A DNA stretch of 64,000 nt from Semisulcospira habei (lineage: Eukaryota; Mollusca; Gastropoda; Semisulcospiridae). Location: NCBI GenBank assembly GCA_036245525.1, contig BTPG01000001.1:178059111-178123110 (forward strand). The letters are read 5' to 3'. Of the stretch, positions 1-64,000 are shown piece after piece. Every line of letters begins with the position of its first letter. Within the stretch, counting starts at the first letter, position 1. Under the pieces are notes generated by a model, which was not told where the DNA came from, did no database searches, and saw nothing but the letters and a program-made list of their open reading frames with translations. The position numbers and the translations under genes were made by a program.

Positions 1-115
1 AGAAATGTGGAAGATGAATAAGAACACAGTTTAGTCAACTGTGAACTGGTTTGTCCTCGTTTTTCCAAAGCATGTCCCTTTCTTTACATGTTTGGCAGTC
101 ACCTTTGTTGGTGTG
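1..115 (+). mobile_element. 3' tail fragment of a Penelope-like element
   Basis: The stretch around 80-115 (TTGGCAGTCACCTTTGTTGG) and the preceding CTTTCTTTACATG resemble the 3' end of the Penelope-like element at 5215-5300, which contains CTTGGCAGTCACCTTTTTGG. It is truncated at the window edge. Low identity outside the shared core makes the assignment tentative. Confidence 0.45.
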
Positions 116-239
116 GATCAAAGGAAAACGTTACAAAATTCACTAGATAAACAACTGGCTTGACCCTCCCAATAGTTGCTAATATATATGTGTGTTTGTC
201 TGTGTGTGTGCGTGTGTATTGCAGAATCCTTTGTTTCTC

Positions 240-350
240 TGGCTTTATGACCCCTCCACTCCCACTCTTTATCTGTAAAGCACTTTGAGCTTACTTTTAC
301 TTTGGGATAAGAGCTATATAAGTAGCCATTATTATTATTATTATAATATT
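240..350 (+). repeat. SINE/LINE 3' tail with ATT microsatellite
   Basis: The sequence GTAAAGCACTTTGAGCTTAC, then GAGCTATATAAGTAGCC and (ATT)n, is the 3' tail layout shared by many animal SINEs and L2/CR1-type LINEs (AAGCGCTTTGAG...GCTATATAA-(ATT)n). No head or coding part was seen upstream, so this is a 3' fragment. It lies in the intron downstream of the exon at 616-704. Confidence 0.5.
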
Positions 351-392
351 CACAACTGCACTACATCTGGAGGAATGGCGAGAGGGAGTGCA

Positions 393-414
393 GGGGGGGG
401 GGGGGGGGGGGGGG
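393..414 (+). repeat. poly-G tract, 22 nt
   Basis: Uninterrupted run of 22 G on the + strand, 200 bp past the last ASAP exon in the window (poly-C on the gene's strand). Confidence 0.9.
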
Positions 415-615
415 TATTTAGTGTCCCAGTGAGATAATGCACCTCAAGAGCACCACATATAATATTATATTAACACACATATTATTGTTTTCAAAAACAC
501 CATTTGTCAATATGTGACTGCAGTTTCTATCTCACAAAGAAAGACAAAACAAATGTCACAAACAACAAACAGTATACATTTGAAAGACCATTAGCATGAA
601 AAAGTGACAACTCAC

Positions 616-704
616 ATGGGGCTGGATGGATTGGGTTTGTTTTTCTGGTCCAGGGTAGCCTCCATGATGTCGTTCAGTGCAGCATTACCAACCACTCTCG
701 CCAG
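616..704 (-). CDS. Asap: ASAP exon: ArfGAP domain continuation
   Basis: An 89-bp exon with acceptor gttttcag and donor gtgagt. It reads LARVVGNAALNDIMEATLDQ and then a K/N/P-rich stretch ending in PNPSSPM, where the last codon is completed by an exon outside the window. This matches the LLLAKNIGNxxFNEIME...KPNPxSDM part of ASAP proteins. It joins in phase with the TSQLL end of the exon at 5554. Confidence 0.94.
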
Positions 705-1243
705 CTGAAAACAACACCACACCAACTCATCCCGCCATGACAAAATTCAGCAAGAGATGAATAAGCCGTGACAGTTCATGTGTCTATATATCTGTCAGGT
801 TTCATGGAGATTTTTTCACGGCCTTTATTTTGTGGTGTTGAGCATTTGCCTACAACTGGTAATAACTAATAGCATATGTTTAAATAACATTAATTAATAT
901 CTAACACTTATTTGAAATTGTTGCTTCTCTGTGTGTGTTGCATTTTAAAATACATTGTACTTACAATATGAACTTTACTTCCGTCATTAATTAATCAGTT
1001 TTATTTGGACATGCTTACAAAATAATGATTTTATTTGAAAATTTCTGAATTTCACGCAGCTCTACATCTGTCTGTACACAGAAAGTATAAGCAGGCCATG
1101 TGGTTATGACCCTGCCTCCATTCAATCTGATCCCTGCTTCATGAAATTTGATATTGCAGCAAAAAAAAGAAAGCCTTACCTTACTGTAATTATATTCAAA
1201 AGTTTCTAGTCTGACAAAAACATGCATATATCAGCCTTTGCTA

Positions 1244-3067
1244 CTACCATAAAACTTCTAATTTTTCAGCATTTTTCCCCGACGAAATTCCTGATTTTTG
1301 CAAAATGCAGAAAAATTGGGCAAAACAAAATATTGAACCTCAATGCTGAAATATTAGAGGAAAGACTGCTCATGTCAAAAATTTGAGGAAAGATTTCCTG
1401 TGCCGAAAATTAGAGGAAAAGTAACCGCTAAATTTAATCGAAGATCATAATATACCAATACCACTCTGCACTCCGTAAAGGCCGTGGCCATCGGCTGTTA
1501 TCTCGGTGACTGACACAAAAAAATGATATGGGTAAAGACAGGCATTGGGAGGAGAGACCAGCCAACCTCAATTTTGGCTCAAGTGCAGCAGTAGAGCTTT
1601 GGGCAAAACAAAATATTGAACCTCAATGCTGAAATATTAGAGGAAAGACTGCTCATGTCAAAAATTTGAGGAAAGACTTCCTGTGCCGAAAATTAGAGGA
1701 AAAGTAACCGCTAAATTTAATCGAAGATCATAATATACCAATACCACTCTGCACTCCGTAAAGGCCGTGGCCATCGGCTGTTATCTCGGTGACTGACACA
1801 AAAAAATGATATGGGTAAAGACAGGCATTGGGAGGAGAGACCAGCCAACCTCAATTTTGGCTCAAGTGCAGCAGTAGAGCTTTGGCGTAAGCGTTGAAAA
1901 AGACACACGTGAAAATACCGCGGCCTATAGTATCTGAGAAAAATCAATACTGATCTATTTACTTTTCTCAGGACTACAAAAAAATTTGATTGGTTGATTC
2001 TTACAGCATTTCATACACTAAATCTCATTGGCTAAGAAATAATTAACACAAAGTGCACACCTGTGAAAGCCCATGCTTTAATAGAAACAATGAATCGGTG
2101 TACTTCTGGCGTTACAGAGTGATCACAGTGTTCTCTGAAAAGCCAGGGGTTTCAATCTCCTCATTATATTTTCAAGCTTGCCTAACAGCAATACCCCATG
2201 GCCCACACCATATAAGCTTGTCCTGACAGTGAAAAGATCTCCCGTCACCATAGATCAAAGCGGCTTAGGGATTAAACGCATCAGGAAAAAGCATCTCACA
2301 CACCAAAATTAGTACCGATACCTTCGTAAGCCATAAGCAGGCCGCCATATATTATACGTAAGTAGCAGATCTGTGTGAATAAACTGACATGTAAACAGGC
2401 CATCAACTGAGACACTAGCCAAACAATACAACCCAGTTTCTCATCTAACCACCCGGCACCCGAGACATAGCCTCCAGCCTTAGAAACGGCAGGGGCTCAT
2501 GAGAACTTGGCTTGTGCTGGCTGCGAGCGACTTCATTTATGTCTTTGGCTGAATGCACTGCGTGTCGAAGTAGCCATACCATCTTATCAAGCCCGGCTGA
2601 CTCGGCACAACGCAAGTGAATAGTGAATGACAACCATCCTCTCCCCAATCGGAATAACCGAGTTGTATATAACTAAGCGTGGATGGGGCAGCAAAGCATG
2701 CCTACGGTTAATGCAGCATACGAGGGAACATGAGGATCTACATTTTGCGGATGGTACCCGGTAGGTTCACCTAAGGCATTGCATCACTCAAGCGTCACGC
2801 GGCGGTTTAGACCAGTTACAGTATACCCACAGTACTGTAAAGCCGCATAAAGTACGCGGTCATGGCGGCCGTCACTTTGTCTTCTCTGCTGGCTGTAAAG
2901 GGAATTTGTATCCTCCAACTGCCGAAAATTTCTTCTAATTGCCAAAAATAGATTTCAACCAAATTGCAAATTGAAACTTTAGAGCAATGCTGATAATCAG
3001 CTTTTAACATTTGCTGAAAATTTTGAGGAAAAAAAAAACAACTGAAAAATTATAAGTTTTACGGTAG
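1244..3067. mobile_element. non-autonomous DNA transposon with about 27-bp TIRs
   Basis: The left end CTACCATAAAACTTCTAATT and the right end, read in reverse complement (CTACCGTAAAACTTATAATT), match at about 24 of 27 positions and end in TTTTTCAG. Both ends are flanked by TA (1242-1243 and 3068-3069), which would fit a TA-target Tc1/mariner/pogo-type element. No transposase was recognised inside. The interior holds a recent tandem duplication (1318-1883); the rest (1884-3030) shows no recognisable feature. Confidence 0.55.
1318..1883. repeat. 283-bp tandem duplication, two copies
   Basis: Positions 1318-1600 are repeated at 1601-1883 with essentially complete identity; the one difference noticed is GATTTCCTG versus GACTTCCTG. 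The high identity implies a recent duplication (or an assembly duplication). No coding potential was recognised in the unit. Confidence 0.9.
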
Positions 3068-3484
3068 TATTCAATGTATCTCTGTAAAGACCTGAAAGTG
3101 TGCAACAAATCTGCTCCATGTATTCTGCTGAGCTTTTCACACATTGTACAGAATGAAATCTGATGGTATCTGTCCTCAATTTATTTATTCACCCCTGTCT
3201 CATGCTAAAAGCATCAGTATTTCTTTCATGGGAATAGCAGACAATTTTTGTTTGACGTGATCAAAGAAAACCATAAGAAACTGGAGGGAAACACATGCTT
3301 GATTTGTTTTCTTTTATTTACAACTGCCTTGTTATGAAAATGAAACTCCCAACCTGATACAGGCTCAAATTGTTTGTATGCCTCAAATTTTCTCAAATCA
3401 GAAGAATCCGGAGAAATAAATCATGGATGCAGGTGAATCAGATGGTGCCAGAAAGGATCTCTCCAAACGGTTCAAAAACTTAGT

Positions 3485-4122
3485 CGCGCGAGTACACTGC
3501 AGACTAAACCTACCGCTGATAGTGACAGGCCTATCGTAACCATGATCTACCATCCCCACACCAATCCGGTGCGTAAAATCTTTCTTTCTAACTGGGGTCT
3601 TTTGTCATCCAGTCAAGAATCTGCTGCTATCTTTTCTGAACCTCTGTTGGTAGCTTTCAAGAGGGATATTAATTTGCGGGACATGCTTGTTCGCTCTACT
3701 CTCAAGCCTCGTCATACCACCAGAGCCTCCGGCTCCACTCCGTGCAATGTTCCTAATTGCAAGACGTGTCCTTTTATTTGCCCTTCCACCGTGGTGAATG
3801 GTCCACGTTACAAATTCAACATAGACAGATACTTCACGTGATTTATGTCATCTCCTGTGTGAAATGCGGCCAACTCTATGTTGGAGAGACGGAAAGAACC
3901 ATCAACGACCGTTTCAAAGAACATCTTCAGTCTGTCAAGTACCAATACAACAGACCGGTCGGACGACATTTCAATCAGGCCGACCACTCCATCTCAGACA
4001 TTCGAGTTAAAGGCCTCTGGCTTATGCAAGCCAGTAATGTCTGGGCCAGGAAAGACCGTGAAAAATTTCTGATTAATAAACTGGGCACTGTGGCGCCACT
4101 CGGGATGAATATGAAAGATTAA
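3485..4122 (+). pseudogene. Penelope-like RT C-terminus plus GIY-YIG endonuclease, frameshifted
   Basis: Frame one (to 3841) reads IVTMIYHPHTNPVRKIFLSN and later LRDMLVRSTL and CNVPNCKTC, the linker between RT and endonuclease in Penelope-type proteins. The frame is lost at about 3838 and the protein continues in another frame with VIYVISCVKCGQLYVGETER, the GIY-YIG catalytic region, then NDRFKEHL and WARKDREKFLINKL to a stop at 4122. A single-base lesion separates the two frames. In the family, GIY-YIG cuts the target DNA to prime reverse transcription; this copy cannot encode a full protein. Confidence 0.85.
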
Positions 4123-4439
4123 CATTGTTTACCTTGCTTGTGTCTGCTACTTTACCTCACTGATTTACTACTCACTAATCAGTTAGGTGAGGTTGGCGCT
4201 GGTTGATATGTACATTTCCCTTGGGGACTTTCTCAGCGCTGGCCGAACGTTTAGTTGGATCCCTTGCCCTTCCCTGTCGGGCACCGGGTCTCCGGCTCAC
4301 GGTTTGATACGCGGTTTTGGGGCGGGGCGATCGTGTGCATCCCTTGGGGATGTATGTGGTCGTCTTGTTGCGTGCCTGTGTGTTTTTCTGTGGGCTGGTG
4401 GGTGCCTGTTGGGTGGGGTTGGTGGCTCTGGCTGGTTGT

Positions 4440-4874
4440 CTTCCGCCCCCCCCCCCCCCCCCCCAACCATTTTTTTTTTTTTTTCCCTTCCTCCTTACTC
4501 CTTTCCCCCCCCCCCCATCTCTCTCTCTCTCTCTCTCTCCCCCCCCCCCCCCCCTTATTTTTTGAATTACCCTTGAAGACAGTTTCACAACTACCTACTC
4601 TCCACTTATACCAATATTCTCTTACTGAATTTGATTCTTTGCTTTGTTTTCATGACTTATTACTTGTTGTGTACCGTGCTAAATGCTGGGTTTTTTTTCC
4701 CGGGGTCCTCCCGTTTTTCCCCCGAGGTAGTCCTCAACTTGAAGGTGATATAAAGTTTGCCTTCGGGTTGGTGTTTAGCAGGCTTTGTGTATTAGACACT
4801 CAGCCTACTTCGTGCCCAAGGGTACTCCCCGTTCGTTCTCTCTCTCTTTCTCTCTCTCCGTCTCGCTCTCTCTT

Positions 4875-4919
<45 letters not shown>

Positions 4920-4935
4920 GGCCTCATCTACACGC
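4440..4935 (+). repeat. C, T and CT low-complexity tracts in Penelope-like 3' region
   Basis: Poly-C (about 4445-4463, 4506-4517, 4538-4553), poly-T and (CT)n blocks (4520-4538, 4843-4920). Long open frames here are only an artefact of pyrimidine-rich sequence. Confidence 0.9.
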
Positions 4936-5553
4936 CTTTGCTTTCGCTCGCTCCTGCACGTGCTTGCACACACTCTTGTCTCTCGTGTTCAGGTTCTTTC
5001 CGAGTCTCTCTCTTACGCGATTTTTCGTTGACGTCATTTTTACTTTTTCCGCACTTTTGTTCTTCCTTTTATTTTATTTTACGTCACCTCCTTCAGTTGC
5101 CACATTCCTTCTGCCATTGAAGATAAGTAGCGGCTAATCTCTATGTTTGTTTGTTTGTCTATTTTGACAAAGGGTATTTACCCGAAATATTAATAAATTG
5201 TGTTGTACCCGTCTTTTCTAAGCGTGTTTCTTTCTCCGTTGGGTACTTCTTTGCATCTTACACGCTTGGCAGTCACCTTTTTGGTCTGGATTGGTGCCAG
5301 AATAGCTCAGCGGCCCTAGGCACCCCGCCCTGAACTATTATGGTCATGTCCCCTGAACTGTGGTAATCAAAAACTCGCAAATGTGAGAATTTGGCTGTAA
5401 GTCTTAAATGCGGTTAGCAGTATGGTAACTGAATCAATGAACTGTTGATATATGAATAGGGAGAAAGGATGATTACACCATCTCCCTCGACACATGTTTA
5501 CCATCAGTCTACAAGCAAGCCACATGAGAGAAGTGTGGTGCAGTAATGCTCAC

Positions 5554-5687
5554 CAAGAGTTGTGAGGTACCAAGGGCATCAATGACTGAACTCTGTGTGC
5601 GTGAGATATGCACCCCCAGCTCTCTGTGTATCCCACAGCACTCCAAGCATATCATGACACCAAGGTTGGTGGATAACCACTCAGGAT
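5554..5687 (-). CDS. Asap: ASAP exon: ArfGAP catalytic core
   Basis: A 134-bp exon with acceptor ttttgtgtag and donor gtgagc. It encodes [20 protein letters not shown] and then [12 protein letters not shown] through GTSQLL. CLEC supplies the third and fourth zinc ligands, so the full finger is C-x2-C-x16-C-x2-C across two exons. The Arg in GIHRELG is at the position of the catalytic arginine finger of ArfGAPs. All residues needed for GAP activity that can be checked here are present, so the gene looks functional. Confidence 0.96.
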
Positions 5688-5807
5688 CTACACAAAACAA
5701 TACACAGCATACAGCACTCACCTAGTACATGGGCTGCATGCAGGTTATGGCTCTCTGTCCAGATCAGTTCTCAAAGACAGAATTAGATGTGCAGTATGTT
5801 CTTTTAA

Positions 5808-5863
5808 CCCCCTTGTGCAGCATCCAATTGTACTGTTCACAGTACAGCTGGTTGCATAAGGGA
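5808..5863. mobile_element. short hairpin MITE next to TTAA
   Basis: Starts CCCCCTTGTGCAGC directly after TTAA (5804-5807) and folds back through GTACTG-TTCA-CAGTAC to GGTTGCATAAGGG. Related hairpins occur at 6769, 50050-50165 and 62596-62681. No coding sequence. Confidence 0.5.
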
Positions 5864-6060
5864 CAGAAATAACAGGTTCACTTTTCAAGATTTTTTACAG
5901 AAAGTGTACATTAGATTCCAGACTAGATTGCTAAAACACGTATCTGTGACCTTCGTACACACAAAAATGGGAAAATTTTGTCCTCTAAAATGGATGCCAG
6001 ACATTTCGACAGTGTAGGAAACACCCATTCAACGTCTGTCCCAAATTTTTAACAAGTTGA

Positions 6061-6290
6061 TTTGCAGAAATTTTGACTATACAAGATATAAACAAGAAAG
6101 GCAAAGAAAGCCATTGGCTCACGTGTATGACCGATCCACACATGCGACAATAAGTAAAGGGATGGTTTCTGCACCAACAAAATCCATGTTTTCTCAAAAT
6201 TTAATCAGTTTTCACACATCTGTGAAACCCCCTTGACCCTTGACCTTTGCGATGAGGGATGATGGACCGACAACCACTGGCCCAGAACAC
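6061..6290. repeat. interspersed repeat K, copy 1
   Basis: Shares with 12096-12300 and 63655-63900 the sequence AAACAAGAA-GGCAAAG, then GGCTCACGTG-ATGACCGA, a CAACAAAATCCA block and a TGACCCTTGACCTTTG motif. It is non-coding; the family is not one I can name. A copy sits at each of three places in the same gene's introns. Confidence 0.6.
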
Positions 6291-6566
6291 AGACTCACTT
6301 TTGCTTCGCACGTGAGCCAAAAACCACAAAATTGTAATTCTGAAACAATGAAATTCTGTAGTTTTTTGGAGACTGCATGATCTTGAACACCAGGAAAAAA
6401 TTTGAAATGAGACCATTGTAAAATATTTGCATGCAGCCTCGGATGAGTATAAGCTTACTTTTAAGTCATGCCCTGTCACCCATACATGTATGTATACACA
6501 GACTTCCAATACAAAAATCTATACAAGAATACCCTTGAATATCCTTGTGGGCTGCGATAGTATTAA

Positions 6567-6764
6567 CCCGTTTAGCCCCAATGCACTTCAGCAGGGGGTG
6601 GATCGAACATGATAATTCAAGGGTAGTACCCATATTAGCTTGGCGCATGAGGGTGCCAAGTTTATCTGGCACTACCCTGGAACTATCAAGGTCGATCCAT
6701 CTCCTGCATAGTCGTTAGGTTACACCTCCAAAATGTGTAAATTGCAGTATTGGGGTTAAATGGG
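6567..6764. mobile_element. TTAA-flanked MITE with long palindrome, copy 1
   Basis: Flanked by TTAA at 6563-6566 and 6765-6768. The ends CCCGTTTAGCCCCAATGCA and TTGGGGTTAAATGGG are inverted repeats, and the centre folds as AAGGGTAGTACC...GGCACTACCCTGG. The TTAA target and CCC-start termini suggest a piggyBac-type non-autonomous element. A second copy is at 49710-49876. Confidence 0.75.
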
Positions 6765-6768
6765 TTAA

Positions 6769-6840
6769 CCACCTTGTGCATGCAGCTACCAGTACTGTAT
6801 ACAGTACAGGTGATTGCATTCACTGCCATGAACACAAACT
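6769..6840. mobile_element. hairpin MITE abutting the TTAA MITE
   Basis: CCACCTTGTGCATGCAGC starts right after the TTAA at 6765-6768 and folds through AGTACTG-TATA-CAGTAC back to GGTGATTGCA. It shares its TTAA with the preceding MITE. Confidence 0.45.
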
Positions 6841-7561
6841 ATATCTTTGAAACCCTGGCAAATTCAGCGCTAAACATGTTGCCCCATCTGCCCAAGGAAT
6901 GCTACTATCAAATGAGCCCAACAATAGGTAAAGAACCTCTTGACATTTTCAGGGCTTCATGGGGTTGTTTGCCTCTTACTGATGATGCTGACATTGTCCA
7001 GGCAGCGAAGGGATTATATTATTAGTGTTGCACCCATTTGCCAATGTGTAAGTGTACATGACATGTACATGACATGCATGATACTGAGTGTAAGAGTAAG
7101 AGCAATATGCAGTGGAGAAATACACAAGTATGAGCGACAGGTAGACAGTGTTTGGGTTTTTGACAGCTGGTTAGTTTGCTTATGTACCTGGCAAAAATAC
7201 TGTTCACTGTCAAAATAGGTCCTGACGATACATGATCAGTTTAAAGTCAAGCCTTTAAAAATCAATCAAACAATGGGCGAAGGGTGTGTGTGTGTATGGT
7301 TCTAGTTAGTGTATGGTAAATGTATGGTTCTAGTTGGTGGGGAGCAGGGCGAGTGGGGGTCAAAACCTCATTGCAATTCGGTATTATGTATACATTTACC
7401 CCAGAACCAGCATTTCTAAATTCTAACCAGTATCATCTACAAGTTGTGACTTCTTGTTCTGTATTTGCCTTCAATATACCAAGAAATACTGGTTAACACG
7501 AACACTGGCAGAGTGTTAGTTCCTACACTCCCCTAAGTCAAAGACAGCATTGTTCTCTGAC

Positions 7562-7731
7562 CTGTCGCATTGCAGTCACAGCAGTACTTGTTGCCGGGCA
7601 GGCGGCGGATGCGGTCCAGGATGGAAGAGGTCAGTTCCCGCACGCTCTGGTTGAGGGAGTGCGAGTCACTGCTGTCGCGAAACGCCTTAAGTAACACCTC
7701 CTCTTTGGCATTGTTCAGCACAGAGATCCAC
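7562..7731 (-). CDS. Asap: ASAP exon: PH C-terminal helix and first half of ArfGAP zinc finger
   Basis: A 170-bp exon (1 + 168 + 1) with acceptor tgtatacag and donor gtcaga. It starts by completing Glu, then reads WISVLNNAKEEVLLKAF, the PH C-terminal helix with its conserved Trp. A linker follows, then SILDRIRRLPGNKYCCDC. The CCDC contributes the first two zinc-binding cysteines (C-x2-C) of the ArfGAP domain. The exon ends within NATD, the Asp codon being completed by the exon at 5687. Partial, degenerate copies of its 5' end occur just upstream in the intron (7771-8032). Confidence 0.95.
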
Positions 7732-8040
7732 CTGTATACAACAATATAACTGTCAAGATTACAACCACAGGGCAACACCTCTTTGTAGTCAGCATTAACA
7801 GTAGTAACAGTCATTACTATACATGTCTACACACAATACCACCTCCTCCTTGGCATTGTTGTGCACCAAGGTTTGCATAAAACACTCATTGCTCTCACAG
7901 TTGTAACAATTAATCACACAGTAGAAGCAATTATTACTATAAACCGACACACAACTCAACTTTATCCTTGGCATTGTTCCACACTGAGGTCCATCTGTAT
8001 ACAGCAATACCTCTCTGTAGTTTGCATCACACAATAGTTT
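7680..8040 (-). repeat. partial tandem triplication of an ASAP exon and its acceptor
   Basis: The 5' part of the exon at 7562-7731 recurs twice upstream. The copy near 7935-7995 keeps a tatacag acceptor-like site and can be read W-T-S-V-W-NNAK. The copy near 7825-7880 reads VHNNAKEEVVL but has no acceptor and meets a stop. Flanking intron sequence (CAACACCTCTTTGTAGTCAG versus CAATACCTCTCTGTAGTTTG) is repeated too, so the unit included exon and intron. Neither copy keeps the rest of the exon or a donor. Confidence 0.75.
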
Positions 8041-8165
8041 GCATTAACCCACTAAGTGTGAGAGACGACAGACAATGGAAAAGAGATGACAGACATACGG
8101 TGGAGTCCAGTCAACACCAACTCTGATACATGTATCACAAAATTCAGGTTAACACAAACAACGCT

Positions 8166-8226
8166 TGATTTATAATAATAATAATAATAATAATACCGGT
8201 TATTATATAGGCGCTTTTTCCCAATT
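8166..8226 (-). mobile_element. 3' tail of SINE copy 1, separated by LINE insertion
   Basis: This is the reverse complement of the SINE tail AAATTGGGAAAAAGCGCCTA, TATAATAACC and (ATT)n. It is the distal piece of the SINE whose body is at 11345-11706; the LINE between them split the SINE. Confidence 0.85.
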
Positions 8227-11200
8227 TCCTCACACTGGGACCATACGGCGTTGAGGCGTGTCCCCTGGTGGTGGATAGGGGGTCCCTCGTGAGAGGGGTG
8301 CACCGAATGAAATAAGGTGCCGTGAACCAACATGGTCTAAGGGAAGGAGACCCCGACAGAAGTAAGGGGGTTGGGCGTGGGGGTAGCTTCCCCACCCTGC
8401 AAATAAGGAAATAGCTACAGAAACGCCGACGAACAGACAAACAGCAATTCCTTTCCTGGAGGAGGAAGGTTCTTCTACCAGAAGATTTATGACGTCGTGT
8501 GGTGAAAGCCAGAAGTCTTCGGAAGCCACAGGTCCGAGCCGCCTCTCTCTATCCAGGGACACAATCATGGGCACATGAAATGTCAAGACCATGTACCAGA
8601 GCAGGAAGGCCGCCCAGATAGCAGCGGAAATGCAAAAGTATAATTTGCCCTGCTAGGTATCAGTGAAGCCAGATGGACGCAGTCTAGGCAGATGATTCTG
8701 TATTCAGGTCATGAAGAGGAGAATGCCCCTCATACAGAAGGTGTAGCATTCATGCTGTCACCAGTGGCACAGAGAGCGCTGATAGGCTGGGAACTTCTTG
8801 GGCCAAGAATTATCACAGCAGCCTTTAGAACCAGGAAAAAGATTAAGCTCAACGTCATCCAGTGTTACGCGCCCACTAATGACAGTGACGAGGAAGAGAA
8901 ACAAGAGTTCTATGACTGACTCCAGAGTGCTGTGCACAAATGTGCGGAGCGAGACATCACCATTGTCATGGGCGATTTTAATGCCAAAATAGGGGAGGAT
9001 AACACCGGATACATAGAGGTGATGGGGAGACAGGGACTAGGGGAGATGAGTGAGAACGGGGAGAGGTATGTAGACTTTTGTGCTCTAAACAGACTTGTCA
9101 TTGGAGGCAGCATCTTCCCACACAGAAGCAACTTGGGTCTCACCTGACCATACTACAGAGAACCAAATAGACCATATCTGCAAGAAATTTATAAGATCCC
9201 TTCAAGATGTTCGAGTGAGGAGGGGAGCAGATGTCGCCTCAGACCACCATCTGCTTACCTTAAGAATAAAGCTCAAGTTAAAGAAAAGCCACACAGAGAC
9301 AACAAGAAGACAGCGCTATAATGGAGGCCTCCTGAGAAAGACTGGAGTGAGAGAAGAGTTCAAACTGGTGCTGTCCAACCGGTTTCAAGCGCTACAGGAG
9401 CTAGTAAATGAAGAGGAGGCGGTCACCACAGAGCAGCAGTGGAAGGCAGTTAGAGAGGCGCTGAACTCAACCTGCAAAGACACTGTAGGGTTCAGGAAAC
9501 ACCATCACAAAGACTGGCTGTCGGCACAGACCTTGAAGAAGATAGAAGTGAGGAAGCAGAAGAAAGCAGTTGTCAACAACAGTCGCACGAGAGCAGCCAA
9601 AGCAAGGGGACAGGAGGAATACTCGGAAGCCAACTGCAAGGTGAAGAGGCGTATCAGGGCAGACAAGAGGGCCTACACAGACAGCCTGGCAGCAGAGGCA
9701 GAAAAGGCAGCAGGCTGTGGCAACATGAAACAGCTCTACGACATTACCAGAAGATTGTCGGGCAAGTATGGCCATACACAAAGACCGGTAAAAGACAAAG
9801 AAGGCAAGCCTATTGCAGACACAGCAGACCAACTCGACAGATGGGCCGAGTATTTCAAAGAAAGACTGAACAGACCCACCCCACCCAACCCCTCAGACAT
9901 CCAGCCAGCAGAGACTGACCTACCCATCAGCTGTGACAGACCCAGCCAGGAAGAGATCAGAAGAGCAGTGGCATTTTTGAAGAACGGCAAAGCAGCAGGG
10001 CCAGATGGCATCCCAGCGGACGCTCTGAAAGCAGATCTAGAGACAACAGTAGAGCTGCTGTACCCACTGTTTGGAAAGATATGGAAAGAGGAGGTGATGC
10101 CGGTTGACTGGAAGGAGGGGTACCTAATCAAGCTTCCCAAGAAAGGCGACCTCAACAAGTGTTCCAACTACAGAGGAATCACCTTGCTGTCAGTACCAGG
10201 AAATGTCTTCAACAGGATCATCCTGGAGAGAATGAAGAGCTCCATCGACCCCCAGCTGAGGCCAGCAAGCAGGAGTCAGGAAAAACCGATCAAGTACAGA
10301 CCAGATCGTCACTCTCCACATCATCGTGGAACTGTCTGGAGTGGAGCTCCCCGCTGTACATCAACTTTGTGGATTATGAGAAAGCATTTGACAGCGTGGA
10401 CCGAGAGACTTTGTGGAAACTCCTACACTACGGTGTACCCACAAAGCTCGTCTGCCTGATCAAGAGCAGCTACAATGGCATGACATGTCGCATGATCCAC
10501 GAAGGGCAGTTCACCAGGGAGCTCCAGGTCAGAACCGGCGTCACGCAGGGGTGTTTGCTGTCTCCATTCCTCTTCTTACCGACCATAGACTGGGTCATGA
10601 AGAGGACCACTGAGCAGAGAAGAAGCGGAATACAGTGGACACTGTGGACACAGCTTAACGACCTCGATTTTGCAGACGACTTGGCTTTACTGTCCCACAC
10701 TCATCAACAAATGCAGGACAAGACCACGAGGCTTGCTGACATCTCGTCCCAAGTGGGCCTCACCATCCACAAACAGAAAACAAAGGCAATGAGGCTGAAC
10801 GCAACCAGGGAAGAACCAGTCTTGCTTGCTGGCACCCCGTTGGAGGAGGTGGAGTCATTCACCTATCTCGGGAGCATCATCAACAAAAAAGGCGGCACTT
10901 ATGCAGATGTCAGAGCACAAATCGGTAAAGCAAGAGCAGCCTTTCTCCAGTTGAAAAAAGTGTGGAGTTCCAGAGAGCTGTCACAACACACCAAAGTCTG
11001 GATTTTAGATCAGCAACGTCAGACTCTGGGAGAGAACAGAGCAAATAACAGCAGAGAATGAAATTGGGTGAAGAAGATGGGGATGGATTGGTCACAGTCT
11101 CAGAAAGCCAGTTTCCAGTATCACTAGGCAGGCATTGTCATGGAACCCCCAGGGAAAAAGGAAAAGAGGCAGGCCAAGAAACACCTGGCGTAGAGACCTC

Positions 11201-11332
11201 CAAGAAGACATCAAGAGACTGGGAACCACCTGAAGTAAAATCGAAGGAGAAGCACAGGACAGGAGTTGCTGGAGGTTTCTCGTCGATGGACTATACCCTG
11301 GGAGGGGTGACAGGCATAAGTAAGTAAGTAAG
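8227..11332 (+). mobile_element. RTE-like LINE, copy B1, full-length but decayed, inside a SINE
   Basis: Flanked by the 12-bp target-site duplication TTTTTCCCAATT (8215-8226 and 11333-11344), which lies within the SINE. The 5' end starts near CACACTGGGACCATACGG, as in copy B2 at 20249. The 3' end has a tetranucleotide tail (TAAG)n, as in copies B2 and B3. Length about 3.1 kb. Relative to B2 it carries many stops, an 11-bp deletion near 9127 and a deletion of roughly 140 bp near 11007. Confidence 0.9.
8578..11300 (+). pseudogene. RTE-like endonuclease-reverse transcriptase remnant (B1)
   Basis: The APE endonuclease part (about 8690-9270) includes VMGDFNAKIGEDNTGY, the DHTTENQIDHIC segment and SDHHLL. 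The RT part (about 9960-10900) includes LKNGKAAGPDGIP, LPKKGDLNKCSNYRGITLL, the FVDYEKAFDSVDRE aspartate region and DFADDLALL, the F-A-D-D catalytic box. Stops interrupt the endonuclease (for example at 8919 and 9147) and a frameshift at about 10260 separates fingers from palm. The protein is close to copies B2 and B3. Clade placement (RTE) is from general resemblance and tail type. Confidence 0.88.
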
Positions 11333-11706
11333 TTTTTCCCAATTCTGCGAATCGGCTCAAAGCACTGTGAACTGCACCCAACATGCACGCTCACGTGACA
11401 AACACGCATTCACTCTGAAGACAAACACAGTACAAGACAAACACAGGACATTCATGTGGTGCGAAAGGGTCAGCTCAGCTGCTGAGGTTTCAGAAATTTT
11501 CATCGCTTATAAAGTGGCCTGAAACTGGTACCAAAGGGGAGTGGGAGGAAGAGCCGGAGTACGCGGAGAAAGAACCCCCGACGGTTTGCCCGAATTAACG
11601 GTGACACTTACTAGAGGAGAAAAGTCCGACACCGAAACACGGTCTCGAACCTCGCACCTTTAGCATTGGTGGCAGGCGCCTTAACCACTGCGCCACGGAC
11701 CGCCCC
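11333..11706 (-). mobile_element. tRNA-derived SINE, copy 1 (body)
   Basis: Read on the minus strand it begins GGGGCGGTCCGTGGCGCAGT, with an A-box-like TGGCGCAGTGG and a B-box-like GGTTCGAGACC, a tRNA-like head usable by RNA polymerase III, followed by a non-tRNA body. Its 3' end was separated by LINE B1 and lies at 8166-8226; the intact length is about 420 bp, as in the third copy. It is not a tRNA gene: the cloverleaf is incomplete and the unit is repeated. Confidence 0.88.
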
Positions 11707-11890
11707 AGGAATCTTTTTCATTCACTTCCCAATCTGCTTAACACAAATTCCTGTTAACAAGAAGTAATTTTGGGCATCCACTGGACTCGAATGTACCAAT
11801 TACGGATGACCTAGCGATTACATACTCACTTTCACCATCACACTTGGCAACAAAAACAACAAAACAAAACAAAACAATCCTGATACTCAC

Positions 11891-11939
11891 TCTTCCATTT
11901 CTTTAGAATCGTCTGCTTGGAAGTGATATGTGCGATTGT
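11891..11939 (-). CDS. Asap: ASAP micro-exon, PH domain (NRTYHFQADD)
   Basis: A 49-bp exon, two bases plus 15 codons plus two bases, with acceptor ctgtctgcag and donor gtgagta. It encodes NRTYHFQADDSKEME and contributes GA to a Glu codon completed by the next exon. NRTYHFQAED is a signature of ASAP PH domains (last strand before the C-terminal helix). It lies just outside a tRNA-derived SINE (ending at 11706) and at the far end of the large 36.5-kb intron. Confidence 0.93.
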
Positions 11940-12095
11940 CTGCAGACAGAACGTAAAGATACACACACCATTAAAGGAAACACAAAGACAAAGCAAAACC
12001 TATGCTGAATTGAATAATGATGAAAATCTCTTGTTAATTCAATGATGAAGATCTCCTGTCAATTTAAACTACAATATCCAGAATGTCCACAGTCT

Positions 12096-12900
12096 AAACA
12101 AACAAGAATGGCAAAGCCCTCAAGGCTCACGTGCATGACCGAACCACATAATTAATGACCTGTCACCTTGACCTTCCAACAGGTCACTGAAAAAAGCAAG
12201 TGTTCATGTTCTAACATAACATAAGAAAAGGGTTGGCATTTGTACCCAACAAATTTAGGCATTTTTCACTTCTGTCAACCTCCCATGAACCTTGACCTTT
12301 TTGAGTACAGGTAGTTAGTTAGTTATTGTAACGCCGAGCAGGCGACTAAGGCAATCTCACGGCGGTGAGTACAGGTAGTGAACCAAATTAGTATGCATAG
12401 AAAGGTCTTACTATAAGCAACCTTTCTGAAAATGTAGCTTTAAAGTTTTGCAAAAATCATGATAAAAACTAAAATTCTACAAAAATTAGACATTTTCCAC
12501 ATTATTTGCTGATATTTTGTGACTCTTCTCCTTTCCAAGAGGTCATCCAGGTTAGCATGCATAGGTCTTATCATCAGGTATACATCAGGTATCTCTGTAC
12601 CAGGTTTGGGATGGAAGTTGTAAATAGTATTTGGTCGGAAAATGGCTATTTTGTACCTATTTCCTGAGCTCGTGTGACCCTTGACCTTTCCGATGCATTT
12701 AATATGCACAGAAAGGTCTTACCATCAGATATCTGTGTAACAAGTTTGGGTTTGAAGTTTTGAGTAGTAGGAGAGAAAATCAATTTTGTCAAAATATGGC
12801 AATTTTTCTAACTTATTTCCTGACCCCCTGTGACCTTGAACTTCAAATTGGTATCTTTAGAAAGGTCTTGCCACAAAGTATCCTTGGGCCAAATTTAAAG
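12096..12900. repeat. interspersed repeat K, copy 2, with tandem subunits of about 150 bp
   Basis: After the shared head (12096-12300), three and a half subunits follow at about 12392-12550, 12551-12699, 12700-12849 and 12850-12900. Each holds a GCATAGAAAGGTCTTAC-like start and ends near GTGACCCTTGACCTT. Units are diverged. No coding sequence. Confidence 0.6.
12316..12365 (-). mobile_element. 50-bp 5'-truncated insertion of the I-like LINE 3' end
   Basis: TAACGCCGAGCAGGCGACTA and ATCTCACGGCGG match the 3' terminus of the I-like LINE at 20949-26948. It is flanked by the perfect 14-bp duplication TGAGTACAGGTAGT (12302-12315 and 12366-12379), which proves a retrotransposition event that copied only the last 50 bp. 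It interrupts repeat K. Confidence 0.88.
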
Positions 12901-13622
12901 CAGGGCTCCTGTTTTCACAACAGCTTGAAGGGTCTGTACAGTTCTAACTCAGACTCCAAAATGCCTAATCATTTTGATTCGCTGGAATGTGAGCTCGCGC
13001 TATTCTCTGTTTCTATCTACTTTTTTCAGCAGAGTGGTCTGTTTATAATTGCTGTCAACGCGTCTAATACACTATGCAAGCAGTCACTGAATCAGCTCGC
13101 GCAGCTTTTTCCACAAACAGACCAGCATAATGATAGAGGCTGGCAAGAGGCATGATTCTCATTAGCTTTCGCATTTGCAGGTGCCACGAGGATGTATGCT
13201 TATTCAGACAGGAGGTGCGTATCAGAGAGTGTATCTAGGACAGTGTGATAGTGGCCCTTTCTACTGATGGGAAAAGGCATAAATCCTCAGGAGTCCGCCA
13301 TGCAAGTTCAGGACCTATGAGACTCTATGCCTAAGTTTTGCTTTTTCAGTTCACACAGTTTTAATTTCCAGGCTGTGTGGGGGAGGGGGGAGGGAGATGC
13401 GCTATTGTGGTTTGCAGTGAGTTTCAGCCATTTCTTTTCTTTTTCAGTAACCATACATCATTGACCATATAAATGAACACACTTTTTTCCCCATCTTTCG
13501 TTCTGGTAAAGACAAAAGGCGGGTTCACCACAGAATATACTTGGATCTGCTGAGGCACATATACGGGCGGGTTCACTTCTGAAAACTCAGAAATTTAAAA
13601 GCCAGGTTACAAATTAAAACTA
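12901..13622. other. intron sequence, nothing recognised
   Basis: No exon, repeat family or coding motif was recognised here apart from short G-rich runs near 13380. Confidence 0.6.
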
Positions 13623-14694
13623 CAGCTCTGACTCGATATATCGCAGTCATCGGGGTCCACAAAATGGGGCCGCAATATACCTGTCCGTGATATATCGGGC
13701 CAATGGGGTTGGGGGGGGGAGGGGGGGGGGGACAGTTGAGGAGAACAGCGGCATGTGCGTAGGCATTACCTATCGCCTGTGCGTTCTTTCTTTGAAAGCC
13801 GAGTACACTCAGAAACACTTACTTGCACTGTTAACATCACAGAAAAAGAACTTTTTTTCATTTTGTGAAGGATTGGAAATGGTCCATTTTTGCTGAGCAT
13901 TTCCTTCTCTATTCAGACATAAAATACATTTACACATTTAGACAATTTCCGCAACAAGTTTGGTAGCCTTTAGGTGTGTTTTGTGCGAAGTTGTCACACA
14001 CGGTGAGAAAATCCGATTACGATGACTGGTGAGCATGAGCATTAGGGTAGCATACCTCTCTTTAACTTCAACAGTGGACAGCCTAACTCTGCAGCAAGCA
14101 TAGACATTCATTATCCCTCGCATCTGCCTAAGGTCTTCCTAACATTGCCTGTGTTAGAGGAGCTGAATGAGGGTTCAGGGTTAAGTTTTCACACCCACTA
14201 GGTTGGGGGCCATACTCGCCAGCTGCCGAGCGTGGCGAAATTCGACACCTGTGAAATGCATAGACCTTGATGTGCATCAAATCAGGGTTTCCTATTGCCA
14301 TATTTACGTGTGTGGTCATATCTAGGAGGTCACGTTGTGGTCTGTGTGATGCTGTTCCCACGCGCCCAGCAGCCAGTCAAGTGGGAAGGCATCTGCCATG
14401 TGCCTGAGGCCTAGACCCTGTTTATACATTGACTCTGTCTCCTGCCCTCTTTACATGTATGTATGCATTCTTTATTTGGGGAAGGTGTGTGGGTGTTCAG
14501 TGTGTGGATGCCCTCCCAGCTGTCGTGTCAGGCATGTGTGCAGCACCCCGTGGAGTGTTACAGCCAAAGCCGGTGACAAATTATTTCGTGGTTCACCGCC
14601 GTCCGCGGTCAGTCCGGGATCCAAGGTACCCCCCGCAATATATCCGGGATCGCGATATAACGATTTGCGATATATCAAGTTCAAGTCAGAGCTG
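13623..14694. mobile_element. Tigger/pogo-like non-autonomous DNA element
   Basis: The termini CAGCTCTGACTCGATATATC (left) and CAGCTCTGACTTGAACTTGA followed by TATATCGC (right, reverse complement) are inverted repeats, and the element is flanked by TA on both sides (13621-13622 and 14695-14696). TIRs starting CAG and carrying repeated ATATCGC motifs are typical of Tigger-type elements. No transposase reading frame was recognised in its 1072 bp. It contains a G-rich tract at 13710-13731. Confidence 0.72.
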
Positions 14695-14934
14695 TATATA
14701 CTGACATGGGCTTAGACAGGGCTATTATTTGGTGGAGGGCTGGTATGGGGGCAGTACAAGGTGGTGCTAGAGCAAGCCTTGAAGGCTTTCAGCAGAACTG
14801 CGTCGGTGATACGGCAGAAGGCTCTACTCTGTTCCGTCTGATGTGCATAGAGACAAATGAACCTATAAAGAAACATTCATTCCAATGTTACATATACAAG
14901 ATATATATATATATTCTTGTTTTTACATCAGACG

Positions 14935-15395
14935 GATAGCATTCACTATTTAGCAATGTTCGCCTATAACCATAGACAGAACTCTCCAAGAGGCATAGAT
15001 CATCATGAGTTCCGCGCAGAGTGCAGGGGCTTGTGAGAAGCTGTGTGTATTTCTGAGTCAAATTACCTTCATTTTGCTATGTTTAATCGGGTTGCAGTGA
15101 TAAAAACAACACAGGCAAAACGTTGACAACTGCAAGCTCATAAGCACTGAGGAGTAGGTGCGGTCATAAGAATCTGTATGTATCTTGCTGGCTAGTGTTG
15201 CCTCTATGCTGCTATGTTTACGCAGCCGGGATAAAATCACGACCACCAGACACCCATGGTCGTCAACACACGTAATTTGACGACCGTCCTGGCTCTGCGG
15301 TGTAGAATAGCACGATGTTCATACACACTATAGGTTCATGGCAGTGCAAATTCGAGTCTGGAGACCAACTGTGTAGACCCTCAGATGTAATTTTT
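14935..15395. repeat. interspersed repeat E, copy 1
   Basis: Shares blocks in the same order with 44915-45815: CTCCAAGAGGCA-AGATC, GCAGAGTGC-G-GGCT, TCTGTATG-ATCTTGC, CCAGACACCCA and GGTTCA-GGCAGTGCAAA followed by CTGGAGACCAACTG. Diverged and non-coding; class unknown. Confidence 0.6.
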
Positions 15396-15518
15396 TGGGG
15401 GTACACAGACCTGATTTCAGTAAACTACATCATTTGCATATTGTTGTTGTTTTTTAGATTAACTCATTTCACGCTCTCTTTTCTTTAAATGTGTTAGCAG
15501 AATGTCTCACGAAAGACA

Positions 15519-15935
15519 GTTATTTAGCATGACAAACCAAACTAAACCACAGGGAAAAGAAAACTACACATCCAAACCCCCTCCCAAAAAACGCAATGAG
15601 CAGCAAAACAATGCTAGAATAATCTACCAGGGCAGCAAGAGCAACAGAATGTGGCCATTTCTTAGAGATTCCATGTTTTTACACAAGGTCTTCAAAACCA
15701 CACAGTCCTTTCACAGGACAAACCAATCTAAGCAGCAGGGGAAAGAAAACTACACATCCCACCTTCACCCATCAACGCAATGAAGGGCAAAACAATGCCA
15801 GATTATTCTACCATTAAGAACCGACCAAAAACCCACTGTGAACGATAAAACAATGCCGGAATAATCTACTATTAAGAACCAAGAAAATAAACCCGCAATG
15901 AACGGCAAAACAGTGCTAAATAACTAATATCCAGT
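15519..15935. repeat. irregular tandem repeat (AAAACAATGC units)
   Basis: A block of about 190 bp with AGAAAACTACACATCC is repeated (about 15520 and 15709), followed by shorter units built on CAATGA-C-GCAAAACAATGC and TAATCTAC (15590, 15775, 15835 and 15893). The long frame it leaves open is not a gene. Confidence 0.6.
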
Positions 15936-15959
15936 TAACAACACTAAGTGGTCCAACAT

Positions 15960-16980
15960 CTAACAAACAACAGGATGCGAAATAATATACACACCGGAAA
16001 ACAAGGATACAACAAATGACACCCAGAAATGCAATAAATATCAACGAAAATAAATACCAGCAAAAAAGTAAAGTCAAAGTGAGGGCATGTGGTCAGGTTT
16101 GGTCCACTGATGAGAGCAGTTTATGGCCGGAGAAAGACATAGGTTATAAGCAAGACCTGATGCATCCTTTTTGAGGATGTAGATGATCGTCTTGTTCTAT
16201 ACCTGCGTATTTCTCTGTGGGCTGGCGATTGGGTGCCTGATAGGTGAGGGCAGGGGATCTAACTGTTTGTCTGTCCAGCGCCGAGCAATTCCCCTTGGTA
16301 TGTGTACAATTCTACCAGCGCTAGCCTCAACTATCTGGTTTGTGAGTATATGGCCAGCTTAAGAAAGTAAAAACTTGCTTGAAATACACAAAAGAAATAA
16401 GTGACGAAAACCAAATCTAGACCTGTGTCATGAAACTTTGAGTATCAGAGCATGGAATTACTCGTGCTAAAAAAAGAGGAAAACCCCTTTTCACCAGCCC
16501 CAGGAAAAATTTTGAAAATTTACATTAAAATTTGTGCACTCTGGTGCATTTTAGAGAGAAACTGAGCAGTTTAACCACCTAAAAATCTTGCCTTTTTTTC
16601 TTATTTTTTGGGTGCACTTTTTTTTTGTGTGTCAAAGGTTTAAAAGTTATAATAACACTTAAAGTATTCAACAGAATATATCAAATGCTTATTCAAAATA
16701 CATCTGAATGTCTTTCCATTTTCCATTTCAGTTTAATTATATAATATATATACTTTCTTTAATAATCTCTGATTAATCAGCTGTAAGTATGGATTCCTTT
16801 TCTGTCTTATTTAATACTATGTACCATGGTCACTGAACTGGAGAAAGGTTATATAGATTTTTCAACATACTTTCAACAAACTTTACTGGAAAAAATACAT
16901 TGTAATAAATTTAATCACCATCAAGAGTAATATTTCCAATGGCACTGCTTTTAGCTTTCTTGTGTTTCGCTGTAGACACG
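15960..16980. other. AT-rich intron sequence, nothing recognised
   Basis: No coding motif, exon or repeat family recognised. Confidence 0.55.
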
Positions 16981-17360
16981 TGAGCATCAAGAGCTACGCG
17001 GCCGCGTAGTTAATATCAACTCTGCGCAGTTCGCGGCAATACGCCTGCCCACAGGCCGCTAACTTGTGAATACACTGAGCGCGGAGCTCGTCGTTTACGC
17101 TTTTCTCGAGCCAAGTCCACCTCCAAATATTCTTGGCTCCAGAATCGTCTATTCTGTCTCCGTGTTTAAGTATTTTCTCTTCGCCATATTTTGACCAGAC
17201 TACGACTACCACTGAAGACCGGAAGCGACCTGTGTGAGCTAAAGCTAACGCCTCGCTCAATTTTGAATACGCGATTTGGGGATATCCACCACATAAAGAT
17301 CGCGAAACACGGTATTGGAATAGTGACTTTACGATTTTGTTTTCGGCGGAATTTTTTTTC
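16905..17360 (-). CDS. unrecognised reading frame in a CpG-richer island
   Basis: A minus-strand frame runs from about 17360 to a stop near 16992 and includes SKLSEALALAHTG, VVVVVWSKYGEEKILKHGDR, WRWTWLEKS and CIHKLAACGQAY. After the stop, a different frame continues with VALDAHVSTAKHKKAKSSAI to a stop near 16914, so one frameshift may separate two parts of a single sequence. Composition looks protein-like and the segment is richer in CpG than its AT-rich surroundings. I do not recognise the family. It could be a processed pseudogene or part of a DNA transposon; no start, splice or poly-A evidence decides this. Confidence 0.3.
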
Positions 17361-17399
17361 CCGGCGGAATGGCAGCTTCATTTAAGCGGAAATCCGCCA

Positions 17400-18853
17400 A
17401 AAAGAGGAAAATTCCATGCTCTGAGTATACAGTCGATCCGGAACCAGGCTGAAATTAACATGTCTTTTGGTGTGTGATGTTGAGTACCATTTTCCACAAC
17501 TTGATACGGCTCAAAATCTAAAGTCAATGCAAAACAATGCGGTATCCCATAGTAGTATAAATGGCTGACGTCACAACAAATAACGCGTTCAACATGCAGT
17601 GCGCACATTATGATAATATACTGACACCACTCGTAAACTAACAGGCCGCTTGTCTAGTTATTTGTGCAAAGACCCAATTTGAATGCAGCAGCGTCTAAAC
17701 GCACCAACTCATCACTAAAAACAGAACAACTGACACTGCTAAGGTATTTACGGTGGCATAGTGCATCTAGGACGCAGATGAGCTGAATTATATTGTGCCT
17801 CAATTATATATTGTGCCTGCCTACCCCTTTGTAACATTTTCAGTACGTGATTTTGAGTTTCAATGCGTCCCAGATGCATAGATGCACAAAAATGGGAGCC
17901 CTGTTAAAGACTGTGGCTTGAATAGTCTCCGAGAAAATGCCAACATCAAAATTTACCACTGACGACGGAAGACAGATGATGGCGGACGGATGACCGCTGG
18001 TCCAGAATACTCACTTTGGACATTTTTTATGTGTTTGCCTCCTTTGCTTAGTGGCTGGCTCTGGACTAAGCTCACTCATGCAACTAATCCCTGGAGCTTA
18101 AGAAGAAATGCACAAAACTGCCTTGTGAGGAAGTTTTTGAACACATTTCTGACTTAAATGTACTGTAATTACCTTAAATATTTGACCACTTTTTACATGC
18201 AAATTTTCAAATTTTCAGCTCTGGTCAAATATTTAGGAGTTTTGAAAAAGTTAATTGCCTGCAGAGGTGTTGTGGTTAAAATTTTGAGGCACTAATCTTA
18301 CCTTGCACAGGCATGCTGATCAACCCATTCATGTTTTTACCTCATATGAGTTGAAACACCAAAAGCCGTTATTCATCCCAAATGGGAGTACCCACTGGGG
18401 GAGGGTTCACGCAAGAACGTGTTTAAACCAAACCTCAATTTTAGTGTCTAAATCATTGTTTATACACCCACAGAAAATTTGAAATAAATTAGGTCCAAAT
18501 GTGATGATCACCTCTTGTTCTTACCGTTTTCTTGAAATATGCATAGTTCAAAAATTATCTGCAAAACAGGAGGCTACAAAATATCAGATCATGTGACACC
18601 CTGCCCCTGTGGAAAATCTATACAGCCGTGACCTCTTCACCTTCCACACCCCTCCCCTCCCTCCCCCACCCCCGCCCCACCCATCCCCCACTTGAGTTTT
18701 TGGCACTGAGTCTACAAGCGAACTGTCCATCATCTCCATGAATAATAGATTATCACGTGCCTCTGTAAATTGCAAGGGCTCATAGGAGCTTGATGTCACG
18801 CTGGTTCTATGTTATGTTGATGCTCGATTACCTGCCATGCATAGGTGTAGGGG
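17400..18853. other. intron sequence, nothing recognised
   Basis: AT-rich sequence with a C-rich block at 18640-18690. No exon or named repeat seen. Confidence 0.5.
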
Positions 18854-19237
18854 TTTGATTGATTTACATTGCTTAACGTCCCGACAGCAACATGACTTTC
18901 TCAGGACGTGCCTGCACTGCTTGTGAAAAAAAAACCTAAACAGAACATTGAATGTATGTCGCCAGCCGGTCCAATACATTAAATAAACCTAACACATGGG
19001 GCCTAAATAAAGCTAAGACCATTTAGCAACACACATCCAATATCAAGAGCTACAGGCAGTGCAGACAGTAGGGAGAGTTTTAAAAAGGCAAATACAGGTG
19101 AATGGACAAAGGGTAGACAGAAACACATGCCCCAGAATAGAGAGGAAAACCCACCCTGTGGGGCTGACCAGGGTGACCCTGGGAACTAAAAAGTAGTTAA
19201 CCCCACCCAAGTCCCCCAGGGCAGACCCGGGCGGGGT
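18854..19237 (-). mobile_element. 5'-truncated LINE-like fragment with TSD
   Basis: Flanked by the perfect 13-bp duplication ATAGGTGTAGGGG (18841-18853 and 19238-19250). Its left end, GATTGATTTACATTGCTTAACGTCCCG, read in reverse complement, is of the same type as the 3' end of the I-like LINE (CGGCGTTAAACCCAAATAAC). The 384-bp body is non-coding 3' UTR-like sequence. It is a different family or subfamily from the 6-kb element. Confidence 0.75.
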
Positions 19238-19720
19238 ATAGGTGTAGGGGACTATGTGTCCCCGATCACTGTGAATCTAACATTTTCATCTTAAGCATTC
19301 TATAGAACTGTGCCATTCAGAATCAGGATTGCGACTTGGTTCTTAGAACACGGTTGTCTTGAACAAAGTGATTGCTTGGTCTATCTTTTCAGTTTCCCAA
19401 GTTAACCGAGCTGTTGTGAAACAAAGCACCTAGCCTTGGCTCTAACGCCGGCAGGCATCACAAGTCGGATAGGTACCAAGACATACATGTACACTGTACA
19501 GAGTCTGCTCAAAATAAGATCAGTACTGTAGCTACACAGAAGCCAATCCAGATTATTTCCCTGATGCGAAAAGCGATGGAAAAAATCCACCTGGGGTAAT
19601 CGAGCATACAAAGCATTCTACAGGAACAAAACAGAGCAAAACTGAGCCAGCAAGTCACAAATTCTCATGAACCCCATCACCCTGTGGGCACATATAAGCA
19701 TCTATGCCTCTTGCAAGATT

Positions 19721-20155
19721 TTAGGCATTTCAATACAGAGGTTTTCGACGTGGTGTCGGCTTATGTAAAAACATAGGCTAAATACACCAAATTTGCCTTC
19801 GCATTTTTTCCTTCTTGTTCTTCTTTCATTTTGCTGAAAAATCATCAAAAACATCTTGTAGTAAAATATTTAGGGCAGTCGAATAGTTAGGCATTTTGAT
19901 ACAGAAGTTTTCCACGTGGTGTCGGCTTACGTAGAAACGTAGGTTAAATACACAAAATTTGCCTTCGCATTTTTTCCTTCTTGTTTTTCTTGTAAACTCT
20001 GCAACTTTTAAAACTTTTGTGTCGCAGATTTTTTACCAGGTGGTGGTCAAAGATTTTTAGCACGATTTTGTAGTGCTGGTCGAAATATTTTGTTTTGCTG
20101 AAAAATCGTCAAAAACAGCTTGTAGTCAAATATTTAGGGAGTCAAATATTTCAGC
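19721..20155. repeat. diverged tandem duplication
   Basis: TTAGGCATTT-ATACAGA-GTTTT and GTGGTGTCGGCTTA through GCCTTCGCATTTTTTCCTTC recur at 19721 and 19887 (offset 166). The downstream part GCTGAAAAATC-TCAAAAACA (19834) recurs at 20096. The second copy is interrupted by about 100 bp at 19992-20095. Confidence 0.65.
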
Positions 20156-20527
20156 ATTTTTTTTTTCATTTTTCTTGGAACCACAAAATAGTTAGTTACA
20201 AGCTGCATGTGAACACCATAGATATTTTATACCTGTAAGTATTCACCCCCTCGCGCTGGGACCATATGGCGTTGAGGCGCGTCCCTTGGGTGGTGGATAG
20301 GGGGTCCCTCGCGAGAGGGGTGCACCGAATGAAATAAGGTGCCGTGAACCAACATGGTCTAAGGGAAGGTGACCCCAACAGAAAACCCCTGGTCCTCCTA
20401 GTAAGGGGGTTGGGCGTGGGGGTAGCTTCCCCACTCTACAAAAAAGGAAATAGCTACAAAAACGCCGACGAAAAGACTAACAGTAATTCCTTTCCTGGAG
20501 GAGGAAGGTTCTTCTACCAGAAGATTT

Positions 20528-20948
20528 ATGACGTCCTGTGGTGAAAGCCGGAAGTCTTCGGAAGCCACAGGACCGAGCCACCTCTCTCTATCCAGGGACA
20601 CAACCATGGGCACATGGAATGTCAAGACCATGTACCAGAGCGGCAAGGCCGCCCAGATAGCAGCGGAAATGCAAAAGTACAACCTTTCCCTGCTAGGTAT
20701 CAGTGAAGCCAGATGGACGCAGTCTGGCCAGAAAAGGATGCACGCAGTCTGGCCAGAAAAGGCTGTTAAGTGGGGAGATGATTCTGTATTCAGGTCATGA
20801 AGAGGAGAATGCCCCCCATACAGAAGGAGTAGCATTCATGCTGTCACCAGTGGCACAGAGAGCGCTGATGGGCTGGGAACCTCTTGGGCCAAGAATTATC
20901 ACAGCAGCCTTTAGAACCAAGAAAAAGCTCAAGCTGAATGTCATCCAG
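20528..20948 (+). pseudogene. RTE-like ORF, N-terminal endonuclease piece (B2)
   Basis: Begins near MGTWNVKTMYQSGKAAQIAA, the APE N-terminus, then LSLLGISEARWTQSG. A tandem duplication of about 25 bp containing GCAGTCTGGCCAGAAAAGG (20717-20764) shifts the frame, after which GDD/MILYSGHEEENAPHTEG and LNVIQ continue. It is cut at 20948 by the I-like LINE, and the next residues (CYAPTNDSDEEE) are found at 26961. Confidence 0.85.
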
Positions 20949-21166
20949 TTTAGTTATTTGGGTTTAACGCCGAGCAGGCAACTAAGACCATCTCACGGCG
21001 GGAAGGGTAAAAATCTGGTCAGCCAGACTAAAAGAAAGGTCTTAAGACATGATGTAAATATACCTTAAAAATATGTCAGGCTAAAATGTCGCACAGGTCT
21101 TTAAAGAAAACGTCGGAAGACACTCAAAAAGGTCAAAATAATAAAAACATCATAATCTATAAACGC

Positions 21167-24100
21167 TCAAATCTTATTAAAGATATGGCACTCTCTCAGA
21201 AAACTGAAGATCTTGTCCGGGGGCACATCCCGGAACAAAACCTTCAAGGAGTCTGCTGTGAAATGTTTATACCTTGTGTCGATTAGATCAGCACAAGACA
21301 ACAAAAAGTGTTGAACAGAGTACTGCTCGTCGCAGGCATAACACCATGGACGCTCCTCCTGTTTTAGTAAATAAGAGTGCGTAACATACGTGTGGCCGAT
21401 GTGGAGCTGAGCCAGGCCAGTCTCCTCACGGCGGCTGCCGCAGCGATAAGGTAGACCGTCGGACAACTTAGGAAGGGCTTCATGCAGCTTGTTAGCTTCC
21501 TCTTTGTCCCACTCGGACTGCCACTCACGGGCTATGTACGCACTAGCCACATGTCTAAAATCACTATAAACAGTCTGTGTGTCAGGGACAGGGTCATTGC
21601 GGGCATCGTTGGCAGCAGAATCTGCGATCCTGTGACCTTCGATGCCCACATGCCCTGGCACCCAAACAAAAATGATATCATAATATTCCTTCATCAAGTC
21701 CGCGTGGAGCTCTCTGATCTGCACCAGCAGTGGGTGGTCATTTCCCGTGCCCTGAAGGGCCTGCAGGGCAGAAAGAGAGTCAGACAGAATCAGGAAGTTC
21801 CTTTCTCTAGATCGATAAGCATGCCTGAGTGCCAGCAGAACCGCCTGCAGTTCCGCACTAAATACAGATGAGTGGTCTGGGAGGCGGTGCTTAAATGGGC
21901 GTCTAGGATGGCGAGAGGACACTGCGGCCGCAGCCACTCTCCCATCCTCAGACTTTGACCCATCGGTATAGATGCGACAATAGCCAGGAAAAATTGAAAG
22001 CAGTTCATTGAGGCTCCATTGGTATATGGCTGGTGGAGTAGAGTCTGTCTTGTGGGCAGTCAAGTCCAGCAAGATGTCAGGAACTGGCAAGAGCCAAGGT
22101 GGAGTGATGTGTTGCAGGGATTCCGAAACTCTGTCCAGGTCCAATCCGGCCGCCTGCAGATGAGGTCGGACACGGAAAGAAAGTGGACGGACAGCTCCCG
22201 GATGGGTATCGTAAATCTCTGCAAACGATGGTTTAAAAACACAATCATAGGCAGGATTGTCTGGATGGGCCTTCAGTTTCAGAACGTAGCTGAGCATGAG
22301 GCGGATGCGGCGGAGCTTGAGAGAAGGCTCCCCTGCCTCGGCATACAGACTAGGAACTGGAGACGTCCTAAAGGCCCCAAGACATATCCGCAGACCCTGA
22401 TGGTGAATTGTGTTCAGACGCTGTAGCACAGACTTGGAAGCTGAGCCATACACCACAGAGCCGTAATCCAGTTTGGACCGAACAAGGGCCCGGTACAGAC
22501 GAAGTAAGACAGTACGGTCCGCACCCCAGTCAGTACGACCGACGACACGAAGAATGTCGAGAGCCTTCTGACAAGAGGTTCTAAGGTAATTAATATGGTT
22601 GCGGAAGGTAAGTCTTTTGTCAAAAATTACCCCCAGAAACTTTGCCTCCTCGGCCACCTTAATTGGCACTCCAGCAATGCTCAGGTTAGGTTCTGGAAAA
22701 AATTTCGTCTGGTTAGTAAAATGCACACAAACAGTCTTGGAGGGCGAGAACTTGAATCCATTGAGAGACACCCACCGCTGGATGCGATCAACGCACAGCT
22801 GCAAGCGCCTCTCAAGGGACGCAAGTCCTCGACCTCGTGCGCACAAAGCAAAGTCGTCAACAAACAAAGAGCATTCAGAATCATCCTTGACGGCCTTTAC
22901 AATGTTATTAATTTTAATACTAAATAAAACAGGAGATAGAATGCTGCCCTGTGGGACACCCATCTCCTGTTCAAAGGAGTCGGAGAGGGTGGAGCCCACA
23001 CGGACATGGAACGACCGGTTAGTCAAAAAATTGTGAATAAAAACGGGCAGGTGCCCTTTAAAACCCATGTCCAACAAGTCAGACATTATGCCATACTTCC
23101 AGGTAGTGTCATACGCCTTCTCAAGATCGAAGAAAATTGCATAGACATGCTGCTTGTTGACAAAAGAATCTCGAATAAATGATTCAAAGCGGACTAAATG
23201 GTCAGTTGTACTACGGAAGCGCCGGAAACCGCACTGGAGGTCTGTGAGGAGACCCTGTGACTCAAGATGCCACACCAGGCGGGCGTTGACCAGGCGCTCC
23301 ATAGTTTTACATAAACATGATGTCAAAGCGATAGGCCGGTAGTTGCCCGGGTCGGAAGGATCCTTACCCGGCTTGGGGATCGGTACAACCACAGCCTGGC
23401 GCCAAGACGGCGGAAAATGACCAGTTCTCCAGATATGGTTAAAGGCCTTGAGAAGTACAAGGAGTGACCTCTCAGGCAGATGTGTTAGGAATTGATAGTG
23501 GACGGTATCTAGGCCAGCAGCAGAGTCATTACATTTCTGCAAAGCTTGCTGCAATTCTGATAATGTAAACGGGACATTATAGTCTTCTGAGTTATCGGAC
23601 TCAAAATCACAAATACGAGACTCGTTTCTCCTTCTCTCTCTGGAAGAAAGGTGAATAATGCTCCGTTGAAGAATTATGGGCAATGGTGGAGGCAAGCAAA
23701 TTGGCCACAGCTTTTTTATCTGTAACCAAACTGACACCATCTCTAAGATGGCCAACAGAAGCCGAGCCACCTCTGCCCCTAATTCTCCGAACAGCCTTCC
23801 ATACTTTCTGGGATGGAGTCCGAGAAGTTAAAGATGAGACGAAGCGTCTCCAGGAAGCACGGCGTTCACGTTTAAAAATGTAACGGGCTTTCGCCCTCTG
23901 TCTTTTAAAGGTTAAAATATTTACTTGCGACAGATTACGGAAAGCACGTCGCTGAGCAGATTTGCGCGCTATTTGGGCCTTGCGGCACTCTTCGTTGAAC
24001 CATGGTACTCTCGGCTTTCGAGGGACTGATGCGGAAGTTTTAGAGATGGTTTCACCCGCTACGTCCAACAAAATAGTAGTAAAAGAAGAAATAGGTTCTT

Positions 24101-24857
24101 CAGATGACATGACCACCTCCTCTGTAATACGAGACTGACAGAGGGAGGCGAACAGAGGCCAGTTAGCTTTCTTAAGATTCCAGCGCCCCACCGGCGGATC
24201 CTCCCCACAGCTGACCGATGACAGGACTACTGGGAAGTGGTCACTACCACACAGGTCATCGTGAACCTTCCAGTCAAAGTCCAGCATGAGAGATGGATCA
24301 CACACAGTGAGGTCTAGAACAGAACTAGATCCTGAACCTGGGTTAGAGTATGTAGGTGAACCATCGTTAAAGACACATAGATTAAGTTGATAAAAAACAT
24401 CTTCTAACATCTGACCTCTGCCATCATAGTGGTCACTACCCCAAAGGTGAGCGTGACCGTTAAAATCCCCCATGAGAATAAAGGGAGGGGGCAGTTGATC
24501 AACTAAATTAAGAAAATCATTACTACAGACCCGCAGGGATGGTGGCAGGTAAATACTGCATATAGTTATGGTCTTCTTCAAGGTAACCCGAGCTGCGACA
24601 GCCTGAAGACAGGTGTCGATGCTAACAGGGCTACATAAAATTTGGCTACTAATGAGAAGAGCCACTCCACCCGAGCGCCTCTCCGAATCAGAGCCTTTAT
24701 GTATAGCGTTAAAACCATTAAAGGACACAGGGTCAGACGTCTTCAGGTAAGTCTCCTGAAGAGATATTACTGAGGGGTTATAGCACTTGACTAAAAGACG
24801 TAATTCCTCAAAGTTAGCTTGAAAACCACGACAATTCCACTGAAGCAGAGAGTCCAT
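21167..24857 (-). pseudogene. I-like LINE ORF2 (endonuclease, RT, RNase H) with one frameshift
   Basis: Starts MDSLLQWNCRGFQANFEELR. APE endonuclease: SLQETYLK, LMGDFNGHAHLWGSDHYDGR and GSDHFPV. RT: TLSELQQALQKCNDSAAGLD, PIPKPGKDPSDPGNYRPIAL, FFDLEKAYDTTW, MGVPQGSILSPVLFSI and CSLFVDDFALCA (catalytic V-D-D). RNase H: RIYTDGSKSEDG, SAELQAVLLAL, LILSDSLSAL and WVPGHVGIEGHRIADSAAND, keeping the D-E-D-H/D set. A C-terminal CxxC...H motif follows (RPWCYACDEQYSVQHFLLSC). One frameshift near 23640, between endonuclease and RT, is the only lesion I found, so the copy is fairly young. Confidence 0.92.
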
Positions 24858-24859
24858 GA

Positions 24860-26302
24860 TTATGTTTTATCTGGGGGTGCGGAGTTTTTCCCCCCTTTGT
24901 CCTTTGCCTTGGAAGGAGTCGGAGAAACAGAGGGGGGCCGGCTCCCGGGCCTCCTCTGGTTCTTAGGAGATGAAGGGGGTGGAGCTGCCGCAGCATCGGC
25001 AACTTCCACTCCCTCCATCTGCTCCTCCAATGCAGCATATTTGTTTTGAAGGGGGACATCAGTGTTCCCCTTCTGGGCCCGTGCGCACGGCGGTCCCATA
25101 GATTTCTTTGACTTCTGGTCCTGGGTAGCGTTCCTGCCGCTAGAGTTAGCGGCCTTAGAAGGCTGACCAGAGCCAGAAACCTTTGGTGTTGACAAACTAG
25201 CAGGTTTGGGTGGGGGCTGAGGCTTAGGGGCAGCAGAAGGCGGTGCCACCGGACCGGTAGCGTCCGCCCTCTGCGTTCCCTGGCTCCTCGTCACCACCGG
25301 AGGAGGGTTACTCTCCAGGGGTGAGAGGATCCGAGGCTCCGCCCCCAACCAAGAAGTTGGGGTTTGACAAGAGAAGTCTTTGGTGGGGCACTTGCCTGCC
25401 ACCGCAGCACTGAAAGTATACACAAAGTTGTTATTTGAGTTTGGCGCCGCCTCAGCTGCACCAAGACCGTCAACCAGTTTTTTTGCGTCCGCAAAGGACA
25501 GCCCCTTCTCCACACGCACCTGCTGAATCCTGCACTCTGAGATCCAACGAGGGCACTTCTTGTCTGAAGCCATATGCGCCCCCTGGCAATTCACACACAG
25601 GGGGATGGCTGTGCAGGACTCAGCAGAGTGTCCGGGCTTAGTGCAACGGGCGCATAGAGCCTCTGCCTGGCGGCATGTCTTCTGCCCATGGCCATACTTT
25701 TGGCACTTAAAGCACCGGAGGGGGAGAGGGACGTACTTTTTCACTTTTAGGGAGTAGTAACCTCCCCAGATAGTAGTAGGAGCTGTGGGGGTGCCAAACG
25801 TCAGGATGATGGTAGGGAGACGGATCTCCCTACCACCTCGTTTGGAAATGAAGCGCCTGACGTAGGTCACCCCCTGTGACTTAAGGTTCCGTACAAGTTC
25901 ATCTTCAGACAGTTCGGCCAATGCTTGATCTTTAATCACTCCTCTAGAGGAATTCATTGTTTTGTGGGGAGTGACCTCCACTGGAGTGTCTCCGATGGAG
26001 GAGAGCCTCAGTAGCCCATTGGAGTGTGCCCGGGTACGGCACTCTACCAACAAGTCACCAGACCTGAGGCGCTGGGCCTCAGGCCTGCCAACACGGCTCC
26101 TGAGGGTCTCCCCTACCAGGAAAGGGTGCAGCTTGGAAACAGGCTTCTCTTTAACTTTGCTGTGGATAATGAGAAAGCGAGGCCAGACGGCCGAAACCTG
26201 AGGCGTCGCTTCCCCACAATCAGAGTCGCTATCATTTTCAAGGTCAATGTCGGTGGCTATGTGCCGCTTTGGTGCCAGTTTTGGTTTTTTGATATTTTCC
26301 AT
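24860..26302 (-). CDS. I-like LINE ORF1, Gag-like nucleic-acid-binding protein
   Basis: Intact 480-codon frame starting MENIKKPKLAPKRHIATDID. The middle is a compact RRM-like region (about residues 45-190), followed by three zinc knuckles: CFKCQKYGHGQKTC, CARCTKPGHSAESC and CVNCQGAHMASDKKC. The first two are C-x2-C-x4-H-x4-C; the third is a variant with C-x2-C-x3-H-x6-C. The C-terminal third is Pro/Ser/Lys-rich and probably disordered. In the family this protein binds element RNA in ribonucleoprotein particles. Its stop is followed after 2 nt by the ORF2 start, suggesting coupled translation (reinitiation). Confidence 0.92.
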   Translation of the reverse strand: MENIKKPKLAPKRHIATDIDLENDSDSDCGEATPQVSAVWPRFLIIHSKVKEKPVSKLHPFLVGETLRSRVGRPEAQRLRSGDLLVECRTRAHSNGLLRLSSIGDTPVEVTPHKTMNSSRGVIKDQALAELSEDELVRNLKSQGVTYVRRFISKRGGREIRLPTIILTFGTPTAPTTIWGGYYSLKVKKYVPLPLRCFKCQKYGHGQKTCRQAEALCARCTKPGHSAESCTAIPLCVNCQGAHMASDKKCPRWISECRIQQVRVEKGLSFADAKKLVDGLGAAEAAPNSNNNFVYTFSAAVAGKCPTKDFSCQTPTSWLGAEPRILSPLESNPPPVVTRSQGTQRADATGPVAPPSAAPKPQPPPKPASLSTPKVSGSGQPSKAANSSGRNATQDQKSKKSMGPPCARAQKGNTDVPLQNKYAALEEQMEGVEVADAAAAPPPSSPKNQRRPGSRPPSVSPTPSKAKDKGGKNSAPPDKT

Positions 26303-26960
26303 ATTATAGTATGATAGATATTCATCCCCCGGGGGTCCCCGCCCGCCACCGAGCCCAACACGGGAAAGTGCAATTGTCGGCGGGTCTCCAGCCGACGCAC
26401 AATGGAGACTGCCCGAAAGATATACTCAAGGGGGTAAGCCCGATTGAACCGTTTGAGCCACCGCCTTCTATCACACTGTTGAATGCAGGGGAATACTGGC
26501 GTAGAGCACCTAATCAGCATCAGAGGCTATAGCATGGTGCTCCGTATAACAACCCGCATGTCAACAGGGGGATAGGGCTCGACGTGACAAGAGCCGATTG
26601 ACTAGGCCGGTACGACTAGCCTCCCGTTTAGGCAGAAGTCAAGGCCAAAGTGGAGTGTTTCAGCCACCAGGATCCTCTTCTCCCCCGACACGGGTCTCCA
26701 AGCACGGCAAACACTTGGGATCCAAAGGACCAAAAGCTCATGAGTATTTTTAAGGACCAATCCAACATGGTAAGACCTGGGTTAGCACAGCTCCTTAAAA
26801 ACTGGACCAGTGAAAAAGACTGAACAACATATCTGCTGATATCAAGTCCTAATCCTGGACAAAGATGGCACCCGTCTGCTAGCCCACTCAGTCAGGGACT
26901 GAGGGGACTACCCACCCACGCCACGTGGAGGCCGGTGCCGGGTAGGCGAATGTCATCCAG

Positions 26961-29294
26961 TGTTATGCGCCCACTAATGACAGTGACGAGGAAGAGAAAC
27001 AAGAGTTCTACGACCGACTCCAGAGAGCCGTGGACAAATGTGCGGAGCAAGACACCACCATCGTCATGGGCGATTTTAATGCCAAAATAGGGGAGGACAA
27101 CACCGGATACGAAGAGGTGATGGGGAGACAGGGACTAGGGGAGATGAGCGAGAACGGGGAGAGGTTTGTAGACTTTTGTGCTCTAAACAGTCTTGTCATT
27201 GGAGGCAGCATCTTCCCACACAGAAGAATACACAAAGCAACGTGGGTCTCACCTGACCATACTACAGAGAACCAAATAGACCATATCTGCATTAGCAAGA
27301 AATTTAGAAGATCCCTTCAAGATGTTCGAGTGAGGAGGGGAGCAGATATCGCCTCAGACCACCATCTGCTCACCTTAAGAATAAAGCTCAAGTTAAAGAA
27401 AAGCCACACAGAGACAACAAGAAGACAGCGCTATAATGTAGGCCTCCTGAGAGAGACTGGAGTGAGAGAAGAGTTCAAACTGGTGCTGTCCAACCGGTTT
27501 CAAGCGCTACAGGAGCTAGTAAATGAAGAGGAGGCGGTCACCACAGAGCAGCAGTGGAAGGCAGTTAGAGAGGCGCTGAACTCAACCTGCAAAGACACTG
27601 AAGGGTTCAGGAAACACCATCGCAAGGACTGGCTGTCGGCACAGACCTTGAAGAAGATAGAAGTGAGGAAGCAGAAGAAAGTAGTTGTCAACAACAGTCA
27701 CACGAGAGCAGCCAAAGCAAGGGCACAGGAGGAATACTCGGAAGCCAACCGCGAGGTGAAGAGGAGTATCAGGGCAGACAAGAGGGCCTACACAGACAGC
27801 CTGGCAGCAGAGGCAGAAAAGGCAGCAGGCAGCGGCAACACGAAACAGCTCTACGACATTACCAGAAGATTGTCGGGCAAGTATGGCCATACAGAAAGAA
27901 CAGTAAAAGACAAAGAAGGCAAGCCTATTGCAGACAGAGCAGACCAACTCGACAGATGGGCCGAGTATTTTGAAGAGTTACTGAACAGACCCAGCCCACC
28001 CGACCCCCCAGACATCCAGCCAGCAGAGACCGACCTACCCATCAGCTGTGACAGACCCAGCCGGGAAGAGATCAGAAGAGCAGTGGCATTTTTGAAGAAC
28101 GGCAAAGCAGCAGGGCCAGATGGCATCCCAGCGGAGTCTCTGAAAGCAGACCTAGAGACCACAGTAGAGATGCTGTACCCACTGTTTGGAAAGATCTGGG
28201 AAGAGGAGGTGATGCCGGCTGACTGGAAGGAGGGGTACCTAATCAAGCTTCCCAAGAAAGGTGACCTCAGCAAGTGTTCCAACTACAGAGGAATCACCTT
28301 GCTGTCAGTACCAGGAAAGGTCTTCAACAGGATCATCCTGGAGAGAATAAAGAGCTCCGTTGACCCCCAGCTGAGAGACCAGCAAGCAGGATTCAGGAAA
28401 CACCGATCATGTACAGACCAGATCGCCACTCTTCGCATCATCGTGGAACAGTCTCTGGAGTGGAGCTCCCCGCTGTACGTCAACTTTGTGGATTACGAGA
28501 AAGCATTTGACAGCGTGGACCGAGAGACTCTGTGGAAACTCATACAACGCTACGGTGTACCCACAAAGCTCATCCGCCTGATCAAGAGCAGCTACGATGG
28601 CATGACATGTCGCGTGATCCACGAAGGGCAGTTCACCAGGGAGCTCCAGGTCAGAACCGGTGTCAGGCAGGGGTGTCTGCTGTCTCCGTTCCTCTTCCTA
28701 CTGGCCATAGACTGGGTCGTGAAGAGGACCACAGAGCAGAGAGGAAGCGGAATACAGTGGACACTGTGGACACAGCTTGACGACCTCGATTTTGCGGATG
28801 ACTTGGCATTACTGTCCCACACTCATCAACAAATGCAGGACAAGACCACGAGGCTTGCTGACATTTCGTCCCAAGTGGGCCTCACCATCCACAAACAGAA
28901 AACAAAGACAATGAGGCTGAACGCAACCAGGGAAGAACCAGTCTTGCTTGCTGGCACCCCATTGGAGGAGGTGGAGTCCTTCACCTATCTCGGGAGCATC
29001 ATAGACAAAAAAGGCGGCACTGATGCAGATGTCAGAGCACAAATCGGTAAAGCCAGAGCAGCCTTTCTCCAGTTGAAAAAAGTGTGGAGTTCCAGAGAGC
29101 TGTCACAAAACACCAAAGTCCGGATTTTCAACTCCAACATAAAAGCAGTTCTCCTATATGGAGCAGAGACTTGGAGATTGACAAAAACCACTGTCAACAG
29201 AGTACAGATCTTCATAAACAGTTGCCTTAGAAGAATTTTGAAAATCCACTGGCCAGAGAAGATCAGCAACATCAGACTCTGGGAGAGCAGATAA
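26961..29294 (+). pseudogene. RTE-like endonuclease-reverse transcriptase, large intact piece (B2)
   Basis: Continuous frame of over 750 codons. Endonuclease: VMGDFNAKIGEDNTGYEEVM, ATWVSPDHTTENQIDHICIS and ASDHHLLTL. Spacer rich in Lys/Arg. RT: AVAFLKNGKAAGPDGIPAES, SKCSNYRGITLL, QAGFRKHRSCTDQI, FVDYEKAFDSVDR, VRQGCLLSPFLF and LDFADDLALLS (catalytic F-A-D-D), then SFTYLGSIIDKKGG, LLYGAETWRLTK and CLRRIL. A 7-bp deletion relative to copy B3 at about 29287 introduces an early stop at 29294; the remaining C-terminus ([15 protein letters not shown]) follows out of frame. No RNase H domain, as expected for this LINE group. Confidence 0.92.
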
Positions 29295-29654
29295 CAGCAG
29301 AGAATGAAATTGGGCGAAGAAGATGGGGATGGATTGGTCACAGTCTGAGAAAGCCAGCTTCCAGTATCACTAGGCAGGCATTGTCATGGAATCCCCAGGG
29401 AAAAAGGAAAAGAGGTAGGCCGAGAAACTCCTGGCGTCGAGACCTCCAAGCAGACATCAAGAGAATGGGAACCACCTGGAGTAAAAATCGAAGGAGAAGC
29501 ACAGGACAGGAGTCGCTGGAGGTCTCTCGTCGACGGCCTATACCCGGGTAGGGGTGACAGGCGTAAGTAAGTAAGTAAGTATTCACCCAAAGCTGAAAAT
29601 TTGAGTGCAAATGAATAAAGCAGCTGTTTGGTGGAAATGTAATACACCATTATG

Positions 29655-29841
29655 TGGTTATCGTGGTCGAAGTATGATGCAATCACACCAGACACACTCA
29701 CGTAGGGTTCTTGTACAAAAACCTCACTCAGCTGCAACTGGTCACACGTGGCACAAGGTTGTAGACCACACTGGAGTAACAGTTCCAACAGTAATTTATT
29801 CTCACAATGCACTCACAGCACAATGCATCCACACTTTTGTA
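29655..29841 (-). mobile_element. LTR fragment related to the Gypsy-like LTR at 47664
   Basis: GTTATCGTGGTCGAAGTATG, ATGCAATCACACCAGACAC, GTGGCACAAGGTTGTAGACC and CAACAGTAATTTATTCTCA match 47671-47840 closely. The part retained is about the last 185 bp of the LTR; no internal region adjoins it. Confidence 0.75.
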
Positions 29842-31440
29842 TTGAAGAAAGACTTAAAAAATTCTCAGAAAACATCAAGGTCGTGTGCGTTGACTGCAGT
29901 CCGTCAGTTTGTGCCCACGACAAAGGACTTCATGTGTTCTTAGAGCTGTCGAATGAGTCATCAACAGACCCCTCGGATATCGATACCATCACTCAATTCA
30001 TCAAACTTGAAATATACAGAGCTCATAGTGACCAGTGTCACGAGGTAACCATATTCAAACACAACACATTCCAGGCCTACACAGACGATGAGGGAAATTT
30101 TTTCAAGTTTCGTCTTCATGATGATGTCTTTGCTGGCAAGCTTCATCAGGACATAGTACACAAATCCACACATGCTTTGGAGGAATTGGTATTTGATGAA
30201 ACCTCCTGTCCTGCTTGTGGTCCGGTACTTCAGGAACCTGCCCCACTCGATTGGAAGACAAATTGCTTATGAGTGGAAGTACAGCGTACCAATACACGCC
30301 CAAATATTCCTAGAGAAATTTATCGAAAGCAGAACACTATCAACGCAAGCCCAAAACGACATGGACATACTTGAGTAACTGAGAAGATTGTACCAAGTAT
30401 TCTATACTTTGCTGAACATTTTCAACTGTTCGCACTGTGGAATCTTCCAGCGATTCACGACAGACCAACTACCTTTTCAGTATCATAGTCTGAGTTCTGT
30501 ATTCAGCATCACTTCACAAGCTGGTATTAAAGAAGCTTTTCTGAGGCTGAGTGTCAGTTGAAACAACAAGCAAATGACGATTTATGAAACCTGTGCCCCT
30601 TCAATATGAATCTCTGGCTGGACAGCTCCAACGTATGGTCAGTCTGCAAGACTGTTATGTTGTTCTGTACATGGACAATCTGGTCTGTCTTACCTTCCAC
30701 TTGGACCCAAACAGAGGAGCCTCGAGAACTTCACAAACTTGTACGCTTCCAGTGAGTTTTAAGGGGCTACCAAGAGACGCTGCCATCCCAGACAATTGGC
30801 ATGAAGAAGGATGTTCAGGGGTCACGCCTTGTCACTGTATGCAGCCATTAATTTTCCAACCAACACACATTTCCCATGTGTTGATCAAACTATCTGAAGC
30901 AGAAGACAGAGTCTTCAATACGTTCAGAGCGAACCTGGTTTTGGGTATCAAGGTATTCTGAAAAGAAGTCATGGGTGCTGGCATCTGGCCGACTGCTGCA
31001 CAGCATGCAGTTCACTTGGACACTTCCTCAGATGTATCGACCGACAGTAGAAGCGACAGGATAAACATTTCAGGAATTGATGGAATGAGCGACTCTGAGG
31101 AACCCAATGAGAGTTTCGGACAGCTGCAAGTGGCCGATGCAGCACCCACAGAGACTGACAACCCCATGACTCGTATAGTTTGGGACATCTGCAGGTATCC
31201 GATGCATCACCCACAGAGACTGACAGTGCATTTGAAGAAGAAATTCTGGGATTTTCTATCTTCAAGCCCCCACCTCTAACAAGCTGCCATCCACCCCGAT
31301 ATAGTGAAAGAGACGATGACATCGAGCGCCCGAGAGAAATCTTAAGAGAGCTTCTGCTGAAGATGGGGAAACGCCCCCCAACAACGATGGCTTTGCTCCA
31401 GACCATAAAATTGCAAACAATCTGGTCACTCTGAAGGGTG

Positions 31441-31465
31441 AAGGGGGGGGAGGGGGGGGGGGTAT
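31441..31465 (+). repeat. G-rich tract
   Basis: Runs of 8 and 10 G separated by A between segments of the decayed protein. Confidence 0.8.
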
Positions 31466-32734
31466 TCCATAGATTTCTGCTGGAATTCCCCGTCCTTCAC
31501 CTGCAGAAATAAAAAATTGTCAATCTCCTGAGTGGGTGAAATGATGTTGAGATTTTTGCAGGATTCAGATGAGCCTGACATCAAGAACAACTGACATCAA
31601 TCTGAACAACATTGATAAATGCACAAAAATCATCCAACGTTTGGCACTGCATACTGTGTTCTTCGTGAAATTCCTCGAGGTGCTTCCAAACAAAGAGGCC
31701 AATGACCTTGCATGACAAATGGAAAAAGGGCAACTAGACAGTGCTGTGTGGCAACGACATTATTAAGCTTTCATGTGTGAGAGCAGGGAGTGCAATGCAG
31801 GATTTGCTCTGCATGCAGACATGCTATACTGGGTTGTGAAGAAATCATGGCCATCCACTTTGCAGAGAGAACAGGGGGACCAGAGTGATACACCCTTTTG
31901 CTAGCGGCAGTGAAACACTCACTTCCATTTTCATTTCTTAACAACGCAGTATTGTATGCAGGGTTTTGCACATGTTTGTTGACTGACCATCACAGTGCTA
32001 GCTATTTCCATGAAAATCTGAAGAAAACTTTGTTCAGTACCCAATACAAGAACAGCAGCAGAAACTTTGCTTTGGACAGCCAAAGAAAGATGGAACACAA
32101 AGACGCGTTAAAGGGTTTCCGCCCGAGATCATCTCCTCAGTCTGTTTTGCCACGGATGGCCCTTGTAGACACCCTTTCTGACATGGAAAGTATCATGACA
32201 GCAGATGCTGACCCACGTGAATAGGAGCAATACAATATGTATGGAGGGTATCTCCAAAAGACTTGACCTACATCCTACCAACGGCTAAGATGATTCTTCA
32301 CAATGCGAAGATCAATCCAGATGTTCAAGAAGATACTCTGTACAACTTCTACGAGCCAGCACCCATTCCTTTGTCACAGGCAGTGCTTGACAAACACACG
32401 GAAGACGCAGGGCAGTAACTGATTTATAAATACCTCACTCACCACAGGTTAATGGGAGTGGAGCCACCACACTGCAAAAGTGTCAATGATGTACGTGGCC
32501 CCAAAGAAATCACTTCAAAGCTGCGTGCCATGAGTTCGACCAGTTTCACAATCAAGCGCACTAGCTGCAAAGCTGCAAGGCCTGCCTCTGCATTTGAACA
32601 GAAAGAAAAAGCACAAAAATTGAAAGTGAAGAAACAGACCAAACTCGCACTTGTCTTTCATCTTCAGCTAACACTTGCCAGGCAGTGCTAACGCCAGACT
32701 TAAGCAAGAGAAATGTCTAGAAGGCAAAAGGTAT

Positions 32735-34320
32735 CAAAGACGCTCTCCTTTCACTTCTTACTGACTGTGCTCTGCCAACAGACGAGAAGGCCCGCAAGCA
32801 ACTCAGCTCGCAGAAAAAACAGAGGGAGCTTGAATCAACCTTTGCAAAGGATAACAGTCTTATCCTACTTGACCAGAAACAGGTTCCACCAGAAGTGTCA
32901 GAATCCGCCAAAGTTGTACTTGTCGAATTCGCAGGGGTCAAATACAAATGTGTAGCCAGATCTGGCGAGCAGTATCTACAGTATGTACGCAACAGAATAA
33001 CCAGGAAGATTCTGCATGATTACAATCGGGCAGAACATGTTGTTCTCATTGAGGAAAAGTACTTCATTACACCTGATGAATTCAAGAGCCAAATGCGAGC
33101 AAAAAGGGCAGCAATGAAGACAACTGTATCAATCGGACATCTGAAGGAAACGAACGATATGCTCGACTGGAACACATTTGACAGATCGGCGATTGTGGGC
33201 ACTCAGAAAGGAAAACAATATGCAAGCACCTTTCTTGCAGCAAACATGGAGCACATACAACTGGACAGACCACTCGTTCTTGATGTCAACAGTGAGCTGC
33301 ATGTAGTGAGGCGCTCATGCGAGGGTGTATGCAGGTGCCCACGGAAGTTCTGTCACCCACTGCGTTGCCTTTACACGTCCAGCGGTCAACAAAGCTTCTC
33401 CCCTTTGACGCACGTCAAGCAATCTAAAGGAGAAGCTGAAATGGCTCAAGCCGATTGGCTGATGAAAGTCTTACCAGAGCTGGCGCACCATGTCAGTGGT
33501 ATCACTGGTCGCTTCTGGTGATATAGATGCTCTGATTATTCATATGTTTGCCGTGAGCAACCTCTGGCCACATCAAACTGATGGTTCCTTCAAGTTTCCG
33601 GTATATGTTGTCTTGCGGAAAGTGAAAAGGTTGTATGATGTATTTAACATCACCACCATCCTACATCTTGAGAGGCATTACAGACGAAGGGTGCGGGTAT
33701 GCACATTGCAGTATGGGTGGGAATGATTTTCTCCCCAAGTTCCATTCAGTGACCCACAAGAAACTTCTGGGTACGGTCATCCAAAGAGGTATCCTTAATA
33801 CCCTCATCAGTTTCAACACCACAGACGAAACCACCATCTATTCCAGTGGACATGTGGTCGAGGAATCCTACCTTGATTTAATGAAGGCGGTGTACTGTCC
33901 TTCTGCGTACAACCCAGATCTCTTGACCTTTGATGAAGTCAGGCAATTGTCCATTAAACATCCTCTCAAGCAAGAATACAAGCACAGTCAAACTTGGATG
34001 CCTTCAAAGAGCGCCCTCCATCAGATTGGTTTGTTGACCGACTGTTTTGTTGAATACCTTTTCACAGCAGGTATTCACAGTGCCAGACTTCCCGATTTCA
34101 TGCAGAAAGTCTGTCTTCTTTGCGATGAAGAAGGGAGGTGTTTTTACAACCTCGGCACTGACACCTACACCGACAGTTTGCAGTCACTGCTGCTGATCCC
34201 TGAGGCTGATCTTCTCAAGTCCCTCAAGGCAAGCCGGCTTCATGGGCAGAAACGACACACCGAAAACACCCCGCAGAAAGGCGAAAGAAGAAAACGAAAA
34301 GCAGCAACTTCAATGCCAAA
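32735..34320 (+). pseudogene. FEN1/XPG-like nuclease domain of the decayed protein
   Basis: The first frame runs from about 32735 to 33521 (KDALLSLLTDCALPTDEKAR, then KVVLVEFAGVKYKC and MRAKRAA). It shifts near 33500 into VSLVASGDIDALIIHMFAVS, and near 33690 into the frame carrying MGGNDFLPKFHSVTHKKLLG up to an Arg/Lys-rich end at 34310. Acidic residues in SGDID and GGND are in positions resembling those that bind catalytic metals in flap/XPG nucleases. Two frameshifts make it non-functional. Confidence 0.65.
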
Positions 34321-34335
34321 GGTATACCGTATATC

Positions 34336-34410
34336 TACCTATCTATCTATCCATCCATCCATCCATTCATCAATCCATCCCCCCTCCCCACCCCCCTCCA
34401 CCCCGTCTCC
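34336..34410 (+). repeat. CTAT/CATC tetranucleotide microsatellite
   Basis: (CTAT)n then (CATC)n followed by a C-rich stretch, directly after the nuclease remnant. Confidence 0.9.
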
Positions 34411-34614
34411 ATACTTCTGTGCATTTGTGTGTGCAAGTGTGCGACGTTTCCCACGGTCCTACGGGTCATGAGTTTGATCCCCATTTGGGGAAAAATGTGC
34501 AACTACTTTGCTACCTTTGTTTCGCTGGTGCAGTAATTCTTATCACCTTCATATTAAAAAAAGGCAATGAAGTCAGACTTTTATATGTATGTGTGCACGC
34601 GCTCGTTCATGCGC

Positions 34615-34615
<1 letters not shown>

Positions 34616-34677
<62 letters not shown>

Positions 34678-34698
34678 TGTGTGTGTGTGTGTGTGTTT
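34616..34698 (+). repeat. (TG)n microsatellite
   Basis: About 80 bp of TG dinucleotides with one C interruption. Confidence 0.95.
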
Positions 34699-35373
34699 GC
34701 GCACGCATTATTGTTATTGCCAGATAATCGCCGGGGGTTAATTCATTTTTACATCGGAGGCTGTGATTCCACAAATGGCGACAGACAATGCTTTGAAAGA
34801 CAGTTTTCTTGTTTCAGAAGTCTCTTCCTGATTAGTTTACCTCACTGGCACCTGGTTCCGCACCCCACCTAGAGGAAACATGTCGATCAGCCACATTCTG
34901 GTCACTCAGTTTTAATGCAAAGACTGCATCAGCGAGGACAGACGTACTTATTCAGCAATTACATTCGCCAGTGACGATTGACATGGATACTTATGGGGCA
35001 CTACCGTCCCTGTATTGACCTGAGACACTTTATTATTGCATGTGCATAGCGCGCACATCTCTTCAGATTTACTGTTTTATTTTGCCAATAACTGCTCATG
35101 TGGTGCATGAAATATGAATTTTTCTCTAAAATGTATTTTTTCGAAAAATACTTACCGATGACATTAATACTATGAAGCTTCGCTTAGCATATCAATTTTA
35201 GCCCAAAAAACTTACTGTGTTACTCTCCACAGGGGAGGCAATCACTGGAGTGCCGTTACCAGGGCACCCCAAGTGGCCTCCCATACTACCGTATCCGGTG
35301 GCGCACTCACCCTTTCCCGCCAGCATCTGAGCCTTAGCTCCACCGCGGCAAGCGGGGTAGGAGGGAGGGACCT

Positions 35374-35470
35374 CTGAGTAATGTCATCGGTAAGTATTTT
35401 TCGAAAAAATACATTTTAGAGAAAAATTCATTTATTTTCTCAAAACCATTTCCGATGACATTACTTCTAG
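35374..35470. repeat. DIRS internal complementary region
   Basis: Positions 35374-35428 (AATGTCATCGGTAAGTATTT and on to GAGAAAAATTCAT) are the reverse complement of the left terminus 35114-35168. Positions 35430-35470 (TTATTTTCTCAAAACCATTT, CCGATGACATTAC) are nearly the reverse complement of the right terminus 40662-40701. The recombinase stop codon lies at its inner edge. Confidence 0.88.
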
Positions 35471-36361
35471 GAAGAATAGCGAATAGGAGGCGGGTGCCGC
35501 AAGCTTTGAACACCTCCCATTGCCCGCGCTAACCGCGCATTATCGAGGCCTCTCCCTATGTGCCCACTCCCGACAACAAAGGCGATGCTCGCTGCCACTC
35601 CTCGGACTTCATGAGCCCGGATCCGCATTGTTTTAGCTTGCTCTGGGGCGAGCTCTTTGTAAGCCGACCGAATCACCCAGCGTAGCCAGGACGAGATTGT
35701 CTGTGCTGATATGTCCCTTCTGCCCAGAGCCAAGGGCAGGAAAAGGCGCGAGCGCCCTTGTCTTAGTGGCTTAGTTCTGTGCAGGTACACTTTAAGGGCC
35801 CTGACAGGGTCCTGTAAACGGGAGTCCCATGGCTGATCCGTCGCCCTGAGAGGTCGGACGATTACGACTTGTGGGGCTGACGCTGGAAGGCGGTTCTTTG
35901 CCAAGAAAGCCGGGTCCGTAAGCAGCTGTATCGACCCATCGGTCCTGCATTGGAGACAAGAGGGACGTACCGAAAAGGCATGAATCTCGCTAACCCGCGA
36001 GGCTGTGGAAAATGCAAGCAGGAAGCAGGTCTTCCTGGTAAGGTCTCCCAAACGCGCTAATGGTAGAGGCTCGAATCTGTCAGTGTTGAGCCAGGTGAGC
36101 ACCCAGGACAGATCCCAGTTTGGAACCAATGAATGGCCGCTGCAGATCGAAGTGTGACATCAGATTTGCCAAGTCTTTGCATGCCCCCAGATCTGGCCGT
36201 CCCAGGGGTCGGTATGTGTCTGCCACCATCGCCAGGTAACCCCGGATGGAATTGGGAGCTAAGTTCGGCCTGAAGAAAAGCCACAGGAAGAACTCGGCCA
36301 GGTCCGTAGGGGAAAGCCGCGCACCAAGACTGGAGGACCCGCCACTTTGGTTCGTAGACAT
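35467..36361 (-). pseudogene. DIRS tyrosine recombinase, frameshifted
   Basis: The N-terminal SAM-like part (36361 to about 36110) reads DLAEFFLWLFFRPNLAPNSI, RGYLAMVADTYRPLGRPDL. The frame changes near 36110 and the catalytic part follows: LTRKTCFLLAFSTASRVSEI with the first catalytic Arg near 35996, HEVRG (H-x-x-R) at 35602-35613 and a C-terminal Tyr in PIRYSS just before the stop at 35467. This enzyme integrates the circular DNA intermediate by site-specific recombination. One frameshift separates the two parts. Confidence 0.85.
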
Positions 36362-36668
36362 TACGAGTGGAGACCCTCCTGGCTACAGAATGATCTTAGG
36401 CACCAGCACTGTGGGAGGAAATGCGTACGCCAGGAGTCCTTCCTACGGGATGGAGAGCGTGTCTATGGCCCAGGTTAGCGGATCCGGAACGGGGGAGACG
36501 AACAGTGGAAGCTTGTTGTTCCATCTTGTGGCGAAGAGATCGATCATCGGGCTCTCCCAACGCGTGCAGAGTAGCTGGAAGATATCTGGATGCAGAGACC
36601 ACTCTGTGTGTAACATCTGGCCTTGACGAGAGAGAGTCCACTAGAACATTGAGATGTCCCGGAATGTG

Positions 36669-38017
36669 TCACGCTCGCAGGGTTATGCCCCAGTTTCTGC
36701 ACCAAAGGAAGACTTGGTACACGAGGATGTAGAGGGAGGGAGAGCGCATTCCCCCTTGGTTCTGAATGTAGGCTACGACTGTTGAGTTGTCGGAGAGCAT
36801 CAGCACCTCCCTTTGCACGAGTCGATCTTCCCAAACGATGAGAGCCAGCCACACCGCTTTCATCTCCAGCCAGTTGATGTGTCTGCCTGACTGCTCTTCC
36901 ATCCAGCTGCCCAAGGTCTCGGCAAACTGCGGCAGCAGGTGGGCCCCCCAGCCTGAGCGGCTCGCGTCCATGCAGATGGATAGCTGAGAGAGAGGGGAGA
37001 AAAGGGGGATCCCTGACGCCAGCCAGGCACTGTCCGACCAACGCTGAAGATGAGGCTGTACTAACTCCATCACCAGGACCAAAGTCGCTAGATCGCCCGA
37101 GAAGGGGCGCCAGTGTAGAAGCAGATGAAGCTGAATTGGCTGCATGTAGTGTCTGCCTAGGGGAAGAAGATCCGCTGCCATGCTTAGCAGGTCTAACAGA
37201 TGAAGCCAGGCCCTGGCCAGGAGGGCTTCCACGTGTAAGGCTCCGAGTGCAGCTTTCACTATGCTCTGAATCCGTTCTACTGGTAGTCTTACTCGATTGA
37301 GGTCGGTCAACAATTCCATACCTAGGTGGACAAACTGATGCGAAGGCACCAAGTTGGACTTGCCTCCGTTGACTAGGAAGCCTAGGCGACGGAGTAGCGC
37401 CAGCAGGGCATCTCTGTCGGTCTCCAAAATACTCGCCACCTGGTTCCGTAACAGTAGGTCGTCCAGATAGTTGGACGTCGGGCTGGAAGTTGCTTGCCGG
37501 AACCTTGTCATCACCCCGTTCAGTCCGAAAGGTATGGCCCGAAACTGGTAAACTACCCCGCGGAAGGCAAAGTGCAGGTACCGTCGCGACGCCAGATGGA
37601 TGGGCACATGCAGATATGCGTCCGCTAGGTCGAGGCTTACTGCGAAGTCCTGGGGTCGCACCGCCGCCCTCAAAGCTCTGGCTGTCTCCATCCTGAAAAT
37701 GAACTTGTTTAGGGCCGAATGATCGGCCTCCATTTCCCTCCGGGCTTGGGGACGAGAAAGAGTTGACTGTAGAACGCGGGGGAGTCGAGACACAAAACCA
37801 CCTCCGTGGCCTGCTTCTGTAACAGGGCCATCACCTCACCTTGCAAGGCAGTCACCTTGTCCTGCTCTCCCGGTACTCGAGTCCAGAGGGGATTGTGTCT
37901 CAGTGGGGGTGGGGGGGGGGTGCAGGGGGGTGGGGGGGGGGCGACTGAAAGGAGATCCGCAGTCCCTTCGAGGCAGCCGACAGAATCTATGAGTCGTTCG
38001 TGAACAGCTGCTGCCAC
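36669..38017 (-). pseudogene. DIRS reverse transcriptase-RNase H, frameshifted
   Basis: The frame ending near 37720 carries SQLFLVPKPGGKWRPII; the next frame continues with LNKFIFRMETARALRAAV, FAVSLDLADAYLHVPIH, FRAIPFGLNG and NYLDDLLLR. The catalytic Y-L-D-D is at 37458-37469. RNase H follows: LSICMDASRSGWGAHL, NWLEMKAVWLAL and MLSDNSTVVAYIQNQGG, with the expected D, E and D. The protein then loses its frame near 36660, in the linker to the recombinase. No separate methylase-like domain was recognised. Confidence 0.88.
37900..37940 (+). repeat. poly-G interrupted tract within DIRS RT leader
   Basis: Runs of 5, 10, 6 and 10 G interrupted by single bases, read as Pro codons on the coding strand. 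Confidence 0.85.
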
Positions 38018-38089
38018 ACGCTGCTGCGCCGAGCTAGCCTCCCGCCGACTGGAGACCCAACAGGAATCAGCGGGAGGACCAGAGGCAGG

Positions 38090-40315
38090 TCAGTGAGCCC
38101 GGCCGCGCCCTCGCTTCCGGGCACCTCTAAACCAGGTAGTGGTGGGTGCGAGAAAAGCGTGCGAGCGCGCGAGATGGGAAAAGGGTCCGCCTCGGCCTCG
38201 GGGAGGGCGAGAGGAGGAGGGTCTAACGAACTGCAGGGCACGACCCACGGCTCTGCGGGCTGACTGAAAGCGTGCGGCGACAACACCTGCTGGAGCTGGC
38301 CAAGTGTCCCTGGAAGTCTCCCTTACCGACTGCCAAGTAGGTCCGAACAGCAGAGTTCCTCCCAATGGCGCATTCTGCAGCTGTGTCTTCACCGCAGCTG
38401 GTAGAGAAGGGCAGTGTCTCAGGAGCTCGTCCTGTCGCATCAAGTCGCAGTTGGAGGCCGCCGCCATGGAGTTGGCCGAAGAATGGAACACCACCCTGTT
38501 CGCTGCCACCAGCACCGTGTGGATCTCCCGCAGGGGCGCTGACGCCGAAAGGTCCCAGGTGTTCTCCAGACGCTTGACCACGGACTGTGTCGCCATCTCC
38601 AGGAATCCCGCAAACGCCAGTGAGTTGCAGACCAAGGAAGCCGTCTTATCCACTCCTCTTGTCAGTGAACGCTGGTTGAGCCCTGCCTGCACCAACTCGT
38701 CCTTGTCCACCGCCGGGAGTGCACAGGAAAATGTCTGTGAGTGACCTGCATACCACTGCTGGCGGAAGCTAATATCCATCCCGTCAGGACAACGTATGTC
38801 TGAGAAGAAATCCTTGTCTCCGGAGCCATCCGTATGAAGGTACGGCGAGAACGCCTCTGCTAGAACCCGGAAACCTGCCGGTTGAGGAAGGGACTTGGAA
38901 CACTTGGGCTGACATGGCTTTCCTCTTCACAGGTGGAGACAGGGGGCAGTGCTCCGAAGGGAGAAAGGAAGCAATGAGACAGGACGCCTCCTCCAAAATC
39001 CGGCGAGTAAGTGCAGTTGGAGCCGCGCCAAAAGAGATGGTGGAGCGTGGGGAAATTCCGCCAGGTGAAGTCGGTCTTTCATCGTCCTCTCCCAGCGCCG
39101 ACACCGAGTCCTCCGGATGTAGGTTGAGCGCCTCCTCGTCCTCCGCCACGCGCTGAGAAGAAGCTGACACCGCTGGTAGGAGCACCGAGCGCAGAGGAGA
39201 CCCTGGAGGAAGTCTGTACCCATGGTCCACTGTCCGCCGACGCGGGCTGCGTCAGTGTCCCAGGGAAGGTGCCTCCATCCAATGGCTGTCGTCCGGGTGA
39301 TCCCGGCGCTGACGTTGAAACTGCACCTCCGCTGCAGCGCGGTCCCTGCCAGACTGGTCCCAAGAACTGCTGCTCCTAGCTGGAGTCTCGGAAGCCCGGC
39401 GTCGAGACGAGGTCTGTTGCTGTGACACGCTAGAACTTGTCCGCCGGTCCGGCGAAGAGGAGAGGGAAGATGAGACATCACCACGAGCACAGTGTCCTAA
39501 ACGCGCCGCCTCCATGCACCGTGATTGCTCCTTCGATCGCTTTCCATCCCTCACTGTGTATGTAAAACAGGCGGGTCGTGTATTGGAAAGGCAGCCCGTC
39601 TTGTCGGCCAATTGCACTGACTAAACTCGTAGCGTCCCGGAGGCGGTCGTCAGTGTCGGTGGATCGTCTGTGGCTCCACTCTGTATGTCGGGACCCCGGA
39701 GGATACTCCCTTGGCCTGTCATGTTGGCGGCTTAATCTCCGATCCCCCTCTGAGTGTTGCCCTGAAAGTGCAGCCCTGTCCCGGTGCTGGTCTGGCCTAA
39801 GGCTAGAGGGCCCAATCGTCTCAGAGGGGTGGTCCCCCCGCGTCTGCTACCTGGGTTCTCTTCCTGCCGGGAGGGCGTGTGCAAGACCCAACATACTCCT
39901 TGCTGGGGGACTGAGCTCTCGCTGCCTGTTTGACTTTAGGTGGCGGGCCACGGACAGGTGTATCTCTTGCCGAATGGCGGCTAGGAGCTCTCGGTGCTAG
40001 ATGGGATGGCGAATCTCGTCCGCTGCCTGTAGGCTCAATCGTCCACTGGGAACGTGGCACCGACAAGCACACGATATCTGAAATGGCATTTCTCTGCTTC
40101 ACCTCCAAGGCTGCGGTCGGTACCAGCTTGTGTGTCGGTCTTTCTCTCCGGTAGAACGCCCACAGCTGCGACTAAAGTTCTTCCTTCCACGCTGTGCAAC
40201 GAATGCAAGGTCGACAAGAGGAACAGCCTGAGCAGGGTAGGCAGACATCGCGATCATCACTAGGCCATTGGAAATCGCCACACTTGGTGCAGGTCCTCAC
40301 CTGAGCACTTGCCAT
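38090..40315 (-). pseudogene. DIRS Gag-like ORF1, with N-terminal Cys cluster and breaks
   Basis: The start at 40315 (MASAQVRTCTKCGDF) opens a Cys-rich head, CxxC...CLPCSGCSSCRPCIRC, that could bind zinc. It meets an in-frame TAG at codon 48 (40172-40174), after which the same frame stays open (KQRNAISDIVCLS) to 39821. Further pieces in other frames are 39230-38784 (RRILEEASCLIASFLPSEHC) and 38779-38090 (MDISFRQQWYAGHSQTFSC, FAGFLEMATQSVVKRLENTW, then an Arg-rich tail). These are typical of DIRS Gag. At least one stop and two or more frameshifts break it. Confidence 0.72.
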
Positions 40316-40981
40316 GCCCTAATGCCCGTAATCCACAAGACCCAACACCAAAAAATCCTTGCACAAGGTAACCACACACACACAGAGGAATCTTTCTCTC
40401 TTTTTTTTCTTTTTTTTCCCCACAGTAAATCCACGTAAGAAGAGTTCACACCAAATACCGTCAGAGCACACTAGGTGCACACGACCGGTCTGATTGAGCT
40501 AAGGCGAAGATACTGGCGGGAAAGGGTGAGTGCGCCACCGGATACAGTAGTACGGGAGGCCACTCGGGGTGCCCTGGTAACAGTACTCCAGTGATTGTCT
40601 CCCCTGTCGAGAGTAACACAGTAATTTTTGGGGCTAAAATTGATATGCTAAGCGAAGCTTCCTAGTAGTAATGTCATCGGTAATGATTTTGAGAAAATAA
40701 AATTGGCAGAAAATAAAATCGGCAGAAACAAGTGTGTGCCAGCCTTTCCGATTCTGACTCAGTACTCATGCAATAACACGTGTGTAAGATGTCAAGAATT
40801 CAACTTATGAAGAAGTCTTCATCGAATGAGTGACAATAACTAAGTGACCACAAATATTTGCAATTTTGTATTTAATATTAAATACTTGGAGCTTACGCAT
40901 TACTTTACCAAAAGAGCCATTTTTTCCTTCAAAACGTTGATTACAGATTTGGATGTAAATTTGAGATATTTAGTGTATTGA

Positions 40982-41175
40982 TCCCTTCACTACCGAGAAA
41001 CAGTGAACCCAACCCAGCTGCATGAGATATTGATCCCTATGAGCCTCTGCAGTTGCTGTGCCTCTTGCTGAAAACACTTTGTTATGACCATGCCGTTCCT
41101 TCGACGCAGGGAATCTTACACGCTGACTTACAATTCTTTCAGAAGCACAGTCTCTCTCCACTGGCAGTGAAGGGA
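40982..41175 (-). mobile_element. TTAA-type MITE related to 49440-49705
   Basis: On the minus strand it begins TCCCTTCACTGCCAGTGGAG after TTAA (41176-41179) and ends CTCGGTAGTGAAGGGAT at a degenerate TTGA. The copy at 49440 begins CCCCTTCAGTGCCAGTGGTT. Both contain GAGGCTCATA. No coding sequence. Confidence 0.6.
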
Positions 41176-41236
41176 TTAATAGTGACACCTTTACCATCGA
41201 CTGGTATAACTTTGACACAAACATGAACATATACTT

Positions 41237-41635
41237 GGGGCGGTCCATGGCGCAGTGGTTAAGGCGCCTGCCACCAATCTTAAAGGTGCGAGGTTCGATA
41301 CTGGGTTCCGGCGTCAGACTTTTCTCCTCTAGTAAGTGTCACCCTTAATTCGGGCGGACCGTCAGGGGTTCTTTTTCCGGATACTCCAGCTCTTCCTCCC
41401 CCTCCCCCGTGGTACCCATTTCAGGCCACTTCATAAATTTCAAATACAAGTGATCAAAATTTCCGAAACCTCAGTAGCTGAGCTGAACCTTCGCACCATG
41501 TGAATGTCCTGTGTTTGTCTTGTACTGTGTTTGTCTTCAGAGTGAATGCGTGTGTGTCACATGAGCGTGCGTGTTGGGTTCAGTTCACGGCCCTTTGAGC
41601 CGAATTGCAGAATTGAGTAAAGTGCCTATATAATA
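41237..41635 (+). mobile_element. tRNA-derived SINE, copy 2 (body), split by LINE B3
   Basis: Starts GGGGCGGTCCATGGCGCAGT with A-box-like TGGCGCAGTGG and B-box-like GGTTCGATACT. Its tail GCCTATATAATA (41624-41635) is duplicated at 44504-44515 on the far side of LINE B3, and the (ATT)n tail continues at 44516-44549. Confidence 0.9.
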
Positions 41636-44503
41636 CTTACTTACTTACGCCTGTCACCCCTACCCGGGTATAGGCCGTCGACGAGAGACCTCCAGCAACT
41701 CCTGTCCTGTGCTTCTCCTTCGATTCTACTCCAGGTGGTTCCCAGTCTCTTGATGTCTGCTTGGAGGTCTCGACGCCAGGAGTTTCTCGGCCTACCTCTT
41801 TTCCTCTTTCCCTGGGGGTTCCATGACAATGCCTGCCTAGTGATACTGGAAGCTGGCTTTCTCAGACTGTGACCGATCCATCCCCATCTTCTTCGCCCAA
41901 TTTCATTCTCTGCTGTTATCTGCTCTGTTCTCTCCCAGAGTCTGACGTTGCTGATCTTCTCTGGCCATTCTTTTTTTAAAATTCTTCTAAGGCAACTGTT
42001 CATGAAGGTCTGTACTCTGTTGACTGTGGTTTTTGTCAATCTCCATGTCTCTGCTCCATATAGGAGAACTGCTTTTACATTGGAGTTGAAAATCCGGACT
42101 TTGGTGTGTTGTGACAGCTCTCTGGAACTCCACACTTTTTTCAACTGGAGAAAGGCTGCTCTGGCTTTACCGATTCGTGCTCTGACATCTGCATCAGTGC
42201 CGCCTTTTTTGTCTATGATGCTCCCGAGATAGGTGAAGTACTCCACCTCCTCCAACGGGGTGCCAGCAAGCAAGACTGGTTCTTCCCTGGTTGCGTTCAG
42301 CCTCATTGTCTTTGTTTTCTGTTTGTGAATGGTGAGGCCCACTTGGGACGAGATGTCAGCAAGCCTCGTGGTCTTGTCCTGCATTTGTTGATGAGTGTGG
42401 GACAGTAATGCCAAGTCGTCTGCAAAATCGAGGTCGTCAAGCTGTGTCCACAGTGTCCACTGTATTCCACTTCGTCTGTGCTCTGTGGTCATCTTCATGA
42501 CCCAGTCTATGGCCAGTAGGAAGAGGAACGGAGACAGCAGACACCCCTGCCTGACACCAGTTCTGACCTGGAGCTCTCTGGTGAACTGCCCTTCGTGGAT
42601 CACGCGACATGTCATGCCATCATAGCTGCTCTTGATCAGGCGGACGAGCTTTGTGGGTACACCGTAGTGTCGTAGGAGTCTCCACAGAGTCTCTCGGTCC
42701 ACACTGTCAATCATAATCCACAAAGTTGACGTACAGCTGGGAGCTCCACTCCAGAGACTGTTCCACGATGATGCGGAGAGTGGCAATCTGGTCTGTACAT
42801 GATCGGTTCTTCCTGAATCCTGCTTGCTGGTCTCTCAGCTGGGGGTCAACGGAGCTCTGCATTCTCTCTAGGATGATCCTGTTGAAGACCTTTCCTGGTA
42901 TTGACAGCAAGGTGATTCCTCTGTAGTTGGAACACTTGCTGAGGTCGCCTTTCTTGGGAAGCTTGATTAGGTACCCCTCCTTCCAGTCAGCTGGCATCAC
43001 CTCCTCTTCCCAGATCTTTCCAAACAGTGGGTACAGCATCTCAACTGTTGTCTCTAGGTCTGCTTTCAGAGACTCCGCTGGGATGCCATCTGGCCCTGCT
43101 GCTTTGCCATTCTTCAAAAATGCCACTGCTTTTCTGATCTCTTCCCGGCTGGGTCTGTCACAGCTGATGGGTAGGTCGGTCTCTGCCGGCTGGATGTCGG
43201 GGGGGTCGGGTGGGCTAGGTCTGTTCAGTAACTCTTCAAAATACTCGGCCCATCTGTCGAGTTGGTCTGCTCTGTCTGCAATAGGCTTGCCTTCTTTGTC
43301 TTTTACTGGTCTTTCTGTATGGCCATACTTACCCGACAATCTTCTGGTAATGTCGTAGAGCTGTTTCATGTTGCCGCTGCCTGCTGCCTTTTCTGCCTCT
43401 GCTGCCAGGCTGTCTGTGTAGGCCCTCTTGTCTGCCCTGATACTCCTCTTCACCTCGCGGTTGGCTTCCGAGTATTCCCCCTGTGCCCTTACTTTGGCTG
43501 CTCTCGTGCGACTGTTGTTGACCGCTGCTTTCTTCTGCTTCCTCGCTTCTATCTTCTTCAAGGTCTGTGCCGACAGCCAGTACTTGTGGTGGTGTTTCCT
43601 GAACCCTACAGTGTCTTTGCAGGTTGAGTTCAGCGCCTCTCTAACTGCCTTCCACTGCTGCTCTGTGGTGACTGCCTCCTCTTCATTTACTAGCTCCTGT
43701 AGCGCTTGAAACCGGTTGGACAGCACCAGTTTGAACTCTTCTCTAACTCCAGTTTCTCTCAGGAGGCCTACATTATAGCGCTGTCTTCTTGTTGTCTCTG
43801 TGCGGCTTTTCTTTAGCTTGAGCTTCATTCTTAAGGTAAGCAGATGGTGGTCTGAGGCGACATCTGCTCCCCTCCTCACTTGAACATCTTGAAGGGATCT
43901 TCTAAATTTCTTGCTAATGCAGATATGGTCTATTTGGTTCTCTGTTGTATGGTCAGGTGAGACCCAAGTTGCTTTGTGTATTCTTCTGTGTGGGAAGATG
44001 CTGCCTCCAATGACAAGTCGGTTTAGAGCACAAAAGTCTACAAACCTCTCCCCGTTCTCACTCATCTCCGAGCCTAGTCCCTGTCTCCCCATCACCTCTT
44101 CGTATCCGGTGTTGTCATCCCCTATTTTGGCATTAAAATCGCCCATGACGATGGTGATGTCTCGCTCCGCACATTTGTCCACGGCACTCTGGAGTTGGTC
44201 GTAGAACTCTTGTTTCTCTTCCTCGTCACTGTCATTGGTGGGCGCATAACACTGGATGACGTTCAGCTTGAGCTTTTTCTTGGTTCTAAAGGCTGCTGTT
44301 ATAATTCTTGGCCCAAGAGGTTCCCAGCCCATCAGCGCTCTCTGTGCCACTGCTGACAGCATGAGTGCTACTCCTTCTGTATGGGGGGCATTCTCCTCTT
44401 CATGACCTGAATACAGAATCATCTCCCCACTTAACAGCCTTTTCTAGCCAGACTGCGTCCATCTGGCTTCACTGATGCCTAGCAGGGAAAGGTTGTACTT
44501 TTG
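41636..44503 (-). mobile_element. RTE-like LINE, copy B3, 5'-truncated, inside a SINE
   Basis: Flanked by the 12-bp duplication GCCTATATAATA (41624-41635 and 44504-44515) inside the SINE 3' region. The 3' end has the (TAAG)n tail (here CTTACTTACTTAC). The 5' end stops at AAAAGTACAACC, so it lacks roughly the first 430 bp present in B2. Confidence 0.93.
41641..44470 (-). pseudogene. RTE-like endonuclease-reverse transcriptase (B3), nearly intact
   Basis: The endonuclease part starts in EARWTQSG, with an in-frame TAG replacing the next Gln codon (about 44447), then MILYSGHEEENAPHTEG and DFNAKIGDDNTGYEEVM. RT follows: FLKNGKAAGPDGIPAES, SNYRGITLLSIPGK, QQAGFRKNRSCTDQ and LDFADDLALLS. An 11-bp deletion in the DYEKAFDSVD motif (near 42710) shifts the frame and removes part of the first catalytic aspartate region. 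The C-terminus, [33 protein letters not shown] and GLYPGRGDR, is preserved and shows what copies B1 and B2 have lost. Confidence 0.92.
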
Positions 44504-44515
44504 GCCTATATAATA

Positions 44516-44549
44516 ACCGATATTATTATTATTATTATTATTATTATTA
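44516..44549 (+). mobile_element. SINE copy 2, distal (ATT)n tail
   Basis: Continuation of the SINE at 41237-41635 after the LINE B3 insertion. Confidence 0.85.
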
Positions 44550-44914
44550 CAAACTTTCGTTTTGCAAACATTTTGTTTCTGAAAAAGTTCCTGTCACAAT
44601 TCCGCGACTACTGTCAAATAGTGGATATTATTGATCTCATTGCATCAGTTTAGTTAACGGATAAGTCTATTTTCTTTTGTGTCGCATGCATTTTCTCTTG
44701 TTTAAATAATAATTTCTCCTTTGTACAATGCTGGATGTAAAATGATGTAAACTTTGACAACAGTTTTCTTTTTCATTACTGACTATGCAAGATTATATTA
44801 GAGTATATGCCGGCCAGCAAATTATGAGGTCGCGAGGCCTGTGCAGCAAAAACACCAACACAGAGAGAGAGAAAAAGGAGGGGGGTGGGGGTGGGGGGGT
44901 GGGGTGAGAACATG

Positions 44915-45815
44915 TGCAGACAGTAACAAAGCTCCGAATATCTCCAAGAGGCAGAGATCCTGTGAGTACCCGGCAGAGTGCGGAGGCTCATAAGAATCTG
45001 TCTCTTTCTGGTTTAAATTTGTACCTCTATGTTGCCATGATCATGTAGCTTTCCGCGCGGGAAAATCAAAGGCAAATAGCCGAACAGCTGCAAGAGACAT
45101 ATATGCTCACTAGCATCAGACAGGCGCGGAGCTGAAACAAATCTGTATGCATCTTGCAGCCTAGTGTTAGGTCTATGTCGTTATGTTTATGCAGTTTATG
45201 TTTACGGGGCGGTCCGTGGCGCAGTGGTTAAGGCGCCTGCCACCAATGCCAAAGGTGCGCGGTTCGATACCGGGTTCCGGTGTTGGACTTTTCTCCTCTG
45301 GTAAGTGTCACCGTTAATTCGGGCGGACCGTTGGGGGTTCTTTCTCCAGGTACTCCGGTTCTTCCACCCCCCCCCCCCCCACTTTGGTACCGGTCTCAGG
45401 CCACTTTACAAATTTCAAATACAAGCGATCAAAAATCTCTGTAACTTCAGTAGCTGACTGGCCCTTCGTTTGTCTTGTACTGTGTTTGTCTTAAATGGCG
45501 TAAATCCGTGTCTGTTTCGTGAGTGTGTGTGTTGGGTTTCAGGCGCGGCGCTTTGAGTCGATTTCCCCAAAATTGAGAAAAAGCGCCTATATAATAACGG
45601 TATTATTATTTATTATTATTAAGTATGCATTGGATTTTTATCATCCACCGGCCACACTGGCGAGTTTGAAACCAGACACCCACGGCTGTCAGCAAGTCTC
45701 ATTAGGCAACTGCTCCTCTGTGGCGCAGAGAATTGCACGATAGGAAAGCCCAGGCTAGGTTCACGGCAGTGCAAACTCGAGTTTGGAGACTAACTGGGTG
45801 TAGACGCCCGTTGCG
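44915..45815. repeat. interspersed repeat E, copy 2, interrupted by a SINE
   Basis: The blocks shared with 14935-15395 occur at 44915-45205 and continue at 45624-45815, so SINE copy 3 inserted into this repeat. Confidence 0.6.
45206..45622 (+). mobile_element. tRNA-derived SINE, copy 3, uninterrupted
   Basis: Complete reference copy of about 417 bp: GGGGCGGTCCGTGGCGCAGT head, B-box-like GGTTCGATACC, a body with TTAATTCGGGCGGACCGTT and a tail AAAAAGCGCCTATATAATAA then (ATT)n. It contains a poly-C run near 45367. It defines the ends of the two split copies. Confidence 0.93.
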
Positions 45816-46134
45816 GCTTGCCGGGCCTCAACTTTATGTTGTGGGCATCCAGGTATCTTTGAGCTAAGTCTGCAAGGGCCTTCAGTGACTGGTTCTCTTG
45901 CTCCCTGAGGTGGATGGCTAGGTTCTTTGAACATGCGCTGAGGACTTGTTTTTTGATGATGAGGTCGCTCAGGTCCTTATACTCCCTCTTCAAGCCAGCC
46001 AGCTCTATCCACTTCTCCAGGTTGTCCTGATTCTCTCAATGAATAGGCCGGGTGTTTCTCCTTCCTCAGGCTTGCAATTCCGGAATCTCCGTCTGTAACC
46101 CTCTTCAGAGAAGTCATACAGCAGGGGGCTCTCA

Positions 46135-46140
46135 ACTTTG

Positions 46141-46179
<39 letters not shown>

Positions 46180-46445
46180 TGAATGGTTCTTGCACAGCGC
46201 AAAATCTTTTTGTGACAAAAACTCATTGCGCTAAAACACACATTCAAACGTGACATAGACGATGTGAAACATTACAAATAAATACAACAGGACCACGGAT
46301 CTACGACTGAGGAAAAGCAAGCTGGAAGAAGTGAGTTTTCAGCTGAGCCTTAAACTGAGAGAGAGTAGGGAGATTTCATAGACTGGCAGGCAGCGAGTTC
46401 CAAACTGAAGGTGCAATGAAGCTGAATGAGTGTTCACCAACAGTT
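46135..46445 (-). mobile_element. L2/CR1-type LINE 3' fragment inserted in gag
   Basis: On the minus strand the C-terminal remnant reads FIAPSVWNSLPASL, then SQFKAQLKTHFFQLAF, followed by a 3' UTR and (ATT)n tail at 46142-46175. This is the C-terminal signature of L2/CR1-like ORF2. It separates two halves of the gag remnant. Confidence 0.72.
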
Positions 46446-47348
46446 TTCAAGTTACGTTTAGGAGCCTTCCAAAAGTTTATCATTTCGGGAGAGATCTTCG
46501 GCTTCTTCTCTTGGCAGGTGAATGTAGAACTCAAGCGCTTTGCCGGTCAAAAGTGCACTGAGTTTGGTGGCCCAAGTATCTCAATTCCAGTTGTAACTGC
46601 TTGTGAAGCGCTCAAATCGCTCCAGGTAAGCGTCCATCTTGTCTGTACCAGACCTGTTTACCACTTTTTTGTTGAAAGTGTAATCACTGGTCCCCAAAGT
46701 GTAGTTTAGGGTCCCCAAAGTGTAGTTTAGGGTCCCCAGTGACGCATGGAAAGTCAGCAGCATAGCTTTGCAGGAAACGTTGGCATGCAACCTTCTTCTT
46801 TTTCGGCTGTTCTTTCTTCTTTACTGGAGGCCGAAAGACACCGGCTTCAATACCATCACTGTCATCTGTTTCGTGTTCTTTAGAACTGCAACCTCGCTTC
46901 ATGTCTTTTGCCCAAATTCACACTGACAGTTTGAAAAGAATAATATCAGTAGCACGTTTCCACCGCAATTTTTGCAATGGCGTCTTCACGGGTAGTAGAA
47001 GCACGCTCATTGGCTACTGCGGACCAATCAGAATCAGGCTTTTGTAGCCTATTTTGCCGAGAATGTCTTTTCACACAAAAAAGTACAATATCAGCGAAAA
47101 CGTACTTTTAGCGATCTCCAAACCGTATTTTTAAAACGGTGGTCGTAGTAGCGTAGTCGGGGGTGTGAAATCATAGAAACTACGCCGGGAGCGTTTTGGC
47201 ACATGGGATGTTTAGTCTCTGCTGGCTAAGGCTGTTGCTTCAGCTATCCTCTAGCCCTGTGCTTCTAACTCCATCCTCTTTAGCTGAAACTCATGTTGTC
47301 ACAGCCTCCCTGTCTCTGCTGCTTGAATTTTGAGTTTCTTGATCTCAT

Positions 47349-47522
47349 GCTCTTTGGCTCTTTCTTCTCTCTCCAATCTCTTTTCTTCTCTCTCCAATCT
47401 CTCCTTTTCTTCTCTCTCCAATCTCTTTTCTTCTCTCTCTCTCTCTCTCTCTCTCTGATCTCTTCTTTTCTTCTCTCTCCAATCTCTTTTCTTCTCTCTC
47501 CAGTCTTTCCTTTACTCTCTCC
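47349..47522 (+). repeat. CTTCTCTCTCCAAT tandem units / CT repeat
   Basis: Repeats of about 22-28 bp built on TTCTTCTCTCTCCAATCTC, with a (CT)n core. On the gag strand they encode the REEKRLEREEK-type repeats. Confidence 0.85.
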
Positions 47523-47663
47523 ATTACAAACTCCATGAATCGTGCTCCCTCCACTCTGCATTCCTCCCATGATGTCGCCATCTCTGCGTTTCTCTGCTGG
47601 CTGTTCTAACTGGCTACCCTTTTCACTGGGCCAAGTGATGAAGTCCCGTTGGATATGCCAATA

Positions 47664-48075
47664 TGTTACGTGTTATCGTGGTCGAAGTATGATGCAATCA
47701 CACCAGACACTCACGTAAGGTTCTTATAGAAAAACCTCACTCAGTTGCAACCCGTCACACGTGGCACAAGGTTGTAGACCACACTGGTCCAACAGTAATT
47801 TATTCTCATGATGCACTCTCAGCACAATGCATCCACACTTTGATACACTATCTCTCACAAATGCATCCTCACTTTGATACACTGTCTCATACAATGCATC
47901 CTCATTTTGATACAATGTCTCATACAATGCATGCACATACTTTCTAACACTCTCTTTTATACTATCACAGATTTCCAGAACAATTCCGCAAATTACACAA
48001 CTCAACCAATCAGAAAAAAAAACACAACCAAAATCATTAAAATTCATTAAAAAGAACACTCTAGATTTTTCTACA
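47664..48075 (-). mobile_element. LTR of a Gypsy-like element
   Basis: On the minus strand it begins TGTAGAAAAATCTAG and ends CACGTAACA, thus TG...CA, 412 bp. Directly inside is TATTGGCATATCCAACGGGA, a position where a tRNA primer-binding site (starting TGG) is expected. Gag follows 82 bp further in, in the same orientation, so this is the 5' LTR. A fragment of the same LTR is at 29655-29841. Confidence 0.7.
47835..47942 (-). repeat. 33-bp tandem repeat within the LTR
   Basis: Three and a part units of AATGCATCC-CA-TTTGATACA followed by CT-TCTCATAC. Units differ at a few positions. Confidence 0.8.
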
Positions 48076-48461
48076 ATCTTCCCCTAAAATCTAGGTGCAT
48101 TACATAAACGTCATGAAATATAACCAACATGATTGTGTACTACAAAACTTTGATGTCATGTTTGAGGTCACTATAACAATTGCACCTGTTCCATAACCTT
48201 CCAGCTTAATCTAGGTCGGACTTAGGTAAATGTGGAATATTCTAGTCACACACACACAAAATTGATCGCAATTCTCCAAGCAAAAGGAAACGAATCATAC
48301 TAAAAAGGTACGTGATTCTAATCTAAAATAACTCAACTGAAAATCAGATCTTTTCCTATGATCAATAAAGACTTGCCCTAATTAACTTGCTGAAATGTGC
48401 CCATGTCCAGACAAAATCCATGAGCAATCAATTCAAGACACAGACTTGAAGATTAACTCAC
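48076..48461. other. intron sequence between LTR and micro-exon
   Basis: Nothing recognised. Confidence 0.6.
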
Positions 48462-48513
48462 TTGATGATGAGACGAGATCAAAACACTTTTTCCCAGGGT
48501 CATCATGAACAAG
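48462..48513 (-). CDS. Asap: ASAP micro-exon, PH domain (KKCFDLVS)
   Basis: A 52-bp exon: 17 codons plus one base. The acceptor is gtttcag and the donor is gtgagt. It encodes LVHDDPGKKCFDLVSSS and leaves a single A that combines with AC of the next exon to give Asn. KKCFDLVS corresponds to the EKKCFDL strand of ASAP2-type PH domains. The residues LVHDDPG replace the usual PNPEE loop, so the loop is divergent while the strand is conserved. The next exon is 36.5 kb away. Confidence 0.9.
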
Positions 48514-48635
48514 CTGAAACATATAGAGGTGGACAATAATGTCATGTGTTTGCCAGTCATACCACTCTGCGAAATCCTCAATGTCCTGTCAAGCTGGTAG
48601 CAGGTATGTTCCAGGCTCTGGTTTAATCAAGGTAT

Positions 48636-48756
48636 CATGGGTGGGACTGAAAAAAAAGTTGAATCCTGAAGCGAGGATCTTGGGGCACGAGGAACTTGGG
48701 GCACTTTTTAAGTGAAAAAAAAAAAAAAAAATGTTGCCGGAAAAGTCCCACCCATG
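48636..48756. mobile_element. short inverted-repeat element in the 754-bp intron
   Basis: CATGGGTGGGACT at the left and AGTCCCACCCATG at the right are perfect 13-bp inverted repeats around a core with two direct CTTGGGGCAC copies and an A tract. It lies between two micro-exons of the ASAP gene. Confidence 0.6.
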
Positions 48757-48917
48757 AGGTATGTACAATGAAGTCTTGCATGCTTGACAGCAATTTTGGG
48801 CTTCATTTCCCATGTTTCTGCACAAATCGGTTGTCTACAGTAGATCAACTTCTACAAATTCTACATGCCAGTTTTGGAGTTACTTTCCTTTGCTTAAGCA
48901 GGGGCAGATCCCAACAC

Positions 48918-48937
48918 CCCCCCCCCCCCCCCCCCCC
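48918..48937 (+). repeat. poly-C tract
   Basis: About 20 C in a row on the + strand, in the same small intron. Confidence 0.85.
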
Positions 48938-49267
48938 TGGATATGCCCATTAGTCAGACAGAACTTTTTTCAGTATCAAACTGGAGACAAATTCTCATAT
49001 GGATTTTTGGAATGTCCCATGACCCTAGACTTCAGACAATTATGACAGCTGTTTTGATCACCTAGCTTTCTGTCACCTATCACAAGATTTCGAACCCAAC
49101 CCTCTTTCGGCAGGGCAACGTTTTACACGCAGGTCTCTTGTTCAAAATGCTGTATGATGCAATTGCGCATATGTATTCTGCAAGTGATCTGAGACACCCC
49201 TTGCCAGTACACCGCCTTCGTACTTGCGTATGAAAAATTATTACTTTTAGTTTTACACTGTTCTCAC

Positions 49268-49315
49268 CTTAACTTGGCACGTGAGGAGATTGAGTTTGAC
49301 TGGGTCCTTGCTTTC
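49268..49315 (-). CDS. Asap: ASAP micro-exon, PH domain strand (KLNLLTCQVK)
   Basis: A 48-bp exon of exactly 16 codons, phase 0 at both ends, with acceptor ttttccag and donor gtgaga. It encodes ESKDPVKLNLLTCQVK. The KLNLLTCQVK part is almost invariant in ASAP PH domains and follows directly on the HQD end of the upstream exon. It is bracketed by a 13-kb intron on the 5' side and a 754-bp intron on the 3' side. It is too short to be found by open-reading-frame length and was located by motif. Confidence 0.92.
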
Positions 49316-49439
49316 CTGGAAAAGTAAAACAAGATACAGATGGCATGGATACCAGAATGAGGTACTGATTCGCTATGGCTGCACAAGCTCATAGAAACTA
49401 TATATTCTGCAGGTGGACAAGACTGCCTGAAGATGTTAA

Positions 49440-49705
49440 CCCCTTCAGTGCCAGTGGTTGGAGATTGTGTTTTTGCTGTCACCGTTCATTGAAAGCAAAA
49501 GAGACCGAGTTGTACCAGGAACATTGATTCAAAGTGGTGTCTACAAGAGAAATAGATTCGTAATTGTTGAGGCTCATAAAGATCTGTGCCTCTTACATTT
49601 AGGTTGTGTTCCAACTTTTCTGAGCAGTGAGGGGATTGCCCCAACCTCCGGCGCAAACAGTGACCATTACTGTAAACAATATCAGAGGCCATGCACACAA
49701 GGGGG
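49440..49705. mobile_element. TTAA-type MITE (family a)
   Basis: Bounded by TTAA at 49436-49439 and 49706-49709, with inverted ends CCCCTTCAGTG and CACAAGGGGG. Related to 40982-41175. Shares its right TTAA with the next MITE. Confidence 0.65.
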
Positions 49706-49709
49706 TTAA

Positions 49710-49876
49710 CCCATGTAGCCCCAACACCCTACAGGAGACGGATCAACCATTATAATTCAAGGGTAGTGCCAGACTAGCTTGGCGCCTGATGGTGCCAAGC
49801 TAATCTGGCACTACCCTTGAATTACATGTACCGGTATCACGGTCGACACATCTCCTGCTGTAGTGGAGTAAATGGG
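49710..49876. mobile_element. TTAA-flanked palindromic MITE, copy 2 (family b)
   Basis: TTAA at 49706-49709 and 49877-49880. Central palindrome AATTCAAGGGTAGTGCCAGA...TCTGGCACTACCCTTGAATT is nearly perfect over about 70 bp with a GGCGCCTGATGGTGCC turn. Matches the MITE at 6567-6764. Confidence 0.8.
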
Positions 49877-50049
49877 TTAATTCCCTCCCCATCAAAACAC
49901 TCTAATCTTCCATAAATTCTGATCTTCCGTAAATCAGACATGCATTGTATAGTTACACCCTGCCTGAACTGTACAGTAGCTCCACATGAAATTATTATTA
50001 AGTACCCATCCTGTTGCAGTCCCTACATTCAAAAAAAAAAAGACTGCAA

Positions 50050-50165
50050 AACTCAAGGACCATTAGGATCCATTAGCTGCTGCACATGCAGCAACGGTAC
50101 TGTTAACAGCCTGTGCATGGTACCCTAAACGGCACTGGTGGCTGCATGCACCAGGGTTAACCCCT
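50050..50165. mobile_element. hairpin MITE relative
   Basis: Contains GCTGCTGCACATGCAGCAAC, GGTACTGTTAACAG and a GGTGGCTGCATGCACCAGGG end before TTAACCCC. Same hairpin family as 5808 and 62596. Confidence 0.4.
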
Positions 50166-50278
50166 CAACTCTTCTGCGTACGGCAGCCAGCCTTCAAGTA
50201 CATGCGGTCAGGTTTTTATGACTTCTAATATGTACATTACAGGCAGGAAAATTTGCCCCTTCTCGTACTATTTCTGTA

Positions 50279-50775
50279 TAATAATAATAATAATGTACAT
50301 TTATATAGCGCTTAACCTCCAAATGAATGGTGCTCTAAGCGCTTTTACAAGATCAACAATCACAGAACAAAAAGTACAAGAAAGAAAATGCTACAATAAA
50401 TGTTACAAAAACTAAAGTGACACATCAAAAGCTCACACTCACACATACACACACACCATTACAAGATCAGTTACTGCCAAAGATTGCTAACGCACTGAAA
50501 ATGCATCTAACTATCTACATAAGAAAACAGATAGGTCTTGAGCAGTGATTTAAAAGCAGACAGAGTTGGGGCATGTTTGACATGGGCTAGAAGGTCGTTC
50601 CAGGTGACTGGACCGAAATAAGAAAAGGCATGCTGGCCCTGGCTGGACTTCTTTCGCCTAGGAACCCTGAAAATACGCGTGTCTGATGCTGAACGAAGGG
50701 GTCTTGAAGGCGTTTAAATATGAACCAGATCGGACAAATATGGGGGAGCAGAACCGGTAATAGAATTGTAACAAA
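50279..50775 (-). mobile_element. L2-like LINE 3' end, inverted copy
   Basis: On the minus strand it encodes a degenerate HICPIWFIFKRLQD...VFSGFLGERS segment and ends with GTAAAAGCGCTTAGAGCACC, ATTCATTTGGAGGTTAAGCG and (ATT)n. The same sequence occurs in the opposite orientation at 61240-61740. Confidence 0.82.
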
Positions 50776-50872
50776 TAACGATACAATACAATACAATACA
50801 ATACAATAATACTTTATTAATCCCTCATGGGGAAATTCACTGTCTGCCCATACAGCACATGGCATCATCATT
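50776..50872 (-). repeat. LINE/SINE-type tail with (ATACA)n
   Basis: On the minus strand GTGAATTTCCCCATGAGGGA, TTAATAAAGTATT and (GTATT)n. A similar CCCCTTGGGGAA/AATAAA tail is at 61764-61805. Confidence 0.55.
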
Positions 50873-51039
50873 CACTCATAGAAACCTTGGCCTTGTAACA
50901 GAGACCTTGTACACAATTCTTTGAGATACAGTACCAGTGTTAGAGTGTGTAGATGTTTATGAACCTTGTCAGGTGTGACAAATTGGGGGAAATTGGTTTA
51001 GATGGACACTGTCACTGCTGGTGTGGGAGGTGATAAGTG

Positions 51040-52287
51040 CTAAATGTTTCTGTGCCTCCCAAGTTGAGTGCAACTGTACCAGAGTTCCAGAAGATCAAGT
51101 ACTCTCGCTCTATACTTCATAGTTTGAGACATACCTCTGTACTTCACTCGGTTTCTGACTTGTGCAGAACACTGTGTATGTTACACATCCATACACCAGA
51201 CCCCACTCCCTGTGTTCTCAAGAGATGCAAGCGACGTCCCTTTCGGGGCGGGCAAAGGAAGGAGATACATGGGCGACCCATCCCAGTTCACGTATCATGG
51301 CGTTCTGACTTCCTGTCAACACAGCATGACTTCTCTACCCTTGACCATTCTACCCTTGCCTCTCATAGTGATGTTGTGCAAGTTGAGATTTCGGCACCTG
51401 CAACTGGACAGTCAGGTAACCTTATCCACATTGACACTAAGCCTCGTGATAAACATTTTGTCATGTGTACCTTCAATGCAGTCTGTGGGTCAAAGAGACA
51501 AGCGAACTGACATTCGGAATTTTGTCTGCGATGAGAATGTGGACATTCTGTTCATAACAAAAGACATGGCTTAAAGGCCAGGGCAACGAAGCCAAGTGTA
51601 CGGACTTAACCCCGCCTGGTTACACCCTCAGATCATTTTCTTGTGCTTCGCATGGTGGAGGTATAGCTATTCTGATGTGAGAATGTCTGCTGGACCAGGC
51701 CACAGTCAAATCCGCCTTCCCTTTCCCACATTCATCATCTGAACTGGCACAAGTGACACTTATTGTCCCACAACATGTTCATTTCTTCTGCTTATATCAA
51801 CCACTCCCCAGCAGGAAGAATAAGCTTACAACACTGTCTTCTTCAGCGAGTTTGCTAATTTCCTTGAACATTTCCTTGTGATTGTTGGCAATTTTAACAT
51901 TTACTATGACCGTGCTTCCAACACCAATACATCCCATGTCGTGGATCTGCTGCAGACTTTCGGTCTGTCTCGGGGTGTGCACCAGCCGACTCACAAGGGA
52001 CACATACTTGACTGGGTTTTGTACAGAGAGGAGGATTCTATTTTTCAGCCCGCCTGTGTGAGCCATGCCTTGTCCTCCGACCATCTTCCTGTCACGTGCC
52101 TACTGGATATTGCAAAGCGTCATCCACCTCCAGTCTTCAGGATCACAAGGAACTTGAAGGGCATCGACCGGAACAAGTTCAGGGCCAATGTCGCCACTTT
52201 TGTCTCTGGCCACCCACACACCTCGGCAGATAAGCTGAATGCTGGACTGAGGACCCTGCTAGACCAGCACGCCCCGGCTTCTCATCG
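51040..52287 (+). pseudogene. L2-like LINE ORF2, N-terminal and endonuclease remnant
   Basis: Segments in changing frames: an N-terminal part (KRCKRRPFRGGQRKEIHGRP), the endonuclease start (MCTFNAVCGSKRQAN), VDILFITKDMA near 51540 and FNIYYDRASNTNTSHVVDLL, then VHQPTHKGHILDWVL and SSDHLPVTC, the C-terminal endonuclease motifs. It ends in NAGLRTLLDQHAP and SHRKV, at the point where the hAT-like element entered. Confidence 0.78.
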
Positions 52288-52585
52288 CAAGGTCAGAGTT
52301 GCCAATCCCAAATTTTTTTTTCAGTAGTCAAAATGTAGAATTTCAGTAGTTTCATGACAATTTCAGTAGTCAATGCGCATCAATTTCAGTAGTCAATGCG
52401 CGTCGCTGCGATGCATTACTAATGTAACTATACACAAACACAAACAAAGGCAGGCAGAATACACATGACATTTAATGACACAAAAAAACACTGACAAAGT
52501 GCCATACTTGGAAAAGACTTTATAAGCACAGCAGCTTCATGACATACTTTGCAATGCTGGACAAGCACAAGCTTCAATCTGGGGA

Positions 52586-52933
52586 TCACTTAGACACGGC
52601 AGTCCTCGTTGCTGCCTTACATTTCTTCAACACTATATCTGACAGTTTCGTTTCATAGCAGGGCACACCCTGCATGTTGGTATCCGGAAACATTTTTTTG
52701 CACAAGTTGTTGAAATGGTCCGCTACGGATGCAGGTAGATTGTGTTCCGCTACAAAAGTGGTAAACAGCGTTTCAGTCCGGATGACAGATAAGTCTGTTT
52801 CTTTGAAAAAAACGGGAAGAGACTGAGATGGCACAAATTTTTCTGGATCACAATGGCTTTGGCTTTTGTGGCGACTTCCATTGACGTGCCGGGTCACATC
52901 ATTTAATCCTCCATCAGGCATGCCTACCCACAA
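52586..52933 (-). pseudogene. hAT-like transposase N-terminal fragment
   Basis: Reads LNDVTRHVNGSRHKSQSH, the end of a BED-type zinc finger with two His but without its cysteines, then LFTTFVAEHNLPASVADHFN and KKMFPDTNMQG to a stop after about 115 codons. The FxAEHNLPxxVADH motif is common in N-termini of hAT-like transposases. The catalytic RNase H-like domain is missing. Confidence 0.7.
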
Positions 52934-53561
52934 TTTGAAGTTTCAGTATTAGCCATTTGAAATTTCAGTAATACTATTAAAATTTCAGTAATACTATTAC
53001 TATTGTTACCTATTATTTCTGCACTTTTTTTATATTGTGCCTTTTATATTAGCACGAGCGCAAAAATAAAAATGACACACACACACATCACTGACCAGGA
53101 CACATATAGTTTGCACATCTCTGTAATGGGTTAAATAATGGTTGGGTGCCCCCCCCCCACCCCCCTCTCCTCCACTTAATTTTTTAAAATTAGGTCCAAC
53201 CAAGGAAAAGCAGACACCAACAGGTTGGTTTAAATAAAGGGACGTAATCAAGCAAATTGTTCTAGTGTGCTTACTCCCCTTGTTATTGTTTTAATTTGAC
53301 TAACTCCAACATTTACTTTATTTCTAGATTTTAAAAGGCAACTACTATTAATGATAAATTAGGAAATCATATAAATTATTATTTTATGTACCCAATTTAA
53401 ACAAAAATAATGCATTTTTTGTCAGATTAGAATATCTTTTATTGTACAACTTCACCCACAGCTTTAAACTAAAATAAAACTTGGATTATGTTAACAACGA
53501 TATATATGATGCAGGGAAAAATTCATATTATTTGGAAAAAAGAATACGGCATATACAGCCT

Positions 53562-53604
53562 ATCGCTTCTCGGCCTTTTGGCTAAGATCAAAGTGTTCTT
53601 ATCC
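53562..53604 (+). ncRNA. U2 snRNA 5'-end fragment at the head of the LINE (not a gene)
   Basis: 53562-53591 is identical to nucleotides 1-30 of animal U2 snRNA (starts ATCGCTTCTCGG, ends GCTAAGATCAA). After an extra A and GTG, the bases TTCTTATC (53596-53603) could align with U2 nucleotides about 43-50, which would skip the branch-site-pairing GTAGTA region. The fragment starts exactly at U2 nucleotide 1, immediately after the target-site duplication. There is no snRNA promoter, Sm site or 3' box, so it is not a U2 gene. Confidence 0.9.
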
Positions 53605-53848
53605 TTGAGAAGTGAGGGCGTGTCGTCGTGCGACTTGTCGCTTAGAGGCCTCAGGTAGTGAGGAAACTTGGTTACGACGACCACGCTTGGCTAGGCGACT
53701 ACAGCTGCTTTTTCTTGGTGCTCCTCACGACTCTTCGGCAGGCTCCGCGTTTTTACGCTTGGCTTGCATCCCTGTCCACCCGCTCTCCCACTTTCATAGT
53801 GGGTCTTTTGCCCTTACTGGCTCCCTCCCCCACGCACCTGAGCGCAGA

Positions 53849-55156
53849 ATGCCGAGACCGCTTTACTCCCAGATGGCCGGCGGAGGACCCCCACCCCCCT
53901 CCACTTTGTCTTCGTCGAAACCCGGAGGTTTCGTGCCCGCCTCCACCGTTGGTGCCGTGAAACTGTCCTTAGCCGCCTGTGACAGGAAGGACGACCTGAA
54001 GAAGGTGACCGTTCAACTCCACCTCTCCGGCCGCAGCGCACCCCTCACCCGTCGGGAAGCCATTATCGCAGCCATCGTCGCAACGGGCATCCCCAAAGAC
54101 AGCGTCGTGTCCATGTGGAAGGGGGAGGACCACAGGCTTATACACATTTCTTTTAGCGACCCCTGTCACGTGGCCACCTGCCTAGAGGCTAGCCCCCTCA
54201 GTCTGCCGTCCGGTGTGACGGCTCACGTCGAGCACGCAGACAGCGCCGTGGTGGAGGTTCGCGTCCACTGGGTGCCATCATATATCGGCAATAGCTTGTT
54301 CGTCCGCCTCTTCGAATCCATGGGCAAGGTACGGGAGGCGAGAGAGGAGGCGGACGGCCAGGGCCTGGACATGGGTATACGCTACTTTCGGGTCGAGATG
54401 AAACGTGCGCGAATGGCAGACATCCCCACCCTCCTCAACGTCGAGATGGACGATGAAACGCTCAACTTCCTCGTCACGGTCAAGGGCAGGGTCTCCACTT
54501 GCCTTGTCTGCGACCAACTCGGGCACACTCGACGAGAATGCCCTGCCATCCCACGACGCAACAACGGCGGCAGCAACAACGGCGGCAACAACAACGGCGG
54601 CGGCAACACAGGCAACAGTGACGGCAGCAGTAGTGGCCCTAGAGGCAGTGATACTGTTCGCAACGGTGGTAGGTCCGGCAGTGGCCCTCGTAACACTCTC
54701 CAGAGCAGTGGTAGAAGTGATAGCGATGTTACTTCCTCTCTTACGTCACTCGGAAAAGTACGTAGTGCAACGGCCCACACCAGTGTCGCCAGTCAGCAGC
54801 CGGAGCGGCCCACCCAAGAGTCTGACAGGGTAGAGGAGGAAGACAAAGTGACCCAGGTGATTCCCCCTACCCCTGCCACAGAACACGGCGAAAGCAGCCA
54901 AGACAATACCCTTCCGTGCGGACAGTCCAAGTACCAGTCGTCCGGGGCTAGTGTGGTGGAGGCTCGTCACGGACTACTCACACAGCTTGCTGCCACACAG
55001 CCCCGACGCGACACGGCCCGAGTGGTGACCAAGCGCCAGGCAAACGACAGTGACGAGGAACTGTCTAAATGCACCAAGGGGGACAACACTGAAATCCTCG
55101 ACATGTGGGACTCTGATACGGAGCCCCACCCACCGCAGGAGACGATGGTCCAGTAA
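53849..55156 (+). CDS. Tx1-like LINE ORF1, Gag-like with CCHC knuckle
   Basis: The frame is open from 53612, but the Met at 53849 (MPRPLYSQMAGGGPPPPSTL) is the likelier start because the upstream part is the 5' UTR. It contains an RRM-like domain (KKVTVQLHLSGRSAPLTRRE to FLVTVKGRVSTC), one zinc knuckle CLVCDQLGHTRREC (C-x2-C-x4-H-x4-C), an Asn/Gly-rich run, and an acidic Ser-rich tail. Uninterrupted, about 436 codons from that Met. Role in the family: RNA binding in the LINE ribonucleoprotein. Confidence 0.9.
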   Translation: MPRPLYSQMAGGGPPPPSTLSSSKPGGFVPASTVGAVKLSLAACDRKDDLKKVTVQLHLSGRSAPLTRREAIIAAIVATGIPKDSVVSMWKGEDHRLIHISFSDPCHVATCLEASPLSLPSGVTAHVEHADSAVVEVRVHWVPSYIGNSLFVRLFESMGKVREAREEADGQGLDMGIRYFRVEMKRARMADIPTLLNVEMDDETLNFLVTVKGRVSTCLVCDQLGHTRRECPAIPRRNNGGSNNGGNNNGGGNTGNSDGSSSGPRGSDTVRNGGRSGSGPRNTLQSSGRSDSDVTSSLTSLGKVRSATAHTSVASQQPERPTQESDRVEEEDKVTQVIPPTPATEHGESSQDNTLPCGQSKYQSSGASVVEARHGLLTQLAATQPRRDTARVVTKRQANDSDEELSKCTKGDNTEILDMWDSDTEPHPPQETMVQ

Positions 55157-55425
55157 GTACGGCACATCATCGTGGCGCGTATGTCTCTCCTGACTTTGTA
55201 CAATGCCATCATTATACCATATTTCAGTGCTACTGTGCAGGCCCGTGACTTTGAGACTGGTGGCCCAGGGCCAAAAGACTCAAGATTGCGGGCCCCCACA
55301 CACAAGCCGCCTCTGCCTGTTTTGATCCGTACTATGACAACTTTTTGGATTTTTGTACATCTTAATATAAGATGGTCACTGCTGTATGGTTAGGATTTTT
55401 TGCCGTTTTCTTTACTGTACTCGCC

Positions 55426-58400
55426 ATGCCAAAAATAGCGTCCATCAATTGTAACGGCTTGCGAGATGCCCATCGTATAGGACTACTCCAAACGTACATC
55501 AAACAAAACAATATCAGTATTTGTCTTCTACAAGAAACTCATGTCGATAGTTTGAAACGCGGGAAGGAAATAGAACATTTCCTGGACGGTAAAATTTTCT
55601 GGTCCCTCAGCCATACTAGAGGCAAAGGAGTCGGTATTTTTCTTAGTAATAATTTAATTATGATTTGCAATTTTTTCACTTTGATTTTCTTGGACGATAT
55701 GTATATGTAGATATTTTTATTGACAGTTTCCCGGTTAGAATCATGAACGTTTATACCCCTAATAACCCTCTGGAACGCAAAGAATTTTTTGTTGATTTGT
55801 ACCCCTCACTTGTCACCCCTAAACCGCTCATATTTGGTGGAGATTTTAATTGCATTTCCGACTCATCTTTAGATAAAATAGGGGGCAACCCAGAGAGAGG
55901 GACAGACGGTTGGGCGGAATTATCTACCCTTCTCAGGGACCACGAGTTGTTAGACGCTTATCGGATTAAGCATCCCCATACTTGCACTGTCACATGGCGC
56001 AGTTCTAGTGTCGGCTGTCGCCTTGACAGGATTTACCTATCAGCCTCTATTGCTGGGCATCTGACCCACTGCACCCATGATATTTGTTCCTTTTCTGATC
56101 ACGATTTTGTCCTTGTCCACTTGTCGTCACTGTCCCACACGCAAGTTGGAAAAGGTTACTGGAAGTTCAATAATTCCCTTTTGGAAGATATTGACTACGT
56201 TAATAAAATTCAGCAGGTATTGCACTTTGCATCTGGCGCCGTTCCCGACAGCCCAGAGATCCTGCACTGGTGGGACGATTTGAAGCAGGAATTACGGCAG
56301 ATCACCTTTAACCATAGCAAAATAAAAAGTATGACGCTCCAAGCGGAAATAAAAGCCCTAAGTGCACAATATCATATTCTGGAAAGTAAAAAGAAGCTGA
56401 AAGAAATGAAAAATGTGAAAGATAGGATCCGCGAAATTGAAATTAACAAACTCACGGGTTCTCAGGTTCGCTCACGAGCGAAACTAATAGAAAACCAAGA
56501 AAGACCTACGAAATTTTTCTACAGGAAAGAATTGAAACAAGGTAAAAAGAAATTAATTAGCCAGATAGAAACGGAAAATGGCAACATTCTGTCTGAAACA
56601 CAACAGATCAAGGAAGCCTTTCAAAATTTTTACTCTAACCTTTACTCAGCCGAAAATACTGATCCTGTGGCTCAAGACACATTGTTTGAAGGTCTCCCTA
56701 AAGTAACAGGGCTAGAGGCCGACATGATAGGCGATGAGATAACCCAACAAGAAATAGAAAATGCCATTAAAGACATGGAAAACAATAAGTCTCCCGGTCC
56801 AGACGGGTTTTCTAAAGAATTTTATGCAAAGTTTCTCAAGGACCTCAGCCCGATCCTATCAAAAGTCTACGAAGCTGTGCATAAGGTAGGGTACCTCCCC
56901 ACATCACTAAAAACATCCTACATTACTCTGCTTTGTAAAGATGAAAATAATCCACACTTGATGAAAAATTATAGACCCATCTCGCTACTCAATGTAGATT
57001 ACAAGATTTTAACCAAAGTACTTTGTTCACGACTGAAACCTCTCCTTTCCCAGATAATTCACCCTGATCAGACCTCCAGCGTGCCCGGGAGGTCCATTAT
57101 TGATAGCTGTCACTTGGTCCGCGACATAGTTGATCACTGTAATACTAGAGGTATATCCAATATATTATTGTCTGTGGATCAAGAAAAAGCCTTTGACCGT
57201 GTGAGTCACGAATACCTAGTCAGAGTCTTGAAAGCCTTTGGCTTCAGTGAACATTTTATTCGCTGGGTGTCAGCCCTATACACTGACATCAGCAGTTGTG
57301 TCATTGTTAACCAGTGTATCTCCGAGCCCTTTCTTGTTGCTCGATCGGTGAGACAAGGATGCAGCCTCTCGCCTCTTTTGTACGTATTATGCCTCGAACC
57401 TGTTTTGTTGAAAATTAGAAAAGACGCATCCATTGTCGGTGTACAGATACCAGGCAGATCAGACCTTTGTAAAGTCGCCGCCTTTGCGGACGACTGTAAT
57501 TTTTCACTTGCCAATGAATCATCAGTGACACGTGTTTTGTCAGTTTTTAATCTGTATGGAAAGGCCTCGGGTGCCAAACTGAACCGGGGAAAGACCAGGG
57601 GAATGCGTATCGGGAGATGGCGGAGGAGACGAGACGCTTCCCTGGGTATTTCCTGGGTGGAAAGCCTGACCATTTTTGGCATCCCCTTTGGAGATGTCTC
57701 ACTGGACGCAGCCTGGCAACCTGTACTAAATAAAATTTGCAAGCTGTTGAACATGTTTCGTGGCCGCTATCTTTCTGTTTACGGGCGAGCCAAACTTGTA
57801 AATACTTTTATTTTATCAAAACTGTGGTACATGGCCTCGGTATTGCCTCCACCGAGCCATTTTATCAAGCGGGTGGAAAGAGAGATTTTTAGGTTTCTGT
57901 GGTCCAGTATAAATGAACCTATCAAACGGGCCACGATGTACTTACCGCCTGAGGAGGGCGGGGCCGGAGTCATCAGCATCCGCACCAAAATTGACAGTTT
58001 GTTGCTGATGCAGGTGGTGAAGGTTCTGAGGGGGTCAGTTGACAAGTGGACAGCTTTTGGTCACATGTGGCTAGGGCTTCAGCTCAAGAAGATTCCCGGG
58101 TACCAGTTTAGTAACTGCAGGCCGCACAGCCGGGACGACCCCCCTATCTTTTACAAAGCGTGTTGCAAAGCTCTGGCCGCTTTTCTGTCCGTGGCTCCGG
58201 ACTTCAGCGCGAACTCTGGAGCCACGTGCAGGGGAGTGTACAGAGCGATGCTGAACACTGTCACGTCACCCCCTCGCGTCATTGATATTTTCCCCCATAT
58301 AGACTTTAAACAAGCTTTTAAGGGGGCTTCACATAGCTTTTTAGACCCGATCACCATGACTGTATCTTTCAAACTAGCCCATGACATTGTACCTGTGGCC

Positions 58401-58856
58401 CACACACTGTACCTTCGAAACATAACGGGCCACAAAATGTGTTCTTTTTGCCACAAAGATGTTGAAACAGTTGAGCATTTGTTTATTTGTTGTGACCACA
58501 TCAAGCCCTCACGCGGCTACCTGGCCAAGTGGCTGAGGGCAATCACTGACACCTGCCTCACAGCCGACTGCATACGATTCACTGTCTTCGCTCAGTTCCT
58601 ACCCCCCAACGCCCGCAAGGCCGCGACAGCCCTGCTAGCGGAGTACAGACACGCAGTATGGACTTGTCGCAACAAAGCTCGCTTTGACAAAAAGCGTGTT
58701 ACTGTAACAGAGGTAACGGCATTCTTTCTGGCCCGAGTCCGCATTCGGCTGTGGGTGGACAAATCAAGATTGCCCCCAGACACATTCCAGGCAATTTGGT
58801 GCCACTCCAGTTTGTGCTCCGTCAACGATGACGGAAGTTTCTCGGTGAACTTCTGA
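55426..58856 (+). pseudogene. Tx1-like LINE ORF2 (endonuclease-RT), one frameshift
   Basis: The likely start is MPKIASINCNGLRDAHRIGL at 55426. APE motifs: LLQETHVDS, GKGVGIFLSN, RIMNVYTPNN and FGGDFNCISDS, then FSDHDFVLVHL. RT motifs: NNKSPGPDGFSKEFYAKF, NYRPISLLNVDYKILTKVL, SVDQEKAFDRVSHEYL, VRQGCSLSPLLYVLCLE and VAAFADDCNF (catalytic F-A-D-D near 57488). The C-terminal CSFCHKDVETVEHLFICC (C-x2-C-x7-H-x4-C) is the usual L1/Tx1 zinc motif. The only lesion found is a one-base shift in the T6 run near 55670; everything downstream is open for over 1060 codons. Confidence 0.93.
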
Positions 58857-58921
58857 CATGTAGTTAAGAAAAGTGTTAGGTGCGCATGTGCGCACCTCGG
58901 TGTGTGTTAGTGGCGTGAAAG

Positions 58922-58922
<1 letters not shown>

Positions 58923-58954
<32 letters not shown>
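58923..58954 (+). repeat. poly-G tract, 32 nt, in the LINE 3' UTR
   Basis: Uninterrupted G32, 67 bp after the ORF2 stop. Confidence 0.95.
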
Positions 58955-58955
<1 letters not shown>

Positions 58956-59804
58956 ATGGACAGAGGCAAGCGTGCGCCGTGCAGCAAGTAAGCGCGCCTC
59001 GCCTCCAGTCTGGAACCAAGGTTATGGTAAAAAACCTTTCGCCACAGCACCAAGTGGCGTTTATTGTGCTTTAATATGCTCATAATTTTACCATGTAAAT
59101 AAGTTTGTGTTTATAGTTGTGACATGTAAACAAGTTGTTTTACCATGTTTTATGTAGTTGTATATTTACCTCACACTACGCTGTGCCAACCTCTCTACGA
59201 GCACGAGAGAAAACGCATTATGTACATCCAAACTCATGTCCATCATATGTAATCTTAAACTTGTAATTCACGGATGTATTTCGCCATAACACTAGTCATT
59301 TCAACCACTCAGTATTTTAACAAACGCAACCTTTGGACGGCAGCATCGTACGATTTTTATTCTAAATGTAAAGCACCTCTTCTCGATGGATATCAACGTT
59401 TACTCTTAATCACCCAGTATCAGGTCCACAACTGTACATACGGCGAAATCTATACAATTGTTATTTTTATGTTTTGTTATGGTCAATAAACCAATTGAAA
59501 AAGAAAAAAAGAAAAAAATATATACAGCCTGTCGGAAACCTGTCACGGCCAACGAGTTTGTTTGGTGCATTCCAACCAGCTTCACAATGATTGGTTCAAA
59601 GCCTGGAAGCTGTGATCAGTAACTTAGTTGGGTGACCTTGACTCGGCCGGCAGCCTACACTGTAGCCACAGGCGCTCAACGAACCTTTTTTTTTATTATT
59701 TTGCTTTTCCGTAGTATTTTTACTGCTTCCGTAGCTCCGTAGTAACACATCTACTTCCGTAGTAAACTACGGAAATTCCGTAGTGGTTGGCAACTCTGCA
59801 AGGT

Positions 59805-61525
59805 GACCCAGCCTCCAGTCTTCAGGATCACAAAGAACTTGAAGGGGATCGACCGGGACCCGATGTCGCCACTTTTGTCTCTGGCCACCCACACGCCTCA
59901 GCAGATAAGCTGAACGCTGGACTGAGGACCCTGTCACCACTCCACACCCTGGTTCCCATCTGTGGCGTCTGAACTGCATGCCTTAAAGCAGGAGAGACGT
60001 CAGGCTGAGCGACTTTGGCTTAAGTCAGGACTGACAGTGCATAAACAAATTTTCAGTCAGTTGAAGAACAAAGTCACGCGTCTGACAGACCATGCAAAAA
60101 CTGTGTTTTATTGTTCTAAGGTTGCTGCTGCTGGTACATGCAAAGAATTGTTTTGCATTGCCAGCAGCCTTATGGGAAAGTCAGGTCTGTTGTTCTTCTG
60201 AGCATCCATCCACCCCAAGTTCTTCCAAAGCTTTTCTCAGATTACTTTAGTGACAAAAGCATCCTGAACAATATTGATAAATGTGCCGATGCTGGCATGA
60301 AAAACTGTCCATCTGTAGAGACCTCTTTTTCAGGTCTGCCTCCGACATGTTTTGACCTGTAACGGAGAAATTTGTGCATGAAATCATGAGTAAGATGTCG
60401 CCTAAAACATGTGACCTTGACCTTGTCCCCTCTTCTCTTCTACTTGTATGTTGCGGTGAGATTGTGCCAGCTGTCACAGAAATTGTAAACCAGTCTCTTA
60501 ATTAAGAAACAGGTGTTGTCCCAGCATGTTTCAAAACTGCCATTGTAAAACCTCTCTTAAGGAAGCCCACTCTTGACCCAAATGATCTAAAAAATTACAG
60601 ACCTGGCCGATCCTTTTCACATTGTATACCCAGCCTTTATCTAGTGTTATCAAATGTCACTCTGTTTCTCACTATTTTTATGCTGATGACACAGAGCTGT
60701 ATGCCAGTGCCCACCACAAACATGTTAGTCAGATGTTCCAGTCTTTAGAGTCCTGTGTCACAGATGTTCAGAATTGGACCACACAGAACAAAATAATTGC
60801 AAATGAATAGTGACAAAACTGAGGCCTTAAGATTTTCTTGTTCAACCTCCGCTGATCTCCCAGACTCGATCAGGTTGGTCAGAACAGTATCCCCTTTTCT
60901 GAGTCGGCCCGTAATCTTGGTGTTATCTTTGACAATAGGCCGACTATGTGAGAGCATGTCAACAAGGTTTGCCAATGTTCCTTCTTTGAATTGAGAAGAT
61001 CAGTTCAATTCAACACCTTCTCACTACTGAAGCAACTAAAACGCTTGTTACCTCCCTTGTTCTTTCATGCATTGATTTTTGTAATTCCCTTTTGGCTGGT
61101 GTTCCTCAGAATCTTCTTGATAAACTTCAAAGAGTTATGAACTGCTCTGCCTGACTAATTTACAGGGTACCGAAACGTGAGCACATAACATGCTTACTTG
61201 TTGACCTGCACTGGCTGCCTGTATCTCAAAAGAATTGTGTACAAGGTTTCTGTTATTTGTTACAATGCCATTACCGGTTCTGCTCCCCCATATTTGTCTG
61301 ACCTGGTTCATATTTACACGCCTTCAAGATCCCGTTCAGCATCAGACATGCGTATTTTCAGGATTCCTAGGTGAAAGAAGTCTAGCCAGGGCCTTTTCTT
61401 ATTTCGGTCCAGTCACCTGGAATGATCTTCCAGCCCATGTCAGACATGCTCCAACTCTGTCTGCTTTCCAAATCACTGCTCAAAAACTATCTGGTTTTTT
61501 ATGCATATAGTTTGATGCATTTTCA
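59805..61525 (+). pseudogene. L2-like LINE ORF2, RT and C-terminal remnant
   Basis: 59810-59940 repeats the PVFRITKNLKGIDRD and VATFVSGHPHASADKLNAGL segment already present at 52130-52260, a partial internal duplication. It is followed by ELHALKQERRQAERLWLKSG, LTDHAKTVFYCSKVAAAGTC, CKELF, PLLRKPTLDPNDLKNYRP, then a deletion to SVSHYFYADDTELYASA (the Y-A-D-D box) and the C-terminal SPYLSDL/YTPSRSRSASD and FSYFGPVTWNDLPAHVRHAP. Multiple frameshifts. Confidence 0.82.
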
Positions 61526-61805
61526 GTGCGTTAGCAATCTTTGGCAGCAACTGTTCTTGTAACAGTGTGTGTGTATGAGCGAGCTTTTGATTATGTGTCA
61601 CTTTAGTTTTTGTAACATTTATTGTAGCGTTTTCTTTCATGTATTTTTTTGTTCTGTGATTTTTGATCTTGTAAAGCGCTTAGAGCACCATTCATTTGGA
61701 GGTTAAGCACTATACAAATGTACATTATTATAAGCGCTATACAAATGTACATTATTATTATTACCCTTGGGGAATGGAAAAATAAATGTTTGTTGTATTT
61801 ACTAT

Positions 61806-62060
61806 GCTAAATGTCCCGTATGTAACTCTATTCCTTTCATGTATTTTCATTCAAGGGTGAATGGAACCAGTTCAGCTTCAGTAGAAGAAGTACATTATAG
61901 CTAGAAGGGTCCAGAAAGCAAAAAGCAGTCTTGGAAGATGGAATTTTTCGTATTTTAGGTCACGCCTATTCCACAGACTGGCGTGCGCTTAGGTGGTATG
62001 CTGGTGTGCGCTTCTTAGAGGTAAAGTTTTCTTGACTGCGTGTGTGGAAGAGTTAATTAT

Positions 62061-62061
<1 letters not shown>
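61806..62061. other. intron sequence, nothing recognised
   Basis: No exon or named repeat. Confidence 0.6.
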
Positions 62062-62100
<39 letters not shown>

Positions 62101-62124
62101 GGGGGGGGGGGGGGGGGGGGGGGG
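62062..62124 (+). repeat. poly-G tract, 38 + 24 nt
   Basis: Two G runs separated by a single A at 62100, about 250 bp beyond the splice donor of the first ASAP exon in the window. Confidence 0.95.
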
Positions 62125-62373
62125 CAATGTGTACAACACCCAGCTGCATGAAACATAAAACATCAGAGCCCCCACAGTCATGGTGGCTCATGAAGATTTA
62201 TATCTCTTGCTATGCCTATGTTGTGTACACCAATTTTTGGTCCAATTTCATTTGTATTTATTCACGTGCATGTCAGCCAGTGTGCAGTGGTTTCATGTCG
62301 GTCAATGTGCAGTGGTTTCAGACACGAAATCCGTGATCACTGACAGCAACGGAGTAAGTAGCACAAGTCTTAC

Positions 62374-62542
62374 GTCTTGGTGATAGATCAGCATGGTGCC
62401 CTCGCGAATGACACAGCGGCGGCGTTGCCACGTGCGTCGCATGCGGCTCTCACTTTTCTTGAGGAGAAAGCCCTTTTTCTCGTTGCCATGCGCCTTATTG
62501 CCTTGCAGCTGGTGCAGACTGTAGCCGGCCGGTGATGCGTTG
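62374..62542 (-). CDS. Asap: ASAP exon: start of PH domain
   Basis: The exon is 169 bp: one base completing a codon, then 56 codons. The acceptor is the cccacag before 62542 and the donor is gtaaga below 62374. It encodes the linker YSLHQLQGNK and the first PH strands, GFLLKKSESRMRRTWQRRRC, followed by a strand ending LIYHQD. The basic residues in the beta1-beta2 region (KK, RMRR, QRRR) are the kind that contact phosphoinositide headgroups in PH domains. It ends in phase 0 and joins the next exon at 49315. An upstream in-frame Met at 62730 belongs to intron sequence and is not a start. The preceding (BAR-side) exon is not in the window. Confidence 0.93.
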
Positions 62543-62595
62543 CTGTGGGTGGGCTGGCACACATATACAGCACAGTAAGGAGACGCATTCTTTAG

Positions 62596-62681
62596 CCCCT
62601 TGTGCCAGATGCCATCAGTACTGTTAACAGTACCACACACACACACACTGTTAACAGTACTGGTAGCTGCACGTGCATGGG
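62596..62681. mobile_element. hairpin MITE with (AC)n loop, beside an exon
   Basis: CCCCTTGTGCCAGATGCCAT, AGTACTGTTAACAGTACC, then (AC)n and CTGTTAACAGTACTGG, GTAGCTGCACGTGCATGGG. It lies about 55 bp upstream of the splice acceptor of exon 62374-62542. Confidence 0.55.
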
Positions 62682-62682
62682 A

Positions 62683-62704
62683 GGGGGGGGGGGGGGGGGG
62701 GGGG
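62683..62704 (+). repeat. poly-G tract, 22 nt
   Basis: Poly-C on the gene strand, about 140 bp before the acceptor of exon 62374-62542. Confidence 0.9.
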
Positions 62705-63540
62705 AATTTTCTGTACCTACAATAATACATAGGTAAATAAAACTATTCAGATGTAAAAAAAAGTAGGATAACAGTAGCACAGCACTATTACAGAGGTCCC
62801 AACCACTAGTAAATTACTACATTATTAGTAAATTATGTTACTCTGATAATAACAAACTTTCCACATAACAGTAAACTATGATATGACCCTGTCACTTTGT
62901 TGTATACCTACTGTAGTAACTAATCTCCGTGATGTTTTAGTTTTACTATGAATGCTGCCATCTTCAAAACAGCTGAAACATTGTGACCACTATCAAATAG
63001 GTATTTCATTATGTTAGACAACCTACTCCAGGCAGTAAATAATGAGATACATCTCCTTCATAAATCCTATTATTATATCTTACAAGAATGCCAGACAAAG
63101 GGATTAACTTAAATCATGTACTTTGAATGTCTTAAAGTGAAAGACTTGTCTGCTCTTCTTCTAGCCCCTCTGTATGCAGGGGTGTTTCTTCAGTTAAGCT
63201 CAAAAGGCAGTGAAAAAACTCTGGTACCTGTGCCTGCTCACCTGGATTGTGAAAACTGTGGTATTAAAGTATTAGCTTAGGCAAGACAATACTGATAACC
63301 CTTGTATCAGTGAAATTTTGCAACGAAAGCACGCCACTGAGCAGATCGCTGTACATGTTCCATACAACACAACATGCTGATGTCCTGCAAGGCCAATGTG
63401 AATGACGCCAACACAACACATTGAAAACAAATTTGGCTATCAAGACACCGACTACACTAAACAGTAGCTCAACATAACACACTGAAACTCAACATCTGTA
63501 ATTTCAATCAAACCCAATAAATGTAGTTTCAGAGTTCATT
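62705..63540. other. AT-rich intron sequence, nothing recognised
   Basis: No BAR-domain exon or other coding motif was found. Confidence 0.55.
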
Positions 63541-63544
63541 ATTA

Positions 63545-63595
63545 TTATTAAGGTCTAAAACTGAGCAGGTTACTAATTAAGGCCATCTCATACCT
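63545..63595 (-). mobile_element. degenerate 3' end of the I-like LINE family
   Basis: CTAAAACTGAGCAGGTTACTA and AAGGCCATCTCATACC resemble GTTTAACGCCGAGCAGGCAA...AAGACCATCTCACGGC at 20963-21000. Confidence 0.45.
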
Positions 63596-63654
63596 GGCAC
63601 ACACACGCAAACTTCAAAAGTTACATGGTTTCAGAAACAAAACTCCTTCCCCAC

Positions 63655-64000
63655 ATCACATGGTTTCACAAACAAGAAGAATGACAAAGCCCTTATGGCT
63701 CATGAGTATGATCATCATACTCATTGATCGATCCACATAATTAATCTGACCTTTGGGACCTTAACCTTTCCAATAGTGTATTAATATAAGGATTTTGCAC
63801 CAGCAAAATCCACATTTTCTCAAAATGTATGCATTTTTCTCACTTTTCAAACCTCCTGTGACCCTTGACCTTAGCAACAGGTCAATTAGTTTGCAAAGAA
63901 AGATCTTACCCACATCTACCTTTGTGCTAAATCAGATTTAAGTCTGCAAATATGCTGATGAAAACTAAAAATCCTTTTTTTTAAAAATTGGAATTTTTCA
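63655..64000. repeat. interspersed repeat K, copy 3
   Basis: AAACAAGAAGAATGACAAAG, CCCTTATGGCTCATGAGTAT, CACCAGCAAAATCCACATTT and TGTGACCCTTGACCTTAGC match copies at 6061 and 12096. Truncated by the window end. Confidence 0.65.

Follow-up and report, generated by a model that had tools for sequence, protein, structure and literature searches.

The target-specific LINEs R1 and R2 are transcribed together with the gene that they interrupt, by read-through from rRNA promoters, and the RNA of R2 is freed from the upstream rRNA by ribozyme cleavage. Small nuclear RNA joined to a LINE is found in L1-U6 chimeras, which are attributed to template switching and whose junctions are scattered, not set by the insertion site. 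SINEU of crocodilians (Kojima 2015) is said to carry an snRNA-derived head and to have undergone repeated head addition, and its partner LINE, Tx1-Mar, reportedly prefers a Mariner element. Among the LINEs of U2 genes, Keno was reportedly described by Kojima and Fujiwara in 2004. It appears in the accessible parts of two papers (PMC4640811, PMC3706591) as a LINE with an AP endonuclease that sits in U2 genes and has U2 sequence for its 3' flank; PMC4640811 reports it from frogs, fish, lancelet and hydra. Utopia, in the accessible part of PMC4640811, also targets U2 genes, with a restriction-like endonuclease; some families insert outside U2 too, the 5' junctions are variable and the 3' junctions precise, and the 3' flanks are stated to be identical to those of Keno. 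Crocodilian Utopia copies outside U2 have short U2-like junction sequences, which were read there as weakened target preference, and the word 'promoter' has no occurrence in the main text of that paper in its accessible form.

The window, a 64,000-nucleotide stretch of the Semisulcospira habei genome, contains a 5.96-kb LINE (53551..59530, below called the window copy), which by sequence inspection is bounded by 11-bp duplications and begins at U2 nt 1. Both properties had been claimed in an earlier note on this DNA and were confirmed: the duplication ATATACAGCCT is present at 53551-53561 and 59520-59530, its length exceeding the 95% shuffle level of 7, and the insert opens at 53562 with ATCGCTTCTCGGCC..., which is nt 1 of the host U2 (reference L034; L with a number is a locus label in the host genome, and C1-C8 are contigs). 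The U2 match of 30 nt given by the same note is real, but its length had to be corrected to 35 nt without mismatch plus U2 45-51. The element has the following parts:

53551..53561, plus strand: left target-site duplication ATATACAGCCT, repeated at 59520..59530
53562..53596, plus strand: head of U2 snRNA nt 1-35, 35/35 identity with genomic U2 copies
53597..53603, plus strand: U2 nt 45-51 (TCTTATC), joined without U2 36-44 (head type A), as compared with the type C heads of L016 and L022
53604..53848, plus strand: LINE 5' UTR proper, first bases CTTGAG, the common start behind head types A-D
53849..55156, plus strand: ORF1, 435 aa, first ATG placed by eye, with CCHC zinc-knuckle CLVCDQLGHTRREC
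55426..58856, plus strand: ORF2 with AP-type endonuclease, reverse transcriptase and C-terminal zf-RVT (PF03372, PF00078, PF13966)
59498..59519, plus strand: A-rich 3' tail, preceded by AATAAACCAATTG
59520..59530, plus strand: right target-site duplication ATATACAGCCT

ORF1 had no match in the Pfam search. ORF2 carries a frame shift near 55653-55710, inside the endonuclease, and PF03372 was found on the two endonuclease halves with E values of 6.8e-5 and 3.4e-5, each slightly below the Pfam curated cut-off. The closest PDB entry to ORF2 was human L1 ORF2p (E 2e-79), the match covering endonuclease and reverse transcriptase. At the gathering threshold, Rfam missed the shortened U2 head of the window copy but flagged U2 in L016 and L022, whose heads are unbroken; a run on ten loci returned U2 only, in L022 and L069. 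The window also contains three related copies of another LINE (9180-11330, 26948-29577 and 41634-44463; one inverted, pieces about 90-99% alike, ORFs reverse transcriptase-like by eye), a perfect 283-bp tandem duplication (1316-1881) and inverted repeat arms (50275-50779 and 61252-61743, pieces 89-94% alike) that flank the LINE described here.

With a probability of about 0.87, we propose that this LINE inhabits U2 genes, that its RNA would be started at U2 +1, that escaped copies would thereby keep a U2 head, and that a SINE may have followed the same route. Compared with Keno, the present LINE is likewise U2-inserted and has an AP-type endonuclease and U2 as 3' flank; U2-headed copies outside U2 and a U2-headed SINE partner, in contrast, are unreported in the accessible accounts of Keno. 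With Utopia, so far as its account is accessible, it has in common the U2 target and escapes outside U2, but it differs in its heads running from U2 nt 1 and in its AP-type endonuclease; with this in place of a restriction-like one, membership of Utopia was rejected. The 3' flank begins at nt 36 here and at nt 39 in the accessible account of Phytophthora Utopia, in numberings that may differ between the species. The present SINE resembles SINEU, as that element is reportedly defined, in its U2 1-51 head and in repeated head addition (a body colinear with U2 1-64, and doubled heads in L026, L037 and L038), whereas it differs in itself occupying U2 genes, next to a LINE that targets them, and this suggests an origin for such heads. 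Like R1 and R2, the present LINE would be transcribed together with its target gene, but, unlike in R2, the upstream host part is retained and taken to new sites. An snRNA-LINE fusion is common to the L1-U6 chimeras and the present copies; the heads described here, however, end at U2 35-51, and their type D is common with U2-resident copies.

The host genome comprises 1.98 Gb in 507 contigs, C1-C8 being of 178-344 Mb. It was searched with the first 389 bases of the element (55 matches from 40 scored among 42 candidates; copies were read at their junctions), for the LINE 3' end (40 scored among 52 candidates), for the U2 family (46 scored among 51,014 first-look candidates) and for the SINE, with a resident copy as query (48 matches; 40 scored among 75 candidates). 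Copy numbers throughout are lower bounds from the matches listed, and fractions of interrupted U2 loci are not to be taken as genome-wide rates, because the loci were chosen via U2 and LINE matches among those listed.

In the fetched loci, a pattern search found 33 U2 downstream halves, and in 24 of them poly(A) stands directly before nt 36 (L062 and L063, fetched likewise, did not match the pattern and are outside the 33). By eye, 13 of these junctions were preceded by LINE tails and 11 by SINE or SINE-like tails. Six of the 33 halves had U2 intact up to nt 35, five of them from nt 1 and L046 from nt 5, and three were of other kinds (L030, L058, L065). Looked at from the LINE, 16 of the 40 scored 3' ends (52 candidates) ran into U2 or a U2 head, and the other 24 lay elsewhere, seven of the latter belonging to the nine head-bearing off-target LINEs described below. 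Inside U2 genes, 5'-truncated LINEs followed U2 1-51 (L025), 1-49 (L027) or 1 to about 37-39 (L035), and U2 stopped at nt 48 in doubled-head (L037, L038) and tandem (L028, L038) SINEs, so that the duplicated stretch is mostly U2 36 to about 48-51. This target duplication, of about 13-16 bp, falls within the lengths found for duplications elsewhere. For the interrupted U2 loci, the upstream 240 bp were common with intact U2 genes in all 11 cases tested and fell into two classes, one with L031 and L034, the other with L041 and L044. None of eight head-bearing comparison copies shared this upstream sequence; these were seven of the 22 off-target copies (the window copy, L009, L016, L020, L023, L032 and L036) and L029, a decayed U2 locus. 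The insert-free U2 loci L030, L043 and L046 had upstream sequences unlike any other locus compared. Judged by these junctions, the U2 snRNA gene is the home of the LINE family.

Further features were seen at U2 loci. At L014-L015 (C8:8371403-8386534), three U2 3' halves preceded by LINE sequence, the first by the LINE 3' part only, are spaced by about 7.36 kb; this is a tandem array with the inserted LINE as part of the unit. In the U2 copy L030 (C4:71743435-71743624), a shorter sequence stands in place of AGTATCTG, precisely where the LINE inserts; this may be a repair scar following cleavage.

Nine LINE copies were found with a U2 head and a 3' flank other than U2. Their heads start at U2 nt 1 (window copy, L009, L020, L023), 4 (L010, L016), 5 (L011), 7 (L022) or 18 (L012), that is, in eight of nine cases within nt 1-7. 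Type A is represented by the window copy, L009, L011 and L012, type B by L010, type D by L020, and type C, unbroken to U2 51, by L016 and L022 and, with changes, by L023, in which the shared start of the LINE 5' UTR also has small changes. Duplications of 9-14 bp flank four of the nine, the window copy included, and a recognisable duplication was absent in the other five. Three more head-bearing LINEs lie behind U2 upstream sequence: L017 with type A, L018 and L019 with type D. A start at the CTTGAG of the LINE itself was not found in any of the copies seen. The U2 part of the LINE heads stops within nt 35-51, where the LINE inserts and duplicates its target. L021, a nested insertion, starts directly behind the tail of another LINE, at nt 35/36 of its head.

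The earlier note had offered two explanations, and that of a source LINE residing in a U2 gene and then copied to a non-U2 site is supported by L020: this copy lies at a non-U2 site within a 10-bp duplication, has the type D junction of the U2-resident L018 and L019, and is 99.8% and 99.5% identical to them, respectively (element positions 171-5340). The proposed check was for U2-gene copies that share the breakpoint, and within the family such copies exist. For the junction of the window copy itself the answer is partial. Type A does occur behind U2 upstream sequence, in L017, but the identity of that copy with the window copy is no more than 93.8%, and it is judged to be resident from its upstream flank, a search for its 3' end having found none. 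In the subfamily of the window copy, off-target and U2-resident members are mixed at 98.9-100% identity (positions 171-5340); of the residents seen, those closest to it (98.9% or more) all lack the 5' end, and its direct source was therefore not found. Open ORF2 frames of 1161-1163 aa are present in residents (L014, L015, L018) as well as in escaped copies (L010, L011, L013).

Off-target inserts recur at identical points of other repeats. Five LINEs are inserted before CAGCTGTCCACACCGG (3' flanks of L010, L011, L082, L087 and L092) and three inserts before ACCGGTCGTAGGCGG (L009, L068, L083), and insertion points are also common to L012 and L020 and to L022 and L071; judging from the flanks, these recurrent points are secondary hot spots. 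A 113-bp unit of the 5' UTR is present in two copies in L016, L018, L019, L020 and L022 and in about five tandem copies in L017 (C4:6133893-6134794). An earlier U2 head was not found within the LINE 5' UTR (score 32, shuffle maximum 49). Pairing of U2 nt 2-12 with the LINE start (fold z -0.68) was dropped as not unusual, being equalled in 37 of 500 shuffles.

The companion SINE, of about 155 bp plus an A-tail, has a head of U2 1-51 and was found in U2 genes and elsewhere. Thirteen off-target copies were counted (L032, L036, L039, L040, L042, L045, L067-L071, L073, L074), with L029, L072 and L075 excluded as lying in U2-derived or ambiguous places. Twelve of the 13 begin within U2 nt 1-14 (for L039 the outer head, at nt 7), and L070 begins at nt 36. 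Duplications of 9 bp or more flank six of the 12 that could be scored (L074 is without 3' end), and in the other six a recognisable duplication was absent. A single extra G stands ahead of U2 nt 1 in one copy, L032, and could be a copied cap. The SINE and LINE 3' ends share AATTG plus an A-run only, 17 columns, and both elements have the same U2 target site; from this common target and short tail we infer that the SINE may be mobilised by the U2-targeting LINE.

The U2-resident SINE L037 consists of U2 1-48 followed by U2 1-51 and the SINE, and doubled heads are also present in L038 and L026; an incoming RNA that begins at U2 nt 1 would be expected to produce them. In the off-target SINE L040, U2 to about nt 44-47 is joined to a 5'-truncated SINE body, which is expected if the source was a truncated resident. 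The 5' half of the SINE body is itself colinear with U2 1-64. In 1000 dinucleotide shuffles each, none reached the scores of L074 (63), L072 (53), L073 (50), L075 (47) and L029 (48), and the modern body of L033 matched weakly (score 36; 10/1000 shuffles). With simple shuffles, L029 exceeded the maximum (45 against 40), and L033 (33 against 39) and L036 (39 against 43) stayed below it. The SINE body thus looks like an older U2 head, and with the doubled head this gives L037 three layers: resident U2, recent head and old head. Such layers may be read as repeated cycles via U2 genes, with the transcript start added each time. At L039 (C1:39283012-39283500), a SINE that has GATAAAAGC duplications on both sides and a doubled, partial U2 head lies directly behind a LINE 3' end.

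That the U2 match arose by chance, or through an assembly or gene-conversion artefact, is extremely improbable. U2 loci are repetitive and the resident L014 contains a run of N, but the match is exact over 35 nt, and outside U2 genes, U2 heads occur at nine LINE and 13 SINE loci spread over several chromosomes, ten of these loci having duplications of their own; chance was rejected with the recurrence of the head on nine off-target LINEs and three behind U2 promoters. The other explanation of the earlier note, a jump of the reverse transcriptase from LINE RNA to U2 snRNA anew at each insertion, has a precedent in L1 with U6, and the doubled partial head of L039 can be read in this way. It predicts scattered junctions, however, whereas the LINE heads end at U2 nt 35-51, the LINE's own site, and the odd junction of the off-target L020 is common to the residents L018 and L019. 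Since junctions shared at the LINE's own insertion site are not predicted by such jumps, this explanation was not borne out and was rejected as very unlikely.

A third reading is that U2 1-51 entered the element in a single capture and has since been inherited as a fixed 5' UTR with internal promoter activity, copies everywhere acting as sources. Identical head types do occur at unrelated loci, and the presence of type D in two residents behind different promoter classes (L018, L019) indicates that the inner head is inherited. As the head is common within the family and not special to the window copy, it is in part an inherited 5' UTR. As the full explanation, we consider a fixed 5' UTR unlikely, though less so than template switching. 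U2 genes are transcribed by Pol II from external promoters; U2 insertion is ongoing at high identity, with 16 of 40 scored LINE 3' ends followed by U2 or a U2 head; junction types differ among the heads, and fresh SINE heads are stacked on older ones; and the structure of L040 fits a truncated resident source.

Taking these observations together, we favour residence in U2 genes with transcription from their start site, which may proceed as follows. As the junctions show, the LINE machinery joins poly(A) to U2 nt 36 and duplicates U2 36 to about 48-51, so that a resident copy is preceded by the upstream sequence of its U2 gene and by U2 from nt 1 to about nt 51. The U2 promoter would then transcribe a chimeric RNA from U2 +1 through the LINE to the A-tail. 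Reverse transcription of this RNA through to its 5' end would, at a non-U2 site, give a new copy with a head and without the U2 promoter, and the window copy would be one such escape. If the RNA returns to a U2 gene, the head could merge with the resident U2 5' end, as in the LINEs L017-L019, or be stacked behind the resident U2, as in the SINEs L026, L037 and L038. The short SINE would follow the same route, its body being a putative trace of an earlier head addition. U2-resident copies would then be the main sources, and escaped copies mostly transcriptional dead ends; we infer this order of events and the sterility of escaped copies from DNA sequence. A stricter form, to which we give even odds, is that LINE and SINE partner have no promoter of their own, that every round passes via a U2 gene, and that dispersed headed copies are sterile records of escape. 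The snRNA-type Pol II promoter of the U2 gene would in that case yield a chimeric U2-LINE messenger, and each passage would add or renew a U2 head, so that SINE lineages would grow by stacking the 5' ends of host genes.

LINEs that target U2 and SINEs with snRNA heads have each been known on their own. What is new is the presence of both together, with resident and escaped copies; the literature search was limited, and absence from print is not claimed. To our knowledge, earlier descriptions of snRNA-headed SINEs do not include source loci of this kind next to them, and U2-type promoters normally make no polyadenylated protein-coding RNA, which makes the expression of the LINE a testable puzzle. 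It is well supported by the sequences that the U2-gene LINE and the U2-headed SINE carry the start site of their source promoter as a tag. The tag is sequence evidence on the transcription of a LINE whose target is a small-RNA gene, which would be via the start site of the target gene itself, and it offers a mechanism behind the repeated snRNA heads of SINEs. For the host, the insertions point to a family of essential genes being heavily burdened, with 24 of 33 U2 downstream halves, among the fetched loci only, cut off by an insert.
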